NCBI RefSeq assembly: GCF_947488135.1 | Contig: NZ_CANKYW010000001.1 | Location: forward strand, 930,001 to 994,000 | Direction of reading: 5' to 3' | Length of the DNA: 64,000 nucleotides | Origin: an uncultured Marivita sp. | GTDB lineage: Bacteria; Pseudomonadota; Alphaproteobacteria; Rhodobacterales; Rhodobacteraceae | In this document: in pieces, positions 1 through 64,000 of the stretch | How the letters are laid out: every line of letters starts with the position of its first letter | Position numbering within the stretch: the first letter of the stretch is position 1 | Notes under the pieces: model-generated | Told to the model about the DNA's origin: nothing | Seen by the model: the letters and a program-made list of their open reading frames with translations, nothing else | Database searches by the model: none | Translations under genes and position numbers: made by a program

Positions 1-186
1 GGTGACGGCATCGGCGTGTCCGTTCATCCGGCTGCGATTGGCGTCGGCGACCTCGGCCACCTTGTCGCCATTGATATCGGCGAAACAGACCTTTGCCCCT
101 TCGTCGAGCAGGGCTTCTCCGATGGCACGACCAATGCCCTGTGCGGCGCCTGTCACGATACAGACACGGTCAGAAACACGTCCCAT
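1..186 (-). CDS. SDR-family oxidoreductase, N-terminal part only
   Basis: The reverse strand encodes 62 residues from an ATG at 186 to the window edge, so the C-terminus is missing. The first residues contain the Rossmann glycine motif TGAAQGIG and, after beta-strand 2, an acidic residue (CFADINGD). This is the NAD(P)-binding start of a classical short-chain dehydrogenase; an Asp at that position usually favours NAD(H). It lies just downstream of the sugar-binding protein gene on the same strand and is probably co-transcribed with it. The substrate cannot be told from this part. Confidence 0.85.
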   Translation of the reverse strand, partial: MGRVSDRVCIVTGAAQGIGRAIGEALLDEGAKVCFADINGDKVAEVADANRSRMNGHADAVT

Positions 187-266
187 GCCGCGCCCCCCTG
201 AAAACTGATTTGGAAAACAAACATGCGGGGCGCAGACGATGCCGCGCCCCGCACGCGGGAGGAACC

Positions 267-1226
267 TTAGAACACCGGCTTGGTGAACTCGTCCATGTTG
301 TCCTGCGTGATCTTCGGCGTGTCGAAGTAGTTGAGGAACGGCACGTCTTCACCGCTCAGGACGTCGATCGCCGTTTTCAGGGCCGCTTCGGCGTCATCGA
401 CCGGGGACTGGTAGATCGACCCCCAGTATTCGCCCGCGGCCATTGCCTCATAGCCCACGGCAAAGTTCGTGGCGCCGACGAAGATGATCCCGTCACGACC
501 CGCAGCTTTGGCCGCGTTCAGTGCGCCGACGCCCATGTTGTCGTCGCCTGCATAGACACCATCGATATCGTCATACTTGACCAGGAAGGCTTCCATGACC
601 TGCTGCGACTTCTCGCGGTTCCAATCACCCGGCTGGGTGTCGACCACGGTGACGTTCGGGCAAACCTCGGGCAGGCGGTCTTCGAACCCCTTGGCACGTT
701 CGATGGCCGTGGTGTAGCCCGGCTGGCCGGTGATGTGCACGACCTGCGCTTCATCGGCGATGCCCATCTCCTTGAACTTGTCGCACATGATCTCGGCCGA
801 GCGGGCGCCTTGGGTGATGTTGTCCGGACCAGAGAACGACTTGACGAAGTCAAAGCCAGCTTCGGCGATGTTCGAGTTGGTGACGATGACCGGGATACCG
901 GCCTGATGCGCCTTGCGGACAGCGGGGATCACCGCTTCACCATTGGTCGGCCAGATGATGATGGCATCGACTTCCTGCTGGATCAGGTCTTCCATCTGCG
1001 CGATCTGGCGCGCCACGTCGCCGCCAGCATCCAGGACGACCGCTTCGACCGCGTCGTTTTCCTCGGCGGCAGCGATAAAGGCCTTTTCATAGGTGGTCTG
1101 GTAGCTGTCCACGCCGACATTGTTCTGCGTGATGCCGATCTTCATGGTCTCGTGGCCTGCTGCATAGGCAGTGCCTGCCAGCGCGACGACGGCGGTGGAT
1201 GCTGCAAGAATATTGCGAATTTTCAT
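267..1226 (-). CDS. Periplasmic sugar-binding protein of an ABC transporter (RbsB-like)
   Basis: A 319-residue protein starting at MKIRNILAAS, preceded on its strand by GGGAGGAG at good spacing. An in-frame extension to 1415 has no such site. A Sec signal peptide ends around AYA-AGH (residue ~24). The mature part has features of the ribose/galactose-type periplasmic-binding family (Peripla_BP_4): an ITQNN start, repeated AIIIWPT and VIVTNSN strands, and YAGDDNMGVGALNA near the hinge. It would capture a sugar or sugar-like ligand for an ABC importer whose other genes are outside the window. It is transcribed divergently from the regulator at 1449 across a repeat-rich promoter region. The exact ligand is unknown. 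Confidence 0.85.
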   Translation of the reverse strand: MKIRNILAASTAVVALAGTAYAAGHETMKIGITQNNVGVDSYQTTYEKAFIAAAEENDAVEAVVLDAGGDVARQIAQMEDLIQQEVDAIIIWPTNGEAVIPAVRKAHQAGIPVIVTNSNIAEAGFDFVKSFSGPDNITQGARSAEIMCDKFKEMGIADEAQVVHITGQPGYTTAIERAKGFEDRLPEVCPNVTVVDTQPGDWNREKSQQVMEAFLVKYDDIDGVYAGDDNMGVGALNAAKAAGRDGIIFVGATNFAVGYEAMAAGEYWGSIYQSPVDDAEAALKTAIDVLSGEDVPFLNYFDTPKITQDNMDEFTKPVF

Positions 1227-1333
1227 GTGGGTCTCCTCCCGGGTGATGATGATAGCTCTTTTTTGTCCGGACGCCCCTCCCGGGCGCCCACCACCACTCG
1301 GATCACCGAGCGACTGGACGCCACTGTGCAAGG

Positions 1334-1431
1334 GTTGCCGCAGCGGCAACGCATCAATGATATCCACTCTGGATAATAAATTATCCACTTTGAACATATC
1401 TGCGATACGCTTCATGGGTCACTTTGAACAT
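1334..1431. promoter_or_regulatory. Divergent promoter/operator region with several repeats
   Basis: Three kinds of repeat sit between the sugar-binding protein gene and the regulator gene. A 17-bp perfect palindrome, GTTGCCGCAGCGGCAAC, spans 1334-1350. An inverted repeat TATCCA-n3-TGGATA spans 1361-1375, with another TATCCA at 1382-1387. A 12-bp direct repeat CACTTTGAACAT occurs at 1386-1397 and 1420-1431, 34 bp apart (about three helical turns). This looks like an operator for two-way control. Which protein binds which repeat is inference. Confidence 0.6.
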
Positions 1432-1448
1432 TTTCGGGAGTGCGGTTC

Positions 1449-3278
1449 ATGCGCCGTCAGAAATCATCCAAACCGGATAATGCTGTCAAGACAAGCCAGC
1501 CGAACGCAGGGAAAAGGCGTAACGCCAAGATGAATGCCATGGGAGGACATAGACAAGCCAACCCGGTTTCGCCACAGGCGCAAACCGAGACGCTTGAGGT
1601 TTTGTCCTTTCTGGAGGAATTTAGCGACGAGCTGGAAGGGGCGCTCGACATCATAGCGCCGAACGCGCACCTGCGTATGGCCTTGCACCTTTTGCAGGGG
1701 CATTTCGAAGCCAAGACCATTACCCCGACATCCCTGATCAGCGCCAGCCGCGTGCCCTATGCGACCGCCAATCGCCGCATGAAGGAGATGGTCGAGGACG
1801 GGTTGATCGAACAACGACCGCGCACAAAGACGGGCAAGAGCTTTTCCATGCATCCCAGCGAGCGGCTGTTGGCGCAGTGGATGCAGCTGTCCGGCCGCGT
1901 GCGTCGACTTGCCGAAACGCGGTTTGGCGGCGGCACCGACGATCAGGGCACGCGGGATTATTATTTCGGCGGAAGCTACGCCGCCGCACAATCCATCCCG
2001 CCGCTACGCGTACGCAAAGACCCTTTGAAGGTGCCGGGCGGTATCCGCGTACTGGTGCACGGCGACCCGACTTTCATGGTGATGGACACGCTCAAACGCC
2101 AGTTCGAACAGGTTATCGGTGCGGACATCAGTCAGCGCGCCTTTTCCATCGACCGCTTGCGCGAAGAGGCGCTTCGCAATGCACAAAGAGCCTCAAGCCG
2201 GTACGACATCATCGCGGTCGATCTGCCGTGGATCGGGGAATTCGCCGAGAAACAGGTCTTGATGCCGTTGGACGAGATCATGGATTTGAACCGCCTCGAC
2301 CCGGCGGATTTCCACACGGCAGGCTGGATGGCCGCGCACTGGGGCGGGCGGGCCTATGGTGTACCGGCACAGACGACGCCCGAGCTTCTTTTTTATCGCC
2401 GGGACCTCTTTGCCGAAGCAGGGCTCGAGCCGCCTGCCACCACGAACGCCTTGCTCGATGCCGCCCGCGTGCTCCACGAACCGCGACGCGGGCGCTATGG
2501 CATCGCCTGGAACGCGGCGCGCGGCACGGCGCTTGGGCACACGGTGCTGATGACGATTGCGGATTTCGGTCAACCCATTCTCGATCTGCCGGAAATGGCC
2601 GGCGGCTTCGATACCAGCCGACTTGCCGAAAGAACCTATCGCGCCACGATCGACACCGAGGCGGGTCTGGAAGCTGCGGAATTCCTGATGGAACTTCTGA
2701 GCTATTCGCCACCCGATATCCTGTCGATGTCCTGGTACGAACGCGTGCGCCCTTACGCGGCGGGCAACATTGCGATGGCTTATGGCTATACGTTGCTCGC
2801 GCCGTATTTCGAAGGGGACGAAACTTCGCCGGCCTATGGTCAGACTGGATATTTGCCGCATCCGGCCGGACCCGGAGCGAGCCCTGTGGCACCCGTGGGT
2901 GGTTATGTCATGGGCATCCCGGCGAACCTGTCGCCCGACCGCGTGCCTGCTGCGGTCGAGGCGCTGACCGTTTTCACCTCGCCCGAGGCGCAGAAGCTCT
3001 ACGTGCAAAACGGCAGCCGCACCAATCCGCGCTATTCGGTCGCCTCCGATCCCGATGTCCGGCGTTCCTCGTCGATATTCGAGGCCGTGGACGCGATGTC
3101 CTGGCGCGATGAATTGCAATTCTGGCCGCGCCCGCCAGTGCCGGAAATCGGCGGCATCATCCAGATCTGCGGCGAAGAATTTCACGACATGCTGCGCGGG
3201 ATCATCTCTCCGCGCGATGCTTTGCGCACAGCCCAGTCCCGGGCCGATGCGCTGATCCAATCACACGGGACGTCATAA
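1449..3278 (+). CDS. Fusion of winged-helix DNA-binding domain and extracellular-type solute-binding domain
   Basis: A 609-residue protein. The ATG at 1449 is chosen because GGGAG sits 8 nt upstream; a GTG at 1440 is also in frame. Residues ~45-150 look like a MarR-type winged helix (LISASRVPYATANRRMKEMVEDGLIEQ). From ~190 to the end the protein resembles a family 1 solute-binding protein (GIRVLVHGDPTFMVMDTLKRQF, YGVPAQTTPELLFYRRDLF, AYGYTLLAPYF, PVGGYVMGIPANLS), but it has no signal peptide. It therefore probably works in the cytoplasm as a ligand-sensing regulator of this locus. It is the first gene of the rightward operon and faces the repeat-rich promoter. The DNA-binding role is inferred. 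Confidence 0.75.
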   Translation: MRRQKSSKPDNAVKTSQPNAGKRRNAKMNAMGGHRQANPVSPQAQTETLEVLSFLEEFSDELEGALDIIAPNAHLRMALHLLQGHFEAKTITPTSLISASRVPYATANRRMKEMVEDGLIEQRPRTKTGKSFSMHPSERLLAQWMQLSGRVRRLAETRFGGGTDDQGTRDYYFGGSYAAAQSIPPLRVRKDPLKVPGGIRVLVHGDPTFMVMDTLKRQFEQVIGADISQRAFSIDRLREEALRNAQRASSRYDIIAVDLPWIGEFAEKQVLMPLDEIMDLNRLDPADFHTAGWMAAHWGGRAYGVPAQTTPELLFYRRDLFAEAGLEPPATTNALLDAARVLHEPRRGRYGIAWNAARGTALGHTVLMTIADFGQPILDLPEMAGGFDTSRLAERTYRATIDTEAGLEAAEFLMELLSYSPPDILSMSWYERVRPYAAGNIAMAYGYTLLAPYFEGDETSPAYGQTGYLPHPAGPGASPVAPVGGYVMGIPANLSPDRVPAAVEALTVFTSPEAQKLYVQNGSRTNPRYSVASDPDVRRSSSIFEAVDAMSWRDELQFWPRPPVPEIGGIIQICGEEFHDMLRGIISPRDALRTAQSRADALIQSHGTS

Positions 3279-3296
3279 TTTCTGGGAGGAGACATC

Positions 3297-4106
3297 ATGG
3301 ACCCCAATCGACTGAAAGGTAAGAACATTCTGATCACCGGTGCCGCACGTGGCATGGGTGCGGCCAACGCCGAAGCTTTCGCCGCGCAGGGTGCCAATGT
3401 CTGTGTTGGGGACCTTGATCTCGACGAGGCGCAAAAGGTTGCCGACGCGATCAACGGCGCGGGCAACGGCCGCGCCATCGCGGTCAAGATGGACGTGACG
3501 AAGCGCGAGGACAACGCCGCCGCCGTGGCCGCGACCGTCGATGCATTCGGGTCGATCAACGTGGGTCTTTTCAACGCGGGCCTGAACAAGCCGCGGTTCT
3601 TCATGGATATCGATGAAGACAACTGGGACATGATCATGAACGTCAACACCAAGGCGATGTGGCTCGGCATGCAGGAAACCGCGCGTCAGATGATCAAGCA
3701 GGGTCCGATGGAGGATCATCCCTACAAGCTCATCAATGTGGGCTCCATCGCGTCGCGTAAGCCGCTGGTCGATGTAACTGTCTATTGTACCTCGAAATAC
3801 GGCTGTCTGGCCTTGACCCATTGCGGTGCGATCGGTCTGTCAGAACACAACATCACCGTGAATGGCTATGCGCCGGGCGTGGTGGTGACACCGCTTTGGG
3901 AACAACTCGACAAGGACCTCGTCGACATCGGTTTCAAAGAGCGCGAAGGTCAGGCCTATGACGACATCGTCCGCGACGCGCTACAGATCAAGCGTGTGTC
4001 CTATCCCAAGGATATCGTCGGCACCGCGTCTTTCCTCGCCAGCGACGACAGCGATTACATGACGGGCCAGATGGTCCATATCGATGGCGGCTGGTGCATC
4101 CAGTAA
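3297..4106 (+). CDS. SDR-family dehydrogenase
   Basis: A 269-residue classical short-chain dehydrogenase, 18 bp after the regulator gene and preceded by GGGAGGAG. It has the cofactor motif TGAARGMG (residues ~15-22), an acidic end to strand 2 (VGDLDLDEA) suggesting NAD(H), the NAG motif (FNAG), a catalytic Ser (NVGSIAS), the YxxxK pair (YCTSK) and the usual C-terminal IDGG. It resembles polyol/sorbitol- and butanediol-type dehydrogenases. It probably oxidises a hydroxyl of the imported substrate; the exact substrate is not visible. Confidence 0.9.
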   Translation: MDPNRLKGKNILITGAARGMGAANAEAFAAQGANVCVGDLDLDEAQKVADAINGAGNGRAIAVKMDVTKREDNAAAVAATVDAFGSINVGLFNAGLNKPRFFMDIDEDNWDMIMNVNTKAMWLGMQETARQMIKQGPMEDHPYKLINVGSIASRKPLVDVTVYCTSKYGCLALTHCGAIGLSEHNITVNGYAPGVVVTPLWEQLDKDLVDIGFKEREGQAYDDIVRDALQIKRVSYPKDIVGTASFLASDDSDYMTGQMVHIDGGWCIQ

Positions 4107-4169
4107 CTCGCTAAATTACTGTTTTTCAATAAAAACGGGCGCGCCTTGTCGCACCCGAAGGAGCCTATC

Positions 4170-5468
4170 ATGTCTCGCGCACTTATGCCCAACCTGCTCA
4201 CCCCTCAGGATCTTGAACCCAACTGGGAATGGCGGGAACGCCTGCCCGCATGGGGCCACACCTCGGTCGATTTCGAACGCCGGATCGACCATGACCGTCT
4301 GCGCCGCTACCGTCTGGCCCGCACGCGGCAATCCTTGCAGAACTCTCAGGCAGGCTCGCTGCTGTTGTTCGACGTGAACAACATCCGCTATGTCACCGCC
4401 ACCAAGATCGGCGAATGGGAACGGGACAAGATGTGCCGCTTCTGCCTGCTAACGGGTGACGATAGCCCCTATGTCTGGGATTTTGGCTCGGCTGCTGTCC
4501 ACCACAAGCGTCACTCCGACTGGTTGGAACCCGATCACTGCCTCGCCGGTGTTGTCGGCATGCGCGGGACCATCCCGCCCGAGTTTGGCCTGATGCAGAA
4601 ATATGCCAAGATGATCGCTCAACTGATCAAGGATGCCGGCATGGCCGACATGCCGGTGGGCGTGGATTACGCCGAAACCGCGATGTTTCATGCGCTCAAG
4701 GCTGAGGGCATCAACGTTGTAGACGGCCAGCAGATCATGCTTGCGGCGCGCGAGATCAAGAACTGGGACGAAATCCAGCTGCTCACGCAGGCCGCCGCGA
4801 TGGTCGATGGCGTTTACCACATGATCTACGAAGAACTGAAACCCGGTGTGCGCGAGAACGACATCGTGGCAATGTCGAACAAGCTGCTTTACGAGATGGG
4901 GTCTGACGACGTGGAGGCGATAAATGCCATCTCCGGCGAACGCTGCAACCCGCATCCGCATAACTTTACCGACCGGTTGATCCGCCCCGGCGACCAGGCC
5001 TTCTTTGACATCCTGCAAAGCTATCAGGGCTATCGCACCTGTTACTACCGCACGTTCAACGTGGGCCGCGCGACGCCGGCGCAAAACGACGCCTATGTAA
5101 AGGCCCGCGAGTGGATCGACGCGTCGATTGCGATGATCAAGCCGGGGGTGACCACCGATAAGGTGGCCGAGGTCTGGCCGACCGCCGAAAGCCTTGGTTT
5201 CCCCAACGAGGACGCCGCCTTCGGTCTGCAATTCGGCCATGGACTTGGCCTTGCGCTGCACGAACGCCCGATCATCAGCCGTGCTGTGAGCCTCGATCAC
5301 CCGATGGAGATCCAGACCGGCATGGTTTTCGCGCTGGAAACCTACTGCCCGGCGACCGACGGCTACTCTGCCGCGCGGATCGAGGAAGAGGTCGTCGTGA
5401 CCGAAACCGGCTGCGAAGTCATCAGCCTGTTTCCCGCCGAAGAACTGCCCATCGCGAACCGGTACTGA
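4170..5468 (+). CDS. M24 (Xaa-Pro peptidase/creatinase/DddP-fold) family enzyme with altered metal site
   Basis: A 432-residue protein; the ATG at 4170 follows AAGGAG closely. The C-terminal half has the pita-bread fold motifs: [18 protein letters not shown] (~279-296), [12 protein letters not shown], an ALETY Glu and a final EEE. In metal-dependent M24 enzymes the first motif is D-x10-D. Here Asp280 is kept but the second ligand position is Cys291. The His and two Glu ligand positions remain. The family includes aminopeptidase P, the DMSP lyase DddP and the metal-free creatinase, so C-N, C-S or peptide cleavage are all possible. It sits among sugar/polyol SDR genes, suggesting a small-molecule hydrolase. 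Specific activity is unknown. Confidence 0.8.
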
Positions 5469-5470
5469 TC

Positions 5471-6235
5471 ATGGCACATCTGTTTGACCTGACAGGCCGC
5501 AAGGCGCTGGTCACCGGTGGCGCAACAGGCATTGGCGAGGGCATCGCCCTTGCCCTTGCCGACGCCGGGGCCGACGTGGCGCTGAGCTATCGCAGTCACC
5601 AACCCGATGCGACACTTGCGGCGATCGAATCCAAAGGCCGGAAGGCCGCGGCCGTAAAAGCCGATTTCACCGGAATGGATGAAGCCGCTGCCGAAGAGGT
5701 CACGCGCTTTGCCGCCGACGCCCTGGGGGGGCTCGATATCCTTGTGAACAACGCCGGGATCATCCACCGGGAGGAGTCGGTGGACATGCCTCTGGAAGAG
5801 TGGCGGCGCGTGCTGTCCGTCAACCTCGACTCCGTCTGGTTGCTGTCGCAAGCCGCCGGTCGTCGCATGACCAAACAGGGATCGGGCAAGATCGTGATCG
5901 TGTCGTCCGTTCTCGGCACGCAGGGCGGTCTGCGTGTTCCCGCCTACGCGTCCAGCAAACACGCGGTGCTCGGTCTGACCAAGGCGCTGTGCAACGAATG
6001 GGCAGGGCAGGGCGTGAATGTGAACGCCATCGCCCCAGGCTACACCGCGACCGACAACACACAGGCGCTCCGGGACGATCCTGAACGATCGAAAGCCCTG
6101 CTCGAACGCATCCCCGCCGGACGCTTTGCCGAACCCTCTGAAATCGCCGGTGCGGCTGTTTTCCTCGCCTCCGATGCTGCTGCCTATTGCCATGGCAGCA
6201 CGGTGACCGTGGATGGCGGCTGGCTGGCCCGCTGA
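5471..6235 (+). CDS. SDR-family dehydrogenase, KduD-like
   Basis: A 254-residue short-chain dehydrogenase starting 2 bp after the M24 gene. It shows [12 protein letters not shown], the catalytic Ser in VSSVLG, YASSK and the VDGGW ending. The sequence style resembles the KduD / 2-deoxy-D-gluconate 3-dehydrogenase group, which interconverts keto and hydroxy forms of sugar acids. The tight packing puts it in the same operon as its neighbours. The substrate is inferred only from family and context. Confidence 0.87.
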
Positions 6236-6245
6236 AAGTGACACC

Positions 6246-6989
6246 ATGACCCAATCACTGACCGGAAAAACCGCCCTCGTGACCGCCGCCGGAAACGGCA
6301 TCGGACGGGCGTCCGCCGAAGCGATGGCTCGGCTTGGGGCGACCGTCATCGCCACCGATATCGACGGGGCCGCTGTTGAAACTGTCGCCGCCGGGTCCGA
6401 CCGGATCACGGCGCATCAGCTGGACGTCCTCGACGCCGATGCGGTCGCAGGGCTGATCGCGGATCACCCCAAGATCGACATCCTCGTGAACTGCGCGGGC
6501 TGGGTGCATGACGGCACGATTCTGGATTGTGACGAGACGGTCTGGGATCGGTCCTTCGATCTCAATGCCAAGGCGCTGTTCCGCATGACGAAATCCGTCC
6601 TGCCCGGCATGCTCGACCGCAAGTCGGGATCAATCGTCAATATCGCGTCCATCGTTTCGAGCGAGAAGGGCGCGCCGCGCCGCTTTGCCTATGGATCGTC
6701 CAAAGCGGCGATCATCGGCATGACGAAATCCATCGCCGCCGATTTCGTCAAGGACGGCATCCGGTGCAACGCGATCTGTCCCGGTACGGTGCAAAGCCCG
6801 TCCCTGAACGACAGGCTTGCCGCGACGGGCGATTTCGACAAGGCACTGGCCGCCTTCAAGGAACGTCAACCGATGGGTCGTTTGGGGACACCCGAAGAGA
6901 TTGCCGAAATGGTCTGCTATCTGGCGGGCGATCTGTCGGCCTTCACCACCGGACAGGCATTCGCTGTCGACGGCGGTTGGTCGATCTGA
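6246..6989 (+). CDS. SDR-family dehydrogenase, keto-deoxy-fuconate dehydrogenase/BDH2-like
   Basis: A 247-residue SDR. The ATG at 6246 starts right before the conserved LTGKTALVTAAGNGIG, so the longer in-frame extension to 6213, which overlaps the upstream gene, is not used. Motifs are TAAGNGIG, NCAG, NIASIVSS, YGSSK and a C-terminal FAVDGGWS. The ICPGTVQSPSL segment and the GRLGTPEEIAEMVCYLAGD tail resemble the BDH2 / 2-keto-3-deoxy-L-fuconate dehydrogenase subgroup. It probably oxidises a keto-deoxy sugar acid. Its stop codon overlaps the next start (TGATG), indicating coupled translation. Confidence 0.87.
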   Translation: MTQSLTGKTALVTAAGNGIGRASAEAMARLGATVIATDIDGAAVETVAAGSDRITAHQLDVLDADAVAGLIADHPKIDILVNCAGWVHDGTILDCDETVWDRSFDLNAKALFRMTKSVLPGMLDRKSGSIVNIASIVSSEKGAPRRFAYGSSKAAIIGMTKSIAADFVKDGIRCNAICPGTVQSPSLNDRLAATGDFDKALAAFKERQPMGRLGTPEEIAEMVCYLAGDLSAFTTGQAFAVDGGWSI

Positions 6990-8137
6990 TGGGACTGGAC
7001 CGCGCTGCCTCGATTGATGACCTGCGAACGCTCGCACGTCGGCGGATTCCCCGCTTCGCTTTCGATCTGGTGGATGGCGGAGCGGAATCCGAACGCAACC
7101 TGCGCCGCAATTCAGAGGCGTTTGAAGAGGTTGAACTCACTCCGCGCTACATGCGCAATGTCGCTTTGATAGACACCAGCGCGACCTTGTTCGGGCAAAC
7201 CTTCGACCTACCGTTCGGCATGGCCCCCATCGGGATGCTCAATGCGTTCTGGCCCAATGCCGACCTCATCATAGCCCGGATGTGCAAGCGCGAGAACATC
7301 CCCTATGTCGCCAGTTCGGCGGCCTCCACGACACTCGAAGACCTGGCACAGGCCGCGGATGGGAATGGCTGGTTCCAGCTATATGTCTCCAGCGATGACA
7401 CCGTAACCGACGGTCTGATTTCACGGGCCGAGGCCGCTGGCTATCCGGTGATGATGGTCACGGCTGACGTGCCCGCGGCGGGCAAACGCGACCGCGATAT
7501 CCGCAACCAACTTGCGGTGCCTTTCAAGATCACGCCCGAAGTGGTGATCCAGCTTGCGCTCAATCCGCGCTGGTCGCTGGAAACGTTGCGCCACGGCAAG
7601 CCCAACATCGCCAACTATGCCGACCTTCTGCAAAGCGCGACCTCCTACGCGGATGTCCAGAAGACCCTGATCACGCCGGGCTTCACATGGGACGCCTTGC
7701 GCAGATTGCGCGACCGTTGGAAGGGAACGCTTCTGGTCAAGGGCATCCTGCATCCCCAAGACGCTGTTCAATGCGCCGAGATCGGCTGTGACGGCATCGT
7801 CGTGTCGAACCACGGCGGGCGACAGGTGGCGTTCGGCCCGCCGACCGTCGAAGCTTTGCCCGCGATTGCCGAGGCCGTTGGCGAACGGATGACCGTGATC
7901 CTCGACAGCGGGGTCCGTCGCGGTGCCGATATCTTGCGGGCCAAGGCCCTTGGTGCGGATTTCGTGCTCTCGGGTCGCGCGCTGGCCTATGGGGTCGGGG
8001 CAGGCGGCAGCGCGGGCGCACAGCGCGCAATGGACATTCTGAAGCTCGAGCTTGAACGCGCATTGGGACAACTCGGAGCCTCGAGCTTCGAAGAGGTCGG
8101 CCCCGCGCAGCTTTCGAAAGCGCTTATCGCAGGCTGA
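6989..8137 (+). CDS. FMN-dependent alpha-hydroxy-acid oxidase/dehydrogenase
   Basis: A 382-residue protein of the lactate/glycolate oxidase family, starting in a TGATG overlap with the upstream SDR. Family motifs are visible: GMAPIGM, VASSAASTTLEDLA, FQLYV, VTADVPAAGKRDRDIRN, LLVKGILHPQDA, and the catalytic His with flavin-binding Arg in SNHGGRQ, then DSGVRRGADILRAKALGAD. Two spots differ from textbook members: the Tyr of the N-terminal FDYxxGGA motif is Leu (FDLVDGGA), and SNHGGRQ is followed by VAFGPP rather than LD. It probably oxidises a 2-hydroxy acid made by the pathway, such as lactate from a deoxy-sugar acid; this is inference. Confidence 0.88.
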   Translation: MGLDRAASIDDLRTLARRRIPRFAFDLVDGGAESERNLRRNSEAFEEVELTPRYMRNVALIDTSATLFGQTFDLPFGMAPIGMLNAFWPNADLIIARMCKRENIPYVASSAASTTLEDLAQAADGNGWFQLYVSSDDTVTDGLISRAEAAGYPVMMVTADVPAAGKRDRDIRNQLAVPFKITPEVVIQLALNPRWSLETLRHGKPNIANYADLLQSATSYADVQKTLITPGFTWDALRRLRDRWKGTLLVKGILHPQDAVQCAEIGCDGIVVSNHGGRQVAFGPPTVEALPAIAEAVGERMTVILDSGVRRGADILRAKALGADFVLSGRALAYGVGAGGSAGAQRAMDILKLELERALGQLGASSFEEVGPAQLSKALIAG

Positions 8138-8191
8138 TACTCAGCGCGCAGGTTGGGCTTTAACAGGCGTCGGTGGTGAAATCGGCGAGCG

Positions 8192-8211
8192 GGCGATGCG
8201 AAATCATCGCC
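8192..8211 (+). terminator. Hairpin terminator candidate after the catabolic operon
   Basis: GGCGATG and CATCGCC form a 7-bp stem with a 6-nt loop, followed by CTTT. It lies 55 bp after the oxidase stop and before the next gene's ribosome-binding site, so it plausibly separates the two operons. The T-tract is short, so strength is uncertain. Confidence 0.5.
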
Positions 8212-8325
8212 TTTGGACCTGTGCGTTCAGCACGCGTGTCCCGGCGTGAGAACTTCAGAAATCATGAGACTCAGAGCGATTTTGTCCCTACGCTATCCTC
8301 ATATTTTAGCGCGAGGAATTTTGTT

Positions 8326-9906
8326 TTGACGCAGAGGGATCATCGAAGTCATCACCACGCTCACGAAGCACGCTGGAAGACCTTCAAGAAAAAGGAAACC
8401 GGGCTTCCTTCGTACAAACCCAAGCATTTTGCCAAGTTGCAGCAGAGACTGAGCGGCCGTGTTCAGGTGGCCGGGGCGCCTGGATACAATGATGATCGCA
8501 TGGTATTCATGCACACCTACCAGCAATATCCGCAGGTCATCGTCTTTTGTGAATGCGAGACCGATGTCGTCGCTGCATTGAAATTCGCGAAGAAATCGAA
8601 ACTTCAGGTAACGGCCCGGTCGGGGGGACATTGCACCGCCGGCTATTCGGTCAACGATCAGGTGGTGATCGACACGTCCGGCCTGAACCACGTGATCGTC
8701 GACGCGGACACTCCAAGCGTGCGTTGTGGCCCCGGCGTGACCTTTCGCAAGTTGAACCGGGTTTTGGAGTACCACAAGCTGCATCTGCCCGGCGGCGGCT
8801 GCGAAACGGTCAATGTCGCGGGCTACATGATGGGCGGGGGCTATGGCTTCACCTCGAGGCTCTTCGGCATGAATTGCGACCGGGTGACGGGGGTGCGCAT
8901 GGCGCTGTCAAATGGCAGCATTGTCACGGCGAACGCTAAGGAGAACGAAGACCTGTTCTGGGCCGTGCGCGGGGGTACCGGCAACCAGTTCGGTATGCTG
9001 CTCGAAATCGAATACGACCCGGTGCCGCTGAACCGAAAGTTCTTCGGCTTCGGGCTGCGCTGGAACATGCGTCACAAGCACGAGGCCGATATCGATAGGG
9101 TTTGCCGGGTGCTGGAGCACTTGCAGGCGGAATATTCGAATTCCGGGCCGCCCAAGATGGGCCATCAGGCGCTCTTGATGTATCTGCCGGACGCCGACCA
9201 CCCGGATGGGCAAATCCCCTGCCTGTCGCTGCGCGGGCTCTATGACGGCTCGCGCGATGAAGCGAAACCCGCGCTTGGCCCTTTGCTCGATACACTCGAA
9301 GACCCACGCAAGGACGTCGAGATCTGGACGCGCAAGCATCGGTACACGCGGCTGAACGAAATGCTGCTTCAAACCGTGAACCCGCCCGGAATGGACATGC
9401 CGAACGTATCGATGAACACCAAGCCGCTGGTCGAAGGGTGGCTGATCGACGAACATCATGCGGCGGATCGGTGGCGCGACGTGGTGGAACATTTTCTGAA
9501 CGCGCCCGACAAGACCTGTTTTATCGCGTTGGAGTTTTACGGAGGGGCGATTGCCGAACCGAAACCCACCGACATGGCCTTTGTCCACCGCGACCCGTCC
9601 GTCGATATGTTCAGCTGGGCGTTCTGGACCTTTGACAGCCACAAACAGGCGAGCATCGACTGGCTCGACGGTCTTGGCGAGATCGCCAAAGGCATGGGGA
9701 GCGGGCGGCGCTACCAGAACTACCCGCGGCGCGGGACCAAGGATTTCCTGACCGCCTATTTCGGGGAAAACCTTCCGCGCCTGCAAGAGATCAAGGCCAA
9801 ATATGATCCGGACAACATGTTCTGGTTCGAACAAAGCCTCGGGCCCGAACCTCTCCCGCGTGACAAAAGCGCAGAGAAGAAAGCCAAGAACGCGGAGCCT
9901 GCCTGA
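8326..9906 (+). CDS. BBE-type FAD-linked oxidoreductase, predicted bicovalent flavin
   Basis: A 526-residue flavoprotein of the berberine-bridge-enzyme/PCMH family. The TTG at 8326 is proposed as start because GAGGA lies 8 nt upstream and the frame contains no earlier convincing site; a GTG at 8173 would read through the hairpin at 8192. The FAD-binding part contains RSGGH (His102, for the 8-alpha bond) and GGGCETVNVAGYMMGGG (Cys159, for the 6-S-cysteinyl bond), so both covalent flavin anchors are present. The C-terminus has a BBE-like YFGENLPRLQEIKAKYDPDNMF segment. No signal peptide is seen. Its stop overlaps the start of the next gene, so it belongs to the quinone-oxidase operon. Family members oxidise alcohols, sugars or aromatic metabolites; the substrate here is unknown. 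Confidence 0.85.
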   Translation: MTQRDHRSHHHAHEARWKTFKKKETGLPSYKPKHFAKLQQRLSGRVQVAGAPGYNDDRMVFMHTYQQYPQVIVFCECETDVVAALKFAKKSKLQVTARSGGHCTAGYSVNDQVVIDTSGLNHVIVDADTPSVRCGPGVTFRKLNRVLEYHKLHLPGGGCETVNVAGYMMGGGYGFTSRLFGMNCDRVTGVRMALSNGSIVTANAKENEDLFWAVRGGTGNQFGMLLEIEYDPVPLNRKFFGFGLRWNMRHKHEADIDRVCRVLEHLQAEYSNSGPPKMGHQALLMYLPDADHPDGQIPCLSLRGLYDGSRDEAKPALGPLLDTLEDPRKDVEIWTRKHRYTRLNEMLLQTVNPPGMDMPNVSMNTKPLVEGWLIDEHHAADRWRDVVEHFLNAPDKTCFIALEFYGGAIAEPKPTDMAFVHRDPSVDMFSWAFWTFDSHKQASIDWLDGLGEIAKGMGSGRRYQNYPRRGTKDFLTAYFGENLPRLQEIKAKYDPDNMFWFEQSLGPEPLPRDKSAEKKAKNAEPA

Positions 9907-11726
9907 TGATCGATGACACCCCTCCCATCTGCACTCATGCCGACAGCGACACCTGCGCCTCTTGGTGCGGGCGCGATCCGAAACAGGGTCGTCTGCTGGG
10001 CATCTTCTTCGACCCACCCATGGCCATAGCCCGCGTCGGCGGATCGAAAGAGCCGATGCCCGCCTACCGCTGGAAACTCGACGAGAACCCGGCGCGCGGT
10101 GTGCAAACGATGATCGAGCCCGCACCGAACCTGATCGAGACCTCGGTCAAGGGCCACGGCCACCACCCCTTTACGCTAAAGGTCGAAACCCCGGATCAGG
10201 TCACGTTCAAGGACCGTCACGGCAAGATCAAACCCGTCGCCCCGTTCTTCGAGCTTTGGGCGCGGGTGCAGGACGGCGTCGGGACCGTGGTTAAGGTACC
10301 GGTCACTGAGGCGTTCCTGAAGGCGCGGGGGACGTCGCTGAAACACCTGCGTTTCACGGTGATCGCGGCCAACCGCAAGGCCGAGGCGCGCACCAAGCTG
10401 GCCTCGTGCGCGGCCATCGCGCGCAAGGTGTTTTCGGCCGACAGCTACAAGACCCACCATCTCGACGCGATCAGCCCGCATACCGAAGGGCAGGTGCCGC
10501 TGGTGCGCGAGGATGCCCCTCTTCCGCTGGGCAAGATCCGGACGTACAAGCCGAACCTCGACGATCCCGATTGCCAGACGCGGCTCGATCAGATCCGCCT
10601 GCGCTTCATTCCCGGCAAGGGCGATGCCTACGGTCCGCCCGAGGCATCCAAAGCTCCGGCTTCGCCTCTGCCGCCCGGAGCCTTTGCGCCAGCGGTCACG
10701 GAATACGGGCGCATCCACAAGATGACCCGAAAGGAGAACCGCATCCTGAGTTCCGACACACCGTGGTCGGGCTACAATTTCCGCACCGACAACGCACCCA
10801 AATGGCCAACCCCGATGGACAGCTACGACGGCGCACGGGTTGGGTCAGGCAACAGCTGGGGGCTGATCGACGACACCTGCGATCTGGTGCTGACGGCCGA
10901 GCTCGCCATCGATGGCGTGTCCCATACGGCGCAAGCGCGGTCGATGGCAGGGCCGCCGGATTTCGCGCCGGACAAGCGCCCGATGTATTCGATCAAGGAC
11001 GAACTCGAGGACCGCGACTTGCCGCCAGCAGAGCTGGATATCGACAGGACGCCGGTAGAGATCCTCGACCTGTTCCGCCGGATTTTCGAAACCGCGAGCC
11101 TCGTGAACCTCGACCAGCGGCGATCCTGGGCACTGGACGGCAACGCGCAACTGTTGGCCGAACCGGACGAGAACGATCCCGATTGGGACGCTGGCCTGAC
11201 CCCTCGGCTAGGCCCGAAATCCATGCGCGAGGATGATGCGCCCTTTGCGAGCCTCGTGCCGGAATACACGCCGGGGCAGGGCGATACGATCGAGCCGCGG
11301 TCGGACGCGCATGACCGCTTGCCCTACACGCAAGTGGTGCAGCAGGTCCATGCGCGCATGTGCGACAGCCCGATCCTTCGCGCCTTTCTGGTTCGTGACC
11401 CCGACCGCGTGCGACGCATCATTCGACCCCCCTTTGCGCATGTCGGCGAACTGCCGAAGATCCCGGGCGTGCAGCCCGATCCGGCGGTCGATTTCGGCGG
11501 ACAGGACGGTCTCGACGATATCACCTACCGCGACCCGCGCGCGATCAAGGCTCAGACATATGACATGCGGATGCCCCCCTACATGCGCCATTCGATGGGC
11601 GTACCGCTGTCGGTCACGCGTCGGCAGTACGATTTGCTGATGGCCTATCTCAACAAGCTGGAGGGTGATTGGAAACAGACCGTCCAGCCCGAACTGGACA
11701 CCAAGGAAACGGAGGCCGGGACATGA
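9906..11726 (+). CDS. LodA/GoxA-like N-terminal half protein
   Basis: A 606-residue protein, translationally coupled to both neighbours (TGATG at its start, ATGA at its end). Near the N-terminus, PPMAIARVGGS resembles the HPAIGxARxG opening of LodA/GoxA amino-acid oxidases, and a following segment (VTFKDRHGKIKPVAPFFELWARV) also fits that region. The C-terminus (MGVPLSVTRRQYDLLMAYL) resembles the LPLTxxQYxxL segment that lies in the middle of LodA. The cofactor-bearing second half of LodA is absent here but present in the next gene. Several cysteines lie at the N-terminus (CTHADSDTCASWC). I infer it is the structural subunit of a split LodA-like oxidase. The homology is read by eye and is remote. 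Confidence 0.6.
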   Translation: MIDDTPPICTHADSDTCASWCGRDPKQGRLLGIFFDPPMAIARVGGSKEPMPAYRWKLDENPARGVQTMIEPAPNLIETSVKGHGHHPFTLKVETPDQVTFKDRHGKIKPVAPFFELWARVQDGVGTVVKVPVTEAFLKARGTSLKHLRFTVIAANRKAEARTKLASCAAIARKVFSADSYKTHHLDAISPHTEGQVPLVREDAPLPLGKIRTYKPNLDDPDCQTRLDQIRLRFIPGKGDAYGPPEASKAPASPLPPGAFAPAVTEYGRIHKMTRKENRILSSDTPWSGYNFRTDNAPKWPTPMDSYDGARVGSGNSWGLIDDTCDLVLTAELAIDGVSHTAQARSMAGPPDFAPDKRPMYSIKDELEDRDLPPAELDIDRTPVEILDLFRRIFETASLVNLDQRRSWALDGNAQLLAEPDENDPDWDAGLTPRLGPKSMREDDAPFASLVPEYTPGQGDTIEPRSDAHDRLPYTQVVQQVHARMCDSPILRAFLVRDPDRVRRIIRPPFAHVGELPKIPGVQPDPAVDFGGQDGLDDITYRDPRAIKAQTYDMRMPPYMRHSMGVPLSVTRRQYDLLMAYLNKLEGDWKQTVQPELDTKETEAGT

Positions 11727-13564
11727 GTGTCGAAGCAAAACCCACCGGTCCGAAGCAGATGAACCTCGCGCCCGCACCCGATCCGCGCGGCAATCCTGCC
11801 TATCCCGAACCGGTGCTGGGCAATCCGGTGTCGACCTTGATGGAATCCGGGGTCGGCAATTGCTTTCCGGGGCTGGAATTCGACGTTCGGCAACTCGACG
11901 TGCGGTTCTTTCCGGGACTGGTTTTCGAGTTCCTGGGCGTCACCCCGGCAGGGCCGGACGGCACGCAGGGCGCACGGCTGGTCTATTCCGATCCGGCGGG
12001 TGATCCGATCATCGCCGATCACTTCACCGCTGATGGGCCACAGTGGATCACGGACCTGAAAAAGCAGTTTGCAGGGCCCGAAGGATCGGCGCTGGGCGAT
12101 GGCACGTGGTATCTGCATTTCGTCGAACAGGACGGCAAGCGGATCATGATGTACGATTACGCGCTCTACCAGAACGCGGCGGGTCTGACCCCGTACGAAG
12201 GCGAAACCGTCTGGTGGATCATCCGTCTGATCGAACCGGACAAGCCGCTGACCATCGCCCTGACCCAGCGCGCGGCGGATGGCTCCCCCAGCGGCGTTCC
12301 GGTGGTCCTGACCGGGCGCCGTCGGCAGTTTCTCAACGATGAAGGGATGATCGACCCGGTTTATCATCCTGGTGAGCTCACCTCATCGATGTGCAGCCCG
12401 TGGACCCATGATTTCCGCGACTGCGCCTGTCACTACTGGGCCTCGAACCACCCCGATGTGGTGCTGGGCGAGGTGGACGACCCGCAGCAGCAACTGGACA
12501 ACCGCACTGACGAGAACGACGCGGCGCAGGCCGTGACCTTCATCGATTGGATGCGTCGGCGGCACGAACCGCTCAAGGATGTGTCCGCGCAGACGACTTT
12601 GCCCAAAGCAAGGCCGGACCGCTATGATCCGTACGAAATCAACCTGCACTGGCAACAGCTCGATTTTGTGTTGCAGGGACAGGAGGCCGAGGCGACGCCG
12701 CCCGTGCCGCAGATGCTGAAGCTGATCAAGTACGAGACGCTGGAAAAGATGGTCGCCGACCTGAGCGAGAAATTGGCCGGGATGGAGCTGACGCTGGCGA
12801 TGGAATATCTCTACGCGTATTTCAGCCTGCGAGAGCCGGACGAGGTCACGGCCGAGGAAGAAACCAAATGGCCAGGCCTGCGCGAGGACCTGCACGCGGC
12901 CCGCCAACTGATCCTGTCCGTCGCGCTGAGCGAGATGACCCATCTGCGCTGGGTCAACCAGACGCTCTGGTTGATCCATAAGGCCTATCCCCGTTTAGGG
13001 CCGTATAAACCCTGCCTCACGGCGGCCAAAACGATCTCAGAACCGGACCCCGCCACGCCCGACATCGAAAAGACCCGCGATCGGCGACTGTGCCGCGCAA
13101 CGCAGGTCGTGCTGCAAGGCTTTGTCGATGTGGAACGGCCGGACGGGCCTCTTGATACCGAGTACGTCAACCTCGTCGGCCTGTTGCGCGAGTCGAAAGA
13201 ACCCTTCCCCGAAGGTCTGTACCAACTGGCCGTCCGCATCGACAGCGACGGGATGCAACACTACCAGAAGTTCCGCGATGTAATGCGCTTCCTCGCGCCC
13301 TACGCGGAGCAGGAGGCGCTGTATCTGCGTCCGATCAAGGAAGGCAACGCGACGTCGCCCGAGGTCAAACCCGCATTGGACCAGATCAGAACGGCGCTGG
13401 ACGGCCTTGCCGAAGCATACGCAATCGAGGCCGAACTTGGCGACATGCCAAAAGCCAACGCCAAGATCAAAGAGGCACGGGACGCGATGCACAGGCTCAA
13501 CGACATCGCACTCGGCTTGGCGCGCAAGAACATCGGCGTTCCGTTCTTCGCGGTGTTCGAATGA
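11723..13564 (+). CDS. LodA-like cofactor half fused to a ferritin-like domain
   Basis: A 613-residue protein overlapping its upstream neighbour by ATGA. Residues ~40-285 match the second half of LodA/GoxA: NCFPGLEFDV, then PWTHDFRDCACHYWASNHPDVV (~226-247). In LodA, Asp512 and Cys516 (DxxxC) and Trp581 build the cysteine tryptophylquinone. Here Asp230 and Cys234 keep that spacing, and Trp276 (FIDWMRRRHE) is the likely Trp, with a shorter 42-residue gap. Residues ~340-600 resemble a VioB/RebD-type ferritin-like domain, with Glu361, Glu404, His407 and His513 as possible metal ligands (MEYLYAYFS, LSEMTHLRWVNQ, GMQHYQKF). I have not seen this fusion described. No signal peptide is seen. The quinone cofactor is inferred. 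Confidence 0.65.
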   Translation: MSVEAKPTGPKQMNLAPAPDPRGNPAYPEPVLGNPVSTLMESGVGNCFPGLEFDVRQLDVRFFPGLVFEFLGVTPAGPDGTQGARLVYSDPAGDPIIADHFTADGPQWITDLKKQFAGPEGSALGDGTWYLHFVEQDGKRIMMYDYALYQNAAGLTPYEGETVWWIIRLIEPDKPLTIALTQRAADGSPSGVPVVLTGRRRQFLNDEGMIDPVYHPGELTSSMCSPWTHDFRDCACHYWASNHPDVVLGEVDDPQQQLDNRTDENDAAQAVTFIDWMRRRHEPLKDVSAQTTLPKARPDRYDPYEINLHWQQLDFVLQGQEAEATPPVPQMLKLIKYETLEKMVADLSEKLAGMELTLAMEYLYAYFSLREPDEVTAEEETKWPGLREDLHAARQLILSVALSEMTHLRWVNQTLWLIHKAYPRLGPYKPCLTAAKTISEPDPATPDIEKTRDRRLCRATQVVLQGFVDVERPDGPLDTEYVNLVGLLRESKEPFPEGLYQLAVRIDSDGMQHYQKFRDVMRFLAPYAEQEALYLRPIKEGNATSPEVKPALDQIRTALDGLAEAYAIEAELGDMPKANAKIKEARDAMHRLNDIALGLARKNIGVPFFAVFE

Positions 13565-14880
13565 CCTCGGTCTTTCCCAAGCCGGAATCACGGCCGAGTG
13601 CGCTGGCCCATGTCGCGGGAGACGTGCTTCTGATGGCCGACACCGCCGCGATCTTCGGTCTGTCCGAGGCTGATGCGCGCCGGTTGCGCCACGCCTTGCA
13701 GACCGGTGATACAGCGGCGAGGGCAGAGCTGGCGCGGCTTAGGCTTGACACTCCGATGCAGGCGCGCCCGCCGCGCGTCACTGTCCATCCCGTGCGGGCG
13801 CTGGCGCTGACCGTGTCGCAGACCTGCAACCTCGCTTGTGGCTATTGCTACGCCGCCGGTGGAAGTTTCGGCGGGGCGGACACGCGGATGAATTGGGATG
13901 TGGCCAAGCGCGCCATCGACCAGCTGATCGTCGGAACCGTGCCCGGAGGCGGGGTCAAGATCGCCTTCATGGGGGGCGAGCCAATGGTTGTCCGTGACCT
14001 GATCCGCAAGTCGGTTGCCTATGCCAACGAACGTGGGGCCGCGCGTGCCGTGCAGGTGGGCTATTCGCTTACGACCAACGGAACGCTGATCACACCCGAG
14101 GATGCCGCCTTCTTCGCCCGTCACCGTTTTGCCGTCACGGTCAGTCTGGACGGAGGACGCGAGGTGAATGACCGTCTTCGCCCCGACAAGGCTGGAAAGG
14201 GCAGTTTCGACCGTGTCGCACACCGGATTGCGTCCTTGCTCAAGCAGCGCGAGCGGGTTCAGCTGAGCGCGCGGGTGACGGTGACACCGCTCAATCTGGA
14301 TGTGCGCCGCGTGGTCGAGGATATCGGCGCGCTTGGCTTCACCTCGGTCGGCGTGGCCCCGATGATCTCATCCCCCACTGGCAAGGGCGCTCTGGTCGGT
14401 GAGGATTTCGCGATGCTGCTGGACGCGATGAAAGCCTGCGGCGATGCGTGGTTCGATGCGGTGAGTGGGGGTGGCGATCACGCCTTCGCCAACCTGGCCA
14501 CCGTTCTGGGCGAGTTGCACCGCGGTCAGCCGCGCAGCCACGGCTGCGGTGCCGCGCGCGACTATCTGGCGGTAGATGCCGATGGCGCCTATTCGGCCTG
14601 TCACCGTTTCGTCAAGGATCCGCTTGGCGCCATGGGCACGCTCGAGTCGGGACCCGACGATGAGGCCCGCGGCGCTTTTCTGGACGCGCGGACAGTCGAA
14701 CGGCAAAGCCCGTGCCAAACCTGCTGGGCACGCAGGCTCTGTGGCGGCGGGTGCCATCAGGAAGTCCTGCACGCCGGTCGTCCCGCCTGCGATTTTGTGC
14801 GCGGGTGGCTCGATTATGGATTGCGAACCTACAAGCGGATGCAGGTCGCGCGCCCGGACTGGTTCGATGCACACTCATAG
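13561..14880 (+). CDS. Radical SAM/SPASM protein-modifying enzyme
   Basis: A 439-residue protein starting in an ATGA overlap with the LodA-like/ferritin gene. Cys89, Cys93 and Cys96 form the radical SAM CxxxCxxC motif (TCNLACGYCYAAG), followed by MGGEP. The C-terminus is a SPASM domain with auxiliary-cluster cysteines (HGCGAARDYLAVD, YSACHRF, CQTCWARRLCGGGCHQE, CDF). This SPASM pattern is typical of peptide and protein maturases, including QhpD, which makes thioether links in quinohemoprotein amine dehydrogenase. Its substrate is most simply one of the two Cys-rich LodA-like proteins encoded immediately upstream. Known LodA systems need only a flavoprotein, so a radical SAM enzyme here is an extra maturation step. 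Confidence 0.87.
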   Translation: MTSVFPKPESRPSALAHVAGDVLLMADTAAIFGLSEADARRLRHALQTGDTAARAELARLRLDTPMQARPPRVTVHPVRALALTVSQTCNLACGYCYAAGGSFGGADTRMNWDVAKRAIDQLIVGTVPGGGVKIAFMGGEPMVVRDLIRKSVAYANERGAARAVQVGYSLTTNGTLITPEDAAFFARHRFAVTVSLDGGREVNDRLRPDKAGKGSFDRVAHRIASLLKQRERVQLSARVTVTPLNLDVRRVVEDIGALGFTSVGVAPMISSPTGKGALVGEDFAMLLDAMKACGDAWFDAVSGGGDHAFANLATVLGELHRGQPRSHGCGAARDYLAVDADGAYSACHRFVKDPLGAMGTLESGPDDEARGAFLDARTVERQSPCQTCWARRLCGGGCHQEVLHAGRPACDFVRGWLDYGLRTYKRMQVARPDWFDAHS

Positions 14881-16276
14881 AGCCGACGTCGCGGTGCTGG
14901 GCGCTGGTCCAGCGGGCTGCGTCGCTGCGCGTCATTTGGGTCAGGCCGGTGTCGACGTGATATTGGTCGATGGTGCGATTTCGACCGGCAGTCACCACGT
15001 CGAGAGTTTCCCGCCGTCGGGTGCGCCCCTGGCCGAAGATATCGGCCTGCTTTCCACAATCTGCGCCGCCAGCGACGGTCCGGCTTCAGCCATGATGATG
15101 AACTGGCGCGATATGTCCGAGATCCGAGCATTTGAGGGAGATGGCCCCCTGCTGCTGCGACGTGAGGCCTTGCACAGTGCTCTCCGTGCGGAAGCCGGCA
15201 TGCACGCGCGCATGTTGCAAACGCAGGTGCGCAAGATCGTGACGAGTGACGATGCCGCCGAAATGACGACGGATGAAGGGGCGATCATCTGCCGAATGAT
15301 CGTCGATGCGCGTGGGCGTCGCGCGCTTAAACGGCAAGGCTCCGATCTTGTCGCGCTTCCTTTCGATGCGCGCGGCGATGTTCCGGACTACACAATGTGG
15401 CTCGACGCTTTGCACAACGGGTGGCTGTGGGCCGCCAGTCTGGGGGGTGGTGAAATCCACGGGGCGATCTTTCAAAAAGCATCTGCTTTGGCCGGGTTGT
15501 CCTCTCAAGGCAGGCGAGCCCTCGCGCGGCACCAGCTTCTTCATGCGTCGGCTTTTTCGAATGCCTGCGATTTGTCCGTCGGCCCCCCTGCCGCGGCAGG
15601 ACTTTCGGCCATGCGTGACCCTGTCCAGTCGCCTCGCCATGTGCTTATCGGGGATGCCGCGCTCGCGCGCGATCCGATCGCGTCGCACGGTTTGGTTCAT
15701 GCACTGCGGAGCGGTGTGCAGGCGGCGGTTGCTGTGCGTACGATCCTCGATCCAACGGGGGATACGCAAGCAGCCCTCGCGTTTCTGCGCCAAAAACACG
15801 TCGAAGCCGTATCAAGCGCGCGTGAGGCGACGGCACGGGCCTATCGCGATCAATCCCGGTTCACCGGGCCATTTTGGGCAGAGCGCAGCGAAAGCATTGA
15901 TGCGAAAACCGCTCCGCAGATCGGGTCTGGGCCTGTCACTCTGGCTGACCCATTGACCCGGGCGCCGGTCCTCGAAACCGACAGGATTCGATGGGCACCC
16001 GCGATCGCTCTTCCCGCGCAAAACAGCTTTTTCACCCAGCACGGAACCGTCACCGCCCGCGACATCGCCGTCGCCTGCCGACCGGCGGCCCCGTTGCAAG
16101 AGATTGCAACGCGTCTGGGGCGGGTGCACGCGATGCCAATTGTGTTCGATGTCTTGCAACATCTCACGCTCGGCGGCGCCTTCGCTCAGGCCGTGCCGTT
16201 GCCGTCCAACAAGCCGTGCGCGCGAGTCACGTCCCATCCATCATCAAGGGAAATCATGCGGGACAACGTATCCTGA
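14867..16276 (+). CDS. LodB/QhpG-like FAD-dependent maturation flavoprotein
   Basis: A 469-residue flavoprotein whose ATG lies inside the end of the radical SAM gene. The N-terminus is a GxGxxG FAD site (VLGAGPAGC, residues 10-18). A second FAD motif reads IGDAALARDPIASHGLVHAL, as in the tryptophan halogenase/geranylgeranyl reductase-like group that includes LodB and QhpG. Those proteins hydroxylate the precursor tryptophan of CTQ oxidases, which fits the quinone-site protein two genes upstream. The last ~100 residues have an extra helical part (VTARDIAVACR...) of unknown role. The 3' end overlaps the convergent cyclase gene by 91 bp. Confidence 0.78.
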   Translation: MHTHRADVAVLGAGPAGCVAARHLGQAGVDVILVDGAISTGSHHVESFPPSGAPLAEDIGLLSTICAASDGPASAMMMNWRDMSEIRAFEGDGPLLLRREALHSALRAEAGMHARMLQTQVRKIVTSDDAAEMTTDEGAIICRMIVDARGRRALKRQGSDLVALPFDARGDVPDYTMWLDALHNGWLWAASLGGGEIHGAIFQKASALAGLSSQGRRALARHQLLHASAFSNACDLSVGPPAAAGLSAMRDPVQSPRHVLIGDAALARDPIASHGLVHALRSGVQAAVAVRTILDPTGDTQAALAFLRQKHVEAVSSAREATARAYRDQSRFTGPFWAERSESIDAKTAPQIGSGPVTLADPLTRAPVLETDRIRWAPAIALPAQNSFFTQHGTVTARDIAVACRPAAPLQEIATRLGRVHAMPIVFDVLQHLTLGGAFAQAVPLPSNKPCARVTSHPSSREIMRDNVS

Positions 16277-19200
16277 ACCGCTTGTAGTGTTTCGCGGCAC
16301 CGATCATCCTCTGCGATATCGCAGGTGATCCGGAGTAGGATGGACGTCGCATCCGTGGCCTCGGCACGCGCAAGCGCATCGCGCCTAAGCCGGTCCGCTG
16401 TATCTGCATCCCCGCGCGTGGCCGCGACGCGGGCCTGCATGCGCATGAGCTCAGATGACGTCCAGGTCTCGCCGGTTCGGGTTTCGGTGCTCGCCCCTTC
16501 CGCCAAAACGCCATCTGCGGCTTCGATATCGCCTGCGCGCAGGTAAATCTCGGCCAGAACGGTGGCCAGCAAGGGGCCATAGTTGAAGGGGTTTGCGGCA
16601 CGAAACTCGGCGACGCGTTGTTCGAGATCCGCCATCTCGACCGGCGAAGGCGGCTGTGGCTGACGGCACAGGGCGGAAGCGAAGGGGAACAGCCGTGCCG
16701 CCGCCCGCATCACGCTGATACCGTGCTTTTCCGCAACGACCAGCCCCTCAGCCGCCATCTCGGCCAGTTCCGGCCCGTGCCGCGCAAGCGCCCCCCACAT
16801 CACGCGGAACGACACTGCTTGAGCAAGCGAATGCGCGTGGTCGATCTTCCGCGAATGGTCGATGGAAAACGCTCCGATTTGCCGCGCGCGATCAAGATCG
16901 CCGCTGATCCAGAGCGACATCGACAACAGCGCCGCGGTGATCTCGGCGTGATCGTAACCCTGGGCATGGGCAAACGACAAATGCGCGTCCTGATCGTATT
17001 GTCCTAGCGACTCTTCGAGCCTTTGCGTCGCGGTGATCTGGTCGCCCGTGTGCAGGGCCACGGCTCCGATAGCGCGGGTGGCGATCATGACGAAGGTTTC
17101 GTTCTGGGCCAGTTCCGCCGCCGCCAGAAGCGCCTTGGCGTGCTGCTCGGCCTTGGGGTAATTCGCGCGGACCAGCGCGTGAGAGTAGAGACCGTTGATC
17201 GCCAGCAACTCTGCCTTGCGGTCGCCGATGGCGCGCGCCAAGTCGACAGCCATCTGACCCAGTTCGGCGCTCCGGTCGGTCGCGATCCCAAACCGCGACC
17301 GTTCGACCGAGGCGAGCCCGGTTACGGCACGCAATCGCTGTGCGTTGACCTTGGCGCTTGGTGCCAGCCGCGCCAGCGCGCCGTCGGCCATCTCGAAGTA
17401 ATGCCCAGCTTCGACCAAGGCCGAACGCTTGAGAAACGCGTCACCCGCGCTTAGCGCGAATTCCGCCGTGCTTTCCCAATCATGGGCGGCTTGCGCGTGT
17501 TTGGCGAGTATCTCGGGCCGAATGTCGAGCAAATCATGCAAGACACGGAACGCGGATGCATGAAGGGTTCTGCGCACGCGCCCGTCAATCTGTTCGTAGA
17601 TCACGTCCCGGTAGGCCTTGTGACGGATACCGATGGTTTCGGTTCCGTGCAGATTTCGTTTTTCGATCAATCCGCCGGATTCCAGTGCATCGAGCGTCGG
17701 TTCCATGCGGTGTGCATCCAACGGGTATAGTCCGGTCAGCACATCGAGTGGTACGTGCGAACCAAGAACGGCAAGCGCTTCGATCAGGCCGCGACCGGAT
17801 TGGATTTTGTCCAACCGTTTGGACACGGTTTCGTAGATCGTGTGGGGAACCACGACGGCATCGGCAACTTCCGGCAGTTCCTGTCGCGCTTGTGCCTGCG
17901 CCAGCGTGTTGAGCATCAGCGGGTTGCCGTCCGCGTGGTAGAGGATGTTGTCCCGTACCGCGTCGGGAATGGGCGCCCCGGCAAGAATTCGGTTGAGAAG
18001 CCGGGTCGCATCGGCCTTGGACAAAGGCGGCAAGGTGATCTGTCGATGGGCCGCGGCGTCTTGCCAGATGTCGTTCGCATCGTCCCGCGTCACCGCGATC
18101 ATCAAAAGCGGCGCGCTGGCGGCACGCGCGGTTTCTGCGGTCTGCGCCATCAGAGCACGGGTCGAGTCGTCCGCCCATTGCGCGTTTTCGAGCACCACGA
18201 CGCCGGGGGTCTTGCCGTCCCCGACGAACCAACCACTGAGCAGCTCGAGGACCGCGTCGCGATCGTTTTTCGAGATCGCGGCAGTACCTTCGGATGTTTC
18301 ACCGAGGTCCAGAAATTGGGCTACCTGGTCAGCCATCTCAGCCGTGGGAGCGGTCAGAACACTGGCGAGCGATGGAGCCGCGTCCTTGGATGCCGTCAAT
18401 TGCGCCAACGCATTTGCAACCGGCTGCAAGGGCGATTGCGCGGACATTGCACTGCATTGCAGATGGATCGCCCGGGCCGGGGCTGTTACCGCGTCTGCGA
18501 GAAAACTTTGAACCAAAGTCGATTTTCCGAGGCCCGCATCCCCGGAGACGGTCACTGTTTTGGCCCGTCCTGTTTTCACGCTTTCCCAAGCATGGACCAG
18601 CGCTTCAATCTCTGTGGCACGTCCCACGAATTGCGCCGGTTTGAGCGGGGCTTGCATGGCATTTCGCAGGCCGACCAGATGGTAAACCTCGACCGGATCG
18701 GACAGCCCTTTCAGGGCGTGGCGTTCGGCATCCGTGTAATGCACGGACGCCTGTGTCAGGTCTCGCGTTTTGAAGTCTACCGCGCAGGATTGCGGCTGTG
18801 CGATGGTCTGAAGCCGGGCCGCGCGGTTCACGACCGGCCCGACCAGATGCATCTGATCCCCGGATCCGTCGCTGTGCTTCAGTCCGACGGCTGCCTGGCC
18901 GGATGCGATACCGATCCGGGTGACGATGTGGATGGGGTCATGGCTTTCGATCGTCACTGGTGTTTTGGCCAGCGTGGTTTGCAAATCCCGGGCCGCCAGC
19001 ACGCATCGTTCGGCGAACCCGTCCAGGACCTTCGGATAGCCGAACAGAATGACAAGCCCGTCGCCCTGCGGTGTAGCCAAATGGCCGTTGTGCCGACGGG
19101 CCACGGTTTCCGCGACAGTGTAATAATGCTGAAGAACGATCTGCATTTCGTCGATATCGAGCCGTTCCCCAAGCTCGGTCGACCCAACCATGTCGCAGAA

Positions 19201-19467
19201 AAGCACGCTCAGTCGGCGCAACTGAACCGGGTTTGTGCCGGGCAGAACAGTGGAGGTGGCACTCGGGCCTGCGTCGCCGTTCAGGGATTGAAGCCCTTTC
19301 AGCAGTTTCCGCCGCTGGCCAAGACTGAGTCCAAGCTCCTTGAGATCGCCGTCATCCAGCAGCGGCAGCACCGTCATGTCGATATCTTCCGCGGTCAGCC
19401 GCTCCTGCAAGTGCAGCAGATCGACTTGCGCCAGAAAGTCAGACAACTCCAGTGATGTGGCAGCCAT
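16186..19467 (-). CDS. SAM-domain/class III nucleotidyl cyclase/AAA ATPase/TPR signalling protein
   Basis: A 1093-residue protein; ATG 19467 is taken as start, with an in-frame GTG at 19485 as the alternative. Residues ~5-65 are a SAM-type helical domain (DFLAQVDLLHLQERL, DLKELGLSLGQRRKLL). The class III cyclase follows at ~85-260: LSVLFCDMVGSTELG, PQGDGLVILFGYP with the second metal Asp, and VVNRAARLQ with the transition-state Asn and Arg. Then comes a P-loop ATPase (SGDAGLGKSTL) and, to the end, helical TPR-like repeats. It probably makes cAMP or cGMP in response to a protein or ligand signal. Three cNMP-binding membrane proteins lie just downstream in genome order, so their ligand may come from this enzyme. 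Confidence 0.87.
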   Translation of the reverse strand: MAATSLELSDFLAQVDLLHLQERLTAEDIDMTVLPLLDDGDLKELGLSLGQRRKLLKGLQSLNGDAGPSATSTVLPGTNPVQLRRLSVLFCDMVGSTELGERLDIDEMQIVLQHYYTVAETVARRHNGHLATPQGDGLVILFGYPKVLDGFAERCVLAARDLQTTLAKTPVTIESHDPIHIVTRIGIASGQAAVGLKHSDGSGDQMHLVGPVVNRAARLQTIAQPQSCAVDFKTRDLTQASVHYTDAERHALKGLSDPVEVYHLVGLRNAMQAPLKPAQFVGRATEIEALVHAWESVKTGRAKTVTVSGDAGLGKSTLVQSFLADAVTAPARAIHLQCSAMSAQSPLQPVANALAQLTASKDAAPSLASVLTAPTAEMADQVAQFLDLGETSEGTAAISKNDRDAVLELLSGWFVGDGKTPGVVVLENAQWADDSTRALMAQTAETARAASAPLLMIAVTRDDANDIWQDAAAHRQITLPPLSKADATRLLNRILAGAPIPDAVRDNILYHADGNPLMLNTLAQAQARQELPEVADAVVVPHTIYETVSKRLDKIQSGRGLIEALAVLGSHVPLDVLTGLYPLDAHRMEPTLDALESGGLIEKRNLHGTETIGIRHKAYRDVIYEQIDGRVRRTLHASAFRVLHDLLDIRPEILAKHAQAAHDWESTAEFALSAGDAFLKRSALVEAGHYFEMADGALARLAPSAKVNAQRLRAVTGLASVERSRFGIATDRSAELGQMAVDLARAIGDRKAELLAINGLYSHALVRANYPKAEQHAKALLAAAELAQNETFVMIATRAIGAVALHTGDQITATQRLEESLGQYDQDAHLSFAHAQGYDHAEITAALLSMSLWISGDLDRARQIGAFSIDHSRKIDHAHSLAQAVSFRVMWGALARHGPELAEMAAEGLVVAEKHGISVMRAAARLFPFASALCRQPQPPSPVEMADLEQRVAEFRAANPFNYGPLLATVLAEIYLRAGDIEAADGVLAEGASTETRTGETWTSSELMRMQARVAATRGDADTADRLRRDALARAEATDATSILLRITCDIAEDDRCRETLQAVQDTLSRMISLDDGWDVTRAHGLLDGNGTA

Positions 19468-19600
19468 GCAGGAGGTCGTCTCCACGTCATAGTCAGGGGG
19501 TCAAGCGTGTGACCTGACAGGAAAAATCTACACCAAGACAGGTACGTGTTGCAAACGCCGTGATGTCGAGTTTCATCTTGTCCGCTGATTTTGGAACCGG

Positions 19601-20311
19601 TCACATCCCGGCGCCGGAGGACCGTCCACTCATCCGCGCGTTTGCGGCCACCAGTTTGATCCCGGTGTCCTTGCGGATCGCGCGTTCGATGTCGACGCGC
19701 AGTTCGGGGTTCCGGTTGCAGAGTTTGAGAAGCTCTTTGGACGTGACCTTGAAAACCCGCGCCGGGCTGGCAAGCGTCACGGTCGCAGTGGCGCGGCCCC
19801 CGTCAAAACAGGTCAGTTCACCGACGAAAGCGTCCGAGTCCAGCATGCCAACCTTGTGTCCGCCATGACTGACCTCCGCTTCACCAAGCAATATGTAGAC
19901 CAGAGCGCCAAGCTCCTCGTCCTCTTCCGCGATAACGGTGCCCGGGGGCAGGTCTTCCCAGGATCCGGACAGAAAGAAACGACGCACAAGCGGTTTGGGG
20001 ATCGTCGGCAGTGTGGATCGGGCGAAAGCGGCTTCCTCCGGTGTGAGCCTGGTCGAATGATGCAGGATAAAATACCGGGCAAGGCCGAATACGCTGATCG
20101 CAATCCATGTGGTCTGGATGATGGCCGACGAAAGATTGAAATTGTTGGTCAGGGATACAAGCACAAGGGCGGCGGCGATCAGGTTCATCATCGTGTAGGT
20201 ATAGCCGTTTCCACGAAGCAACCCGGCTTGAAGGGCGGCATAGGCGCTGATGTAGAAGACGACACCGGCGAGACCGATGGCGTCGAAGATCACGGTCTGT
20301 GGGATATCCAT
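19601..20311 (-). CDS. Small membrane protein with cyclic-nucleotide-binding domain
   Basis: A 236-residue protein. Residues ~8-80 hold three hydrophobic helices (AIGLAGVVFYISAYAAL, MMNLIAAALVLVSL, IIQTTWIAISVFGLARYFIL), like the short integral domain often placed before cNMP sensors. Residues ~115-220 form a cNMP-binding domain with the phosphate-binding cassette FVGELTCFDGGRATATVTL, including the key Arg. No output domain is visible beyond it. It lies on the same strand as the cyclase, 133 bp upstream of the cyclase start, and could be a membrane-bound cAMP/cGMP sensor. Function beyond ligand binding is unknown. Confidence 0.78.
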   Translation of the reverse strand: MDIPQTVIFDAIGLAGVVFYISAYAALQAGLLRGNGYTYTMMNLIAAALVLVSLTNNFNLSSAIIQTTWIAISVFGLARYFILHHSTRLTPEEAAFARSTLPTIPKPLVRRFFLSGSWEDLPPGTVIAEEDEELGALVYILLGEAEVSHGGHKVGMLDSDAFVGELTCFDGGRATATVTLASPARVFKVTSKELLKLCNRNPELRVDIERAIRKDTGIKLVAANARMSGRSSGAGM

Positions 20312-20507
20312 CGTGTTGCGCCTCGGTCTTTATTCATGAACTTGTATTTGGCGCCATTACCGAGTCCCGTCGAACGGATATCGAGTTTGCGCTGGCACTC
20401 TCTTTTGAGCCGAAGTCGGAAACCTACCCGAAAAATACATCTAATTCAAAGACGGGGTGATACCACGTCTTCTTTGCGCAAAGCCGGTCAATTCGGAAAA
20501 CGAACCA

Positions 20508-22715
20508 TTACGACCACTGAATGAGCACACGGTCATGGGTGGTCCCTAGCGAACCCGCTAGGCCCCCAAATCGCGCAGCAGCCGCGTCGTGCGGGTCAGG
20601 CGTCGTGCCATGCCGCCGGCGATGGCCTTGTGGAACGCCAGGGGCCGCAGTTGGGTTGGACCTCTCCAACGCATCTATGCGCTCCATGTCGATCCGCAGC
20701 ACGATCGACGGAACACTCGCCACGATATCCGCAGAGCGGGCGTTCCCGGAGTAATACGCCATTTCCCCGATGATCGCCTTGGGCCGCACCTTGGCCACCA
20801 CGGCCATCGCGCCATCGCTGTCCGGCGCCCAGACCGCCAACTCACCGGTCCAGAGGTAATAGATCTCGTCGGATTTCGCCCCTTGCTGCACCAGCACGTC
20901 ACCGGCTGCGAGCTCGACGCGTTCGAGAAACCCGTCCTGCGGCATCTCGGAGAGAAACCCGTCGATCTCAGCGAATGCGCCGCCCTGTGTCGAGGCATCT
21001 TCGGTCCGGTGATGGGTGATCACGATGTCTTCCACATGCTCAAGCGCGTCATTCAGGCCACCGTAGAAATCCACGTCCTGCGCGGTCAAGGCGGAGGCCA
21101 ACTCCAACTGGGCCTTCTCCCCAAGACCCGAGAGCACCAGTTTGACATCGCGATCCGCGCAATCCGAGGCCATGCGCGACAGCACCCGGATCGTTGAGAC
21201 GTCGATCCCGGATGCGTGACCGAAGTCGAGAACCAGACATTCGACCCGTGTGCCCCGAGCCGAGATCAGGGCCTGCATCTTGTCCCGCAAGCTGTTGGCC
21301 GAGCCGAAGAACAGAAAGCCGGAAAGCTCCACGATTTTCACCGCGCGTCCGGCGTCGGTCAGGATGCGCAGATCGGTGTCGGGCCGTTCCACCGGGGACC
21401 TGCGCGTGCCAAGATCGCTCTCGGATCGGATCAGGTCGAGCTTCGCGTAGGACACGATGAAGAGCGCGCAGGCGACGAGCAGACCAATTCCGATCGCGGT
21501 GAGAAAGCTGAAGCCGATGGCCACGACGGGGATCAGGAGTACGATCGCATAATCGAGACGGCCCAGACGCCGCCGCTCTTCCCAGACCCAGGTGTAAAGC
21601 AGATCGAGCCCCAGAAAGATCAGGACGGCCGCGAACAGGCCGACCGGCAGGCCCGAGAGCACGTTGGCCCCGAAAAGGAGGATCGCAAGGCACCCCATGC
21701 CGCTGCTGATCCCGGCAAGCCGCCCGACAAGGCCAAGCCTGTTGGCCAGAATGGTCTCGGGCACGATGTGATAGCCGGGAATGCCCCCGGCAAAACCGCC
21801 AAGGATATTTGCGATCCCGGCGCCTTTGACTTCGGTGCTGATGTCGAAATCCCGCCGCAGCGCCAGTTCGAGCCCGGATGCGTTCAATGTCGCGCCCAAC
21901 ATACAGGACGCGATGATCGTCACCAGAACAGGCGCTTGGGCAAGGATGGCGCCCCAATCCGCTTTCGTCAGCAGATCGGGCCCGATCCCGTCAAGAAGCC
22001 TGCCGTCGGTGAAGGGGCCAAGCAGAAGGCCATCCGCCCGGGCTTGGTCCAGGGACAGCCCCAACAGCCAAAGCATGGCATAGAACCCGGCGGCCGTCAG
22101 GGTAAGAGCCAGCGGCAGGGTCATCGTGCTGTGGACCACGCGCGTCAACAGCACGATCCCAAAGGCGGCAATCAGCGGCGGCCCCCATTTGAACGCGACA
22201 TCCGACGCCAGATAACCGCTCCAACCGGCGTCCACGACGGTATCGCCAAGAGCCACGCCGACACCGCCGATCAACAGCAACAACCCGGTCGCAGCGAGAA
22301 ACCCGGCGAGGACGGGGTAGGGGACGAAGCGTGCAAGATAAGCCAGTCTGAGCTGTCCAACCAGAACACCCGTCACTCCGGTCAGGACCGATGACAGCGC
22401 AACCAGACAGGCGACGGTCGCGAAGAGCGCTTCACCGGTCAACTGCCCCTGCGCGACAATCGAGGCGGCTGCACCGGCAAGCAGGATGGCCGGGATGTCC
22501 TGTGGGGCAAGGATCGTGCCCTTGTAGGAAAGCGAAAAGGCTCCGGTGAACGCGATGACGACGCTGCCCAAGAGGACCAGACCTATACCGCGATCGAGAA
22601 ACGGACCAAGCGCGCCTTGGTAGATGATCGCTGCGAAGGAAATCGCGAAGACGGCCGATATCACGGCGGTGAAGACAGCACCGAACAGGCTTCTCGTGAG
22701 TGGCAGCACTGACAT
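20508..22715 (-). CDS. SulP-family anion transporter with STAS and cNMP-binding domains; C-terminus frameshifted
   Basis: The 735-residue reading has ~11 hydrophobic segments in a SulP-type core (residues 1-420), a STAS domain (~450-550, LDFGHASGIDVSTIRVL) and a cNMP-binding domain (~590-690, IIGEMAYYSGNARSADIV). It would move sulfate, bicarbonate or another anion under cyclic-nucleotide control. The last ~40 residues after ALERSNPTAA are unlike the family. Removing one C from the run at 20641-20644 gives LAFHKAIAGGMARRLTRTTR and a stop at 20558-20560, the usual end of SulP-cNMP proteins. So there is a 1-base insertion, either real or a sequencing error in a homopolymer. Confidence 0.85.
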   Translation of the reverse strand: MSVLPLTRSLFGAVFTAVISAVFAISFAAIIYQGALGPFLDRGIGLVLLGSVVIAFTGAFSLSYKGTILAPQDIPAILLAGAAASIVAQGQLTGEALFATVACLVALSSVLTGVTGVLVGQLRLAYLARFVPYPVLAGFLAATGLLLLIGGVGVALGDTVVDAGWSGYLASDVAFKWGPPLIAAFGIVLLTRVVHSTMTLPLALTLTAAGFYAMLWLLGLSLDQARADGLLLGPFTDGRLLDGIGPDLLTKADWGAILAQAPVLVTIIASCMLGATLNASGLELALRRDFDISTEVKGAGIANILGGFAGGIPGYHIVPETILANRLGLVGRLAGISSGMGCLAILLFGANVLSGLPVGLFAAVLIFLGLDLLYTWVWEERRRLGRLDYAIVLLIPVVAIGFSFLTAIGIGLLVACALFIVSYAKLDLIRSESDLGTRRSPVERPDTDLRILTDAGRAVKIVELSGFLFFGSANSLRDKMQALISARGTRVECLVLDFGHASGIDVSTIRVLSRMASDCADRDVKLVLSGLGEKAQLELASALTAQDVDFYGGLNDALEHVEDIVITHHRTEDASTQGGAFAEIDGFLSEMPQDGFLERVELAAGDVLVQQGAKSDEIYYLWTGELAVWAPDSDGAMAVVAKVRPKAIIGEMAYYSGNARSADIVASVPSIVLRIDMERIDALERSNPTAAPGVPQGHRRRHGTTPDPHDAAAARFGGLAGSLGTTHDRVLIQWS

Positions 22716-22879
22716 TCCTTCCGTGCACGGCGCTGCACTTGGACGCGGCCGCGCTTAACTCTGCGTCAGCCTTCGTAACCCTTTGATCCCGTTGCGACAA
22801 TGAAAAGGAACGCGAAACGTCGACGAGGACGAGGACAGAAGAACTCGCGCGACACACGCACCTTGTGTGGGTCGAGGGG

Positions 22880-23608
22880 TCAGGAGTCCGTCACGGTTGA
22901 CTCGTGCGGCGTTGATGGCGCACCGTCCGAAGCAAGCTCGATCGGCGCACCCGCACGCGCGACTTTCCCGGCCAGATCAAGAGAGATCATCGTATCCATC
23001 GCCAGGCCGAACCGAGGATCGCGCTTCACACGTTTCTTGAGCGTGGTGACGTCCCATTCGAGCAGCTCGCTCTCATCCGCCAGAAAGGTGGATGCCGACG
23101 CCGGATTTCCGGTCAGGTATCCGACCTCGCCCACGAAAGCACCGTTGGGAATGGAAAACCGCGCTCCGTTTTTCTCGACCTCGACGATGCCATCTATGAC
23201 GTAATACAGGGTTTCGACCGGCGCGTTCTCGCGGGTCAAGCGATGCCCCGTCGGCCGCGTCACGCGCTGCGCCGCCGTCATCAACCTGCGGAAATCGCCC
23301 GGTGGCAAAGCTTTGAAATCCTCGTAGAGATCCCGGTATTGCCGTGGAATGGCCCAAGCCGATCTGCGGTATAACAAGCTTGCCAGACCGATGAGGTTTG
23401 CCGTTCCGGTCGCGCAGCTGGCCCAAATCGCGGGCCACAGGGGCGAAGTATCGACGACGGCATAGTACCAGATGTAAAGTGCGGTTCCGATCAAAAGCAT
23501 GATCCGCAGCAGGATCTGATTCAGGATCAGATACCCCAGCACGAACATCCCGGCGGCGGCCAGCACCAGCAAATCGGATAATGTCAGGTCTTCCAATCCA
23601 GCCACCAT
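22880..23608 (-). CDS. Popeye-like membrane protein with cNMP-binding domain
   Basis: A 242-residue protein from the ATG at 23608 (an in-frame extension to 23719 has no clear start signals). Three hydrophobic helices occupy residues ~8-80 (LLVLAAAGMFVLGYLIL, IMLLIGTALYIWYYAVV, ATGTANLIGLASLLY), followed by a cNMP-binding fold (YVIDGIVEVEKNGARFSIP, FVGEVGYLTGNPASASTF). This layout is that of bacterial Popeye-domain (POPDC-like) proteins. The Arg usually found in the phosphate cassette is absent (GNPASAS), as in vertebrate POPDC, which binds cAMP differently. It is upstream of the SulP gene on the same strand. Role: a likely membrane cAMP effector, inferred. Confidence 0.75.
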   Translation of the reverse strand: MVAGLEDLTLSDLLVLAAAGMFVLGYLILNQILLRIMLLIGTALYIWYYAVVDTSPLWPAIWASCATGTANLIGLASLLYRRSAWAIPRQYRDLYEDFKALPPGDFRRLMTAAQRVTRPTGHRLTRENAPVETLYYVIDGIVEVEKNGARFSIPNGAFVGEVGYLTGNPASASTFLADESELLEWDVTTLKKRVKRDPRFGLAMDTMISLDLAGKVARAGAPIELASDGAPSTPHESTVTDS

Positions 23609-23858
23609 GCGTCTCGGTGCTTCCCTATCCGGGTCTTGTTCGGATGCCGACCCTTCCAGCAAAGTGACGCGATGGCAACCTCTTGCCTGGGCTGGCAAGA
23701 CCTTCGGCAAGATCGTCATGTCCCCCGATCAGCAGGGGGCAGGCGGTGACCATCAGGTTCCGGACGGCACGGATGATGAGTGTTCCACAAGGCAAGATCG
23801 AGTCGTGAAGACGACAACCGCATCGAACCACGGCAAAAGTCATCACTGACCCCGCCAC

Positions 23859-23872
23859 CTGATCCAGATCAA
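23859..23872. promoter_or_regulatory. FNR/FnrL-like box CTGATCCAGATCAA
   Basis: One mismatch to the FNR consensus TTGAT-N4-ATCAA. It lies between the divergent Popeye-like gene and the arsR-like gene, 54 bp before the latter's start. It is one of four similar boxes between 23.8 and 38.3 kb, which raises confidence, but no binding is shown. Confidence 0.45.
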
Positions 23873-23886
23873 GGCGATGGATCGCT

Positions 23887-23910
23887 GCATATGCGTAAAT
23901 GCGCATAAGC
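23887..23910. promoter_or_regulatory. Inverted-repeat operator upstream of the arsR-like gene
   Basis: GCATATGCGTA (23887-23897) and TGCGCATAAGC (23900-23910) are near-perfect inverted halves (9 of 11 matching) separated by AA, ending 15 bp before the start codon at 23926. ArsR/SmtB repressors bind such AT-centred inverted repeats at their own promoters, so this is the probable self-regulatory site. Confidence 0.6.
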
Positions 23911-23925
23911 AGAAGGAAGTCCCAC

Positions 23926-24216
23926 ATGATTCTCCCGGTTCTGACGGCCCTTGCCGAACCCACGCGCCTCGCGGCGATGCGCCTTCTCTATGACGGCACA
24001 GAGCACTGCGTCTGCGAATTGATGGTCAAGCTGGACGCGAGTCAAAGCCGGATGTCGCGCCACATGAAGGTGCTTCGGGACGCTGGGCTGGTGTTGGACC
24101 GGCGTGACGCGCAATGGGTTCGATACCGTCGAAACCCTGACCTTGCACCGGAACTCGTTACTGCGGTGGACGCAATCCTGACGGCCGACCGCGAATTGGA
24201 AAGGGATGTCGCATGA
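23926..24216 (+). CDS. ArsR/SmtB-family transcriptional repressor
   Basis: A 96-residue winged-helix protein; the ATG at 23926 follows AGAAGGAAG. Motifs are LAEPTRLAAMRLLYDGTEHCVCELM in the first helices and SQSRMSRHMKVLRDAGLV as the recognition helix. The CVC pair in the alpha-3 region is the classic thiol site for As(III) or other soft metals in ArsR; a related site is used by redox sensors. It overlaps the permease gene by 4 bp and is preceded by an inverted repeat, so it probably represses this permease/thioredoxin/MBL operon and releases DNA on binding metal or on thiol oxidation. The true inducer is unknown. Confidence 0.87.
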   Translation: MILPVLTALAEPTRLAAMRLLYDGTEHCVCELMVKLDASQSRMSRHMKVLRDAGLVLDRRDAQWVRYRRNPDLAPELVTAVDAILTADRELERDVA

Positions 24217-25271
24217 CGACGGGAACGCATGGGGCCGACGCGCGCGAACACACGTCGGATTGGCTTTGGTATGCCGGTGTCGCGATCGCGGCAGGGATCT
24301 GGTGGCTGATCTACGGTCAGTTGATCCCGTTTTCCGAATGGGCGACGGGGCTCTTCCCCGTAGACCGTCACAGCCACACCGGCGAGGCCATCGCCTTTTT
24401 CATCTATGACGTGCCCAAGGTTCTTCTGCTTCTGACGGGCATCGTTTTCGTCACCGGCGTGCTGCGCAGCTGGTTCAGCCCCGAAAAAACCCGCGCGATC
24501 CTGGCGGGCAAACGGCAAATCTGGGGATATCCGCTGGCGGCCTTGCTGGGTGTGCTGACGCCATTTTGCTCGTGCTCTTCTGTGCCGCTCTTCATCGGCT
24601 TCGTCTCGGCGGGCATCCCGTTGGGGGTGACATTTTCCTTCCTGATCGCGGGGCCGATGGTGGGTCCGGTGGGCCTTGGTCTGCTCTACGGTCTCGTCGG
24701 CTGGCAGATCGCCACGGTCTATCTGGTCTTCGGCTTCACCATCGCCACGGTTGCAGGGGTCGTTCTTGGCCGGATGGGGTTGGAGCGTTACTTGCAGGAC
24801 TGGGTGCGCGAGCTGAACGCCGGTCCTCTCGGTGACCTGCCCGAGGAACGTCTGACCATGGTGGACCGTCTGAAGACGGGTGCCGAGCAGGTCCGGGAGA
24901 TCGTCGGCAAGGTCTGGATTTGGGTCCTGATCGGTATCGGCCTCGGCGCGGCCATTCACGGATACGTTCCGGAAGAGATGATGCTGCGGATCATGGGGGG
25001 CGAAGCCTGGTGGTCAGTGCCTGCCGCTGTTGTCGTCGGGGTTCCGATGTACACCAATGCCGCCGGGGTCATCCCGATTGTCGAGGCGCTTTTGGGCAAG
25101 GGCGCCGCTCTGGGGACGACACTGGCCTTCATGATGTCGGTGATCGCGCTGTCGCTGCCGGAGATGATCATCCTCAAGCAGGTGCTGACCCTTCGCCTGA
25201 TCGCCATCTTCATCACAGTCGTCGCGACGGGCATTCTCGCCACCGGCTTTCTCTTCAATTTCCTGCTCTGA
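24213..25271 (+). CDS. Permease of the ArsP/DUF318 family
   Basis: A 352-residue inner-membrane protein with about eight hydrophobic helices and the family signature PFCSCSSVPLFIGFVSAGIPLG near residue 112-134; the second half has VPMYTNAAGVIPIVEALL. The family (PF03773) includes ArsP, which exports trivalent organoarsenicals, and others linked to thiol compounds. The CSCSS cysteines may bind the soft metal or thiol. It follows the ArsR gene by a 4-bp overlap and precedes a thioredoxin-like gene. Together these suggest efflux of a thiol-reactive compound; the substrate is inferred. Confidence 0.85.
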   Translation: MTTGTHGADAREHTSDWLWYAGVAIAAGIWWLIYGQLIPFSEWATGLFPVDRHSHTGEAIAFFIYDVPKVLLLLTGIVFVTGVLRSWFSPEKTRAILAGKRQIWGYPLAALLGVLTPFCSCSSVPLFIGFVSAGIPLGVTFSFLIAGPMVGPVGLGLLYGLVGWQIATVYLVFGFTIATVAGVVLGRMGLERYLQDWVRELNAGPLGDLPEERLTMVDRLKTGAEQVREIVGKVWIWVLIGIGLGAAIHGYVPEEMMLRIMGGEAWWSVPAAVVVGVPMYTNAAGVIPIVEALLGKGAALGTTLAFMMSVIALSLPEMIILKQVLTLRLIAIFITVVATGILATGFLFNFLL

Positions 25272-25313
25272 ACGACCTTCTGCGTCGTCGCCCTCTTCTG
25301 AAAGGACACACTC

Positions 25314-25550
25314 ATGAAAACCGTCAAAGTCTATGGCCCCGGCTGTAAACGATGCGAGGCCACCGAGACCATGATCAAGGACGCCGCGACAAAACTCGGC
25401 ATCGAGGTCGATGTGACCAAAGTGACCGACCCGCGCGAGATCGCGATGGCGGGTGTGATGTCCACGCCGGGCGTGTCGGTCGATGGCAAGCTTGTCCACA
25501 CCGGCGGTCTGCCGGATGCGGCGAAGCTCGAAGGATGGTTGGCCTCGTGA
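25314..25550 (+). CDS. Small thioredoxin-fold protein (redox-active disulfide protein 2 type)
   Basis: A 78-residue protein starting after GAAAGGACAC. Its CKRC pair at residues 11-14 (YGPGCKRCEATE) is the CxxC active site, and STPGVSVDG supplies the cis-Pro loop. Proteins of this type are commonly encoded beside ArsP/DUF318 permeases, as here, and may reduce or hand over the substrate. It sits 42 bp after the permease, and its end overlaps the next reading frame. Confidence 0.85.
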   Translation: MKTVKVYGPGCKRCEATETMIKDAATKLGIEVDVTKVTDPREIAMAGVMSTPGVSVDGKLVHTGGLPDAAKLEGWLAS

Positions 25551-26458
25551 TCCGCGCCATCGTTTTCTCTGTCGCTCTGTTCGGTCCGACCCTTGCAGCT
25601 GCGCAAACGCTCGAAATCCAGACCGTCACCGATGGCGTTTGGGCGATCGTGGGCGAGAAAGAACAGCGCAGCCCCGAGAACCTCGCGAACAACGCGACAT
25701 TCGGGCTTGTCCTGACCGATAATGGCGCGGTCCTGATCGATCCGGGCGGGTCGTGGAAGGGGGCCGAGGCGTTGCACGCGGCGATCCGCGGCGTGACCGA
25801 TCAACCCGTGACTCATGTCATCAACACCGGCGGTCAGGATCACCGCTGGCTTGGCAATGGCTATTGGCAGGCGCAAGGGGCCAGCCTGATCGCGTCCGAG
25901 GACGCCGTCGCCGATCACCGCGCGCGTGGCTCCATGCAGATGACGGCGCTTTCGCAATTGCTAGGGGCGGCACTGGAGGGCACGGAGCCATCTTACGCGG
26001 ACGTGACCTTCTCCGACAGCTATACGCTGGACCTGGGTGGTTTGACCTTCGAAATCATGCACCCCGGCGCTGCCCACACGCCCGGTGACAGCTTTGTCTG
26101 GGTTGCGGATCGTCACGTCGTCTTCACCGGTGACATTGTCTATGTCGAGCGGATCCTCGGCGTCGGTGATCAGAGTTCGATCACCGAATGGCCCGCAGCC
26201 TTCGAGGCGGTCGCGGCCACCGGTGCCACCCATGTCGTCCCCGGCCACGGCCACGCAACGACACTGGAACAGGCGCGCGCGGATACCTACGACTATCTCA
26301 TGAACCTGCGTGCCCAGATCGGCGCGCTATTGGACGAGGGCGGTGACATCATGGACGCGCCCGCAGTCGATCAATCGGCGTTCAGCTATCTTGAACAATT
26401 CGATGCGCTGGCCGCTCGCAACGCCCAGACGGCGTTCCAGCAGATGGAATGGGAGTGA
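25535..26458 (+). CDS. Secreted MBL-fold hydrolase with degenerate metal motif
   Basis: The protein starts at ATG 25535 or GTG 25547, within the end of the thioredoxin-like gene, and has a signal peptide (VFSVALFGPTLAAAQ). It has a metallo-beta-lactamase fold: DNGAVLIDPGGSWKGAE, HPGAAHTPGDSFVW, VFTGDIVYVERI, and VPGHGHATTLEQ at the end. The usual HxHxDH metal motif is replaced by TGGQDHRW, so part of the zinc site is missing while the later His and Asp remain. It resembles SoxH-like hydrolases exported to the periplasm. It is the last gene of the arsR operon. Catalysis may be lost or use one metal. Confidence 0.78.
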   Translation: MVGLVIRAIVFSVALFGPTLAAAQTLEIQTVTDGVWAIVGEKEQRSPENLANNATFGLVLTDNGAVLIDPGGSWKGAEALHAAIRGVTDQPVTHVINTGGQDHRWLGNGYWQAQGASLIASEDAVADHRARGSMQMTALSQLLGAALEGTEPSYADVTFSDSYTLDLGGLTFEIMHPGAAHTPGDSFVWVADRHVVFTGDIVYVERILGVGDQSSITEWPAAFEAVAATGATHVVPGHGHATTLEQARADTYDYLMNLRAQIGALLDEGGDIMDAPAVDQSAFSYLEQFDALAARNAQTAFQQMEWE

Positions 26459-26515
26459 CGCAGGTGCAACGCCGGGTTCGAAGGCCAATCGTCAAGAACC
26501 GCGCGTCCTCGGTTG

Positions 26516-26529
26516 CTGATCTGCATCAA
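26516..26529. promoter_or_regulatory. FNR/FnrL-like box CTGATCTGCATCAA
   Basis: One mismatch to TTGAT-N4-ATCAA, centred about 120 bp upstream of the PHA synthase start in the 184-bp gap after the MBL gene. It would place PHA synthesis under oxygen control. Not tested. Confidence 0.5.
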
Positions 26530-26642
26530 GGCGGTTGTGCCAATTTCTTGCGAAGTACGGCATGTCTATCTCGCTGGTCTTGCCAGCGCCCTCATGCAGA
26601 TCGCGACCTGAGATCAGACACAGCAGCATTGGAAAGACCCGG

Positions 26643-28463
26643 ATGACCAAGAAGAGACAGAAATCCAAGATACCTGTCCCGAAAGCCGAACGGGTTTCGC
26701 TTCCCGATGTGGTCGCGACACCGCCATCCCCGCAGGTGACGCAGAAAGACGCGCACCCGCACGAAAATCTGGATCGCGCCTCCCGCGCGGCAGTGGCTTA
26801 TATGTCCGCTGGCGTCTCGCCTCATGCCTTCATCGCAGCATGGAGCGATTGGGCGGTGCATCTCGCCCGGTCTCCGGGACGCCAGCTTGAATTGGCCGAA
26901 CGCGCGCATGAGAACATGGCCAAGCTTGTCGGGCAGGCCATTGCCCCCAAATCGGAAACGGCCCCCGCGTTCGCGCCGAAGCCCTATGACCACCGCTTCC
27001 GCCATCCGGGGTGGAAGACACCGCCGTTCAAGGCCATGCAGCAGGGCTTCCTCGCGGTTCAGGACTGGTGGGATTACGCCACGGACCACATGCGTGGCTT
27101 GCGCGCCGAAGATGCAGACAGGACGCGTTTCATGGCGCGCCAGTTCCTCGATCTCTGGTCACCATCGAATTTCCCTGCGCTCAACCCCGAGATCATCGAA
27201 GAAACCCGCAAGTCGCGCGGCCGGAACCTCGTCGACGGCGCGCGCAATTTCACGCATGACGTCGTGACCACCGTCGCGCAGATCCACGAACCCGCCCCGG
27301 ACGGCTACAAGGTGGGCGAAGATCTTGCCTGTACACCGGGCGAAGTGGTGTTTCGCAACGACCTGTTCGAACTGATTCAATACGCGCCAAAGACCGAGAA
27401 CGTACAATCGGAACCGGTCCTGATCGTTCCGGCGTGGATCATGAAATACTACATTCTCGATCTCTCGCCGCAGAACTCCATGGTCAAGTATCTGGTGGAG
27501 CAGGGCTTTACCGTCTTCATGATTTCGTGGTGCAACCCGACCGCCAGTCAGGCCGATCTGTCGCTTGAGGATTACCGCAAGCGCGGAGTGATCGCGGCGC
27601 TCGATGCGGTGAATGCCATCGTGCCGGAACGCAAGGTTCATGCGGTTGGATACTGCCTCGGCGGGACGATCCTTGCCATTGCGGCAGCCACGATGGCCCG
27701 CGACAAGGATGACCGGCTCGCCTCGATCTCGCTCATGGCGACCCAAGTGGATTTCGCTGAAGCGGGCGAGCTTCTGTTGTTTCTCGATGAAAGCCAGATC
27801 GCGTTTCTCGAGGACATGATGTGGGAAAAGGGCTATCTCGACCGCCCGCAAATGGCGCGCGCCTTTTCCACGATCCGGTCCGAGGACCTGATCTATTCCC
27901 GCGCGGTCCGGCGCTATTTCCTCGGTAAGCAGGATGTCCCCACAGATATGGGGGTCTGGGTGTCCGACACGACCCGGATGCCCGCGCGGATGCATTCCGA
28001 GTACCTGCGTGGACTGTTCCTCGAAAACCGCCTCACGGCAGGCAGGTTCGCGGTCGAGGGACGGGTGATCGCGCTGAAGGATATCTCGGCCCCGATCTTC
28101 GCCGTCGGCACGGAAACCGATCACATTGCGCCGTGGAAATCGATCTACAAGACCCAGCTGTTCACCGACAGCGACCTCACCTTCGTCCTGACCAGCGGCG
28201 GTCATAACAGTGGCATCGTCAACCCGCCTGAGCCAGAGCGCGGGCATCACCGTGTCTCGCACCGTCCTGCCGGGGCGCTCTATATCGGACCGGATGCGTG
28301 GTTCGCACAAAATGCGCCGCAACCGGGATCGTGGTGGCCGGCCTGGAAAGCCTGGCTTGGTGAGAGAAGCAGCGGACGCTCCGCCCCTCCACCTATGGGG
28401 GCGCCGAAGTCCGGGTTGGTGCCACTCGTCCCGGCTCCCGGAACCTACGTTCACCAGATATGA
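26643..28463 (+). CDS. phaC: Class I poly(3-hydroxyalkanoate) synthase
   Basis: A 606-residue enzyme that polymerises (R)-3-hydroxyacyl-CoA into storage polyester on granules. The N-terminal PHA-synthase domain is clear (SNFPALNPEIIEETRKSRGRNLV). The alpha/beta-hydrolase part holds the lipase-like box GYCLGG with catalytic Cys338, the Asp in VGTETDHIAPW and the His in TSGGHNSGIVNPP. Trp-rich VPAWIMKYYILDLS is typical of class I. The N-terminus (MTKKRQKSKIPVPKAE) is a basic, variable extension. No phasin or phaAB lies nearby, so this may be an extra copy tied to low-oxygen conditions by the FNR-like box upstream. Confidence 0.92.
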   Translation: MTKKRQKSKIPVPKAERVSLPDVVATPPSPQVTQKDAHPHENLDRASRAAVAYMSAGVSPHAFIAAWSDWAVHLARSPGRQLELAERAHENMAKLVGQAIAPKSETAPAFAPKPYDHRFRHPGWKTPPFKAMQQGFLAVQDWWDYATDHMRGLRAEDADRTRFMARQFLDLWSPSNFPALNPEIIEETRKSRGRNLVDGARNFTHDVVTTVAQIHEPAPDGYKVGEDLACTPGEVVFRNDLFELIQYAPKTENVQSEPVLIVPAWIMKYYILDLSPQNSMVKYLVEQGFTVFMISWCNPTASQADLSLEDYRKRGVIAALDAVNAIVPERKVHAVGYCLGGTILAIAAATMARDKDDRLASISLMATQVDFAEAGELLLFLDESQIAFLEDMMWEKGYLDRPQMARAFSTIRSEDLIYSRAVRRYFLGKQDVPTDMGVWVSDTTRMPARMHSEYLRGLFLENRLTAGRFAVEGRVIALKDISAPIFAVGTETDHIAPWKSIYKTQLFTDSDLTFVLTSGGHNSGIVNPPEPERGHHRVSHRPAGALYIGPDAWFAQNAPQPGSWWPAWKAWLGERSSGRSAPPPMGAPKSGLVPLVPAPGTYVHQI

Positions 28464-28529
28464 CCCTGCGAAGCTCCTTAGCGTGCGTGGCTCATTATCC
28501 TTGGGCGCTCGCGGCGTAGACGGGAGGCT

Positions 28530-29207
28530 CTAACCCGTCACGACACCATCTCCAACGACGATCTGCCGTCGACAGACAGCGGCGATCTTCTCGTCATGGG
28601 TCGAGATGAGGAAAGTCGTCCCTTCCTCCCGGTTGATCTCCGAAATCAGGTCCATCACTTGCATCGCCGAGGCGCGGTCGAGGTTGCCCGTCGGTTCATC
28701 CGCCAACACAAGCTCGGGGCTGTTCATCAGGGCACGGGCCACCGCGACCCGTTGCTTCTGCCCGCCCGACAGTTTGGCCGTGGGGAAATCGATCCGCTCC
28801 GCCAGCCCCATGCGCGTCAGCAAAACCCGCCCCCGGTCGCGCGCCTGAGGCGTTTCGCGGCCCTCGCGCACGGCCGTAGGGAAGATCACGTTTTCCAGCG
28901 CGGTGAAGTCGGGCAGCAAATTGTGGAATTGGAACACGAACCCGATATGGGCGTTGCGAAAGTCGGTGAGTGCGGTGTCATCCGCGGCGATCATGTCCTG
29001 ACCCAACATGATATAGCTGCCGGAAGTGGGTTTCATCAAAGTGCCGAGAATGGTCAGAAGCGTGCTCTTGCCCGACCCGGACGGCCCCAGAAGCGCCGCC
29101 ATTTCGCCCGTGTCGAGGTGCAGGGACAACCCGCGCAACACCCGCGTCGCGGCCTCGCCCGTGCCGTAGGTCTTGACCAGATCGCGGACCTCCAGAAGCG
29201 TGCTCAT
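28530..29207 (-). CDS. ABC transporter ATP-binding protein (LolD/MacB type)
   Basis: A 225-residue ATPase with Walker A GPSGSGKST, the FxNLLPDFTALENV segment typical of LolD/MacB, the LSGGQKQRVAVARAL signature, Walker B LVLADEPT and an H-loop His (LISTHD). It overlaps the FtsX-type permease gene by 4 bp and forms a tripartite unit with the downstream-numbered permease and adaptor. It powers lipoprotein transfer or efflux across the envelope. Confidence 0.92.
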   Translation of the reverse strand: MSTLLEVRDLVKTYGTGEAATRVLRGLSLHLDTGEMAALLGPSGSGKSTLLTILGTLMKPTSGSYIMLGQDMIAADDTALTDFRNAHIGFVFQFHNLLPDFTALENVIFPTAVREGRETPQARDRGRVLLTRMGLAERIDFPTAKLSGGQKQRVAVARALMNSPELVLADEPTGNLDRASAMQVMDLISEINREEGTTFLISTHDEKIAAVCRRQIVVGDGVVTG

Positions 29208-30409
29208 TGACCGATCGCCGTGACAGGATCGACCCGGGCGGCCGATCGGGCGGGCAGGATCGAGGCGAGGATCGCACCGATCACCGTCAGAGTGACTGCC
29301 AGACCATAGGACCCCTGTGTGATGTCCAGCGGCAGCATGCCCGGTCGGAACGCCTCTCGCGGCGGAAAGGGCAAGAGCGCGAGGTATCCCAGAGCGGCGC
29401 CCGTGATGCCGCCCATCAATCCGATCAAGGCGCCTTGCGTGACAAATACGAACAGAACGAAACCGCGTCCGGCACCCATCGCGCGCATGATCCCGATCTC
29501 CGGGCGGCGGCGATACGTGGACAGCAACAGCGCCGAGGCGACACCGATCACGATGGTGATCAGCGCGAAGGTCTTGAGGAAATACCCGGTCTGGGCCTGT
29601 GCGTTCAGCGCCTCCATGAGTTGCTCTGCGCCGTCCGTCCAGGGCACCGCGTCAAGCCCCGTCAAAGCCCGGATCCGAAGGGCGGTGGCATCGGCGGCAT
29701 TCAGATCGTTGAGCTTGATTTCGATCTGAGACACCCCCTGTGGCATCTCGAACAATGTCCGGGCGGTCGACAGGCTGACGAAGGCGCGTGCGCCGTCCAT
29801 CGCACCATTGCCGGTCTCGAAGATGCCGCTCAGCGTCAGGATCGCCGCAACACCCTTGGAGCTTTCCAGCCGCACCGTCTGCCCCAGGGACAAGGCAAGG
29901 TCATCGACAAGATCACGCCCGAGGGAGATCAAGCCAGGACCCACCCGCACATCGCCGTCGACCATGTATCCTGCCAGATCGAGGATGGCGGATTCGCGCC
30001 CCAGCTCGAGCCCGGTAACGCTCACCTGTGCCACCTGCGCCCCGCGTGTCAGGAACCCGGCGCCGGTGATCTGTGGCGACACGGCCCGCACGCCGCTCAC
30101 CTCCTCGATCAGCGGCAGCCATGTCGCGGCCTCGGCCAACGTGGCTGTACGGGTCCGCCCGCGTTCGGCCACGACCAGCACATGACCTTCGGGCGAGATC
30201 AGCAGGGCAGGATCATCCGTCTCGGCCTCGATGGTGATGTGCGACAGGTCCCCGACGGTCCGCGACAGAATGAATTCGGCCAAGCCCCCGATCAGCGCCG
30301 ACATGAAGATGAAGATGAACACACCCACGGCCACGCCCGCCACGAGCAAGGCGGTCTGCGCCTTGTTCGCGGTCAGATAGCGTGTCGCGATCTTCAAACC
30401 GTAAAGCAT
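29204..30409 (-). CDS. FtsX/MacB-type ABC permease
   Basis: A 401-residue membrane protein with one N-terminal helix (ALLVAGVAVGVFIFIFMSALI), a ~220-residue periplasmic domain, and three C-terminal helices including TYRRRPEIGIMRAMGAG, the coupling segment of MacB/LolC permeases. It overlaps the adaptor gene by one base and the ATPase gene by 4 bp. Likely a mechanotransmission-type exporter subunit; substrate unknown. Confidence 0.9.
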   Translation of the reverse strand: MLYGLKIATRYLTANKAQTALLVAGVAVGVFIFIFMSALIGGLAEFILSRTVGDLSHITIEAETDDPALLISPEGHVLVVAERGRTRTATLAEAATWLPLIEEVSGVRAVSPQITGAGFLTRGAQVAQVSVTGLELGRESAILDLAGYMVDGDVRVGPGLISLGRDLVDDLALSLGQTVRLESSKGVAAILTLSGIFETGNGAMDGARAFVSLSTARTLFEMPQGVSQIEIKLNDLNAADATALRIRALTGLDAVPWTDGAEQLMEALNAQAQTGYFLKTFALITIVIGVASALLLSTYRRRPEIGIMRAMGAGRGFVLFVFVTQGALIGLMGGITGAALGYLALLPFPPREAFRPGMLPLDITQGSYGLAVTLTVIGAILASILPARSAARVDPVTAIGQ

Positions 30410-31569
30410 CAGGGCCGCTCCACCGAGACAACCTGACCGTCAGCGACCCCCGCCGCGTCGACGATCACCACGTCCCCTTCGACAAGCCCGTCCGTCGCGA
30501 TCAGACGGGCGGCGGGCCAATCCACGACGCCCACGGATCGTGCTTCGGCCACGCCGTCCACCACCACGAAGACCGCGTTTCCGTTCACCAAAGCGGTGCG
30601 CGGAACGGTGAGCGCCGCGTCGCGCTCTTCGACGATGATATTCGTCGCGACGGTCAAGCCGACCGGGGCCCTGACGGCTTCGTCGAAGCTGATCTCGATG
30701 GCCAGCCCTCCGGTCGCGGCGTTCACGCGGTTCGACACGTAGCTGACGTGACCGTCATGGGTTCCGGTCTGCCCTGCCAGTTGCAGGGCCGCAGCCTGAC
30801 CGGTTTCGATCTGCGTCGCATACGCCTCGTCGACATCCGCTTCGACCACCAGCTCGCTCAGATCGGCCAAGGTCAACAGCCGGGTGGAGGGGCTGACAGC
30901 CTGCCCCATTTCGACATCGAGTTCGAGCACCGTGCCCGCCGCGGGGGCCCGGAGGGTATAGGTGTCGAGCGCAATTCGCGCCTGATCCAAAAACGCGGTC
31001 AGCCGCGCCACCTCCTGCGTCGCCGCTTGCAAGGCAAAGGCGTTGGCCTCCAGCGTCGTTCGGGCGATCGTGCCGCCAAGCGACAACGCGCGGTCGTAAT
31101 CCTCGGACGCCTGCTGCTGCGCCACGATGGCAGCATCCAGCGCCGCCATCGCCTGCCGGACCGCCGCGTTCTGTGCCGCCGCATCAACCTGCGCCAGAAC
31201 CTGATCGGTCTCCACCACATCGCCTTCCGCGACGGGAAGCTCCACCAGCGTTCCTGACACTGTGGGGCTGACGTCGACCGAATGCACGGCGGCGATCCGG
31301 CCGTTGACCGCAAGAACGCGTGTCACTGGCGCGCGCTCGGCGATTTCGACGATCACGGGCGTCGGGCGCGGCGCCCAGAACTGCGACGTCGCAATCGCAG
31401 CAATGACCAGCCCGATCAGCGCGACTGCTGCCCAGACCCAGAATCGTGATGTGCGGGCAGGCGCTGGTTGAGCGGGACGCAACGCGGGAACGCGCGCGCC
31501 CGGTGATGCCTCGGACTGTGGCGAAAACCCGTTGTTATTCCTCGTTTTTTCATCTTCCGCAGCGGCCAC
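30409..31569 (-). CDS. HlyD-family periplasmic adaptor
   Basis: A 386-residue protein; the GTG at 31569 is chosen because GAAGGA lies 6 nt upstream, with an in-frame ATG at 31608 as alternative. One N-terminal membrane helix (FWVWAAVALIGLVIAAIA) is followed by a lipoyl half (VSPTVSGTLVELPVAEGDVVETDQVLAQVD), an alpha hairpin rich in Ala and Gln, the second lipoyl half (LRAPAAGTVLELDVEMGQ) and a beta-barrel. This is the membrane-fusion partner of the ABC exporter encoded after it. Its promoter region is shared with cbpA. Confidence 0.88.
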   Translation of the reverse strand: MAAAEDEKTRNNNGFSPQSEASPGARVPALRPAQPAPARTSRFWVWAAVALIGLVIAAIATSQFWAPRPTPVIVEIAERAPVTRVLAVNGRIAAVHSVDVSPTVSGTLVELPVAEGDVVETDQVLAQVDAAAQNAAVRQAMAALDAAIVAQQQASEDYDRALSLGGTIARTTLEANAFALQAATQEVARLTAFLDQARIALDTYTLRAPAAGTVLELDVEMGQAVSPSTRLLTLADLSELVVEADVDEAYATQIETGQAAALQLAGQTGTHDGHVSYVSNRVNAATGGLAIEISFDEAVRAPVGLTVATNIIVEERDAALTVPRTALVNGNAVFVVVDGVAEARSVGVVDWPAARLIATDGLVEGDVVIVDAAGVADGQVVSVERP

Positions 31570-31662
31570 GGTCGGTCCTTCCCAATCACCAGTACAGGAT
31601 CGGAGCAATCGCTCCAGTCAGACCCTCCCACCGGCAGAATAGGCTCGAACGCCTTTCCCGCA

Positions 31663-31676
31663 TTGACTTGGATCAG
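31663..31676. promoter_or_regulatory. FNR/FnrL-like box TTGACTTGGATCAG
   Basis: TTGAC-N4-ATCAG, one mismatch from the TTGAC-N4-ATCAA form accepted by FnrL. It lies in the divergent region between the HlyD adaptor and cbpA genes, 112 bp before the cbpA start. It could serve either direction. Not tested. Confidence 0.4.
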
Positions 31677-31774
31677 CGACGGGTCGGTTGTGGTCGTGGC
31701 AGTTTGCGCGGATAGTATCCGCTTTCGCACCGTCCGCCCGATAAAGCGCCGGTTTTCGAAAACAGGGAGCCCGG

Positions 31775-32719
31775 ATGTCCAACGACCCTTACAAAGCACT
31801 TGGTCTGACCAAGGACGCCACTGCCGATGAGATCAAGAAGGCATATCGCAAGCTGGTTCGCACCAGCCACCCCGATCTGCATCCCGACGATGCCGGGGCC
31901 GAAGCCCGGTTCAAGGCGATCTCGGCCGCCTACGAGATCCTGAAAGACCCCGAAACCCGCGCGCGCTACGATGCCGGCGAAATCGACGGCCTAGGCGCAG
32001 AGCGTCCGCAACGGCAATATTACCGGGATTTCGCCGACGCCTCCGACAACACCTACCAGCAAGGGCACGGGTTCGGCCCCGATGTCGATCCGGCGGATAT
32101 CTTCGCGGAAATCCTGCGCAACCGGGGTCGCACCTCTGGTGCCGATTTCGGCGATCGCGGGTTTTCGGCGCGCGGTGCCGATGCACGCTATTCGCTCAAC
32201 GTGCCGTTTTTGGATGCCGCCCGCGGTGCTGAGACGCGGATCACGCTCCCCGATGGCCAGAGCCTTGCCGTCAAGATCCCGAAAGGGACCGAGGATGGCC
32301 AGACCCTGCGGCTCCGCGGCAAGGGTGCGCCGGGATACGGCGGCGGTGCTGCCGGGGATGCGCTCATCACCGTTTTTGTGCAGCCGCATTCGGTTTTCCG
32401 CCGCGAGGGCGACGATATTCTGCTGACGCTGCCCATCACGCTCGATGAGGCGGTGCTCGGCGGCAAGGTCACGACACCGACCATCGACGGACCCGTCGGT
32501 CTGACGATCCCGGCAGGCGCGAATTCCGGTCAGATCTTGCGACTGCGCGGTCGCGGGATCGAGCGGGCGGGCCGCAAGACGAAGGGCGATCAGCGCGTCG
32601 AGCTCAAGATCGTCACGCCGCCGACCATCGACGCGGGCCTGCGCGATTTTCTCGAGGAATGGCGCAAGACGCACAGCCATGATCCGCGTGTTGATCTGAT
32701 GAAAAGGGCCAGCGCATGA
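31775..32719 (+). CDS. cbpA: DnaJ-class co-chaperone CbpA
   Basis: A 314-residue protein with an N-terminal J domain (residues 4-68, including the HPD triad in RTSHPDLHPDDAG), a Gly/Phe-poor linker and the two beta-barrel substrate-binding domains (RYSLNVPFLDAARGAETRITLPDG, DILLTLPITLDEAVLGGKVTTPTIDG). It lacks the zinc-finger repeat of DnaJ, as CbpA does. It stimulates DnaK and can bind DNA. It overlaps cbpM by 4 bp. The FNR-like box upstream suggests induction at low oxygen. Confidence 0.92.
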   Translation: MSNDPYKALGLTKDATADEIKKAYRKLVRTSHPDLHPDDAGAEARFKAISAAYEILKDPETRARYDAGEIDGLGAERPQRQYYRDFADASDNTYQQGHGFGPDVDPADIFAEILRNRGRTSGADFGDRGFSARGADARYSLNVPFLDAARGAETRITLPDGQSLAVKIPKGTEDGQTLRLRGKGAPGYGGGAAGDALITVFVQPHSVFRREGDDILLTLPITLDEAVLGGKVTTPTIDGPVGLTIPAGANSGQILRLRGRGIERAGRKTKGDQRVELKIVTPPTIDAGLRDFLEEWRKTHSHDPRVDLMKRASA

Positions 32720-33045
32720 CCGACAGATTTTCCGAAGACGATGTCGTCACCACCGTAACCCGCCTCACGCGAAGCCAACTCGTGAGCTTTGTCGAGGGCG
32801 AACTCGTCCGTCCCGAACGCGAGAGCAGCGGCTATATCTACCGCCGCGTCGATATCGCGCGATTGGAGTTGTTGTGTGATCTGTCCCATGACCTTGATCT
32901 CGACGAGACGGCTTTGGGCATCGTGATCTCGCTCATCGACCAATTGCACGCGGCTCGGCAAGACCTAGCCACCATGGCGCGCGCGATAGACTCGCTTCCG
33001 GCTGACACGCAGGCACAGATCATGGCAGCCATGAAGAAGACCTGA
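32716..33045 (+). CDS. cbpM: CbpM-like chaperone modulator
   Basis: A 109-residue MerR-like/CbpM protein starting in an ATGA overlap with cbpA. It has the family's short helix-turn-helix-like start (VTRLTRSQLVSFVEGELVRP), YRRVDIARLELLCDLSHDLDLDETALGIVISLIDQL, and a helical tail. CbpM binds the J domain of CbpA and restrains it. The gene order is the same as in enterobacteria. Confidence 0.85.
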   Translation: MTDRFSEDDVVTTVTRLTRSQLVSFVEGELVRPERESSGYIYRRVDIARLELLCDLSHDLDLDETALGIVISLIDQLHAARQDLATMARAIDSLPADTQAQIMAAMKKT

Positions 33046-33124
33046 GAACCGCTCGGGGGGTCACAAATGGTCCGCAAGCTGAGCTATCGGTTCAGCGCGG
33101 CAGCACGCGCTCTGTAGCAGCACC

Positions 33125-35782
33125 TCATCGCGCCGAAAACGCGATGAGCACCTGCCCGAAGATCAGCGGCACCACGCTCATCCCAGCCGCGACCGCAAGA
33201 CCCGCGAGGTTTGGCGGTGGCAGATCGAGCACCAGTGAGAGCCCCGGTATCCAGACGGCACCGGCGATCAACACGAGGCACAGAGCGATCGCGAGCCAGA
33301 CGAAGATGTTTCGCGTGATCTCGTTCAGGAACAACCCGTCGTTCGGTTTGCGAACGTTAAAGACGTTCCAAAGCTGCGCCAGGGCAATCGTCAGAAAAGC
33401 CACCGTGATCGCTTCGCTCTGCCCAAGCTGGAGATGGAACTGGGCAAGGGCGTAGGCCCCAAGCGTTGAACACGCGATCACAAGGCCAAGCACCGAAATC
33501 CTGACCCAGGTTTTCCTGTCCACGATGGGTTCGCTGGCATCGCGCGGTGGTTCCTTCATGACCGTCGCATTGCCCTGACCCAGACCAAGCGCGAACGCCG
33601 GGAACACATCCGTCACGAGATTGAGAAACAGGATCTGCAACGGCAGCAAGGGCGCCGCCATCCCCAACCCGAGGGCAAACGCCACGACAAGAACTTCGCT
33701 CACGTTGCAGGACATGAGGTAGACGACGAATTTCCGGATATTGGCAAAGATGATGCGGCCCTGCATGACCGCGTCCGCAATCGTGCCGAACGCATCGTCC
33801 AGAAGGATGATATCCGACGCTTCCCGCGCGACCTGGGTGCCGCGCTCGCCCATGGCGATGCCGATATCCGCCTTCTTGAGCGCGGGGGCATCATTCACCC
33901 CGTCCCCTGTCATCGCGATGATCCTGCCCTGCGATTGGTGAAACGCGACAAGGGCCAGTTTGTTCGCCGGAGCAAAGCGCGCGAAGACCCGTGCGGTGTT
34001 GAGGCGCTCCGAGAGGGCGGAATCCGGGTGTTTCGGATCGAAATCCTGTAGCAGCTGGCCTTCCACCACGTCAGGATCGGCGTCCACGATCCCGGCCTCC
34101 ACAGCGATGGCGGCAGCGGTTTCCGCGTGATCCCCGGTGATCATGACGACGTCGATCCCGGCACCCCGGCAGGCCGCGATGGCGGCAGGCACGTCCTCCC
34201 TCAAAGGATCGGCAAGACACACGAGACCGATCCACTCGAGGTTTTCGAACGGATCGCTGTCCGAGGCGTCAACGCCGCGCTTGGCAAGCCCCAGACATCG
34301 CAGACCTCGCGCCGTTTCGGTCCTTGTCTTGGCCAGCCAGAGCGCCTTTGCTGCATCATCCATCGCCGTCGAACCGGATGGCGTGAAGATCGACGCGCAT
34401 TGCGCGATCACAGCCTCCGGTGCACCTTTGACGAGCCGGATGCCGCCGTCGCCGCCGTGGTGATCGGTCGCCATCATGAGCCGGTCGGGATCGAACGGGT
34501 AGGTTTTCGTCACGTCGCCGACGTCACAATCCACCAGCGCGTCGAACCCCGCGATCTGTGCCGCCCGCAAGAGGGCAAGCTCCATCGGGTCCGCCGATGT
34601 CGCGGTACTGTTTTCAGCCCCCGCCGGGACGGAATTGCAAAGCGATCCGACGCAAAGCGCCCATCTCAGCGATGCGTCGTCCAACCGGGCAGGGGCGCCT
34701 TTGCCCGACATCTCGACCGGGCCGTCCGGCAGGACGTAGCGCTCGACCTCCATCCGGTTCTCGGTCAGCGTCCCGGTCTTGTCGGTCAGGATCATGTTGG
34801 TCGATCCCAGCGTTTCGACCGACGAGAGCCGGTTCACCAGCGCGTTGCGCCGCGCCATGCGCAACATGCCCCGCGCAAGGCAGAGCGTTGCGACGATCGG
34901 CAAGCCTTCGGGGATGGCGGCCACGGCAAGCGCCACACCGGTCTGGATCATGTCGGCAAGGGGCTGCTGCCTCAGCACCCCGAGCGAAACCGTCAGGACC
35001 ACCAGTACCAATGTGAGACCGATCAGCCGATGGCCCAAGCGGTCAAGGCGCTTTTCAAGGGGCGAGGCCTCGTCATCGACGCTTTCGATCAGCCGTGCGA
35101 TCTGCCCTATTTCGGTGTCCATGCCGGTGGCGACGACCACCGCCTCCGCCGCCCCCTGCGTCACCGCCGTGCCTTTGTAGGCCATCGACGTCCGGTCGTT
35201 CAGCACCGTTTCCTTGGCGACCGGTTTCACGGTTTTCGGAACGGGTACGGATTCCCCCGTCAACGTGGATTCGTCACAATGCAGGTTCGAGGACGAGACC
35301 AGTCGAAGATCGGCCGACACGAGGTCGCCTGCCTCGAGCAGCACAATGTCACCGGGCACCAGATCCTGGATCGGGATGTCGAAGACCTTGCCCGACCGGC
35401 GCACCCGAGCGACGACCTCGGCAATCGCGTAGAGAGCCTCCATGGACCGTGCGGCCCGGAGTTCGGTGACAAAGCCGATGGTCGCGTTGATCAGAAGCAC
35501 GAGGATGACGGCCACTGCCTCGACATAATCGCCGAACATGATCGACAGCACGGCCGCAGCGGCAAGAAGCCAGACCACGATGCTGTTGAACTGATGCACG
35601 AGAATGCGGAACGGGCTTTTCGCCCGCGTACGCCCCAGCAGGTTCGGGCCGTACCGGACGCGCCGCGCAGCCGCGTCTGCGTCGCTCAAGCCTTGCTCCG
35701 GATCCACCTTAAGCCTCGCCGCGACATCGGCCGCGGGAAGAGCAAAGGCGTGGCTCAAATGTGTTTCGATCGGATCACTCAC
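33125..35782 (-). CDS. P-type cation-transporting ATPase, P2 (Ca2+-ATPase-like)
   Basis: An 885-residue membrane pump. It contains the N-terminal cation-ATPase domain, an actuator TGES loop (LTGESVPV), a P2-type PEGLP motif in helix 4 (AVAAIPEGLPIV), the phosphorylation site DKTGTLTEN, the KGAPE nucleotide-binding motif, MVTGDGVNDAP-type hinge (MTGDGVNDAPALKKADIGIAMG) and about ten hydrophobic helices. P2-type members move Ca2+, Mn2+ or related ions. It starts 9 bp after ppsA and so is probably co-transcribed with it from the FNR-like box promoter. Confidence 0.92.
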   Translation of the reverse strand: MSDPIETHLSHAFALPAADVAARLKVDPEQGLSDADAAARRVRYGPNLLGRTRAKSPFRILVHQFNSIVVWLLAAAAVLSIMFGDYVEAVAVILVLLINATIGFVTELRAARSMEALYAIAEVVARVRRSGKVFDIPIQDLVPGDIVLLEAGDLVSADLRLVSSSNLHCDESTLTGESVPVPKTVKPVAKETVLNDRTSMAYKGTAVTQGAAEAVVVATGMDTEIGQIARLIESVDDEASPLEKRLDRLGHRLIGLTLVLVVLTVSLGVLRQQPLADMIQTGVALAVAAIPEGLPIVATLCLARGMLRMARRNALVNRLSSVETLGSTNMILTDKTGTLTENRMEVERYVLPDGPVEMSGKGAPARLDDASLRWALCVGSLCNSVPAGAENSTATSADPMELALLRAAQIAGFDALVDCDVGDVTKTYPFDPDRLMMATDHHGGDGGIRLVKGAPEAVIAQCASIFTPSGSTAMDDAAKALWLAKTRTETARGLRCLGLAKRGVDASDSDPFENLEWIGLVCLADPLREDVPAAIAACRGAGIDVVMITGDHAETAAAIAVEAGIVDADPDVVEGQLLQDFDPKHPDSALSERLNTARVFARFAPANKLALVAFHQSQGRIIAMTGDGVNDAPALKKADIGIAMGERGTQVAREASDIILLDDAFGTIADAVMQGRIIFANIRKFVVYLMSCNVSEVLVVAFALGLGMAAPLLPLQILFLNLVTDVFPAFALGLGQGNATVMKEPPRDASEPIVDRKTWVRISVLGLVIACSTLGAYALAQFHLQLGQSEAITVAFLTIALAQLWNVFNVRKPNDGLFLNEITRNIFVWLAIALCLVLIAGAVWIPGLSLVLDLPPPNLAGLAVAAGMSVVPLIFGQVLIAFSAR

Positions 35783-35791
35783 ACCGCAACA

Positions 35792-38179
35792 TCATCGTTC
35801 ACGTTCTGCATCCGCGACGTGCGTCTTGACCTTCAGGAAACTGTCCGGAGTCACCGATATGGAGTCGATGCCGAACTCCACCAGCGTGCGGGCAAACGCC
35901 GGGTAATTCGACGGCGCCTGACCACACAGCCCGACCTTCGCCCCGGCGCCATGGGCCTTTTCGATGACGGTTCGGATCATCCACTGAACGGCGGCATGGC
36001 GCTCGTCGAAAAGCGGCGCAAGCCTGTCGCTGTCCCGGTCGATGCCAAGGGTCAGCTGGGTCAGATCGTTCGATCCTATCGAAAACCCGTCGAACCGTTT
36101 GGCAAAGTCTTCGGCAAGAATGACGTTCGACGGAACCTCGCACATCACGTAGATCTGCAATCCGTTTGCCCCGCGCACCAGCCCTTCCTCGGCCATCACC
36201 GCCAGAACGCGGTCCGCTTCTTCGGGGGTGCGACAGAACGGAACCATCACCAGCACATTGTCGAACCCCGCTTGTTCGCGCAGCCGGTGGATGGCCCGGC
36301 ATTCAAGACGGAACCCATCGACATAGGCCGGGTCATAATACCGCGACGCGCCGCGCCACCCGATCATCGGGTTGGACTCGACCGGCTCGAATTGCCGCCC
36401 GCCCAGAAGGTCGGCATATTCGTTCGTCTTGAAGTCGCTCAGCCGAAGGATCATCGGGTTCGGGTAGGCGACGGCGGCAATCCGGGACAGTCCCAGCGCC
36501 AGTTGGTCCACGAAGTACTCGGCCTTGTCGTCGTATCCCCGGGTCAGGGTTTCGATCTCGTGCCGTATGTCCGCATCGCGGATGTCGTCGAAATGCAGCA
36601 GCGCCATCGGATGCACGCGGATCGTGTTCGAGATCACGAATTCCATCCGCGCCAGTCCGACCCCGTCCATCGGAAGCCGCCACCAGCGCGCGGCTATCGC
36701 CGGGTTGGCGAGATTGAGCATGACCTTCGTCTTGGTGTCCGGCACCGCATCGAGGTTCAAATCCTCGATCGTGAATTCGGCATGGCCTTCATAGACCTGA
36801 CCTTCATCGCCCTCGGCGCAGGATACGGTCACTTCCTGCTGGTCGTGCAGGACATGCGTCGCATCCCCGCAGCCGACGATGGCGGGAACCCCCAGTTCGC
36901 GGCTGACGATGGCCGCGTGGCTGGTTCTGCCGCCGTGATCGGTAATGATCGCCGAGGCCCGCTTCATGACGGGCACCCAATCGGGGTCCGTGGTCGACGT
37001 GACAAGGACCGAGCCGTCCACGAAATCGTCGATGTCCTTCACGTCCTCGATCAGACAAACCCGCCCCGTCGCGACCTGTTCGCCCACGGACAAACCGGTG
37101 GTCACGACCGGGCCGTGGGCTCCGATCGTGTAGCGTCTCAATGTTCCGGCAGCGACCCGCGACTGCACCGTCTCGGGGCGCGCCTGCACGATGAAGAGCT
37201 GGCCTGTGTTCCCATCCTTGGCCCATTCCATATCCATCGGCTGCCCGTAATGGTCTTCGATGGTGGCGGCTTGCCGCGCAAGATCGAGCACCTCATCGTC
37301 CGAAAGAACGAACCGACCGCGTTCGGCCTTCGAGGTGGGCACGTTGCGGACCGGGCTCGGGGCGTCCTTTCCGGCATAGATCATCTTGATCTCTTTCGCC
37401 CCGAGCTTCTTTTCGATGATCGGCGTGACGCCCGCCCTGGCAAGGAAGGGCTTGTAGACCTGAAATTCGTCCGGCGTGACCGCGCCCTGAACGACGTTTT
37501 CGCCCAAGCCCCAGGCCGCGCTGATCAGGATGATCTTGTCGAAACCGGTTTCCGTGTCGATCGAGAACATGACACCTGACCCGCCGATATCGGAGCGCAC
37601 CATCTGCTGAACCCCGACGGAAAGCGCGACATCAAGATGATTGAACCCGCGCAGCTTGCGGTAGGTGATCGCGCGATCCGTGAACAACGAAGCATAACAC
37701 TTGCGACACGCCGTCAGCAGATCGTCTTCGCCTGACACGTTGAGATAGGTTTCCTGCTGCCCGGCAAAGCTGGCATCCGGCAGATCCTCGGCAGTGGCGC
37801 TGGAGCGGACCGCGACAGACACGTTTTGCACACCCGCCCGTTTGGACAGATCCTGATAGGCGGCCCGGATCGCAGCCTCGGTCGATGCGGGCCAATCGCC
37901 GGTGATGATTGTGTCCCGGATCCTCTGACCCGCGACGTGCAGGCTGATCTTGCCCGCGTCGTAATCCGCGAGGAAGGCCGCGATGGCCTCGGTCAGATTG
38001 TTCGCTTCGAGAAACATCCGGTACGCGTCGGACGTGGTCGCGAATCCGGGCGGCACCTGAATGCCCTTCGCTCCCAGTTCCTGCACCATTTCGCCCAGCG
38101 ATGAATTCTTGCCACCGACCAGAGCGACGTCTTCGCGGCGCAAATTGTCGAAGGAAATGACCTCTTTCGTCGGTGTCAT
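35792..38179 (-). CDS. ppsA: Phosphoenolpyruvate synthase
   Basis: A 795-residue enzyme starting at MTPTKEVISFDN (ATG 38179, preceded by GAGGTG); the extension to 38251 lacks a good start. It makes phosphoenolpyruvate from pyruvate and ATP. The N-terminal ATP-grasp part shows LVGGKNSSLGEM and VAVRSSATAEDLPDASFAGQQETYLNV. The swivelling domain has the phospho-His in DHGGRTSHAAIVSRELG, and the PEP-binding barrel ends with IGSNDLTQLTLGIDRDS and the catalytic Cys loop VGLCGQAPS. Gluconeogenic role; the link with pfkB downstream and PHA synthase suggests carbon rerouting at low oxygen. Confidence 0.93.
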   Translation of the reverse strand: MTPTKEVISFDNLRREDVALVGGKNSSLGEMVQELGAKGIQVPPGFATTSDAYRMFLEANNLTEAIAAFLADYDAGKISLHVAGQRIRDTIITGDWPASTEAAIRAAYQDLSKRAGVQNVSVAVRSSATAEDLPDASFAGQQETYLNVSGEDDLLTACRKCYASLFTDRAITYRKLRGFNHLDVALSVGVQQMVRSDIGGSGVMFSIDTETGFDKIILISAAWGLGENVVQGAVTPDEFQVYKPFLARAGVTPIIEKKLGAKEIKMIYAGKDAPSPVRNVPTSKAERGRFVLSDDEVLDLARQAATIEDHYGQPMDMEWAKDGNTGQLFIVQARPETVQSRVAAGTLRRYTIGAHGPVVTTGLSVGEQVATGRVCLIEDVKDIDDFVDGSVLVTSTTDPDWVPVMKRASAIITDHGGRTSHAAIVSRELGVPAIVGCGDATHVLHDQQEVTVSCAEGDEGQVYEGHAEFTIEDLNLDAVPDTKTKVMLNLANPAIAARWWRLPMDGVGLARMEFVISNTIRVHPMALLHFDDIRDADIRHEIETLTRGYDDKAEYFVDQLALGLSRIAAVAYPNPMILRLSDFKTNEYADLLGGRQFEPVESNPMIGWRGASRYYDPAYVDGFRLECRAIHRLREQAGFDNVLVMVPFCRTPEEADRVLAVMAEEGLVRGANGLQIYVMCEVPSNVILAEDFAKRFDGFSIGSNDLTQLTLGIDRDSDRLAPLFDERHAAVQWMIRTVIEKAHGAGAKVGLCGQAPSNYPAFARTLVEFGIDSISVTPDSFLKVKTHVADAERER

Positions 38180-38237
38180 GGACTCACCTCGCGTGCCTGG
38201 ATCTGGAGACAGTTTATCCGGGGCACGCTTTGGAACA

Positions 38238-38251
38238 TTGATCTCTGTCAA
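38238..38251. promoter_or_regulatory. FNR/FnrL-like box TTGATCTCTGTCAA
   Basis: TTGAT-N4-GTCAA fits the FNR/FnrL consensus on both half-sites. It lies between ppsA (59 bp to its start) and the hypothetical gene at 38307 (56 bp), well placed for either or both. It is the best of the four boxes in this window. Confidence 0.6.
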
Positions 38252-38306
38252 CGCTCACCGTCGCGCAACCCTGCATCGTGATCCCAAGCCATGGAAGGAG
38301 AACGTC

Positions 38307-38657
38307 ATGAACATGGAACTCGCAACACTGGCGGAAGACGTTGAGGCGGCGCTCGTCCTCGAGGAGGATCTGGCCGACCGCGTCCTGTCGGTAATCAACG
38401 GACTCAGCTCCGAGCTTGACATCACGCGCGCCGATCTGGACTCCACCGATCAGGTGCTGGCCCTGATCTACGCCGCGCGGCCCGGATGGAGCGTGTCCAT
38501 CAAGGGCACGGCAACGTTGCCGAACGGCCATTGGCGCTGCACGCTCCGAAAATCGGCCTCGCGGGACAATGATGAATATCTCGGCATCGGACGCGGACCG
38601 ACTTTGCCGCATTCCTTGCTTGCCGCGCTCATCAAGGCCCTCAGCTTCAGCGCATGA
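38307..38657 (+). CDS. Conserved hypothetical protein, ~116 residues
   Basis: The ATG at 38307 follows AAGGAG. The product (MNMELATLAEDVEAALVLEEDLADR) has an acidic helical first half and a second half with alternating strands (GWSVSIKGTATLPNGHWRCTL) ending LPHSLLAALIKALSFSA. No signal peptide or membrane segment is visible, and I do not recognise the family. It is divergent from ppsA across an FNR-like box and is followed by pfkB, so it is likely expressed with the low-oxygen genes. Confidence 0.65.
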   Translation: MNMELATLAEDVEAALVLEEDLADRVLSVINGLSSELDITRADLDSTDQVLALIYAARPGWSVSIKGTATLPNGHWRCTLRKSASRDNDEYLGIGRGPTLPHSLLAALIKALSFSA

Positions 38658-38759
38658 GGCGGGCAGGGGGGAAAGGGGTCTGCGATGGAAAACAGGACAA
38701 ACCAGTCTGCGGAACGTCGCACCCTTAGCTGCTCTCTGGTTTCATGCTAGAGGGGTGAC

Positions 38760-39704
38760 ATGAACCGCGTCCTGACCATCACCACGAACCCGGCGGTCGA
38801 TATGGCCACGACGGTCGCGCAGGTGATCGCCGGTCCCAAGCTTCGCTGCAAGGCGCCCCGATGGGATGCTGGCGGCGGCGGCGTCAATGTCGCGCGCGCG
38901 ATCAGGAAGCTGGGCGGGGACAGCCTTGCCCTTGTAGCCGTCGGCGGCGCGCTGGGCGAGAAACTGCTCGCGCTCCTTGCTGCGGAAGAGGTCGCCGTTG
39001 AGCCCGTGCCCGTCTCCGCCGAGACGCGCATCAGCTTCGCGGTCACCGACGAGGCGTCGAACGACCAGTTTCGGTTCGGCGTTCCGGGTGACAGGCTCAG
39101 CGCGCAAGACGCTGATCTGCTCCTGACCCGGATTTCCGAGGCCGCAAAGGGGCACACTCTCGCGGTGTTCAGCGGCAGCGTGGCACCGGGCCTTCCCGAT
39201 GACTTCGTCGGACGGATCAACACCGCACTTGCCGCAGGGGCTACGCGCCTCGTGGTCGACACATCGGCGGCCGCATTGACGCACCTGCTCGACCACCCCG
39301 AACGCGTCCACGTCCTGCGCCTCGACGGGGCCGAAGCCGAAGCCGCCGCAGGGCACCCGCTGACCAGCATCGAGGAAAGTCGACGCTTCGCGAAATCCCT
39401 TGTCGAAAAGGGCGTCGCCGAAATTGTCGTGATGGGGCGGGGTGCTGACGGGTCCGTCCTAGTATCGCACGATGCGCAAATCCACGCTTGGGGCCCACAC
39501 GTCGAGGTCCGCAGCAAGATCGGCGCCGGAGACACCTTTGTCGGTGCCTTCTCATTGGCCTTGTCACAGAACGAACCTGTGCAGACCGCGCTCATGCGCG
39601 GCGTCGCCGGAGCCGCCGCAACGGTCCAGACCGAAGGCACGGCCCTGTGCGACCGACAAGAGGCCGAAGCCCTTTTCGCCCAGTGCCAATGGGTCGAGAT
39701 CTGA
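38760..39704 (+). CDS. pfkB: PfkB-family sugar kinase (6-phosphofructokinase II/1-phosphofructokinase type)
   Basis: A 314-residue ribokinase-fold kinase. It has TLNPAVD-type start (ITTNPAVDMATTV), the GGGGVNVARAI glycine signature, AVFSGSVAPGLP, and the anion-hole/catalytic segment SKIGAGDTFVGAFSLAL with catalytic Asp. This is the PfkB subset that phosphorylates fructose phosphates or tagatose-6-phosphate. It lies 102 bp after the hypothetical gene. The grouping with a P2 ATPase, PpsA and PHA synthase resembles hypoxia gene sets known in other bacteria. Confidence 0.88.
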   Translation: MNRVLTITTNPAVDMATTVAQVIAGPKLRCKAPRWDAGGGGVNVARAIRKLGGDSLALVAVGGALGEKLLALLAAEEVAVEPVPVSAETRISFAVTDEASNDQFRFGVPGDRLSAQDADLLLTRISEAAKGHTLAVFSGSVAPGLPDDFVGRINTALAAGATRLVVDTSAAALTHLLDHPERVHVLRLDGAEAEAAAGHPLTSIEESRRFAKSLVEKGVAEIVVMGRGADGSVLVSHDAQIHAWGPHVEVRSKIGAGDTFVGAFSLALSQNEPVQTALMRGVAGAAATVQTEGTALCDRQEAEALFAQCQWVEI

Positions 39705-39750
39705 GGGTGAGCCAAAGAGGGAACCGCGCCGGATCATCGCCCCAGGCGCT

Positions 39751-40242
39751 TTAGTAAGGCACGTTTCGCCGCAGCCAGTCGTTGATCAAGTCGGCGATCT
39801 TACCCGGCCCGTCGCCCGACACGCCCCAACCGGACAGCGGAATGCGTGTCGCGGGCCGGGTATTGCGGAAGACCAGCATGACCTTCGCGGTTGCGCGCTC
39901 TTCGGCGGACGTGTGGCTGCGCTCCAGTTCGGCGCTGTCGAGCGCATCCAGCGGATAGTCGTCGGTCCGCGCGCGAAAGCGCGACTCGCGGTGAACGGTG
40001 GCACGGTTGGTCTGCTTGTCGAGCGTCAGGATCGTGCGTTCCGACAGGGCGACGTATCCCAGCAGGAAAGCCCCGTTGAGACCGACCAGCAAGACCAGCC
40101 CCGTCACGATCTCGCCCCCAAGCAGATGCGCCAGTCCGAACAGCGTGATGGGTATGACGGGAAGCATCACGAACCACAGAATGAATCGTGGGATCGCCAG
40201 TTCGATCTCGAACCGTTCGGGCGTATCGGTCCGGGCGATCAT
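39751..40242 (-). CDS. Hypothetical membrane protein
   Basis: A 163-residue protein with two adjacent hydrophobic helices (FILWFVMLPVIPITLFGLAHLL, IVTGLVLLVGLNGAFLLGYVAL) followed by a soluble domain (RTILTLDKQTNRATVHRESRFRARTDDYPLDAL). The soluble part has the beta-rich pattern of small PH-like domains. It overlaps the upstream gene by 4 bp and ends a run of small envelope genes on this strand. Function unknown. Confidence 0.7.
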   Translation of the reverse strand: MIARTDTPERFEIELAIPRFILWFVMLPVIPITLFGLAHLLGGEIVTGLVLLVGLNGAFLLGYVALSERTILTLDKQTNRATVHRESRFRARTDDYPLDALDSAELERSHTSAEERATAKVMLVFRNTRPATRIPLSGWGVSGDGPGKIADLINDWLRRNVPY

Positions 40243-40589
40243 GTCAGGCTGTCCTTCCGCATGGATGACAACCAGGACGTGATAAGGGCGGCCATGCGGT
40301 TCACATCCTCGGGATTGGAGCGGGCCATCGGGATAAGCGTGTCGTGCTGTCCGTCGTCCGTCTTCTGCACGAGGTACAGTTCCACACTGCTTCTGCCGTT
40401 ACGCGGCGCGTAGCGCATGCGCGGCTCCACGCGCTCCAAAGCGGCAAGGGCCAGCGTCTCTTCCGTCTGTCCGCGCAGCGAGGTCTGGCGCAGCCGCGTG
40501 CCGCGAGCAAAGCGAAGCTCGATCTCGAACACAGTGTCGCTGTCCTCAATCACACGCAAAGGCTCGGCAATAAGCGCGCCGGGCATCAT
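40239..40589 (-). CDS. Hypothetical protein, soluble, 116 residues
   Basis: Starts at the first of two ATG codons at 40589/40586 and overlaps the upstream gene's stop, so it is coupled. The sequence (VIEDSDTVFEIELRFARGTRLRQ ... SNPEDVNRMAALITSWL) shares its C-terminal pattern with the next gene, whose last residues (GKIADLINDWLRR) are similar. Both proteins may be related domains of one system. No signal peptide or clear family. Confidence 0.65.
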   Translation of the reverse strand: MMPGALIAEPLRVIEDSDTVFEIELRFARGTRLRQTSLRGQTEETLALAALERVEPRMRYAPRNGRSSVELYLVQKTDDGQHDTLIPMARSNPEDVNRMAALITSWLSSMRKDSLT

Positions 40590-41095
40590 GGCACACCCAA
40601 ATTCGTGTCGATCCGGCCTTCGACGGTTTCGCAGGTCGCGGGGGCGTCGCCGCGGCACAGGATGGCGGTGAAACTTGCCTCCATCCGTCCCGCGCCGTCC
40701 AGATCCAGCCGCTCGAACCGGACCTGCGGCGGCTGTGCCGCGCCCTCGCTTTTCCACGCCGGGCCGGCCGCGCCTTCGGGCCTCATGTCGATGGTGAGTC
40801 CTGAGGGCGCCACCCCTGCCGAAGGGTCGCCCGTAAAGATGAGCCCGACATAGACATCGCCGTCTCCCGCCGCGTGCAGATCGATCATGGTCAGCGGACC
40901 GATATCGTTCACTTGCACCGTGGATGCACCGTCGTCGGTCCGCAGCACCTGCCAGGTCAGGTCGGCGCCGCCAAGCCGCGCGGTCACAGTTCCGATTGCA
41001 TCGAGGGCAAATACCGGCTGGGCAACGCTTCCCACCGCGATCAAAGACGCCGTTGCCACATGGTATATCTCTCTCATCCGTCCCGCGCGCATCAC
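40586..41095 (-). CDS. Secreted hypothetical protein
   Basis: A 169-residue protein with a signal peptide (MREIYHVATASLIAVGSVAQPVFA-LDA; the start may be the inner Met at residue 7). The mature part is beta-rich and acidic with two Cys (ILCRGDAPATCETVEG) that could form a disulfide. It overlaps the lipoprotein gene upstream by 4 bp. No recognised domain. Confidence 0.65.
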   Translation of the reverse strand: MMRAGRMREIYHVATASLIAVGSVAQPVFALDAIGTVTARLGGADLTWQVLRTDDGASTVQVNDIGPLTMIDLHAAGDGDVYVGLIFTGDPSAGVAPSGLTIDMRPEGAAGPAWKSEGAAQPPQVRFERLDLDGAGRMEASFTAILCRGDAPATCETVEGRIDTNLGVP

Positions 41096-41547
41096 TGAAC
41101 GCTCCCGTCAAGACCCAGCGATGCCAGCGACGCGTCCGGCACGTAGCGTGCGGGCGCGCATTGACCCTCGGAACAGGCGCCGATGGTCAGGCTGCGCCGG
41201 GTCAGGTCCGGATCGCAATCGACGATAGTGGCATTGCCCAACCCGGTGTAGGTGATCATGCCGTTCTGCCGCACAAATGCAGTCGACGGACCAAGCGCCG
41301 GGATCGGCAAGTCATAGCTGTTGGACGTGCCGAGCGCGGGCTCGGTGACGGTGATGCGCCGTTTGTGCGGCGCGATGCCTTCGGGGTAGGTGACGCTGAA
41401 GCCGACGATGCAAAACCCCGCGCGGTCCTGCTTGACCGGGGCAAAACTCACGACCCCGGCGGGCGGCGCGGAGGCGCTGCTTTGGTCGTTTGGAACGCAG
41501 GCGGCCAGCAGGATAGCGGCCATCAGGAACGGGACGATGCGGGTCAT
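41092..41547 (-). CDS. Predicted lipoprotein
   Basis: A 151-residue protein starting at MTRIVPFLMAA with a lipobox LLAAC at residues ~13-17, so Cys17 is likely lipidated. The rest is a beta-rich domain with further Cys residues (GFCIVGF, IVDCDPD, GACSEGQC). It overlaps the neighbouring reading frames on both sides by ATGA-type overlaps. Envelope role; family not recognised. Confidence 0.7.
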   Translation of the reverse strand: MTRIVPFLMAAILLAACVPNDQSSASAPPAGVVSFAPVKQDRAGFCIVGFSVTYPEGIAPHKRRITVTEPALGTSNSYDLPIPALGPSTAFVRQNGMITYTGLGNATIVDCDPDLTRRSLTIGACSEGQCAPARYVPDASLASLGLDGSVQ

Positions 41548-41642
41548 TCGGGTGCTCCAATGGTGACGTGCAAAAGCGCGATCTCGATCCGGCTCTCTGT
41601 GGAGTTCGAAGCGTCGAAGAAAAGGGTCGTGGCGCGCATCAT
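41544..41642 (-). CDS. Possible 32-residue coupled small protein
   Basis: A short frame fills the gap between two envelope genes on this strand. Its ATG at 41642 overlaps the upstream stop, and its TGA (41544-41546) overlaps the lipoprotein ATG. The product begins MMRATTLFFDASNSTESR and has no signal or membrane segment. The double overlap suggests real translation or a leftover coupling peptide, but with 99 bases chance cannot be excluded. Confidence 0.35.
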   Translation of the reverse strand: MMRATTLFFDASNSTESRIEIALLHVTIGAPE

Positions 41643-41989
41643 TCGACCTCTGGTTCAAGGCCGGGGCAGGGAGAATAGCGTTCGGCCCAGCCATTGCCGA
41701 TAACGATCAGATCTCCGCCCATGCGGGTCATGAGCAAGGTGCGTTCCCGCCAATCCTGCCCTTCGCCGCGGCAATCGGCCCAATAGAGAGTCGCGTTCTC
41801 CCAGCCCTCGACGGAGCGCGGATCGCTCAGGCGGCAGCTCGACTCGTAGTAGACAATTTGGTCGCCCTGTAGCGTGACACGCTGATCGCTGACCGGGGCG
41901 GCGCAGTCGAAACCGTCGTAAACGCCCTCGGGCGGCATTGCGCCAACAGGGCCGGAGACAAGGATCGCGGCAAGAGCGGCGCAACGCAT
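41639..41989 (-). CDS. Secreted hypothetical protein, 116 residues
   Basis: Starts at ATG 41989 (MRCAALAAILVSGPVGA-MPPEG), giving a signal peptide; a longer in-frame start to 42097 would run into the upstream gene. The mature part (VYDGFDCAAPVSDQRVTLQGDQIVYYESSCRLSD) resembles small periplasmic proteins with paired Cys. It sits within the same operon, 2 bp after the upstream stop. Confidence 0.65.
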   Translation of the reverse strand: MRCAALAAILVSGPVGAMPPEGVYDGFDCAAPVSDQRVTLQGDQIVYYESSCRLSDPRSVEGWENATLYWADCRGEGQDWRERTLLMTRMGGDLIVIGNGWAERYSPCPGLEPEVE

Positions 41990-41990
41990 G

Positions 41991-42458
41991 TCAATCCAAC
42001 TGCTCAAGCTGCGCATTGAAGCTGAGGGTGACGGGCCGGGTCGCTTGTTCGGGCCCGCCGGTGATCTCTCCGGTGACGGTGCCTGCAACGGCAACAAGCT
42101 CGCCTGAAAGCTCGAAGGTATCGAGTTCTAGCGTGAGGCTACTCTCATCACCTGCCCAGTTGCGCCCCATGTCGCGTGCGAAAACGATGTCGAGTGTCAC
42201 TTCACCCGGGTCCGGCAGTTCGCCGTTGAACGAAAGCGTCAGCATGATCGGGCCCTGTTCGCTCTCCATCTGCGTGGCCGCCAGCGAGACATCGGCATAT
42301 GTGCCGATGATCGTGGCACCCGAAAGATCGGCGGAGACCGGAAGTTCGACCGGTACGTCCCCGAAGCTGCCGGTGACGAGCCCGCCAGGGTCCTGTGCCA
42401 CGGCGCTTCCTGCCAGAAGGCCGACCGAAAGACACAGGACGTGCGAAAATCGTGGCAT
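41991..42458 (-). CDS. Secreted hypothetical protein, 155 residues
   Basis: The first gene of the leftward envelope operon. ATG 42458 gives MPRFSHVLCLSVGLLAGSAVA-QDP, a Sec signal; ATG 42467 is an alternative. The mature part is beta-rich and acidic (SADLSGATIIGTYADVSLAATQ, VTLSFNAQLEQLD). No recognised family. The following genes are packed without gaps, so all are probably made from a promoter in 42459-42714. Confidence 0.65.
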   Translation of the reverse strand: MPRFSHVLCLSVGLLAGSAVAQDPGGLVTGSFGDVPVELPVSADLSGATIIGTYADVSLAATQMESEQGPIMLTLSFNGELPDPGEVTLDIVFARDMGRNWAGDESSLTLELDTFELSGELVAVAGTVTGEITGGPEQATRPVTLSFNAQLEQLD

Positions 42459-42714
42459 GTGAATCATTGGACCTATCCGGTTGGTTGCAGGCAAAGATTA
42501 GACGCGAAATCGACATCTCGCCAAGTTCATTTGACGTGGGCGCATTGTATTTTGGCGTGCCACCTGAGAGTGGACGCGCAGATCGCGAAGCGATGCGTGG
42601 CACGAGATCGCCACAGCGATCACTGTCACCGAGGGGCAGCCGCAATTCCGGAACGTGTTGATGCGCGATCGGGCTCACAAGAGCCTATCGTCGTACCCCG
42701 CGCCAGTTGCCAAG

Positions 42715-43548
42715 TCAGGATGGCTCATCGCGCGGAACGACCCCGGTCACCGCACCCTCGCGCGTGAACATTGTCTTGCGGTTCAGCCACACCACGACGA
42801 CCGCCACCACGACGAGGATGCGCGTGTCCCAAGGCTGTGCGTCGGGCCAGAACGGTATGATCAATTGCCAGTGAAATAGCATCGGCAAAAGCAGACTTCC
42901 CCGCGCGCTATTGAAGATCGGCGTCACCAGGATCGCAAGGGTGACGTTGCCGATGAAAAAGGGCAGGAACGACCAGTTCTCATAGACGACGCCAGCTAGG
43001 TAGAAGGCGGGCAGATGCCAGACGCCCCACGTCGCCCCAAGGATAGCCCCGGCCCAGAAGGGGGCCACATGGCGTTGCAAGAGAGGCTGCGCGACGCCGC
43101 GCCAGCCGAACTCCTCCATCGGGCCGAGAAACAGCATCATGAACATCAGTGCGACCATGGCACCCAAGCCCTCGGGCGGAATCGGGGCCAGCAGCGGTCC
43201 GCCCTTGATCACCGACCCAGCCATGAAGACGACCGGGATGCCCACGAGGATGAAGGCCCACCAACCGGGGGCGCAGCGCCAATAAAGGAGTCGCGACAGG
43301 AAAGCACGCAGGCCCGTCATTCCGCCAAACGCGAGAACGAGCAGAATGCCCGTAATGCCGGGCGCCCATGTGGCGAGGAAGTACAGTGGGTGGCTGCCGC
43401 TCATCTCGCCGAAGGTCGCTGTCGCCTGGTCAGGAAAATAGATGTAGCTACCGATCACGCTCCATGTGACGCCGAATGTCAGAACGACGAAAATCGAGAG
43501 AGCGTAGGACGGCAAGCTCGGTTTCGGACTGTTTGCAACAATAGGCAC
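42715..43548 (-). CDS. CPBP-family intramembrane metalloprotease
   Basis: A 277-residue protein with eight or so membrane helices. The active-site motifs of the CPBP (Rce1/abortive infection) family are present: EEFGWRG in one helix and ATWGVWHLPAFY plus LLLPMLFHWQ in later helices, which carry the Glu-Glu-Arg and His residues for metal and catalysis. It likely cleaves membrane proteins or prenylated/peptide substrates. It stands alone, with 463 bp of apparently empty sequence before the next gene. Confidence 0.85.
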   Translation of the reverse strand: MPIVANSPKPSLPSYALSIFVVLTFGVTWSVIGSYIYFPDQATATFGEMSGSHPLYFLATWAPGITGILLVLAFGGMTGLRAFLSRLLYWRCAPGWWAFILVGIPVVFMAGSVIKGGPLLAPIPPEGLGAMVALMFMMLFLGPMEEFGWRGVAQPLLQRHVAPFWAGAILGATWGVWHLPAFYLAGVVYENWSFLPFFIGNVTLAILVTPIFNSARGSLLLPMLFHWQLIIPFWPDAQPWDTRILVVVAVVVVWLNRKTMFTREGAVTGVVPRDEPS

Positions 43549-44011
43549 AGGCGAATCCTCCAGACGTCAACTGTAGTCTGAAATTGACCACAGTGTGATC
43601 GAACCCGCCTGGATTTTCACTGATCGCTCGAAGGCCCCATCCTCGCGTCATACGGCTTTTCTCCCGCCAAATGGCGATCTGGGCAAGCCAAGTGAATGCG
43701 CCGTCTTTGCGCTTTTGCATGTTAATTTAGATGGTGGGTATTCAGGTTATATTTCAGGAGCTTGCATTATCCCGTGTGCAGACTGTGTTTACGTTTCGAT
43801 AGCTTGGTTTCGCACCGCGTCGCACGCATTTCGGTTTCCCTCAGGTGGATCATCGATGCCATTCTGGCTGGCGACAGCCGGATGGCTCTTGTTTCGACTT
43901 TAAATTGATCTCTCGGGAATTAAGCGCGCAGTATCTGCGCCAACGATCGCTTGTTCGTTACACAATTGCGGCCCCGGACGGATGCCGGGGCCGGTCAATT
44001 CGCTTGCGTCG
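43549..44011. other. Intergenic region without a recognised gene
   Basis: 463 bp between the CPBP protease and beta-lactamase-fold genes. Short reading frames exist in several phases, but none has a good ribosome-binding site and recognisable protein together. Only the hairpin at 43970-43992 stands out. Confidence 0.5.
43970..43992 (-). terminator. GC-rich hairpin after the beta-lactamase-fold gene
   Basis: GGCCCCGG and CCGGGGCC form an 8-bp perfect stem with a 7-nt loop, 20 bp after the stop of the gene at 44012. The following bases on that strand are AT-rich but not a clear U-tract, so it may act as a terminator or as a transcript-stabilising end. Confidence 0.5.
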
Positions 44012-45799
44012 TCAGTCCCAGGCGTCAGGCCAGTAGTCGAGGTCCGAACGCAGGGCGGCATCCGCTACCGCGATGACGATCCGGTCCATCAGGTCCGACG
44101 CGCGTGCACCGGCGTCTTCCGGCAGATCGCTGGTGTTCGTGGCCAGCGCGATGTGGATCCCCTTGAGATTGCGGCCGCTTGCAGAGGAATAACTCGGCGG
44201 AAAGACGTTCACCCGGGCAAATCCGCCGCCGATGGATCCGGTGTGCCAGAGCTTGCCGTAGCTGTTCTTGAACGCCATCTTGTCCATCTCAGAGGAGGTG
44301 TATCGATTTGCGAGCTCTGTAGTAATCGCGAGAATACCTTGCGCCGAACTTGTCCAGCCCCCGGCCGCCAGACCGGTCGTGGACTGCTGGAACGGCAGCT
44401 TTGTGTGGCTTGATCCTGTGCGTCTGTAGGCAAAACTGTCATTTGCGTCGGGCGTCGCCTTCTGGGCGCGGACCTTGCCCTTCAACCCCATCGGTCGCAG
44501 GTACTGGTTGACGGTATAGTCTTCATAAAATGTGCCCGTCAGTTCTTCGATCAGAAGCGTGGTCAGCCCCATGCCATGGTTCGAGTACTTGTAATCATGA
44601 CCCGGATCCCAGAGCAGCGGCCGGGTGCTCAGGAAATGTCGATGGATAAGGTCATAGGTGACTTCGCCGCCTTCCAGAAGGGCCGGGAAGGTGCGCTTCG
44701 TCGCCTCTTCGTCGCCGCTGCCGGCGAAGCCGCTGGTGTGATCCATCAGGTGCTGGACGGTTATGTCATGATAGCGGTTGCGGAAACGTCCCTCGTAGGG
44801 GTGACTGTAATCATAGGGTGCGCGGCGGGCACCGAGGTCGCGCCGATGACCTGAGAAGGCCTTGCCGGTCGAGGCCCAGGCATAGACCGAGCCGTCGCGC
44901 GACATGCCCAGCCCCCGGATTCTGTAGCGTGTTTCGGCACCGCCGGGGATGGCGTAATGCTGGTACCGGAAATGCTTGCCCAGACTGTGCGAAATCCCCG
45001 CGCTCACCGTGCCATCGTCATAGAAAGCATAGGTCCGGCTGTCTGATTTGGAGATCGTGATGTCCAGCACGTCGTGAATGGATTTTCGGTCGCCGTCGAG
45101 GCCGGTCGGAAACGTCACATCGATGTCTTCGCGATGTGCGGCGAGATTTCGGGAGGCCCCGATGCTCAGGGTCCCGTCCATCCAGTAGGCATAGACCTTG
45201 CTGTCCGGCGCAATGGCCACCGCCCTGAGATCCCGTGGCCTCTTGTCTTCCGGACCGCGAAAACTGCGCGGTGGGAGGTGCGCATCGAGATCGTCCGAGG
45301 TGCCGACGCTTACCATTCCGTTATCGTACCATGTATAGACCTTGTCGTCCGGACCGATTGCCATGGCAAGGATCGGCTGAAACCGGTCGATGGAGACGCG
45401 CTGGTAGCTGTTGTATCTCTTGCCCAGAATGCCGCTTGCGCTGTAGACCTTGGCGCTCGTGGTCTTTCCGTTTTCGGCAAGCGCCTGCCATGTCGCGGGT
45501 CCGGAGATCACCGCCTTCGAGACCGAACCGATGCGGGTGCGAAAGTCATGGCGCATCGGGTGCGTCGCCGAACTGTCGCCCGCCTTGCGCGCGAGACCGA
45601 AGCCCTTGGAATAGAGCAGCCGTCCGTCGCGTGTCACCGCCACGGTCAGGCCGACGATGCCTTCGTTCTGTCGGAATGCCTCGATTTGGCTGTCGATCGC
45701 GTTCGAGAGATTGGCCGGCCCGAAACCGGACTGGGCCCAAACAGTACCCGGTGACAGAAGCGCCAGCGAGACCGCGATATGATGCAGAGGTTTGAACAT
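44012..45799 (-). CDS. Beta-lactamase-fold serine hydrolase with inserted four-repeat domain
   Basis: A 595-residue exported protein (signal ending TVWA-QS). Catalytic motifs of the class C/beta-lactamase family are S92-V-S-K95, Y405-S-N407 and HTG in KLWHTGSIGGG, so a serine peptidase/esterase fold is present. Between motif one and the conserved VQHLMDHTSGF (about residue 348) lies a ~240-residue insertion where family members have only ~20. It holds four repeats of ~50 residues (about 143-174, 191-222, 244-276, 293-325), each reading like DxKVYxxxxDGTxSxGxSxxLxxH. These look like beta-propeller-type blades and may bind carbohydrate or the cell wall. Substrate unknown; a D-Ala peptidase, esterase or inactive relative are all possible. 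Confidence 0.8.
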   Translation of the reverse strand: MFKPLHHIAVSLALLSPGTVWAQSGFGPANLSNAIDSQIEAFRQNEGIVGLTVAVTRDGRLLYSKGFGLARKAGDSSATHPMRHDFRTRIGSVSKAVISGPATWQALAENGKTTSAKVYSASGILGKRYNSYQRVSIDRFQPILAMAIGPDDKVYTWYDNGMVSVGTSDDLDAHLPPRSFRGPEDKRPRDLRAVAIAPDSKVYAYWMDGTLSIGASRNLAAHREDIDVTFPTGLDGDRKSIHDVLDITISKSDSRTYAFYDDGTVSAGISHSLGKHFRYQHYAIPGGAETRYRIRGLGMSRDGSVYAWASTGKAFSGHRRDLGARRAPYDYSHPYEGRFRNRYHDITVQHLMDHTSGFAGSGDEEATKRTFPALLEGGEVTYDLIHRHFLSTRPLLWDPGHDYKYSNHGMGLTTLLIEELTGTFYEDYTVNQYLRPMGLKGKVRAQKATPDANDSFAYRRTGSSHTKLPFQQSTTGLAAGGWTSSAQGILAITTELANRYTSSEMDKMAFKNSYGKLWHTGSIGGGFARVNVFPPSYSSASGRNLKGIHIALATNTSDLPEDAGARASDLMDRIVIAVADAALRSDLDYWPDAWD

Positions 45800-45882
45800 T
45801 CTGAAAATCCTTCAAATCAATAGGTGTCGGCCTCTCCGGCCAGAGTGCCGCAGAGTTTTTACGTGCGTGGTGCTTTGACCTG

Positions 45883-46590
45883 TCAGCCCCTTTTCAGTCG
45901 TAGGCCGACCATCAGTCCGAGACCGCTCAGAAGCATCAGCAAAGGTGAGGGCAACGGAACCACCGGCACCGCGATCCCACTCACATCGAAGCGATAGGTG
46001 TTGAAATCGTCACCCTGGGCCCGTGCGAAAATACTGATCTGCCCGCTGTTCTCGAAGGCTGTCGCATCGGTCTTGAGCGCGATGGGATAGCTTTCCTCCC
46101 TCACGCCGCTGAACAGATTGTTGATCACAAGCGGAAAACCGAAGCCAAAATCAAGCGTTTCGCCGTCCGCAGAGCGCGACGCGGTGGTCGGTCCTCGGTC
46201 CCCGGGGGCGTCTGTAAGGTAGTTGGCGTCGATAGCGAAATTTCCTAAGCCGAACATCTCGACCCGATCCACCAGCAGGTTTCCCGCGGTCACGTTAGCC
46301 CCGAAAAGAATACGCGGCATGAAAACCATCGTGCCATCCACCGCCGACCTGACCACCCGGTTCTGCACTTCGAAGCGGGCAAACAGAAATGGAAGGTCCG
46401 GAACGCCGACGTTGGGTGTCGAGACAATCGTATCCTGTATGACGACACCGGCAAGTTCCGGGTTGGCAGCGGCAGTTGTGCCGGTGACAAGAATACTGTC
46501 TCCAGGGGCCAGTGTGGCTGCGCCCACCGCGCTCGCGGACAGGATCGCAGCGAGAGTGGACAGGGCTGAAAACCTGAAATGAAATGACAT
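45883..46590 (-). CDS. Surface protein with VPLPA-CTERM-like sorting signal
   Basis: A 235-residue protein with an N-terminal signal peptide (LSTLAAILSASAVGA). The C-terminus is PVVPLPSPLLMLLSGLGLMVGLRLKRG-like: a VPLP motif, one hydrophobic helix and a basic tail. That is the tripartite signal processed by exosortase-type enzymes in Rhodobacteraceae. The middle is beta-rich (TLDFGFGFPLVINNLFSG) and of unknown function. No exosortase gene is in the window. Confidence 0.8.
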   Translation of the reverse strand: MSFHFRFSALSTLAAILSASAVGAATLAPGDSILVTGTTAAANPELAGVVIQDTIVSTPNVGVPDLPFLFARFEVQNRVVRSAVDGTMVFMPRILFGANVTAGNLLVDRVEMFGLGNFAIDANYLTDAPGDRGPTTASRSADGETLDFGFGFPLVINNLFSGVREESYPIALKTDATAFENSGQISIFARAQGDDFNTYRFDVSGIAVPVVPLPSPLLMLLSGLGLMVGLRLKRG

Positions 46591-46755
46591 ATGTGCACCT
46601 CCGAAGTCTCAATCATGAAAAACACGCGCCGTCCGGCGTGCTGGTCAACTGTAGAGGGTGGAGGCGTGCGACACATGAGTACGAATACTCATTTTTCGCT
46701 CCAGCGGGACACTCGGGGGCGTGTCCGCGAATTGTCGCCGGTTCGGAAACCTTGT

Positions 46756-49383
46756 CTACGTGGGCAGGATCCAGGGTTCGCTCTGGCAACGCAGCACCAC
46801 ATCGACGCGATTGCGACACCGGAGTTTCGACAGGATCGACGCCACGTGGTTTTCCACCGTGCGACGCGAGCGGCCGAGATCACCCGCGATGGCGCTGTTG
46901 CTCTTGCCGTCCACAACGTGGCGCAGCACCTTCAGTTCTGCTCTGGTCAATCCATAGGGATGGGGTTTGGAGTCGCGCTTTACGGTCTGTCGTAGGGGAC
47001 CCAGCACACCGTCGAAATGTCGGCGCAGCGCGGCCCGGGCGGCACGGACGCCCATATCGCGGAAGGCCGCGTCGGCGTCAGCGATGGCCTTCCGGGACCC
47101 GGTGAAGGCCCGCGACCAGAGGGCGAGGTAACGCGACTGTTCTGCATCAAAGGCGGACTGCGCGTTGCCGAAGTCTCCCTTCGCCATCAAGCGGAACCCG
47201 GCAGGCAGAATATCGCAATCGAGACCGGCTATGTCTTCCCCCGCCAGTCGCGACCAGAAGAGAGCCTCGCCCCGTTTGCGCGGGCTGATCTGGTCAGGAT
47301 CCAGCTTCCGCAGCCAATCCAGCGCGTCGCGGGCAACCGTCGGGTCGAGGTGCAGCACGGCAACTTCGATCAACGCCACATTGACGGTGGTGAGGTATTG
47401 TGGCTCGTTGATCTTTCGCGCGTCCGCGAGCGCGTCTTGCAGGTGCTGCACGGCGTCTGGATGGCCCGTCCTGAGATGCGCGCGGGCCCGGATGATGATC
47501 GCGGGCATGCGCATCAGCAAGGTCTGGTTGTCCCGGCCGAGCACATCCTCCGCAACGGTGATCGCCTCGGAGTAGCGGTCCATCTCGAAGAGGAGATGCG
47601 CCTTGCGCCCGATCAGGTAGTAGGTCCAGGAATCGAGGTCATGCGCGGTGTCGAAGGCGATGCCTTCCTCAAGCAGCTCTGATGCCGCTTCAAGAGCGCG
47701 CGCTTCCACGAGGCATTCGGACAGGTTGGTGTAGACCCGGGCCGCCTGCTCGTGAAACCCGTGCGCGCGCGAGATGTCGAGGCTCTCGCGCAGTTGCGCT
47801 TCACCCATGGCGTCGCCCCTGAACATGCGCGCGGATCCGATGGTGTTCAGCGCATGTGCCGTGATCTCGCGCTCGCCGACTTCGGCGGCCAGAGCCAGCG
47901 CCTTCTCGCCCCATTCGATGGCCTCCGCCATCTGGTCCTGCAACATGTGGAACTGGGCGCGCAGCGCAAAGGCTTTCGCCTTCGCTGGCGAGGCGTCCTG
48001 GTTGTCGAGTACCGCGATGGCTTCGTGGATGTATCGCGTCGCGGTTTCCGCTTCTCCGCGGTACCAGTGCAGCCGCGACAGCCAGCGCAAGTTCTCGCCC
48101 ACCCGCTCCGCGTCACCGACCTCGCGCCACAGCGCGACGGCCTGGCTGCGCGCCGCGATGACCTCGTCGTTAATGCTCAGCGCGAGCCCAGCCTCGTAGG
48201 CCCAGGTCTCGTACATTTCCGCGGCAAAGGCCTTGGGCTGTCCGTCCAGATTGGGGAGCACGAGTGCAAGGTATTCCGCCGCCTCTCGGTGTGCCCCGAG
48301 GTTGGCGGCCTCGGTTGCAGCCCTCGGCGCATACGACAGCAGCAGATCGGTCCGATGTGCACCCAAGGCATGATGGATGATCCGGTCAATGCTGGCGTCC
48401 TCCGGCGATTGTGCCGTCAGGTTATCGAGGAAGAACGCGTGCGCGTCCCGCCGTGCAGCGGGCTGCATCCGGTCGTAGACCGCAAGCCTTGCCAACTCAT
48501 GTCGAAACTTGACATTCGACCCGACCGGCACGAGCAGCTTGCGCGCGACGGCACTGTCGCAATGCTGGGGGCCGTCCTCCATCTTGCGCAACTGATCGAA
48601 GGGGATGGTGCCGGGGCAGCAGGAGACGGTCTCCAGAAACCGGCAAAGTGGCGCAGGAAGGGCGTTCAGCCTCGCGTTGACCGCGTCCGCGACCGAGGCG
48701 GGAACGATCCGGTCATCCGCTGGGTGGTTCAGCACTTCGGTCAGGTAAAACGGGTTGCCGCCGGTGATGTCCCGCAACGCCTCTGCCGACAGCCTATTAT
48801 GCGTGCCCAGCCTTCGAACCGCGTCAAGTGACAGGGGTGCCAACGTGATCTGGGTTTTGCGCGATGCCGGAATTGCTCCGAGCGCGGAGCGTAGCGGGTG
48901 GTCGGGCCTTGCTTCATCGTCCCGGTAGCTGCCGATCAGCAGGACCTGCAATTGCGACAGCCGTCTTGCGATGTACTGTATCCAGTCGAGTGAGCGTTGG
49001 TCGACCCAGTGCAGGTCCTCGATCACCAGAACAATGGGATGATCCCTCTGCTGCAACCGATGGAGAAATCCCTCGAAGAGTTCAGCGTCGTCCAGCAACG
49101 GTCGGCTGCGATGGCTCAACGCGGTGTCCAGGTCCCGCACCGCCCCAAGTGGGCGTGGGGTCTGCAAGGGATCGCACAAGGCCAAGGCTGTGCGTGTCTC
49201 GTCAGGCAACGACGCGATAAAACTCTCGATTACGGTGGACTTACCAATCCCAGCTTCGCCGCGAATGAGAACGGCCTGCCCGCCGGTGACGCGCACCTTT
49301 GCAAACACCGTTTCGAGGGCGGAGATGCATCCATCGCGTTCGAGCATGGGAACAGTGCCCAGAGCCGTCCGGTTGCCGATCAT
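46756..49383 (-). CDS. Large LuxR-family regulator with AAA ATPase (MalT/LAL-like)
   Basis: An 875-residue protein from ATG 49383 (GGAG 7 nt upstream). The N-terminus is a STAND-type ATPase: Walker A IRGEAGIGKST near residue 40 and Walker B LVIEDLHWVDQRSLDW. The middle is helical TPR-like repeats. The C-terminus is a LuxR/GerE helix-turn-helix (LTRAELKVLRHVVDGKSNSAIAGDLGRSRRTVENHV). Large LAL regulators sense small molecules and switch on nearby operons. The likely targets are unclear; the surface-protein gene lies just downstream. Confidence 0.9.
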   Translation of the reverse strand: MIGNRTALGTVPMLERDGCISALETVFAKVRVTGGQAVLIRGEAGIGKSTVIESFIASLPDETRTALALCDPLQTPRPLGAVRDLDTALSHRSRPLLDDAELFEGFLHRLQQRDHPIVLVIEDLHWVDQRSLDWIQYIARRLSQLQVLLIGSYRDDEARPDHPLRSALGAIPASRKTQITLAPLSLDAVRRLGTHNRLSAEALRDITGGNPFYLTEVLNHPADDRIVPASVADAVNARLNALPAPLCRFLETVSCCPGTIPFDQLRKMEDGPQHCDSAVARKLLVPVGSNVKFRHELARLAVYDRMQPAARRDAHAFFLDNLTAQSPEDASIDRIIHHALGAHRTDLLLSYAPRAATEAANLGAHREAAEYLALVLPNLDGQPKAFAAEMYETWAYEAGLALSINDEVIAARSQAVALWREVGDAERVGENLRWLSRLHWYRGEAETATRYIHEAIAVLDNQDASPAKAKAFALRAQFHMLQDQMAEAIEWGEKALALAAEVGEREITAHALNTIGSARMFRGDAMGEAQLRESLDISRAHGFHEQAARVYTNLSECLVEARALEAASELLEEGIAFDTAHDLDSWTYYLIGRKAHLLFEMDRYSEAITVAEDVLGRDNQTLLMRMPAIIIRARAHLRTGHPDAVQHLQDALADARKINEPQYLTTVNVALIEVAVLHLDPTVARDALDWLRKLDPDQISPRKRGEALFWSRLAGEDIAGLDCDILPAGFRLMAKGDFGNAQSAFDAEQSRYLALWSRAFTGSRKAIADADAAFRDMGVRAARAALRRHFDGVLGPLRQTVKRDSKPHPYGLTRAELKVLRHVVDGKSNSAIAGDLGRSRRTVENHVASILSKLRCRNRVDVVLRCQSEPWILPT

Positions 49384-50366
49384 GGGCCGACTCCGGTAGT
49401 CGCTGCAACATCGCAGAAAGCTATCGAACCGATCTCCCTTGGCACCACAAGTCTGATCTTGGCCTTTTCCTAATTTCGTATCAGAACCGGACATTCTTTA
49501 CAACGGCAGCTTTGTTCCCCCGGGCTCGAGCCGACTCTTCGCTGCATGCCGTGACAGTGTCGGCTTGTCAGATTTCATGGGCGATGAGGATCGTTCAGCT
49601 TTGGGACCCTTCCGACTTGAGGTCTGAGGTGGGGCAGGTGTCAGACCCACCCGACAACCGGCGCCTGCTCATCTCTGTGCGGGGCAGGCTGGCGAATTGG
49701 ATACCGTTTCGACAGGGCAAAACCCACATTCGCCTGAAGACAATCAAAATGGGCTGACTCCGTACTTGGGAGATGCAGCGCAAAAATTTTAGGCGGGATC
49801 AGGGCCGACTTGGGGGTAGTGGTGGTCAGGAAACCGATCCTCCAAGGCACAAAAGCGCGCCGATGCCAATTTTTTTGCAGCTTCTTCTTTGAGATATTCT
49901 GCTTTCCGTTGATCTCATCAATGGTACCAGCGTTCTTTGCCCGGCTTCCATAACGCCCGGAAATCAAGCGCAATGTATAGCCCGCTACATGCCAATTTCC
50001 GGTGAAATTCTGGAGGCATTAATCGCTGGAGTAAGACTCTAACAGGGTCATGAAAATCAATCGTTCTCATTCAAAAGTGTCATGGATAAAGGACCGTTTA
50101 TAAACGAATGCAAGCAAGTGTTCTCTCGTTGAGCTGGCGTACAATGCCTTGGTTTTCTTGCGCAGAGCGCGATCTGAGAGGTTCCGCCGGCAGTCGCGCG
50201 CGCGTACTATATAAAGGGCGCAAGCAACGGCCACAAAAACGCTTGGGTAATGGGCAAAAAATCAGTTGTCGCGTTTAGCTCCCGATTTCAATTGAAGCAG
50301 TAAGCTGAAACTGAAGCGCTGGAATTTCACCTTAGCGCTTCACCAACGCCTCAAGATTCCTGGTCT
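49384..50366. other. Long intergenic region, mostly without genes
   Basis: 983 bp between the LuxR-type regulator and the integrase remnant, less GC-rich than its surroundings in its second half (49.8-50.3 kb). Reading frames present are short and lack support. It holds the left transposon-end motif (50274-50291). This compositional dip fits acquired DNA at the edge of the mobile region. Confidence 0.5.
50274..50291. repeat. Left-end repeat of the Tni-type transposon
   Basis: TTTAGCTCCCGATTTCAA is the inverted counterpart (one indel and one mismatch) of TTGAAACGCGAGCTAAA at 54731-54747. The pair brackets the tniA-tniB region and probably marks transposase-binding sites near the transposon ends. 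Exact ends and target duplication were not found. Confidence 0.45.
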
Positions 50367-50663
50367 TCACAGCCCTGCCGCTTTGGTCAGGTTCACCCGG
50401 AACCTGTCGCGCCTGCGCTGGTAGCGCCGGGTCATCTCGGCCGACGCATGTCCTAGGTGCTTTTGAAAATAGCGCTCATCAACCTCTGCCGACGAGGCGA
50501 GCCCGGCACGCAAGGAATGCCCTGAGAACATTGCCAACCGTTTGGCTTCCGGCAAATCGGATCTGACACCACTCTTAAGAACGGTTGCCTTGATCAGTCT
50601 TGCGACGTGCTTGTCGGAAAGGCGCGCCTCGAGGGCGCTTTTGCCGTCCCGCGAGGTGCGCAC
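50367..50663 (-). pseudogene. C-terminal remnant of a tyrosine recombinase/integrase
   Basis: 98 residues with the catalytic tail of phage-type integrases: HSLRAG (Arg), HLGHAS (His) and TRRYQRR (nucleophile Tyr). The same frame reads on upstream to about 50749, without a start, as VFVRTSRDG-like integrase sequence, but the N-terminal core and first catalytic Arg are missing. It therefore cannot work. It points upstream to the tniB end, so the lost part was removed when the transposon genes arrived or rearranged. Confidence 0.75.
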
Positions 50664-50747
50664 GAAGACTGGGCCAAAGCCTGGCGTGCCCCACCTCGTT
50701 GCCGTAGTCGCGCGCAGGTATGACTGTGATCTCGGACGCAGACTGGT

Positions 50748-51629
50748 TCACATCATTTCGCGGCGCAAAGGAGCATTTCGGCGTTTCGACAGAGCCGTAT
50801 AACCAAGAGTGGTGATGGTCGCTTCAGAAATGTGTTCCTCGCCGTTCCTTATCGCCTTGATAGCCGCGTTGCTCACGATATCGACGACCTCTCCGATCAA
50901 GCCCTCTGACAAATCATGGATGATCTCGGCCAGTGACGGTCGCGACAGGTCCGAGGCTCGGGCGAGAGGCATGCTGGTCTCAAGACTATCGAGGAGCGTC
51001 GCGAAATCCTCGTCATACGCCCATCTGGGAACAGGGATCGTATCGAACCGCGATCCCATTTCCTCGGTGTCGTGTACCGCGTCATAGACCGCAACCTCGC
51101 CAACCAGTACGGGCGAAATGTCGTGGACACGTGCGATACGGCGCAGGAACGAAAAGATAGCCTTCACGTCCTGTCGGCGCCCTCGAAGGGCGCTGTGAAA
51201 CTCATCGAAGATGAGCAGGCGGGGTTTCAAGCTGTCCAGCAAATGATCCACCTGCTCGCCCGCGCGCGACAGGCTCCGCCAACCAGATGCCTGAGGCGCG
51301 CGCAACCCGGCAAGAATGCTGGCATAGAAGTGAGACAGTCCGGCACCTTCTCGGGTCTGGATCACCCAGATCCTTTGACGTTCTGACTGCCGCAAATGTT
51401 CAATCGCAAAGCGTTCGGCGATCATCGTCTTGCCGTTGTGATAGGGGCCTGTCAGCAAGAGCCGTCTGGGACGCAAGGTTACTGGCCGATCGAGTAGCAG
51501 ACTCATGGCGTTATGGGCGCGACTTGCCACCGGATGGCTGATCCAACGGGCCGTCCGGATATGGGCGATGCGGCACGCGTCACCGGCATCAAGAAGTGAT
51601 GCGGCGGAGTCCAGGAGGTGATCAGTCAT
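50748..51629 (-). CDS. tniB: TniB-like AAA ATPase of a Tni/Tn5053-type transposon
   Basis: A 293-residue protein from ATG 51629, one base after the tniA stop. It has a Walker A-like LLLTGPYHNGKTMIAERFA and Walker B LLIFDEFHSALRG, with VGEVAVYDAV like other transposon ATPases (TniB/TnsC). It selects or activates target DNA for TniA. The gene looks intact, but tniA is broken, so the element is probably immobile. No tniQ or resolvase gene is seen. Confidence 0.82.
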   Translation of the reverse strand: MTDHLLDSAASLLDAGDACRIAHIRTARWISHPVASRAHNAMSLLLDRPVTLRPRRLLLTGPYHNGKTMIAERFAIEHLRQSERQRIWVIQTREGAGLSHFYASILAGLRAPQASGWRSLSRAGEQVDHLLDSLKPRLLIFDEFHSALRGRRQDVKAIFSFLRRIARVHDISPVLVGEVAVYDAVHDTEEMGSRFDTIPVPRWAYDEDFATLLDSLETSMPLARASDLSRPSLAEIIHDLSEGLIGEVVDIVSNAAIKAIRNGEEHISEATITTLGYTALSKRRNAPLRREMM

Positions 51630-51630
51630 T

Positions 51631-52503
51631 TCACCAATCCTCAACCGGAAAGACGCGGCGCGGGCGCTCAGGGTCAGGCGTTTCGCGGATTGGTGTCGGG
51701 GAAGAAGTGAGGCTCTGGTAGGGTTTCGGCGCATGAGCCGCATGCCTGGCCCGTGCGACTTCCTTCAGCCTTTGCTTCTTCGATGCCGAGGCATCTACGG
51801 TCGCCGCGATTTCGCGGCGGATCGCGGTCTTCTCCTCGATCGGGCGTCGGCCGGTTTCGCGCGCTCGGCTTCTCTCGGCCCTGTGCTGCCAGAGGGTGAC
51901 CGCCTCAAGCAGTCCATCCCGCCGCTCCACAGGGCGCCAGGCTCCTGTATCGGGATCCTTGATGTAGATGTGACTAATGTCCCGAGGATCATAACGAACA
52001 TCGAGAGCACCCAATCGATCACGGCGGGCGACCAACGGGCCCAACCATGGATCGAAATAGTCGTTGGCAAACAGGCTGACACCCTGAGGTGAAATCCTGC
52101 GTGTCTTGTTCGGGAGAAAGCTGAGCAGAACGTCGAAAGGGTTGTCTTCCGGGCCGTCCGGCTGACGGCATTTTCGTTCCCATTCATTGGTCGGGACTGT
52201 CAGCTTGCGTTCATTCTGGCTAAGATTGTGATCGATAATCGCCAGCGCGATACAGCGTTCGAGGTCTGCAAAGTTGAGCCTCGCACGGTCTTCGGACAGA
52301 TACTCACCCCGATCCGCGATGGAACGCCCGGTCTTGCCAGGCAGGGAGCGCAGCACCGTATTCACCTTGCCTAGAAGCCGTTCGACAACCCCGCCACGAT
52401 GGACGGTCCCCTTGTTCCGGCTTTGAATTGCAATGCCGTACTCGGCACAACCCCGGATGAAACTGGTGCTTCTGAATTCCATGCCGGAATCCACGACGAC
52501 CTT
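51631..52503 (-). pseudogene. tniA: tniA C-terminal part (split by IS insertion)
   Basis: The second half of a DDE transposase. The split lies just before the second catalytic Asp: read across the removed IS, the protein continues GRPKKVVVDSGMEFRSTSF, followed by the catalytic Glu in RGGVVERLLGKV. Joined with 53906-54675 and one 8-bp duplicate removed, it gives one open frame of about 544 residues. Apparent start codons near 52554 belong to the IS end, not to a real gene. Confidence 0.85.
52496..52503. repeat. 8-bp target duplication ACGACCTT, left copy
   Basis: Identical to 53906-53913 on the other side of the IS256-family element. Such 8-bp duplications are the normal product of IS256-family insertion and show a recent, clean event. 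Confidence 0.9.
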
Positions 52504-53905
52504 GGTAGTGCCCCATGAGGTGGTGTAGGAACTGGCGTCCACCTGCTTCCTCATAGCTGGTGCTGCTCGTTCACTGTGCGGCGATCATCGTCGCCGTATC
52601 GGGATCGTCGCACATGGCCGTCAGTTTTTCCACCGGCATGTAGCGGCGCGAGACGGCCCACTCGTCATTTTGCTCCAGCATGAGCGCGCCGACCAGTCGG
52701 ACGACAGCCTCGCGGTTGGGGAAGATGCCCACGACATTGGTGCGCCGCTTGATCTCCTTGTTGACGCGCTCCAGCGGATTGGTGCTGTGCAGCTTCGAGC
52801 GCAGGCTTTCGTCGAAAGCCATGTAGGCCAGCACGTCGTGCTCGGCTTCGTTCATGAGCTCGGCGACATCCCGGAACCGGTCGCGCAGGCTGTCAGCGAC
52901 CTCGCGCCAGCGGGCATGAGCCCGATCGCGGTCTTTCTCGGCGAAGGCGGTCTTCACCACGGCGCTGACCACGGGCTTGTGGGTCTTGCCCACGCGGGCC
53001 AGCAGGTTGCGCTGGAAATGCACACGGCAGCGCTGCCAGCCGGCGCCCAGAACCTTGCGTGCGGCGGCCTTCAGGCCCTCGTGGGCATCGCTGACCACCA
53101 TCTGCACGCCACGCAGCCCGCGGCGGGTCAGCGAGCGGAGAAAGTCGGCCCAGAACGTCTCGGCTTCGGAGGGCAGGACCGTGATGCCAAGGATCTCGCG
53201 CCGCCCATCGGTGTTGACCGCGACCGCCACTATCACCGCCATCGAGACGATGCGTCCGCCCTCGCGCAGCTTCACGTAGGTCGCGTCGAGCCACAAAAAC
53301 GGCCAGTCGCCTTCGAGTGGCCGGTTCAGGAACGCCTGCACCCGCTCGTCGATCTCCTCGCACAGCCGCGACACCTGGCTCTTTGAGGTCCCCGTCAGAC
53401 CCATGGCGCGCACTAGATCGTCGACGGCGCGGGTCGAAACGCCGTGGATGTAGGCTTCCTGTATCACGGCCATCAGCGCCTTCTCGGCTGTCCGTCGCGG
53501 TTCCAGGAAGGTCGGAAAGTAGCTGCCCTTGCGCAGCTTCGGGATGTTCAGGCCGATGGTGCCCGCGCGGGTATCCCACTGACGCGGTCGGTAGCCGTTA
53601 CGCTGGTTCTCGCGGTCCGGGCTGCGCTCGCCATGCCCCGCGCCGCATACGGCGGCCACCTCGATGTCCATCAGCCGCTGCGCGGCATCTTGGATCAGTT
53701 CGCGCAGGAAATCCGCATCATCGCTCTTGGCGATCACGCCCGGAAGGTCGATTATCGTCTCGGTCATCGTGCTCTCCTTCGTTGTCATCGGCTTCAACAA
53801 CCTCAGACTACGAAGAAGCGCGGTGGCCGCCAGACCCGGCCGCGCGCTGCGCTACGCCAAAAGGCTCCGCGCGCGGCCTCTTACACCACCTCATGGGGCA
53901 CTACC
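52504..53905 (-). mobile_element. IS256-family insertion sequence, 1402 bp
   Basis: The element starts GGTAGTGCCCCATGAGG at 52504 and its other end is the perfect inverted copy, ending at 53905 (24 bp identical inverted repeats). It is flanked by the 8-bp repeat ACGACCTT and carries one mutator-type transposase gene. It interrupts tniA, so it arrived after the Tni transposon. Confidence 0.93.
52571..53767 (-). CDS. IS256-family (mutator-type) transposase
   Basis: A 398-residue transposase starting at MTETIIDLPGV after GGAGAG; ATG 53800 is an in-frame alternative. Family features are VSRLCEEIDERVQAFLNRPL, the first Asp in LWLDATYVKLREGGR, VVSDAHEGLKAAA with the second Asp, CRVHFQRNLL and a C-terminal helical TNPLERVNKEIKRRT with the Glu. 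All DDE residues are present, so the element may be active. Confidence 0.92.
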   Translation of the reverse strand: MTETIIDLPGVIAKSDDADFLRELIQDAAQRLMDIEVAAVCGAGHGERSPDRENQRNGYRPRQWDTRAGTIGLNIPKLRKGSYFPTFLEPRRTAEKALMAVIQEAYIHGVSTRAVDDLVRAMGLTGTSKSQVSRLCEEIDERVQAFLNRPLEGDWPFLWLDATYVKLREGGRIVSMAVIVAVAVNTDGRREILGITVLPSEAETFWADFLRSLTRRGLRGVQMVVSDAHEGLKAAARKVLGAGWQRCRVHFQRNLLARVGKTHKPVVSAVVKTAFAEKDRDRAHARWREVADSLRDRFRDVAELMNEAEHDVLAYMAFDESLRSKLHSTNPLERVNKEIKRRTNVVGIFPNREAVVRLVGALMLEQNDEWAVSRRYMPVEKLTAMCDDPDTATMIAAQ

Positions 53906-53913
53906 ACGACCTT
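53906..53913. repeat. 8-bp target duplication ACGACCTT, right copy
   Basis: Matches 52496-52503 exactly; flanks the IS256-family element. Confidence 0.9.
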
Positions 53914-54675
53914 CTTCGGGCGGCCAAACATCGGCCAGGAATGATTGATGTCGCGCGCTGCCAGCCAGTCCTCCTTGCGGCACATCGCCTGCGCCAGACA
54001 GAGGGCGACCGACAGGCGTGAAGGCTGCTCAAGGGTCAGGCAGAAGCCGATAATCGCGCTTGTTGCAACATCGGCTGCGATAGTGAGATAGGGGCGTCCG
54101 ATATAGATGCCCTGACCATCGATGACTTCCACAAACTGGATGTCGGCGGGGGTATGGTCTATCTGGACGACATCGAGTGCGTGGTTGGCCCGGATATAGC
54201 CTGGGCGGGGTTTCAGGCGCCGTAGGTTTTTTCCTCCTGAATGTCGCCGTCGTGCAATCTCCTCGGGCGTGAACAGTCGTGGGATACGCTTGGAAACGGT
54301 GACATAGGCAGGCGGATCAAGACCCTCGCTGTCACAACGGGTGCGGATTTCATCGACAATCGGCGCAAGGTCCGGTTGCTCGGGCTGAAGCCAGATCTCC
54401 CGAAGTGTTGCCGAAATGATTTCCTCAACAGCCGGGCTGATCCTTGCGCGCCTAGCTCCACCTGTCTTTGGCAACAGCGAAGACACCCGACGTTCGGTAC
54501 GATATCGGCGCAGGTGGTTGTAGACTTGGCGCGTCGAGAGACGCAATTCGGATGCGGCCCGAGAAACTGCGGTGCGCATAGGCTCTTGCCCGTCCAAAAT
54601 GCGATCCAGCTCTCGCGCGATACGCGTTGCCTTGGCCCAAGCCTCGTCAGACGCTTCGTTTTCGCGCAGCGTCAT
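53906..54675 (-). pseudogene. tniA: tniA N-terminal part (split by IS insertion)
   Basis: The first part of the DDE transposase, starting at ATG 54675 (MTLRENEASDEAWAKATRIA). It has a helix-turn-helix (AVSRAASELRLSTRQVYNHLRRY) and the first catalytic Asp (DVVQIDHTPADI). The frame runs into the IS at 53905 and stops there. With the part at 51631-52503 it forms the original gene. Confidence 0.88.
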
Positions 54676-54730
54676 GAACCCGCCGCTCCACGGTTTCTAA
54701 ACCCCATCTTCTGCCCCATGTTCTCGCTTA

Positions 54731-54747
54731 TTGAAACGCGAGCTAAA
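54731..54747. repeat. Right-end repeat of the Tni-type transposon
   Basis: TTGAAACGCGAGCTAAA, 55 bp upstream of tniA, is nearly the inverted complement of 50274-50291. A further TTGAAATCG copy follows at 54750-54758. Likely transposase-binding repeats near the right end. Confidence 0.45.
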
Positions 54748-54868
54748 AATTGAAATCGAAACGTAAAATACCACGTCGGACTACGCTTCATCCTACTGGA
54801 ATCCTGTAAGAACTTTTTGATGAAACGGCAAAGCAATTGCGACAGGTGCTATCTTTGCACCGCTGGCC

Positions 54869-55216
54869 ATGGGTGGGGCAGGGGGGCTGCGTGCCTCCGG
54901 CTTGCCGTTAGAGCGGTTGGACCGCTGGCTGGATGGCATGGACAGCGCCATTTTGACTGCGATGCGTCATCTGGATGGTATTGAAGAATGGGGCGTTCGC
55001 GCGAAGAGTGCGATGGCGCAACTGTCGGGTCGTACACCTGTAGCGTTGCGCAAAGTCCTCACGGAATGGCCTTTGACCTCGGCTCCTATGGCCGAGGCCT
55101 TGACCCGTGCGAGCCGGGCTGCTGTGCAACGCAATCTGGTCAGGCTGGAAGAAAGGGGCTTGATCCGTGAGATGACAGGGCAGGGGCGCTTTAGAATGTG
55201 GCGGATCGACATCTAG
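54869..55216 (+). CDS. Short winged-helix protein, possibly a truncated remnant
   Basis: 115 residues. The C-terminal part (VLTEWPLTSAPMAEALTRASRAAVQRNLVRLEERGLIREMTGQGRFRMWRI) resembles the helix-turn-helix end of plasmid/mobile-element proteins of the DUF1612/HTH_13 type, which are normally much longer. The N-terminal part is Gly/Ala-rich and unmatched. It follows the transposon, so it may be a fragment cut off by the insertion. Function unknown. Confidence 0.45.
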   Translation: MGGAGGLRASGLPLERLDRWLDGMDSAILTAMRHLDGIEEWGVRAKSAMAQLSGRTPVALRKVLTEWPLTSAPMAEALTRASRAAVQRNLVRLEERGLIREMTGQGRFRMWRIDI

Positions 55217-55558
55217 GTGCTTTGAGAGACCCTGCGCCAACCAGGCCTTGCGGGAAAGCAGCCATTCGTTCTGAGCAGAGAACGACGGCAGAGAGCCCAA
55301 GCTTGTCATTGAGATTTTCCGCTGGACGCGCATGCAGCGTAAGAAATGCGGCACAGCTCAGCAGTGCTGTCTTCGTCCTTCAGCCCGTCCAGAACGATCC
55401 TGATCTTCACTTCAGCTGATGGGGTTCTCCGCATTAGCAGCCTGACAACCGCGACGGCGTAAATGGTCAATAGCGGTCCGCACGGAACCAAGCATGCCCC
55501 TAACTTGTTTGGTCACCAGAGCTACAAGCGTCAAGCCCCCCAAAAAGAGGAGTGCCCA
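55217..55558. other. Intergenic region without a recognised gene
   Basis: 342 bp between the short winged-helix gene and the 22-residue membrane peptide gene. Reading frames in all phases are short and do not match a known family. The promoter for the following small genes probably lies here. Confidence 0.45.
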
Positions 55559-55627
55559 ATGCATAACGTATTTTATCTCATCGGACTGATCGTCGTCGTT
55601 TTGGCCATCATCAGTTTTGTATTCTGA
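55559..55627 (+). CDS. 22-residue single-span membrane peptide
   Basis: An ATG at 55559 after AGAGGAG (7-nt spacing) opens a short frame ending at TGA 55625-55627. The product starts MHNVFYLIGLIVVVLAII and is almost wholly hydrophobic, so it should span the membrane once. Similar tiny hydrophobic proteins occur in many alphaproteobacteria. It is the first gene before a stress-type membrane gene set. Confidence 0.7.
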   Translation: MHNVFYLIGLIVVVLAIISFVF

Positions 55628-55646
55628 ACCTGAATTGGAGCGAAAC

Positions 55647-56129
55647 ATGTCGACACAGAAATCACCCAACCCCACGTCACCCCAGTCCGCTGGCTCAGAA
55701 GCCAAGCAAAAGGCGGGTGCCCTCGCGGAACAAGCAAAGTCTGCAGCCGGCGATGTTGCGCAGAATGCAGCATCTGCGGCAAAGGATCAGGCGGATGCCG
55801 CTAAGTCATCCGTCGCGGATGAGGTGTCCGGCGTTGCCTCCGCCCTGCGAACGGCTGCCGAGGAAATGCGCAGCGGATCGCCGCAAGAGCGTACATTCGG
55901 CCAGATTGCCGAAGGTCTGGCGGACGCGTCTGAGGCCATGCGGAACAAGGATCTGAGCGAAATGGTCCAGGACGTCAGCGCATTCGCACGCAAGAACCCG
56001 CTGGTGTTCCTTGGTGGCGCGGCTCTGATCGGTTTTGCGGCCACCCGGTTCGCCAAAGCATCCAGCTCGAACGATCCGCAAACTGTAATCGCCACTCCCG
56101 GCACGAAGCGGCATGGAGATTTCTCATGA
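55647..56129 (+). CDS. Ala/Ser-rich envelope protein with C-terminal membrane helix
   Basis: A 160-residue protein starting at ATG 55647 after TTGGAG. The first ~85 residues are Ala/Lys/Ser-rich amphipathic repeats (KQKAGALAEQAKSAAGDVAQNAASAAKDQAD), followed by a hydrophobic helix (NPLVFLGGAALIGFAATRFAKASS). It resembles the nutrient-deprivation/ElaB-like and DUF3618-type proteins that coat the inner membrane. It overlaps the next gene by 4 bp. Confidence 0.75.
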   Translation: MSTQKSPNPTSPQSAGSEAKQKAGALAEQAKSAAGDVAQNAASAAKDQADAAKSSVADEVSGVASALRTAAEEMRSGSPQERTFGQIAEGLADASEAMRNKDLSEMVQDVSAFARKNPLVFLGGAALIGFAATRFAKASSSNDPQTVIATPGTKRHGDFS

Positions 56130-56527
56130 GCGATGACAACACGAATAAAAGCGCCGGCAATTTGCTGACGGATGCTATGAGCAATGTCAGTGGTCTCGTC
56201 CGCAGCGAAGTTGATCTCGCCCGCGCAGAAATAAGTGAAAACGTCAACCAGGCTGGTGTCGCCATCGGGATGATCGCCGGGGCGGCCATCATTGCATTGG
56301 TCGCATTGAACGTATTGGCAGCCGCTCTCGTCGCTGCCCTGACCGGGGCCGGGCTTGATGCTGGATGGTCGGCGCTGATCGTCGGTGCTGCTCTTGGCGT
56401 CATCGCCTTTGTGTTGATCAACAAGGGTACAAACGACCTCAAACTCTCCAGCCTTGCACCGACGCGGACCGTGAAGAACGTCCAGCGCGATGCCGCAGCC
56501 GTGAAGGAAGCCTACGATGACAAATGA
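56126..56527 (+). CDS. Phage-holin-superfamily (Phage_holin_3_6-like) membrane protein
   Basis: A 133-residue protein: a helical N-terminus (VSGLVRSEVDLARAEISENV) and two strong membrane helices (VAIGMIAGAAIIALVALNVLAAALVAAL, ALIVGAALGVIAFVLI). This matches chromosomal holin-like proteins that accompany DUF3618 proteins, not a phage lysis gene. It overlaps the next gene by 11 bp. Confidence 0.82.
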   Translation: MSDDNTNKSAGNLLTDAMSNVSGLVRSEVDLARAEISENVNQAGVAIGMIAGAAIIALVALNVLAAALVAALTGAGLDAGWSALIVGAALGVIAFVLINKGTNDLKLSSLAPTRTVKNVQRDAAAVKEAYDDK

Positions 56528-57668
56528 AACCCGAAGCCCCAAAGAGATCGAGCGCGAAATCGAAGAGCAGCGATCCGACCTGACCGCGAACCTGGAGGAC
56601 CTGCAGAACAAGTTTTCCATCGACACGGTCGTGCGCCAGATCGGAGATCAGTTCCGCGAGCATGGTAGCGATATGGGTCGGTCGATCACCAATCAGGTCA
56701 AGGCCAATCCGATCCCGCTGGCGCTGACTGGCATCGGTCTGGCTTGGCTGATGTTCGGCAATTCCCAGCAGCCGCAGCGACGTCAGCGTGTCTCGGATGA
56801 CTTTGACGATGACCGCTATAGTTCGTCAGAGCGTGAGTTCCGTCGCAGCCGAGAAGAGCGTGGCTTGCCCTATACACCGCCGACGACCTACACCGCAAAC
56901 CGAGCCGCGACCGAGCCGTCATGGGCACGCGACGATTATGACGACGACCCCTCTGTTGGGGACCGTCTGGCACAGGGCGCTGAATCTATGAAGCGAACGG
57001 CGGCGGATGGTGCGCAATCTGTAAAACAGACAGCGGAATCCGGCGCGCAATCGGTAAAGGACGGTCTCGCAAGTGCGGGATCGACCGTTACCGATACGGC
57101 GTCTGCAGCCAGCTCGAGGGTCGGCGATGCAGCGCAATTAGCAAAGCAGGGCCTTTCTAACGCGGGCAGCCGCATTGCCGAGGGTACCGAGACGCTCACC
57201 GAGGAAGGGCGCAAGCGGGTGATTGCAGCACGACAGAAGGCGGTCGAGATGCGCCGCTCTGCCATGCGCTCGATGAATCAGGGCACTGACGCGGCGGCCG
57301 ATTTCTATGATCAGCAGCCGCTGGTCGTGGGCGCGCTTGCACTTGCTGTCGGGGCCGCATTGGGTGGCGCATTGCCGCGCACCAAGACCGAAGACGATCT
57401 GATGGGGGCGCAAAGCGATGACCTCTTCGATCAGGCCGAGCGCATCTTCGAAGAAGAAAAGGCCAAGGCCCTGTCGGTGGCTGACACCGTAAAGGAAGAG
57501 GTCAAGGACGTCGCGGCCGAGACGAAGGCCGATTTGGACAGCGGTGCGCCGGGAGACAAGTCCGCCGTCGATGCGATTGGGGACAAGGCCAAGAGCGCGG
57601 CGGAGCGGGTCGCGGACAAGGCAAAGTCCGAAGCGCAGGCCAAGGATCTTGGCAAACCCAAAACCTGA
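56517..57668 (+). CDS. DUF3618-type membrane protein with long repetitive tail
   Basis: A 383-residue protein. The N-terminus is the DUF3618 signature (KEIEREIEEQRSDLTANLEDLQNKFS) with a membrane helix (NPIPLALTGIGLAWLMF). It then has an acidic linker, apolipoprotein-like Ala/Lys/Ser repeats (~150-225: MKRTAADGAQSVKQTAESGAQSVKDGL), a second helix (PLVVGALALAVGAALGGALP) and an acidic/basic helical end. It probably shapes or protects the envelope together with the two proteins before it. Confidence 0.8.
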   Translation: MTNETRSPKEIEREIEEQRSDLTANLEDLQNKFSIDTVVRQIGDQFREHGSDMGRSITNQVKANPIPLALTGIGLAWLMFGNSQQPQRRQRVSDDFDDDRYSSSEREFRRSREERGLPYTPPTTYTANRAATEPSWARDDYDDDPSVGDRLAQGAESMKRTAADGAQSVKQTAESGAQSVKDGLASAGSTVTDTASAASSRVGDAAQLAKQGLSNAGSRIAEGTETLTEEGRKRVIAARQKAVEMRRSAMRSMNQGTDAAADFYDQQPLVVGALALAVGAALGGALPRTKTEDDLMGAQSDDLFDQAERIFEEEKAKALSVADTVKEEVKDVAAETKADLDSGAPGDKSAVDAIGDKAKSAAERVADKAKSEAQAKDLGKPKT

Positions 57669-57680
57669 CACATTTGGGAG

Positions 57681-57703
57681 AGGGCCGTCCGGCCCTTTCC
57701 CGC
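57681..57703 (+). terminator. Hairpin terminator candidate after the DUF3618 gene
   Basis: AGGGCCG-TC-CGGCCCT forms a 7-bp stem with a 2-nt loop at 57681-57696, followed by TTCCCGCTCTTT. It ends the small-gene operon before the YihY/BrkB gene at 57734, though transcription may read through. Confidence 0.6.
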
Positions 57704-57733
57704 TCTTTAAATTTCCAAACTTAAGGTTCAGCC

Positions 57734-58681
57734 ATGTCGCGCGGACGCACCGCCGAGACCCCGACGGATATTCCGCCCCTTGGCTGGAAGGACATCGCCT
57801 TTCGCGTGAAGGACGAGATCGCAGTTGACCGGGTAGGTCTGATTGCCGCCGGCGTGGCGTTCTACGGTCTGCTGGCGCTCTTTCCTGCGATCACCGCACT
57901 TATTGCGATCAGCGGGCTGTTGGTCGAGCCGAGCCAGATCGTCGAGCAGCTTGAGAGCCTTTCGGGCCTTATGCCGGAAGAGGTCATTGCTATCGTGACG
58001 AAACAGGCTTCAGCCGTTGCCGGTTCGCGGGAAGGGGGGCTGGGCCTAGCCGCCATCGCTGGGGTCTTGATCGCGCTCTATTCGGCCTCAAAAGGCATGG
58101 CGAGCCTGATGGAAGGCATCAACGTTGCCTACGACGAAGAAGAAGGACGTGGCTTCATCCATCTCAAACTGGTCACATTCGCGCTTACGCTCTTTTTGAT
58201 GATCGGGCTTCTGATCGCCCTCATGGCCACGCTTGGGCTGCCCGCTGTTCTGGCAGTCCTTGATTTTGGCACGGTGTTCGAATTTCTCATGACAGCTGGC
58301 CTCTGGATCGGGCTGTTCTGCCTGACCGTCTTTGGCCTGTCCGTCCTGTACCGCTATGCGCCGTCCCGCGATGAACCGGAATGGGAATGGGCCTCTCCAG
58401 GTGCGGTTGTTTCCTGCATGATCTGGGTCGTCGCCTCAGCAGGCTTTGCGTTCTACGTCGGCAATTTCGGGTCCTACAACGAGAGCTTTGGCACGCTGGC
58501 CGGGGTGATCGTTTTGCTGATGTGGTTCTGGATTTCCGCGTTTATCATTCTGCTCGGTGCAGAGCTGAACGCCGAGATGGAGGCGCAGACGCGCACGGAT
58601 ACGACAAAGGGCCCGGATGAACCCATGGGGTCACGCAACGCGGTTAAAGCGGATAGGTTAGGGGAGTCTGCGAGTTCGTGA
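57734..58681 (+). CDS. YihY/virulence factor BrkB family membrane protein
   Basis: A 315-residue inner-membrane protein with six helices. It has the conserved GVAFYGLLALFPAITALIAI opening, GLAAIAGVLIALYSASKGMASLMEGIN and the C-terminal FGTLAGVIVLLMWFWISAFIILLGAELNAE. The function of YihY/BrkB is not settled; recent work links relatives to envelope lipid transport. It sits after the DUF3618 set, which fits a role in envelope stress. Confidence 0.9.
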   Translation: MSRGRTAETPTDIPPLGWKDIAFRVKDEIAVDRVGLIAAGVAFYGLLALFPAITALIAISGLLVEPSQIVEQLESLSGLMPEEVIAIVTKQASAVAGSREGGLGLAAIAGVLIALYSASKGMASLMEGINVAYDEEEGRGFIHLKLVTFALTLFLMIGLLIALMATLGLPAVLAVLDFGTVFEFLMTAGLWIGLFCLTVFGLSVLYRYAPSRDEPEWEWASPGAVVSCMIWVVASAGFAFYVGNFGSYNESFGTLAGVIVLLMWFWISAFIILLGAELNAEMEAQTRTDTTKGPDEPMGSRNAVKADRLGESASS

Positions 58682-58748
58682 TGGTTTAAGTCAACCATCG
58701 GTGAAGTGGGAAGCCAGGCTTGGCCTAGCTTCCCCAAACAAGCTGATC

Positions 58749-59603
58749 TTACCCGTCGTACTCTGGCTGCTGCTCGAGCGCTTCCTGAGTGCTATCGATG
58801 TAAATCCGCAGATCGCCGCCGTCGTCGGCTCTCACAATCTGCAGCTCATCAAATGTCACTGCAACATGCCGCTCACCGATGCCCAGAAACCCACCGAGGT
58901 CGATCACTGCGCGGTCGATCTGACCATCATTAGTCATCAGCAACTCGCCGATTTCACCGACATCCTCATCGTCAGGTCCATAGACTCGTGCACCGGTCAG
59001 CTCCTCTGCCGTCAGTTCGTCGACTGCGACGACAGAGTAGCCGTCACGCTCGACTGTCGGTTGTGTCAGCATCGGTCGATCTGCTGTGGTTCCCATCGCG
59101 GCACCTGTCTCAGCGTCTGCGTCAGTTTCCATTGCAGTCTCGCTGTCGGACGCCATTGTGTCGTCTGCTCCTCGATTACGCGAGTACTCCGGCGCTTCTT
59201 CCACGCCAGCGGCGCTTGCATTGATCACGAGGAAAAAATCGTCGCTGTCACCCTCTTCGCTCACAAATTTGAGCTGAGACATATCAACGGCGACATCCCT
59301 CTCGCCGACTCCGATGAATCCACCAACGCCAACGATCACGGATTGGACAGTTCCGTCGCGCGTCAAGATGATCTCATTGATCTCGCCAATGTCATCCCAA
59401 TCCGTCTCACCGTCAGCGGCAATTGTGGTCTCACTGCTGATGTCGGCCTCGGTTGCGTAAACGCGCATGCCGATGAGCTCAGAGGCATTCAAGTTCACGG
59501 CCTCGTCAAAAGTCATGTCCGCGAACGCGGCGGTATGACCATCGGCGTAAGCTGCTGTCCCAAGGACGAGTGCAGTTGCTGTGGTTGCTAGAAAACGTTT
59601 CAT
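58749..59603 (-). CDS. Periplasmic protein with two PRC-barrel domains
   Basis: A 284-residue protein with a signal peptide (MKRFLATTATALVLGTAAYA-DG). Two related beta-barrel domains lie at ~38-120 (LIGMRVYATEAD...DIGEINEIILTRDGTVQSVIVGVGGFIGVGE) and ~180-275 (LTGARVYGPDDEDVGEIGELLMTNDGQIDRAVIDLGGFLGIGE), joined by an acidic Met/Thr/Asp-rich linker. PRC barrels bind proteins or RNA; in alphaproteobacteria exported ones occur in stress gene sets. It is convergent with the YihY gene. Confidence 0.85.
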   Translation of the reverse strand: MKRFLATTATALVLGTAAYADGHTAAFADMTFDEAVNLNASELIGMRVYATEADISSETTIAADGETDWDDIGEINEIILTRDGTVQSVIVGVGGFIGVGERDVAVDMSQLKFVSEEGDSDDFFLVINASAAGVEEAPEYSRNRGADDTMASDSETAMETDADAETGAAMGTTADRPMLTQPTVERDGYSVVAVDELTAEELTGARVYGPDDEDVGEIGELLMTNDGQIDRAVIDLGGFLGIGERHVAVTFDELQIVRADDGGDLRIYIDSTQEALEQQPEYDG

Positions 59604-59917
59604 GGTAATTCTCCCATCATTTCGACGCCGCCCGAAGACGGCGCTATGTGTGGACTAACAAATGCGGTGCTCGAAAGTTCCCTGCTGTCTGACAAACGCG
59701 ATATATGATGACAGTAGCGAAGTGCTCTAGGTATTGATGTGGTCCTTACGTTGCCACTCTACACCTTCTGTGAGATGGAAGGAACGAAGGTTCGATAATC
59801 CAGGTGGATAGCTCGGCTCGGTACGCCTTTTCTCTCAACGATCAGATGGATGAGCGCTTGAAGATCCCGACCTAAACGAGCGGCGGGAACAGAGTGAATG
59901 TCTGAAGGGGATATGAC
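59604..59917. other. Intergenic region without a recognised gene
   Basis: 314 bp between the divergent PRC-barrel and AI-2E transporter genes. It must hold promoters for both, but no strong box or repeat is evident by eye. Confidence 0.5.
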
Positions 59918-60559
59918 ATGGACGAGACCCAAAAAATCAAAAACCTGTTGGTCTTTGTGTCAGTCATCCTTGCGTTCGCAGCAGTGTATTTCGCCCGCGA
60001 CATGTTCTTGCCGATCGTGATCGGTGTCATCGTTGCGCTGACCTTGAGCCCCGTCGTGCGGAGTTTAGCAAGGCTCGGCGTCCCGGAGCCACTATCGGCG
60101 GTCGTTTTGATCTTTGGCGCAGTCCTCACGCTTGCAGGTGTCTCGTACCTGCTCAGCGGTCCCATAGCCGAGATTCTATCGGATGCACCGGCTATGGGTG
60201 ACGAACTCAGGCGAAAGCTACGCGGCCTTCTGGCTGCCGTTGAGGAAGCGCAGGATGCCAGTGACCAGGTTCAGGAACTTGCGACGAGTGGAGACAGCAA
60301 CCCTGTTGTCGCGGTAGAGCAGCCAGGTTTGTTGGCATTTGCCGCTGGAAGTATCGCGAATTTCATGGCGTTGACCGTTGTCGGATTGATCTTTGCCCTG
60401 TTCATTCTTGCGTCCGGAAATCTCTTCTACATCAAACTTCTCGAGGCTTTTCCGAACTTCTCTGACAAACGTCGAGCTATCAAAACAGCCCGCGCTATTG
60501 AGCAACAAATTTCGCGCTACTTCTTGACCATCACGATTATCAATGGTGGGCTGGGGCTA
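59918..60559 (+). pseudogene. AI-2E-family transporter, N-terminal part (split by IS)
   Basis: About 214 residues of a PerM/TqsA-type (AI-2E) membrane transporter: two N-terminal helices (LLVFVSVILAFAAVYFA, MFLPIVIGVIVALTL), VVLIFGAVLTLAGVSYLL and the conserved GLIFALFILASGNLFY. The gene is cut at 60559 by the composite insertion. The rest is at 62844-63263; joined, the frame is exact (IINGGLGLSIGVAMYLVGL) and gives 353 residues. The transporter is therefore inactive. Confidence 0.88.
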
Positions 60560-60623
60560 GGGTCAGGACCCATTGATTTGCGCGAGGTGGCGTGATTCAC
60601 GGTTCGAAAAACGAGCGGTGAAC

Positions 60624-60971
60624 ATGTCTGACCTTTTCTGGTTGAGCGACGCGCAGATGGCGCGTCTTGAGCCCTTCTTCCCAAAGTCGCATGGCAAACC
60701 CCGCGTCGATGATCGGCGGGTGTTGAGCGGGATTATCTTCATCAACCGCAATGGGTTAAGATGGCGCGACGCGCCTGCGGAATACGGTCCGCACAAGACC
60801 CTTTACAACCGCTGGAAACGGTGGAGTGACAAGGGCATCTTCGCTCGGATGATGACCGGTCTGGCTGCCGAACACGGCGAACAGAAGACGGTCATGATCG
60901 ACGCGACCTATCTCAAGGCCCACCGGACAGCGACCAGCATGGGCGTGAAAAAGGGGGGCGCGGACGCCTGA
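60624..60971 (+). CDS. IS5-family transposase, orfA part
   Basis: 115 residues with DUF4096-type start (LFWLSDAQMARLEPFFPKSHGKPRVDDRRVLSGIIF) and the first catalytic Asp (VMIDATYLKAHRTA). A run of A5G6 at 60948-60958 is a likely slippery site for -1 frameshifting into orfB (60992-61381 frame), giving the family's KKGGRGRLIGRTKGG join. Shifted translation yields the full DDE transposase. Confidence 0.88.
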   Translation: MSDLFWLSDAQMARLEPFFPKSHGKPRVDDRRVLSGIIFINRNGLRWRDAPAEYGPHKTLYNRWKRWSDKGIFARMMTGLAAEHGEQKTVMIDATYLKAHRTATSMGVKKGGADA

Positions 60972-60991
60972 TTGGCCGAACCAAGGGCGGC

Positions 60992-61381
60992 ATGAACACC
61001 AAACTCCATGCCATCTGCGACAGCCAGGGACGTCCGCTCAACCTGTTCGTCACAGCCGGGCAAGTCAGCGATTACATCGGAGCGCGGGCCTTACTGAGCA
61101 GCCTGCCGGATGTCGATTGGCTGCTCGGGGATCGCGGCTATGACGCCGATTGGTTCCGGGAAGCGTTGAAAGACAAAGGGATACGCGCCTGCATCCTTGG
61201 CCGGAAACAGCGCAACAAACCGGTGAAGTACGACAAGCGCCGATACAAACGGCGTAACCGGATTGAGATCATGTTCGGCAGGCTGAAGGATTGGCGCCGC
61301 GTTGCGACCCGCTACGACAGATGCCCGAAAGTCTTCCTGTCAGCCATCGCCCTCGCAGCAACCGTCATTTACTGGCTATGA
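60992..61381 (+). CDS. IS5-family transposase, orfB part
   Basis: 129 residues carrying the second Asp (LLGDRGYDADWFREAL) and the Glu region (RRNRIEIMFGRLKDWRRVATRYDR). It has no separate ribosome-binding site; it is most likely read by -1 frameshifting from orfA at 60948-60958. Its true fusion frame opens upstream of the Met at 60992. Confidence 0.85.
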   Translation: MNTKLHAICDSQGRPLNLFVTAGQVSDYIGARALLSSLPDVDWLLGDRGYDADWFREALKDKGIRACILGRKQRNKPVKYDKRRYKRRNRIEIMFGRLKDWRRVATRYDRCPKVFLSAIALAATVIYWL

Positions 61382-61387
61382 GATGCT

Positions 61388-61396
61388 GTAACGGGG
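61388..61396. repeat. Subterminal inverted repeat of the IS110/IS1111 element, left copy
   Basis: GTAACGGGG, inverted at 62819-62827 (CCCCGTTAC). Such short subterminal repeats are typical of the IS1111 group of the IS110 family. Confidence 0.6.
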
Positions 61397-61483
61397 CCTG
61401 CGTCACGCACGACCGTTGCCACTTGTCAGATCAGCACCGCGCTGTCGCCATTCCCGTATTGAACCCAGACGGAGGATGACGGG

Positions 61484-62512
61484 ATGAAGTTGTTTGTTGG
61501 ATTGGATGTATCGCTTTCGAAGACCTCGGTTTGCGTGGTCAGCGAGCATGGCCAGATCGTCAAAGAAGCGGAGACTGAAAGCGAACCCGAATCTCTGGCA
61601 CGATGGTTAGACGAACTTGACGGCAGCATCGCAGCGATTGGCCTGGAAGCTGGACCGCTGTCGCAATGGCTACACCGAGGGCTGACTGAAGCTAGCCTGG
61701 ATGCGGTGCTGATGGAAACACGCCAGGTGAAAGGAGCGCTGAAGGCAATGCCGATCAAGACGGATCGGCGCGATGCAGAAGGGATTGCACGCCTTCTGCA
61801 TCTTGGCTGGTTCCGCCCGGTCCACTGTAAATCCATCTCTGCTCAGGAAACCCGGGCGGTTCTTGGCGCTCGAAAGGCTATCCAGCAGAACATGATCGCT
61901 CTGGAAATGTCGTTGCGTGGACTGCTGCGGAATTTTGGTCTCAAAGTCGGTGCGATCTCTCGCGGCAGGTTCGAGGCACGCGTTCGGGAACTGGCGGACG
62001 GTAATCCGATGCTGGAAACTGCGACAGCACCTATGTTGCGAGCCAGAGCATCCCTGCGACAGGAACTGGCCGGTCTCGAAAAGCGTGTACGTCAGCTGGC
62101 CTCGGATGATCCGGTTTGCCAACGCCTTATGTCGATGCCGGGAATCGGTGCAGTCGTCGGACTGACCTTCCGCGCGGCTATCGATGATCCGAGGCGCTTC
62201 CGATCGTCGAAAAGGGTTGGCCCTTGGGTCGGGCTGACGCCTTCGCGCAACCAGTCTGGTGAACGGGACGTGTCGGGTGGGATCACCAAAGCTGGTGATG
62301 TCAATCTGAGAAGGGCGTTGTGCCAAGCCGCAACCGTCATGATAAACCGTGGCCGATCGACATGGCTCAGAACGTGGGGAGCCCAGCTAGCGCAGCGGCG
62401 CGGGCGCAAAATTGCCATGGTCGCCCTCGCACGCCGTATCGCTGTCATTCTGCATCGGATTTGGGTCGATGGCACAACCTTCCGATCAGATGCTGCACCG
62501 AACCCTGTCTGA
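61484..62512 (+). CDS. IS110-family DEDD transposase/recombinase
   Basis: A 342-residue protein after GGAGGATGACGGG. The N-terminal RuvC-like domain has the first Asp in LFVGLDVSLSKTSVCV, Glu in IGLEAGPLSQWL, and KTDRRDAEGIARLL with the later Asp residues. The C-terminal Tnp_20 domain (LMSMPGIGAVVGLTFRAAIDDP) carries the catalytic Ser region (GLTPSRNQSGERDVSGGITKAGD). It is RNA-guided in studied relatives. Confidence 0.92.
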   Translation: MKLFVGLDVSLSKTSVCVVSEHGQIVKEAETESEPESLARWLDELDGSIAAIGLEAGPLSQWLHRGLTEASLDAVLMETRQVKGALKAMPIKTDRRDAEGIARLLHLGWFRPVHCKSISAQETRAVLGARKAIQQNMIALEMSLRGLLRNFGLKVGAISRGRFEARVRELADGNPMLETATAPMLRARASLRQELAGLEKRVRQLASDDPVCQRLMSMPGIGAVVGLTFRAAIDDPRRFRSSKRVGPWVGLTPSRNQSGERDVSGGITKAGDVNLRRALCQAATVMINRGRSTWLRTWGAQLAQRRGRKIAMVALARRIAVILHRIWVDGTTFRSDAAPNPV

Positions 62513-62818
62513 TAGAATGATATCTCGCCCGTTGCCTGCCTAATTGCAGGCTTTCGAGGTCCCGCAGGGACGTGGTTCCGATGATGCCGAGGTCTGGACA
62601 GTCGCCGACATCCGTCAAGCACGCCTATGAGATGGGCACATCGGAATTACATCGAACCAGCATCATGTTGGCAGCCGCCGCGCTGACCACGAACCGAAGC
62701 AAGTACCCCAAGGATCTCAGCCGAAAGCCGCGACAGCACTCAGGGCGGACAACAAAAGTTACAACTCAACCGCTCTGGCGGACCAATCATTCTGCGCAGA
62801 AAAACTTGACTGGGACGA
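62513..62818 (+). ncRNA. Candidate guide (bridge/seek) RNA of the IS110/IS1111 element
   Basis: The noncoding 3' part of the element contains tight hairpins: GCCTGC-ctaatt-GCAGGC (62535-62552) and GTCCC-gca-GGGAC (62560-62572), followed by more complementary stretches. IS1111-group elements encode their guide RNA downstream of the transposase gene, where this lies. The RNA ends, target loop and donor loop were not worked out. Confidence 0.5.
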
Positions 62819-62827
62819 CCCCGTTAC
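62819..62827. repeat. Subterminal inverted repeat of the IS110/IS1111 element, right copy
   Basis: CCCCGTTAC, the inverted copy of GTAACGGGG at 61388-61396, a few bases inside the right end. Confidence 0.6.
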
Positions 62828-62843
62828 CGAAGTCCTGACCCTA

Positions 62844-63263
62844 AGCATAGGTGTAGCCATGTATTTGGTTGGGCTGCCCAACCCTGTACTCTGGGGGGTA
62901 CTGGCCTTTGCACTAAATTTCTTGCCGTTCATTGGCGCGGTCGTCGGCGCATTTCTGGTCGCAGCCTTTGGGATCCTTAGCTTCGACACACTTGGCTTGG
63001 GTCTGCTCCCGGCTGGGCTCTACCTCACCCTCACGTCGGTTGAGGGACAATTCATTACCCCGAGTGTTCTCGGCAGGCGCTTGGAAATGAACACCGTTTC
63101 AGTTTTTCTCACCGTGATCGTATGGAGCTGGCTTTGGAGTGTACCAGGGGCGTTGATGGCAGTTCCCTTTCTGTTGCTGCTAAAGGTCATTTGCAACAAT
63201 GTGCCCGGGTTAGCCACGTTGGGCAATTTTCTTGGACCGCGACAATCGAGCGACGCTGGATAA
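62844..63263 (+). pseudogene. AI-2E-family transporter, C-terminal part (split by IS)
   Basis: The rest of the transporter: VLWGVLAFALNFLPFIGAVVGA, VEGQFITPSVLGRRLEMN (a conserved AI-2E/PerM motif) and a final helix WLWSVPGALMAVPFLLLLKVI. The Met at 62859 is internal to the original protein. It lost its start to the insertion at 60560-62841. Confidence 0.88.
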
Positions 63264-63486
63264 CGTTGAGTGGCCAATATAATCAAATTGAGATCGGCTT
63301 GAACAACGACTGGTGCCGATCTGGATAGTATTCATTTCAGTTGCCAAGAAGTGATGGCGAGCCGCCGCTTACTGCGAAGCCAGCAGCCAACCGGTCAATA
63401 GAGCACACCGTAGACGGCAAAAGGATCGTCGCGCACATTTGGCAGAAAGGCGCGCTTACGTATAAATTATCAGGCGCGACAAAAAA

Positions 63487-63888
63487 TTAATAGACCGTCG
63501 ATGGACGCGCGCCGACGAAAGACCAAGCTTTGTCAGTTTCGTTTGTATCAAAAGCTCTTGCATCCACAGGAATGATCTTGTCCATATAAGAGATCATGGT
63601 CGCCGCTTTCTCCGGCGCGCCGACAACCGCATACTTTTTTACGTGTGTCAGCGCGCGAAAACGAGAGGCGATGACATCTCCGTCGAGCATGCTATCCCAA
63701 TCGCTGCCGGTGAAGTTCGACAAGTCGAGCAGCATATTCACCCCGTCCTGGGTATCGAAGACACCATTCATGAATTCCGCCATCGCTTCAGAAGTATCAT
63801 CGTCGATGTGGCCGTCTACCCGAAAGGCGTAGACATCCGGATTATTGGTTTCAATCTGGCGGACTGGCCCATGGGAAAAGGCACTCAT
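63487..63888 (-). CDS. STAS/SpoIIAA-like domain protein
   Basis: A 133-residue single-domain protein with the SpoIIAA-like (STAS/CRAL-TRIO) fold: VYAFRVDGHIDDDTSEAMAEFM, VNMLLDLSNFTGSDWDSML and KYAVVGAPEKAATMISYMDKIIP. Such proteins have lipid- or partner-binding roles; function is unknown. It follows AGGAGAAAACCT on its strand and stands alone between the broken transporter and the window edge. Confidence 0.8.
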   Translation of the reverse strand: MSAFSHGPVRQIETNNPDVYAFRVDGHIDDDTSEAMAEFMNGVFDTQDGVNMLLDLSNFTGSDWDSMLDGDVIASRFRALTHVKKYAVVGAPEKAATMISYMDKIIPVDARAFDTNETDKAWSFVGARPSTVY

Positions 63889-64000
63889 AGGTTTTCTCCT
63901 TGGTGTGTGGATACAAACTGGCTCTACCGCGGACGCTGCGTTTAGCGCTTAGCCGCGACATTGTTTGGATCAGTGATTTCGGGATCTGGTTGAAGGTTCG

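Follow-up and report, generated by a model that had tools for sequence, protein, structure and literature searches.

In the 64,000-nucleotide window, which comes from an uncultured Marivita sp., five open reading frames (A to E) lie on the forward strand, each overlapping the next. The open reading frame coordinates, the strand and the inspected junction bases agree with the single operon proposed in the first-pass annotation. Gene A (8326..9906) encodes a BBE-type flavoprotein of ~526 aa. Gene B (9906..11726, 606 aa) was assigned by profile searches to the N-terminal half of a LodA/GoxA-like protein, and gene C (11723..13564, 613 aa), the predicted CTQ carrier, encodes a LodA-like C-terminal half joined to a ferritin-like domain. 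Gene D (13561..14880) encodes a SPASM radical SAM enzyme resembling QhpD, a predicted Cys-Asp thioether synthase matching Pfam Radical_SAM and TIGR03906, and gene E (14867..16276) a QhpG-like FAD monooxygenase, a predicted Trp dihydroxylase matching Pfam FAD-binding models and NF049967. Gene F (16186..19485), on the reverse strand, combines SAM (sterile alpha motif), nucleotidyl cyclase and AAA ATPase domains (Pfam).

Gene A begins with TTG preceded by GAGGAA, in agreement with the start in the homologue of locus L020, and its matches to FAD_binding_4 (7.8e-28) and BBE (6.8e-16) bear out the BBE flavoprotein suspected upstream. Its RSGGH and GGGC motifs presumably supply the His and Cys to which FAD is bicovalently attached. 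Gene A was present in 30 of 96 loci, designated type I operons; the string GGGC-x-[TS]-V was found in 16 of these 30 copies, and five of the remaining copies are fragments.

For genes B and C, the Pfam matches to LodA were below threshold (LodA_N in B, E 0.0073, 16.8 bits against a cut-off of 26.3) or borderline (LodA_C in C, 24.6-26.5 bits against a cut-off of 25, the window's own C scoring 24.6). Among 56 C homologues, LodA_C was recognised in 46 and Ferritin-like in 55. A profile of B searched against all PDB sequences gave 11 matches, every one GoxA or LodA (E 4e-6 to 3.6e-5), while the corresponding C profile reached LodA at E 0.33 only. With hhalign, both B (probability 98.2) and C (probability 91.9, E 7e-7) matched the LodA-like profile. 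In two Bacteroidota loci (L094 and L095), the only fused cases among the loci examined, B and C form a single gene, indicating that the split into two genes is real, as the first-pass annotation had supposed. In the 764-aa product of L094, residues 1-474 correspond to a separate B and residues 484-753 to a separate C at 51-58% identity (two plasmid records), and residues 656-692 align without gaps on residues 491-527 of LodA (3weu), a stretch covering LodA Cys516. Among 295 genomes of the class to which the L094 genome belongs, that genome alone carried a fused copy. The family thus shares homology to both halves with LodA/GoxA oxidases, but these are one chain, whereas B and C are otherwise separate genes.

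A lack of resemblance to LodA in predicted structures, which would count against the first-pass reading, was encountered in part: for the two half models, LodA and GoxA were absent from the best 50 Foldseek matches listed (of 278 and 742). This result was given low weight, since B and C were folded as separate models and pLDDT was <50 in the cofactor loop. QHNDH alpha chains (1jju_A and 1jmx_A) ranked third and twelfth for B; their TM-scores of 0.06-0.12 were taken as noise.

The cofactor segment of C comprises residues 224-245 (12392..12457), with the pairs C224..D230, C234..W239 and C236..D245. C224, D230, C234 and C236 were found in 92/92 family loci (90 distinct, two repeating others), and W239 and D245 in 91/91, one locus stopping short of both. 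C224 and D245 lay outside the patterns used in the locus scan, and ten plasmid loci (L007-L016, 10 of 18 records) were located without patterns. Searched over 6401 mechanical ORFs, the cofactor motif returned 97 family copies (repeats included), four QhpC and nothing else. The Asp230-x3-Cys234 arrangement, which corresponds to LodA Cys516 through the L094 alignment, was read correctly from the sequence and is kept in all family loci examined. The candidate quinone residue named with it, Trp276, did not hold: of 65 homologues, 54 have Trp at position 276 and 11 have Phe, whereas Trp239, five residues past Cys234, never varies and falls on the Trp of the LodA family (hhalign and homologue alignment). 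The contrast drawn between 42 residues here and 65 in LodA also loses its meaning, since nine LodA-like proteins have Cys-Trp distances anywhere from 5 to 35.

A further pair in C, C47 and E52 (11861..11878), is a weak candidate for a third cross-link, a Cys-Glu bond suggested by likeness to QhpC C7-E16. C47 was kept in 85 of 88 readable loci and missing in three, and E52 was present in all 88; in the six LodA-like copies shown, Phe stands at the C47 position, within F-x-P-G-x-E.

LodA/GoxA proteins share with the family the PG-x-E and PW-x2-D-x3-C motifs, the quinone Trp and an adjoining flavoprotein gene; C224, C236 and D245 and a radical SAM maturase set the B/C family, in which the Cys-Trp spacing is 5, apart from them. 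In nine ordinary LodA-like loci, all three CTQ-site residues (Asp, Cys, Trp) were present, position 224 was Ala or Gly in 9/9, Cys at 236 was found in none, an E-like flavoprotein was found in 9/9 and a D-like radical SAM gene in none. The one radical SAM gene found in these control loci, in L110, was rejected as a D homologue and identified as the HxsB maturase (549 bits, cut-off 370). The cross-link cysteines thus co-occur with the D-type radical SAM enzyme, and the QhpC-type cross-link residues in C, which had been overlooked, would explain the presence of this enzyme in the operon.

The SPASM radical SAM assignment of D was supported by Pfam Radical_SAM and by CxxxCxxC (C89, C93, C96) and seven further cysteines, invariant in 38 aligned D proteins, which fits a SPASM enzyme. 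The best NCBIfam model of D was TIGR03906 for QHNDH maturation (304.4 bits, under the equivalog cut-off of 453); it matched 38/38 D proteins scanned and ranked first in each of the four members with a full listing, while PapB and other thioether models matched as widely. D was identified in 85 of the 90 family loci; a contig end truncates the remaining five. In the tree, three QhpD proteins fell outside the 38 D proteins (support 90/98, with a single long outgroup).

For E, the best NCBIfam model was that of QhpG (NF049967, 222.5-223.3 bits, under the equivalog cut-off of 240), against 81.6 bits for GoxB and 45.9 bits for LodB; among 36 E proteins scanned, the QhpG model matched all, GoxB 32 and LodB 27. 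E also lay outside the LodB clade in the tree, although the key fork had a support of only 89/80, and the type II E proteins were very divergent. Of the earlier description of E as LodB/QhpG-like, the QhpG part stands by score and the plain LodB identity was rejected, E being nearer QhpG. A QhpG-related flavoprotein accompanies 84 of the 90 family loci; in locus L061, E was not recognised. The matches of D to the QhpD model and of E to the QhpG model agree with the earlier suggestion of two likely maturation enzymes.

The ferritin-like helical domain fused to C (12740..13525) scored 34.4 bits with PF12902 (cut-off 22.3) and carries putative ExxH-type ligands, confirming its earlier recognition. 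E355, E404, H407 (E404xxH407), E471 and H513 were present in 60/60 rows containing the domain, a likely di-metal site. The top Foldseek match of the C model was 3hl1 from Caulobacter (E 3e-3). We take PF12902 to be of VioB type; with such proteins (PF12902, 3hl1) the domain of C shares family and metal-ligand pattern, but here it is joined to a quinoprotein half. PF12902 is fused in types I and II, is a separate upstream gene in L012 and L094, and adjoins the ordinary LodA-like gene of L111. As ferritin-like genes also occur near fungal LodA-like genes in the sections covered of one survey (PMC4417212), PF12902 may be a generic accessory, lying near some LodA/GoxA members and fused in the B/C family.

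The QHNDH system shares with the family both a QhpD-like radical SAM enzyme and a QhpG-like monooxygenase. As counted on 1jju_C, QhpC Cys27-Asp33, Cys37-Trp43 and Cys41-Asp49 have counterparts in the same order in C224-D230, C234-W239 and C236-D245, with Cys-Trp spacings of 5 in the family against 6 in QhpC and Cys-Asp spacings of 9 against 8. QhpC is a 79-residue subunit, whereas here the segment lies inside a LodA-like protein. PF08992 (QHNDH gamma subunit) had no match in the window's own genome or in 14 control genomes, and matched in four of 142 genomes of the class. Whole-length hhalign of family C against QhpC gave no in-register match and a chance match outside the motif only, and family-motif profiles reached QhpC at E 0.01-8 only. 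With the QhpC profile, the first seven non-QhpC matches among the 6401 ORFs were LodA-like or family proteins (E 0.04-0.8), corresponding to six distinct proteins since L005 and L118 are one gene. With hhalign, LodA-like proteins and QhpC had the same residues aligned (E 6e-4, probability 28%). L118 has DFYQC-HTH-WWPAQRPD where QhpC has DLYGC-SDPC-WWPAQVPD.

Gene order, the homologies, the natural B+C fusion, residue conservation and the co-occurrence of cysteines and radical SAM gene make it probable that the operon encodes a LodA/GoxA-family CTQ oxidase divided between two chains (B plus the first half of C), with a cofactor segment matured like the QHNDH gamma subunit. In such a pathway, the QhpD-like D would form thioether bonds Cys224-Asp230 and Cys236-Asp245, and perhaps Cys47-Glu52, the QhpG-like E would hydroxylate Trp239, and Cys234 would couple to Trp239, oxidation then giving CTQ. 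B and C would join into a single LodA-like active site with Asp230 as catalytic base, and the assembled enzyme would deaminate a primary amine or amino acid with release of H2O2. The product or the peroxide may be the substrate of the ferritin-like domain of C and of the BBE oxidase A that type I operons add.

A LodA-type maturation, with Trp276 as the quinone, one-step hydroxylation by a LodB-like E and the radical SAM enzyme acting elsewhere, is very improbable: it could draw on the frequent Trp at 276 and on the kinship of E with GoxB and LodB, but the Phe substitutions at 276, the invariance and alignment of Trp239 and the far higher QhpG score of E all point the other way. It is unlikely, though less so, that D cross-links the segment and the end product is not CTQ and is instead, for example, a scaffold like that of ranthipeptides, a protein with a structural or metal-binding role, or a Trp that is hydroxylated without becoming a quinone. 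The matches of D to PapB and other thioether maturases, the poorly modelled cofactor loop and the divergence of type II E proteins would suit such a product, but none of the CTQ-site residues Asp, Cys and Trp has been lost and the QhpG-related flavoprotein is present in nearly all family loci.

In violacein synthesis by VioA and VioB, an imine is made and then coupled or oxidised. By the same logic, the ferritin-like domain could be the main catalyst, coupling or oxidising an imine from the CTQ half, in which case the operon would encode a biosynthetic enzyme and not a peroxide-making oxidase. The fusion or upstream placement of PF12902, its five invariant putative ligands and the additional BBE oxidase of type I operons favour this alternative, which we consider rather unlikely; against it, PF12902 also accompanies the L111 and the fungal LodA-like genes, and beyond F no flank family recurs widely in the 30 A-bearing loci.

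No radical SAM-matured or split LodA was described among the matches listed in the literature searched, subscription papers and preprints lying outside the search, in line with the first-pass view of an undescribed class. The LodA-like groups I-V, assembled by BLASTP with LodA/GoxA at 1e-10 (Campillo-Brocal et al. 2015, PMC4417212), belong to the same superfamily and have lodB-like neighbours, and the sections covered report ferritin-like genes in fungal loci and genes for tyrosinases and multicopper oxidases close by (L013 is comparable), with no radical SAM enzyme and no split LodA. Protein-derived quinone cofactors have been described, in the part covered, as products of markedly divergent strategies and convergent evolution (PMC7876137, 2021). 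A LodA-like body with a QhpC-like, presumably radical SAM-dependent segment in a widespread family cuts across the division of the two CTQ families. We tentatively suggest, at somewhat under even odds, that the split-LodA family is an evolutionary bridge: the QHNDH gamma subunit would have come from the LodA C-terminal cofactor segment by miniaturisation (or have given rise to it), ordinary LodA/GoxA would have lost or never gained the thioethers and the radical SAM enzyme, and CTQ would have arisen once, with radical SAM cross-linking as a separable layer. The family offers a direct test of a single CTQ origin and, because related proteins exist with and without the cross-links, of what thioethers contribute to a quinone enzyme.

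In one scan, 222 stretches encoding relatives were found. The family points to a wealth of oxidases in marine, soil and plant-associated bacteria that carry di-metal domains as fusions and have yet to be studied; in an even draw across the phylum, one of 398 genomes was positive, the window's own. Gene F adjoined the operon in 22/22 A-bearing loci with >2 kb past E, converging in 21 and on the same strand in L022, and is probably a regulator or a conserved neighbour.

In the window, five overlapping genes on the + strand were found to encode, by Pfam/NCBIfam models, a BBE flavoprotein (gene A, 8326-9906), a protein with a weak LodA N-terminal match (gene B, 9906-11726), a protein with LodA_C plus a ferritin-like domain (gene C, 11723-13564), a SPASM radical SAM (rSAM) enzyme (gene D, 13561-14880) and a second flavoprotein (gene E, 14867-16276). 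The best models were TIGR03906, the quinohemoprotein amine dehydrogenase (QHNDH) maturase, for D and QhpG for E, both with scores under the equivalog cut-offs. A was present in 30/96 loci, always within the order A-B-C-D-E or parts of that order. The GGGC-x-[TS]-V string was observed in 16 of these 30 copies and five others are fragments; since nine full-length copies are without the exact string, bicovalent FAD is not established for all A proteins. The - strand gene F (16186-19485), encoding a SAM-domain/nucleotidyl cyclase/AAA ATPase protein, adjoined the operon in all 22 A-bearing loci that extend far enough to contain it and converged on the operon in 21 of them. Relatives of F were also located near ordinary LodA-like genes (L115, L117 and L118).

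From sequence comparison, B and C are assigned as the N- and C-terminal halves of a LodA-like protein, and the first-pass description of such a protein cut into two genes was borne out. A profile of 36 B proteins gave 11 matches against all PDB sequences, all GoxA or LodA, and in profile-profile comparisons nine ordinary LodA-like proteins gave a probability of 98.2 with B and of 91.9 with C, the latter at the cofactor segment. Both halves are carried by a single gene of 764-767 aa in L094 (Flavobacterium) and L095 (Dyadobacter), and within the L094 protein, residues 1-474 align with separate B and residues 484-753 with separate C proteins of Mycetohabitans and Bradyrhizobium plasmids (51-58% identity). 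Sequencing error is excluded as the origin of the split, since it is common to most family loci examined. LodA and GoxA were absent among the 50 Foldseek matches listed for the two separate half models (mean pLDDT 81 and 75); the C half model, in which residues 224-242 were modelled at pLDDT <50, retrieved ferritins (best E 3e-3), and against the PDB the C profile found LodA at no better than E 0.33.

The cofactor segment of C reads C224-SPW-TH-D230-FRD-C234-A-C236-HY-W239-ASNHP-D245. C224, D230, C234 and C236 were kept in 92/92 loci examined, a count that includes repeats (L119 = L018, L120 = L026) and for which the locating pattern required D230 and C234, and W239 and D245 were kept in 91/91 loci that extend to them. 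The scan patterns spanned residues 227-234 or 235-243, one sufficing, with C224 and D245 outside both, and no pattern was used to find the ten plasmid loci. In the alignment, W239 falls on the Trp of the LodA-like W-P-A-x-x-P motif, while Trp276, initially named as the quinone Trp, is F in 11/65 homologues and was rejected. The short Cys-Trp spacing in C is unremarkable, since it ranges from 5 to 35 among nine LodA-like proteins.

The same order of residues is found in QhpC, the QHNDH gamma subunit (C27, D33, C37, C41, W43 and D49), where C27-D33 and C7-E16 form bonds. A regular expression for the cross-link pattern matched 101 of 6401 mechanical ORFs, comprising 97 family copies (repeats included) and four QhpC, with zero matches outside the family and QhpC in this set. 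According to PMC7876137, QhpC C41-D49 is a thioether and C37/W43 is the cysteine tryptophylquinone pair. C47 (kept in 85/88 loci) and E52 of C could form a third cross-link. Whole-length profile comparison of family C with QhpC gave no match in register, family-motif profiles found QhpC only at E 0.01-8, and the comparison of LodA-like proteins with QhpC gave a probability of just 28%.

The controls were nine loci with an ordinary LodA-like gene (19.9 kb each), one from the genus survey and eight from a LodA_C search. The Asp, Cys and Trp were kept in all nine, an E-like flavoprotein was adjacent in all nine, and the LodA-like gene itself was matched by the B profile in 9/9 and by the C profile in 6/9 at E 1e-3. 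Neither a Cys at position 224 or 236 nor a D-like gene within the 19.9-kb loci was observed in any control (0/9 each). In the loci examined, a D-type rSAM thus co-occurs with the additional cysteines, a pattern among related sequences and not an independent count. The one rSAM gene found in the controls, in L110 (4029-5546) and 2.4 kb from a LodB-like flavoprotein gene, scored 96 bits, compared with 487-633 bits in complete D genes, and was rejected as a D homologue, being an HxsB (His-Xaa-Ser system) maturase (549 bits, cut-off 370). A same-genus LodA-like ORF of 1199 aa (L118:8530-12129) has a Cys-Trp spacing of 5 and a WWPAQRPD sequence very close to the QhpC motif, and is without the cross-link cysteines and a D-like rSAM gene.

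The QhpD model was matched by 38/38 D proteins scanned, as were PapB and other thioether models, and TIGR03906 was the top model for the four D proteins listed in full. D carries CxxxCxxC and seven more invariant cysteines, and in the D tree, which has a single long outgroup, three QhpD fell outside the D group. The E proteins scanned matched the QhpG (36/36), GoxB (32/36) and LodB (27/36) models. Nine LodB-like proteins formed one clade without the window's E, and divergent type II E proteins of actinobacteria and some cyanobacteria branched closer to LodB. By analogy with QHNDH and LodA, from which the whole mechanism is inferred, D would cross-link the cofactor segment, E would hydroxylate Trp239, Cys234 would couple to Trp239, and B and C would assemble into an enzyme that oxidises an amine and releases peroxide. 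Such a system appears to be new because no paper on it was found among the open-access matches listed.

In the ferritin-like domain, E355, E404, H407, E471 and H513 were kept in 60/60 rows containing it. The domain is a gene of its own in L012 and L094, and it also adjoins the ordinary LodA-like gene of L111. The ferritin-containing C profile matched L111:11363-12865 and L113:7211-8554, both beside ordinary LodA-like genes, with PF12902 confirmed by Pfam for the L111 gene only. The top Foldseek match, 3hl1, comes from Caulobacter; LodA_C also matches in that control genome.

One scan of species genomes gave 222 stretches encoding a C relative, of which the best 80 were retained, and plasmid records added ten loci (10 of 18 records with a match). 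Among 90 distinct loci (window and repeats excluded), 37 showed type II in plain form (B-D-C-E) and 24 type I (A-B-C-D-E). In type III, C is short and lacks the ferritin domain; a ferritin-like gene of its own lies upstream in L012, L015 and L016, and none was recognised in L013, L014 and L096. Type IV has the order ferritin-(BC fusion)-D-E (L094 and L095), and the remaining loci have variant orders or truncated contigs. D was present in 85/90, the other five ending at a contig edge beside C. The operon is patchy in the window's genus, since a full match was found in 3/17 genomes (a fourth has a LodA-like protein only), and an even draw across the phylum gave 1/398 genomes, namely the window's own.

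In L029, C is present with A and B unrecognised in 9 kb upstream, and no E was recognised in L061. The B-position gene of L008 (2977-4611), annotated as ferritin-like, has a low B score (256 bits, most others >340) and is possibly a rearranged or fused B. On the Mesorhizobium plasmid locus L013, multicopper oxidase and tyrosinase genes come after the split-LodA/rSAM set; PMC4417212 reports these neighbours for LodA group ID as well. Near the operon in L009 and L015 (Rhizobium and Bradyrhizobium) are genes for a cysteine peptidase of the C25 family and for a small hypothetical protein.

Follow-up and report, generated by a model that had tools for sequence, protein, structure and literature searches.

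What enzyme the overlapping genes at positions 8,326-16,276 of the window (the whole 64,000-nucleotide stretch analysed, from an uncultured Marivita sp.) could build, and how its cofactor would be made, is the question raised by this locus. To our knowledge, few tryptophylquinone enzymes are known, and two groups of them, LodA/GoxA and quinohemoprotein amine dehydrogenase (QHNDH), mature by unlike routes. Our reading, to which we give a probability of roughly 0.6, is that the operon encodes a split LodA-fold cysteine tryptophylquinone (CTQ) oxidase carrying QHNDH-type thioethers, including one at the catalytic Asp, and that the enzymes encoded by genes D and E mature it.

A recurrent operon with a probable split oxidase

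Five genes, A to E, run along the + strand, each overlapping the next, the start of E at 14,867 being conditional on the chosen ATG. The preliminary description had reported the five overlapping genes, which we confirmed; the same order was found again in other genomes, which excludes a chance arrangement. Relatives are spread over four phyla, and 30 family loci were counted, with Sulfitobacter sp. M05 (L004) and Maliponia aquimaris (L001) as cultivable examples. One fragment without the motif, sharing its MAG name with L005, was dropped (L012), and L016 and L017-L020 were left uncounted as places identical to L001 and L035-L038. B had no match in phage records. Among the plasmid matches, 12 of 19 were included (H6, H8, H9, H11, H14, H15 and H17 omitted), and B and C are annotated there as hypothetical or ferritin-like (9/12 records with annotation at the locus).

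Gene A (8,326-9,906, +) encodes a BBE-type (berberine-bridge-like) flavoprotein with putative bicovalent FAD. It matches Pfam FAD_binding_4 with 97 bits and BBE with 58 bits, and both attachment residues, the flavin-linking His (GGH[CS]) and Cys (G[GS]C), are retained in 12/12 aligned rows, which supports its earlier assignment to the bicovalent type. On the - strand, 16,186-19,485 encodes F, a SAM-domain/class III cyclase/AAA protein (Pfam) that is often found near the operon (tblastn match in 13 of the 19 loci examined).

Gene B (9,906-11,726, +) and gene C (11,723-13,564, +; 613 aa) had been proposed to be the parts of one LodA/GoxA-like protein. Searches of PDB chain sequences with B and C, as single sequences and as profiles, returned no LodA match, so that folds had to be compared and profiles aligned with each other; NCBIfam gave no name for either at E 0.01. 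For B, every Foldseek match at ranks 1-37 was a LodA or GoxA (E 2e-4 to 1.2e-2), although the model searched was weak (mean pLDDT 51, TM of the matches at most 0.23). Its profile aligned with that of 10 ordinary LodA-like proteins at 96.9% in hhalign (L021 and L032 excluded), and Pfam LodA_N scored 16.8 bits against a cut-off of 26.3. For C, LodA_C reached 26.2 bits over residues 1-335 (cut-off 25) and 24.6 over the 631-codon open frame, and the cofactor segment aligned with 11 ordinary LodA-like proteins at 96.2%. Each protein was modelled as a single chain. In fold comparison the B model found LodA/GoxA, while the C model, which has low confidence at the cofactor loop (pLDDT below 50 at residues 215-334), matched ferritin-like chains, with LodA absent among the 50 Foldseek matches listed.

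LodA and GoxA are one polypeptide, whereas here there are two overlapping genes, and a single chain occurs only at L039 among the 30 loci: there, B-like and then C-like regions follow each other in one frame, with D, E and a stand-alone ferritin-like gene alongside. A split produced by frameshift or assembly was rejected because B and C occupy separate frames in 29/30 loci, including records called complete. L013 appears truncated, and in L055 B itself spans two frames. From the B fold, the LodA_C match and the single-chain locus, B and C are predicted to be the N-terminal half and the cofactor-bearing C-terminal half of a LodA/GoxA-type CTQ oxidase, in agreement with the split proposed earlier.

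The predicted cofactor segment and its tryptophan

Residues 224-245 of C (12,392-12,457, +) form the cofactor segment, C224-SPWTH-D230-FRD-C234-A-C236-HY-W239-ASNHP-D245, in which C224, D230, C234, C236, W239 and D245 are invariant in 30/30 relatives. The motif was partly selected in L001-L013, since the peptide patterns that retrieved these loci included DCACHYWA; 17 of the 30 loci were retrieved without the exact motif peptide, with the similarity lying in the cofactor segment in L039, L055 and L056. Cys47 of C is also conserved (28/30).

D230, C234 and W239 correspond to LodA D512, C516 and W581, and the alignment bears out the earlier observation that the Asp230-x3-Cys234 spacing equals that of LodA Asp512/Cys516. 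The preliminary description had, however, named Trp276 as the quinone Trp. This residue is present in 28/30 relatives, which would be compatible with a CTQ formed from Cys234 and Trp276, but position 276 is Phe in L047 and L049, and LodA W581, in the WWP motif of YWWPPQSP, aligns with the invariant Trp of YW239ASNHP; we consider a cofactor at Trp276 extremely improbable. In LodA numbering, CTQ falls on the aligned Cys234/Trp239, and Trp239 is therefore the predicted quinone Trp of C, with Trp276 discounted. Trp310, another candidate, is invariant, yet it sits in a W..L.[FI] stretch that lies downstream of W581 in LodA, and it was rejected.

Extra cysteines and two putative maturation enzymes

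Two further cysteines of the segment, together with a spacing match to the QHNDH gamma subunit, had been overlooked. Cys224 and Cys236 are both present in 30/30 relatives, whereas 0/19 ordinary LodA-like loci have either of them (Fisher p 5e-14, uncorrected, the counts not being independent because the loci are related). A D-type radical-SAM gene follows the same pattern, with 29/30 family loci (at least 392 bits) against 0/19 ordinary loci; the sole family locus lacking it is L005, whose contig ends inside C. The ordinary set includes L093, on a contig of 6 kb, as well as L089 and L092, covered over 14 and 12 kb, and an E-type flavoprotein is present at 19/19 of its loci. One distant radical-SAM protein (61 bits) was seen at L059, an ordinary locus. 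Cys224 and Cys236 are plausible targets for the radical-SAM enzyme D.

In the QHNDH gamma subunit QhpC, thioethers join C27 to D33 and C41 to D49, in a layout of C27-6-D33-4-C37 and W43-6-D49 (text passages of PMC8172795; sequences). The spacings Cys224-6-Asp230-4-Cys234 and Trp239-6-Asp245 in C equal those of QhpC around its thioethers and CTQ. The placement of Cys236 differs: Cys234-Cys236 is 2 where C37-C41 is 4, Cys236-Trp239 is 3 where C41-W43 is 2, and Cys236-Asp245 is 9 where C41-D49 is 8, so that one Cys-Asp pair has identical spacing and the other is off by one. For the C7-E16 pair of QhpC, no clear counterpart was found in C. QhpC aligned with 11 ordinary LodA segments at 77.8% and a score of 34.3 (maximum 20.9 in 200 column shuffles); its score against the C-family profile was 15.8, which is not significant (shuffles: 95% under 19.2, highest 23.4), and in Pfam it did not match LodA_C. 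As the match to the family profile is not significant, the cross-link claim rests on the spacing, the conservation of the cysteines and the kinship of D to QhpD.

D (13,561-14,880, +) is a SPASM radical-SAM enzyme, as first described, and its best NCBIfam match is the QhpD model TIGR03906 (304-306 bits, under the cut-off of 453). QhpD is likewise the top NCBIfam match for 5/5 family radical-SAM proteins scanned, while the PapB, nif11 and SCIFF SPASM maturase models also exceed 200 bits on these proteins. In a tree of D-type proteins (L005 and the QhpD copies in L041, L042 and L058 omitted), D falls outside the QhpD clade. QhpC (PF08992) is present in 1/17 family genomes searched, being absent from the genome of the operon itself and from 15/16 others; a role of D in serving a QHNDH elsewhere was rejected for these 16/17 genomes.

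D could instead make a different modification on a split LodA-type CTQ oxidase, with other acceptors or a different kind of bond, or by forming the Cys-Trp bond, leaving Cys224 and Cys236 to serve otherwise, for example in metal binding or a disulfide. The sub-threshold QhpD score, the position of D in the tree, the matches to other maturase models, the conservation of Cys47 and the non-significant QhpC-family profile match would all fit such an activity. It does not readily account for both extra cysteines being found only where D occurs, for the invariance of Asp230 and Asp245 at QhpC spacings, or for QhpD ranking first throughout the scanned proteins, and we regard it as unlikely, at about one chance in four in our judgement.

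E (14,867-16,276, +) is a QhpG/LodB-like FAD monooxygenase, which agrees with the LodB/QhpG-like flavoprotein first reported. It scores 223 bits with the QhpG model NF049967 (cut-off 240), 82 with GoxB and 47 with LodB, and its relative in L050 exceeds the cut-off at 274 bits. A QhpG/LodB-like gene is found at all family loci except L005; the E tree omits that locus, whose contig has no E, the cut sequences of L009 and L037, and weak second matches in L002 and L013.

The ferritin-like domain and the place of the family

The C-terminal part of C (12,740-13,525, +) matches PF12902 with 34.4 bits (cut-off 22.3), upholding the fused ferritin-like domain of the preliminary description. This family, presumably linked to VioB, has the same domain as C, here fused to half of a predicted CTQ oxidase. 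The domain model is helical, and its best Foldseek match is the ferritin-like 3hl1 (E 1.3e-3), followed more weakly by several ferritins. The putative metal ligands are E355, E404, H407, E471, residue 509 and H513: five are retained in 21/21 fused proteins (L005 omitted from the alignment), and residue 509 reads as Asp or Glu across them. The di-metal partner site suggested earlier is therefore supported as a conserved set of putative ligands. A ferritin-like part occurs at 29/30 loci, fused at 22 and as a separate gene at 7.

This conservation would also suit a quinone-free LodA-like scaffold, with the ferritin-like domain as the catalyst and the cross-linked B/C part structural. The invariance of the CTQ residues and the near-universal QhpG/LodB-like gene argue against it, as does L051, which keeps B, C, D and E although the stretch examined there has no annotated ferritin-like gene; we find this explanation improbable.

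For the split CTQ oxidase, we infer the chemical steps, the maturation order, the kind of substrate and what A and the ferritin-like domain do as follows. B and C would form a single LodA/GoxA-type enzyme from two chains. Before or during assembly, D would install S-to-methylene thioethers between Cys224 and Asp230 and between Cys236 and Asp245; E would then hydroxylate Trp239, and addition of Cys234 to the hydroxylated Trp239 would yield CTQ. Mature B:C may use O2 to oxidise a primary amine or amino acid, releasing ammonia and H2O2 together with an aldehyde or keto product. That product, or H2O2/O2, is the probable target of the ferritin-like domain with its putative di-metal site, and a related substrate is the probable target of flavoprotein A.

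With LodA/GoxA and their LodB/GoxB partners, the family shares the fold of the B model, the PW..D...C and W-[PGAV]...P motifs and an adjacent FAD monooxygenase gene. It differs in its two chains, Cys224 and Cys236, the radical-SAM gene, the ferritin-like fusion and a maturase E whose QhpG score exceeds its LodB and GoxB scores. QhpD-like and QhpG-like enzymes are common to this family and QHNDH, but the cofactor here would lie in a 613-aa LodA-type protein rather than a small subunit, and the heme and propeller subunits of QHNDH have no counterpart gene among A-E by Pfam, nor do a QhpE-like protease or a QhpF-like transporter.

Fungal lodA loci with a nearby PF12902 gene (Campillo-Brocal 2015, PMC4417212) likewise bring LodA-like, LodB-like and ferritin-like genes together, although there the ferritin-like gene stands apart; "radical" has 0 occurrences in the main text of that paper, whereas a radical-SAM gene is present here. 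In titles and abstract openings, a literature search found no description of such an operon, which is consistent with its earlier portrayal as an undescribed class.

Because the C family mixes LodA/GoxA and QHNDH parts, why some CTQ sites need thioethers becomes testable, as does a shared origin of the two groups. If the proposed maturation is true, a QhpD-type enzyme gains a large protein as substrate. More tentatively, at somewhat less than even odds, the family may represent a third CTQ class, with a LodA fold and a cofactor loop fixed by thioethers of radical-SAM origin, the catalytic Asp bearing one of them, that acts in concert with an attached di-metal domain. Such a class would bridge LodA/GoxA and QHNDH, families treated as separate, and would mean that the QHNDH gamma subunit and LodA/GoxA inherited their cofactor module from a common ancestor.

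Organization of the operon and relation of B and C to LodA

The operon comprises five plus-strand genes. A (8326-9906) matches FAD_binding_4 and BBE (Pfam/NCBIfam), and B (9906-11726) matches no family above cut-off, its LodA_N score being 16.8 bits (cut-off 26.3). In C (11723-13564), PF12902, a ferritin-like domain, is recognized, and LodA_C matches marginally at 24.6 (cut-off 25), passing at 26.2 when residues 1-335 are taken alone. D (13561-14880) is a radical-SAM protein whose best NCBIfam model is QhpD (304 bits, cut-off 453), and E (14867-16276, if that ATG is the start) scores 223 bits against QhpG (cut-off 240). Because the junctions overlap (A/B by 1, B/C by 4, C/D by 4 and D/E by 14 bases), A-E are probably co-translated.

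We compared B and C with LodA by predicted structure and by profile. LodA/GoxA structures filled ranks 1-37 of the fold matches of B (E 2e-4 to 1.2e-2), ahead of the next match (E 0.84), from a weak model (mean pLDDT 51, TM at most 0.23). The top match of the C model was the ferritin-like 3hl1 (E 1.3e-3), and LodA was absent among the 50 matches listed, the cofactor region (residues 215-334) having a pLDDT under 50 while the beta and ferritin-like parts were better. The LodA fold asked about in the preliminary description was thus recovered, weakly, from the model of B but not from that of C, which is of low confidence in the cofactor region. In profile alignments with ten ordinary LodA-like proteins, B gave 96.9% (profile positions 313-429) and C 63.2% (positions 138-316); restricting the comparison to the cofactor segment (30 rows from the family, 11 from ordinary proteins) gave 96.2%. 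Moreover, in L039, a relative from a different genome within the same family, a single open frame of 829 codons encodes a B-like region followed by a C-like region, adjoined by separate ferritin-like, D-type and E-type genes. B and C are therefore best interpreted as the halves of a single ancestral protein, with the ferritin-like domain joined to C, in line with the split oxidase and ferritin fusion first proposed.

Proposed cofactor residues and the radical-SAM gene

The family comparison covered 30 loci, made up of the one in the window, 12 of 13 found by peptide patterns, 5 from relatives and 12 of 19 plasmid records. By record titles and taxonomy lines they span Pseudomonadota, Acidobacteriota, Cyanobacteriota and Actinomycetota. 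Seventeen were found without the exact motif peptide, three of them (L039, L055, L056) via similarity inside the cofactor segment. The LodA chain 3weu has Asp512 and Cys516 in the stretch ACPWQADFFNC and, as the second Trp in YWWPPQSP, Trp581. Since the family carries GELTSSMCSPWTHDFRDCACHYWASNHPD at this place, Asp230, Cys234 and Trp239, the latter five positions after Cys234, are the counterparts. This alignment bears out the earlier pairing of Asp230 and Cys234, both invariant, with the LodA residues. It speaks against Trp276, formerly the candidate quinone Trp: Trp581 aligns with Trp239, kept in 30/30 relatives, and Trp276 is Phe in two loci (L047, L049), making a quinone on Trp276 highly improbable.

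Cys224, Cys236, Tyr238 and Asp245 are likewise invariant across the 30 loci, and a D-type enzyme (at least 392 bits) adjoins B/C in 29, the exception being L005, which ends within C. As a comparison set, two surveys with Pfam LodA_C supplied 19 ordinary LodA-like loci. Every one encodes an E-type flavoprotein; within the stretches fetched no D-type enzyme was seen, one locus (L059) encoding a distant radical-SAM protein (61 bits), and in none of the 19 is there a Cys at position 224 or 236. The difference in Cys count between the two sets gives an uncorrected Fisher p of 5e-14, with relatives that are not independent.

Comparison with quinohemoprotein amine dehydrogenase

In the gamma subunit (QhpC) of quinohemoprotein amine dehydrogenase (QHNDH), Cys7-Glu16, Cys27-Asp33 and Cys41-Asp49 are linked, and cysteine tryptophylquinone (CTQ) forms from Cys37 and Trp43 (PMC8172795), this Trp being dihydroxylated by QhpG (PMC7876137). 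QhpC from six genomes reads LCQPMEADLYGC[AS]DPCWWPAQV[PA]D, the three Pseudomonas-like ones being the same but for Met after Asp49. The spacing Cys27-6-Asp33-4-Cys37 equals that of Cys224, Asp230 and Cys234 in the family, and Trp43-6-Asp49 that of Trp239 and Asp245, whereas the middle Cys is off by one or two places. Because these spacings match, we predict thioethers Cys224-Asp230 and Cys236-Asp245. Set against the family by profile, QhpC scored 15.8, not significant (95% of shuffles below 19.2; maximum, 23.4), so that the case for cross-links rests on spacing, residue invariance and the presence of D. Altogether, we favor a quinone enzyme with QhpD-type cross-links, at a probability of roughly 60%. 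A quinone enzyme on which D makes some other modification is a distinctly less likely reading, though one that we take seriously. What the enzyme acts on, and what A and the ferritin-like domain do, are matters of inference.

Against ordinary LodA, QhpC scored 34.3 (maximum among 200 shuffles, 20.9). The QhpC segment PMEADLYGC..CWWPAQVPD (L041, L042, L058, L072-L077) resembles the ordinary LodA-type PWQADFNEC..WWPAQRP, and as a side result the two CTQ modules may possibly share a common origin.

We also considered D as a displaced QHNDH maturase and rejected this in general, because QhpC was found in only 1 of 17 family genomes searched and not in the window's own genome. In the D tree, the QhpD clade (100/100) contains no family member. 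In the E tree, QhpG (100/100) and LodB-type proteins (88/93) form their own groups, and family E falls outside both, with weak deeper branches.

Locus variants, distribution and neighboring genes

The order A-B-C(ferritin)-D-E, previously noted in the window, occurs at 17 loci, with A not found in L013 and D/E not visible in L005. In L013 (9255-11317), from a cyanobacterial MAG, both B and C look truncated where they meet, which may reflect a real deletion or an assembly fault. Five loci (L046-L049, L057) show B-D-C(ferritin) with a weak E match nearby; L039, L050 and L052-L056 have a separate ferritin-like gene and a short C, or a single chain in L039. Beside B-C-D-E in L054, on a Bradyrhizobium plasmid, a protein of 915 aa (2947-5694) bears PF12902 close to its end and also matches BNR repeats and a FlgD Ig-like domain. 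L051 (11749-16597), a Mesorhizobium plasmid locus with no ferritin-like gene annotated within the fetched stretch, has genes for a multicopper oxidase, a tyrosinase and a cytochrome P460 after B-C-D-E; tyrosinase and multicopper oxidase genes are reported to accompany one LodA subgroup (PMC4417212).

The putative ligands E355, E404, H407, E471 and H513 are conserved in 21/21 fused proteins, whose alignment reads Asp or Glu at position 509. This fits the possible di-metal site first suggested; that the ferritin-like domain is itself the catalyst, on a LodA scaffold, nevertheless seems improbable to us.

The family is rare in surveys: 7 of 394 genomes matched at family level, counting the window, a contig resembling L001 and a partial match in L039, and 1 of 349, the window itself, at phylum level. 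No description of such a LodA/radical-SAM/ferritin-like system appeared among the matches listed, from literature largely outside subscription journals, and earlier notice is possible. Fungal lodA genes with a PF12902 gene nearby have been reported (PMC4417212), in a paper whose main text has no word beginning "radical".

The genes upstream on the operon's strand (4146-8137) encode an M24 peptidase-like protein, which scores 122 bits with the DddP model (cut-off 600), a pair of short-chain dehydrogenases, and an FMN-dependent alpha-hydroxyacid dehydrogenase. At E 1e-15, the M24 and FMN proteins had no match in 19 loci, and the first short-chain dehydrogenase matched in L013 only. The minus strand (16186-23719) encodes a class III cyclase protein and, after it, three proteins bearing cyclic-nucleotide-binding domains (19601-20311; 20508-22715, which also has SulP/STAS; 22880-23719). 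In L002, L003 and L007, relatives of the 19601-20311 protein sit close to the cyclase. The adjoining cyclase and binding-domain proteins suggest a cyclic-nucleotide circuit beside the operon.
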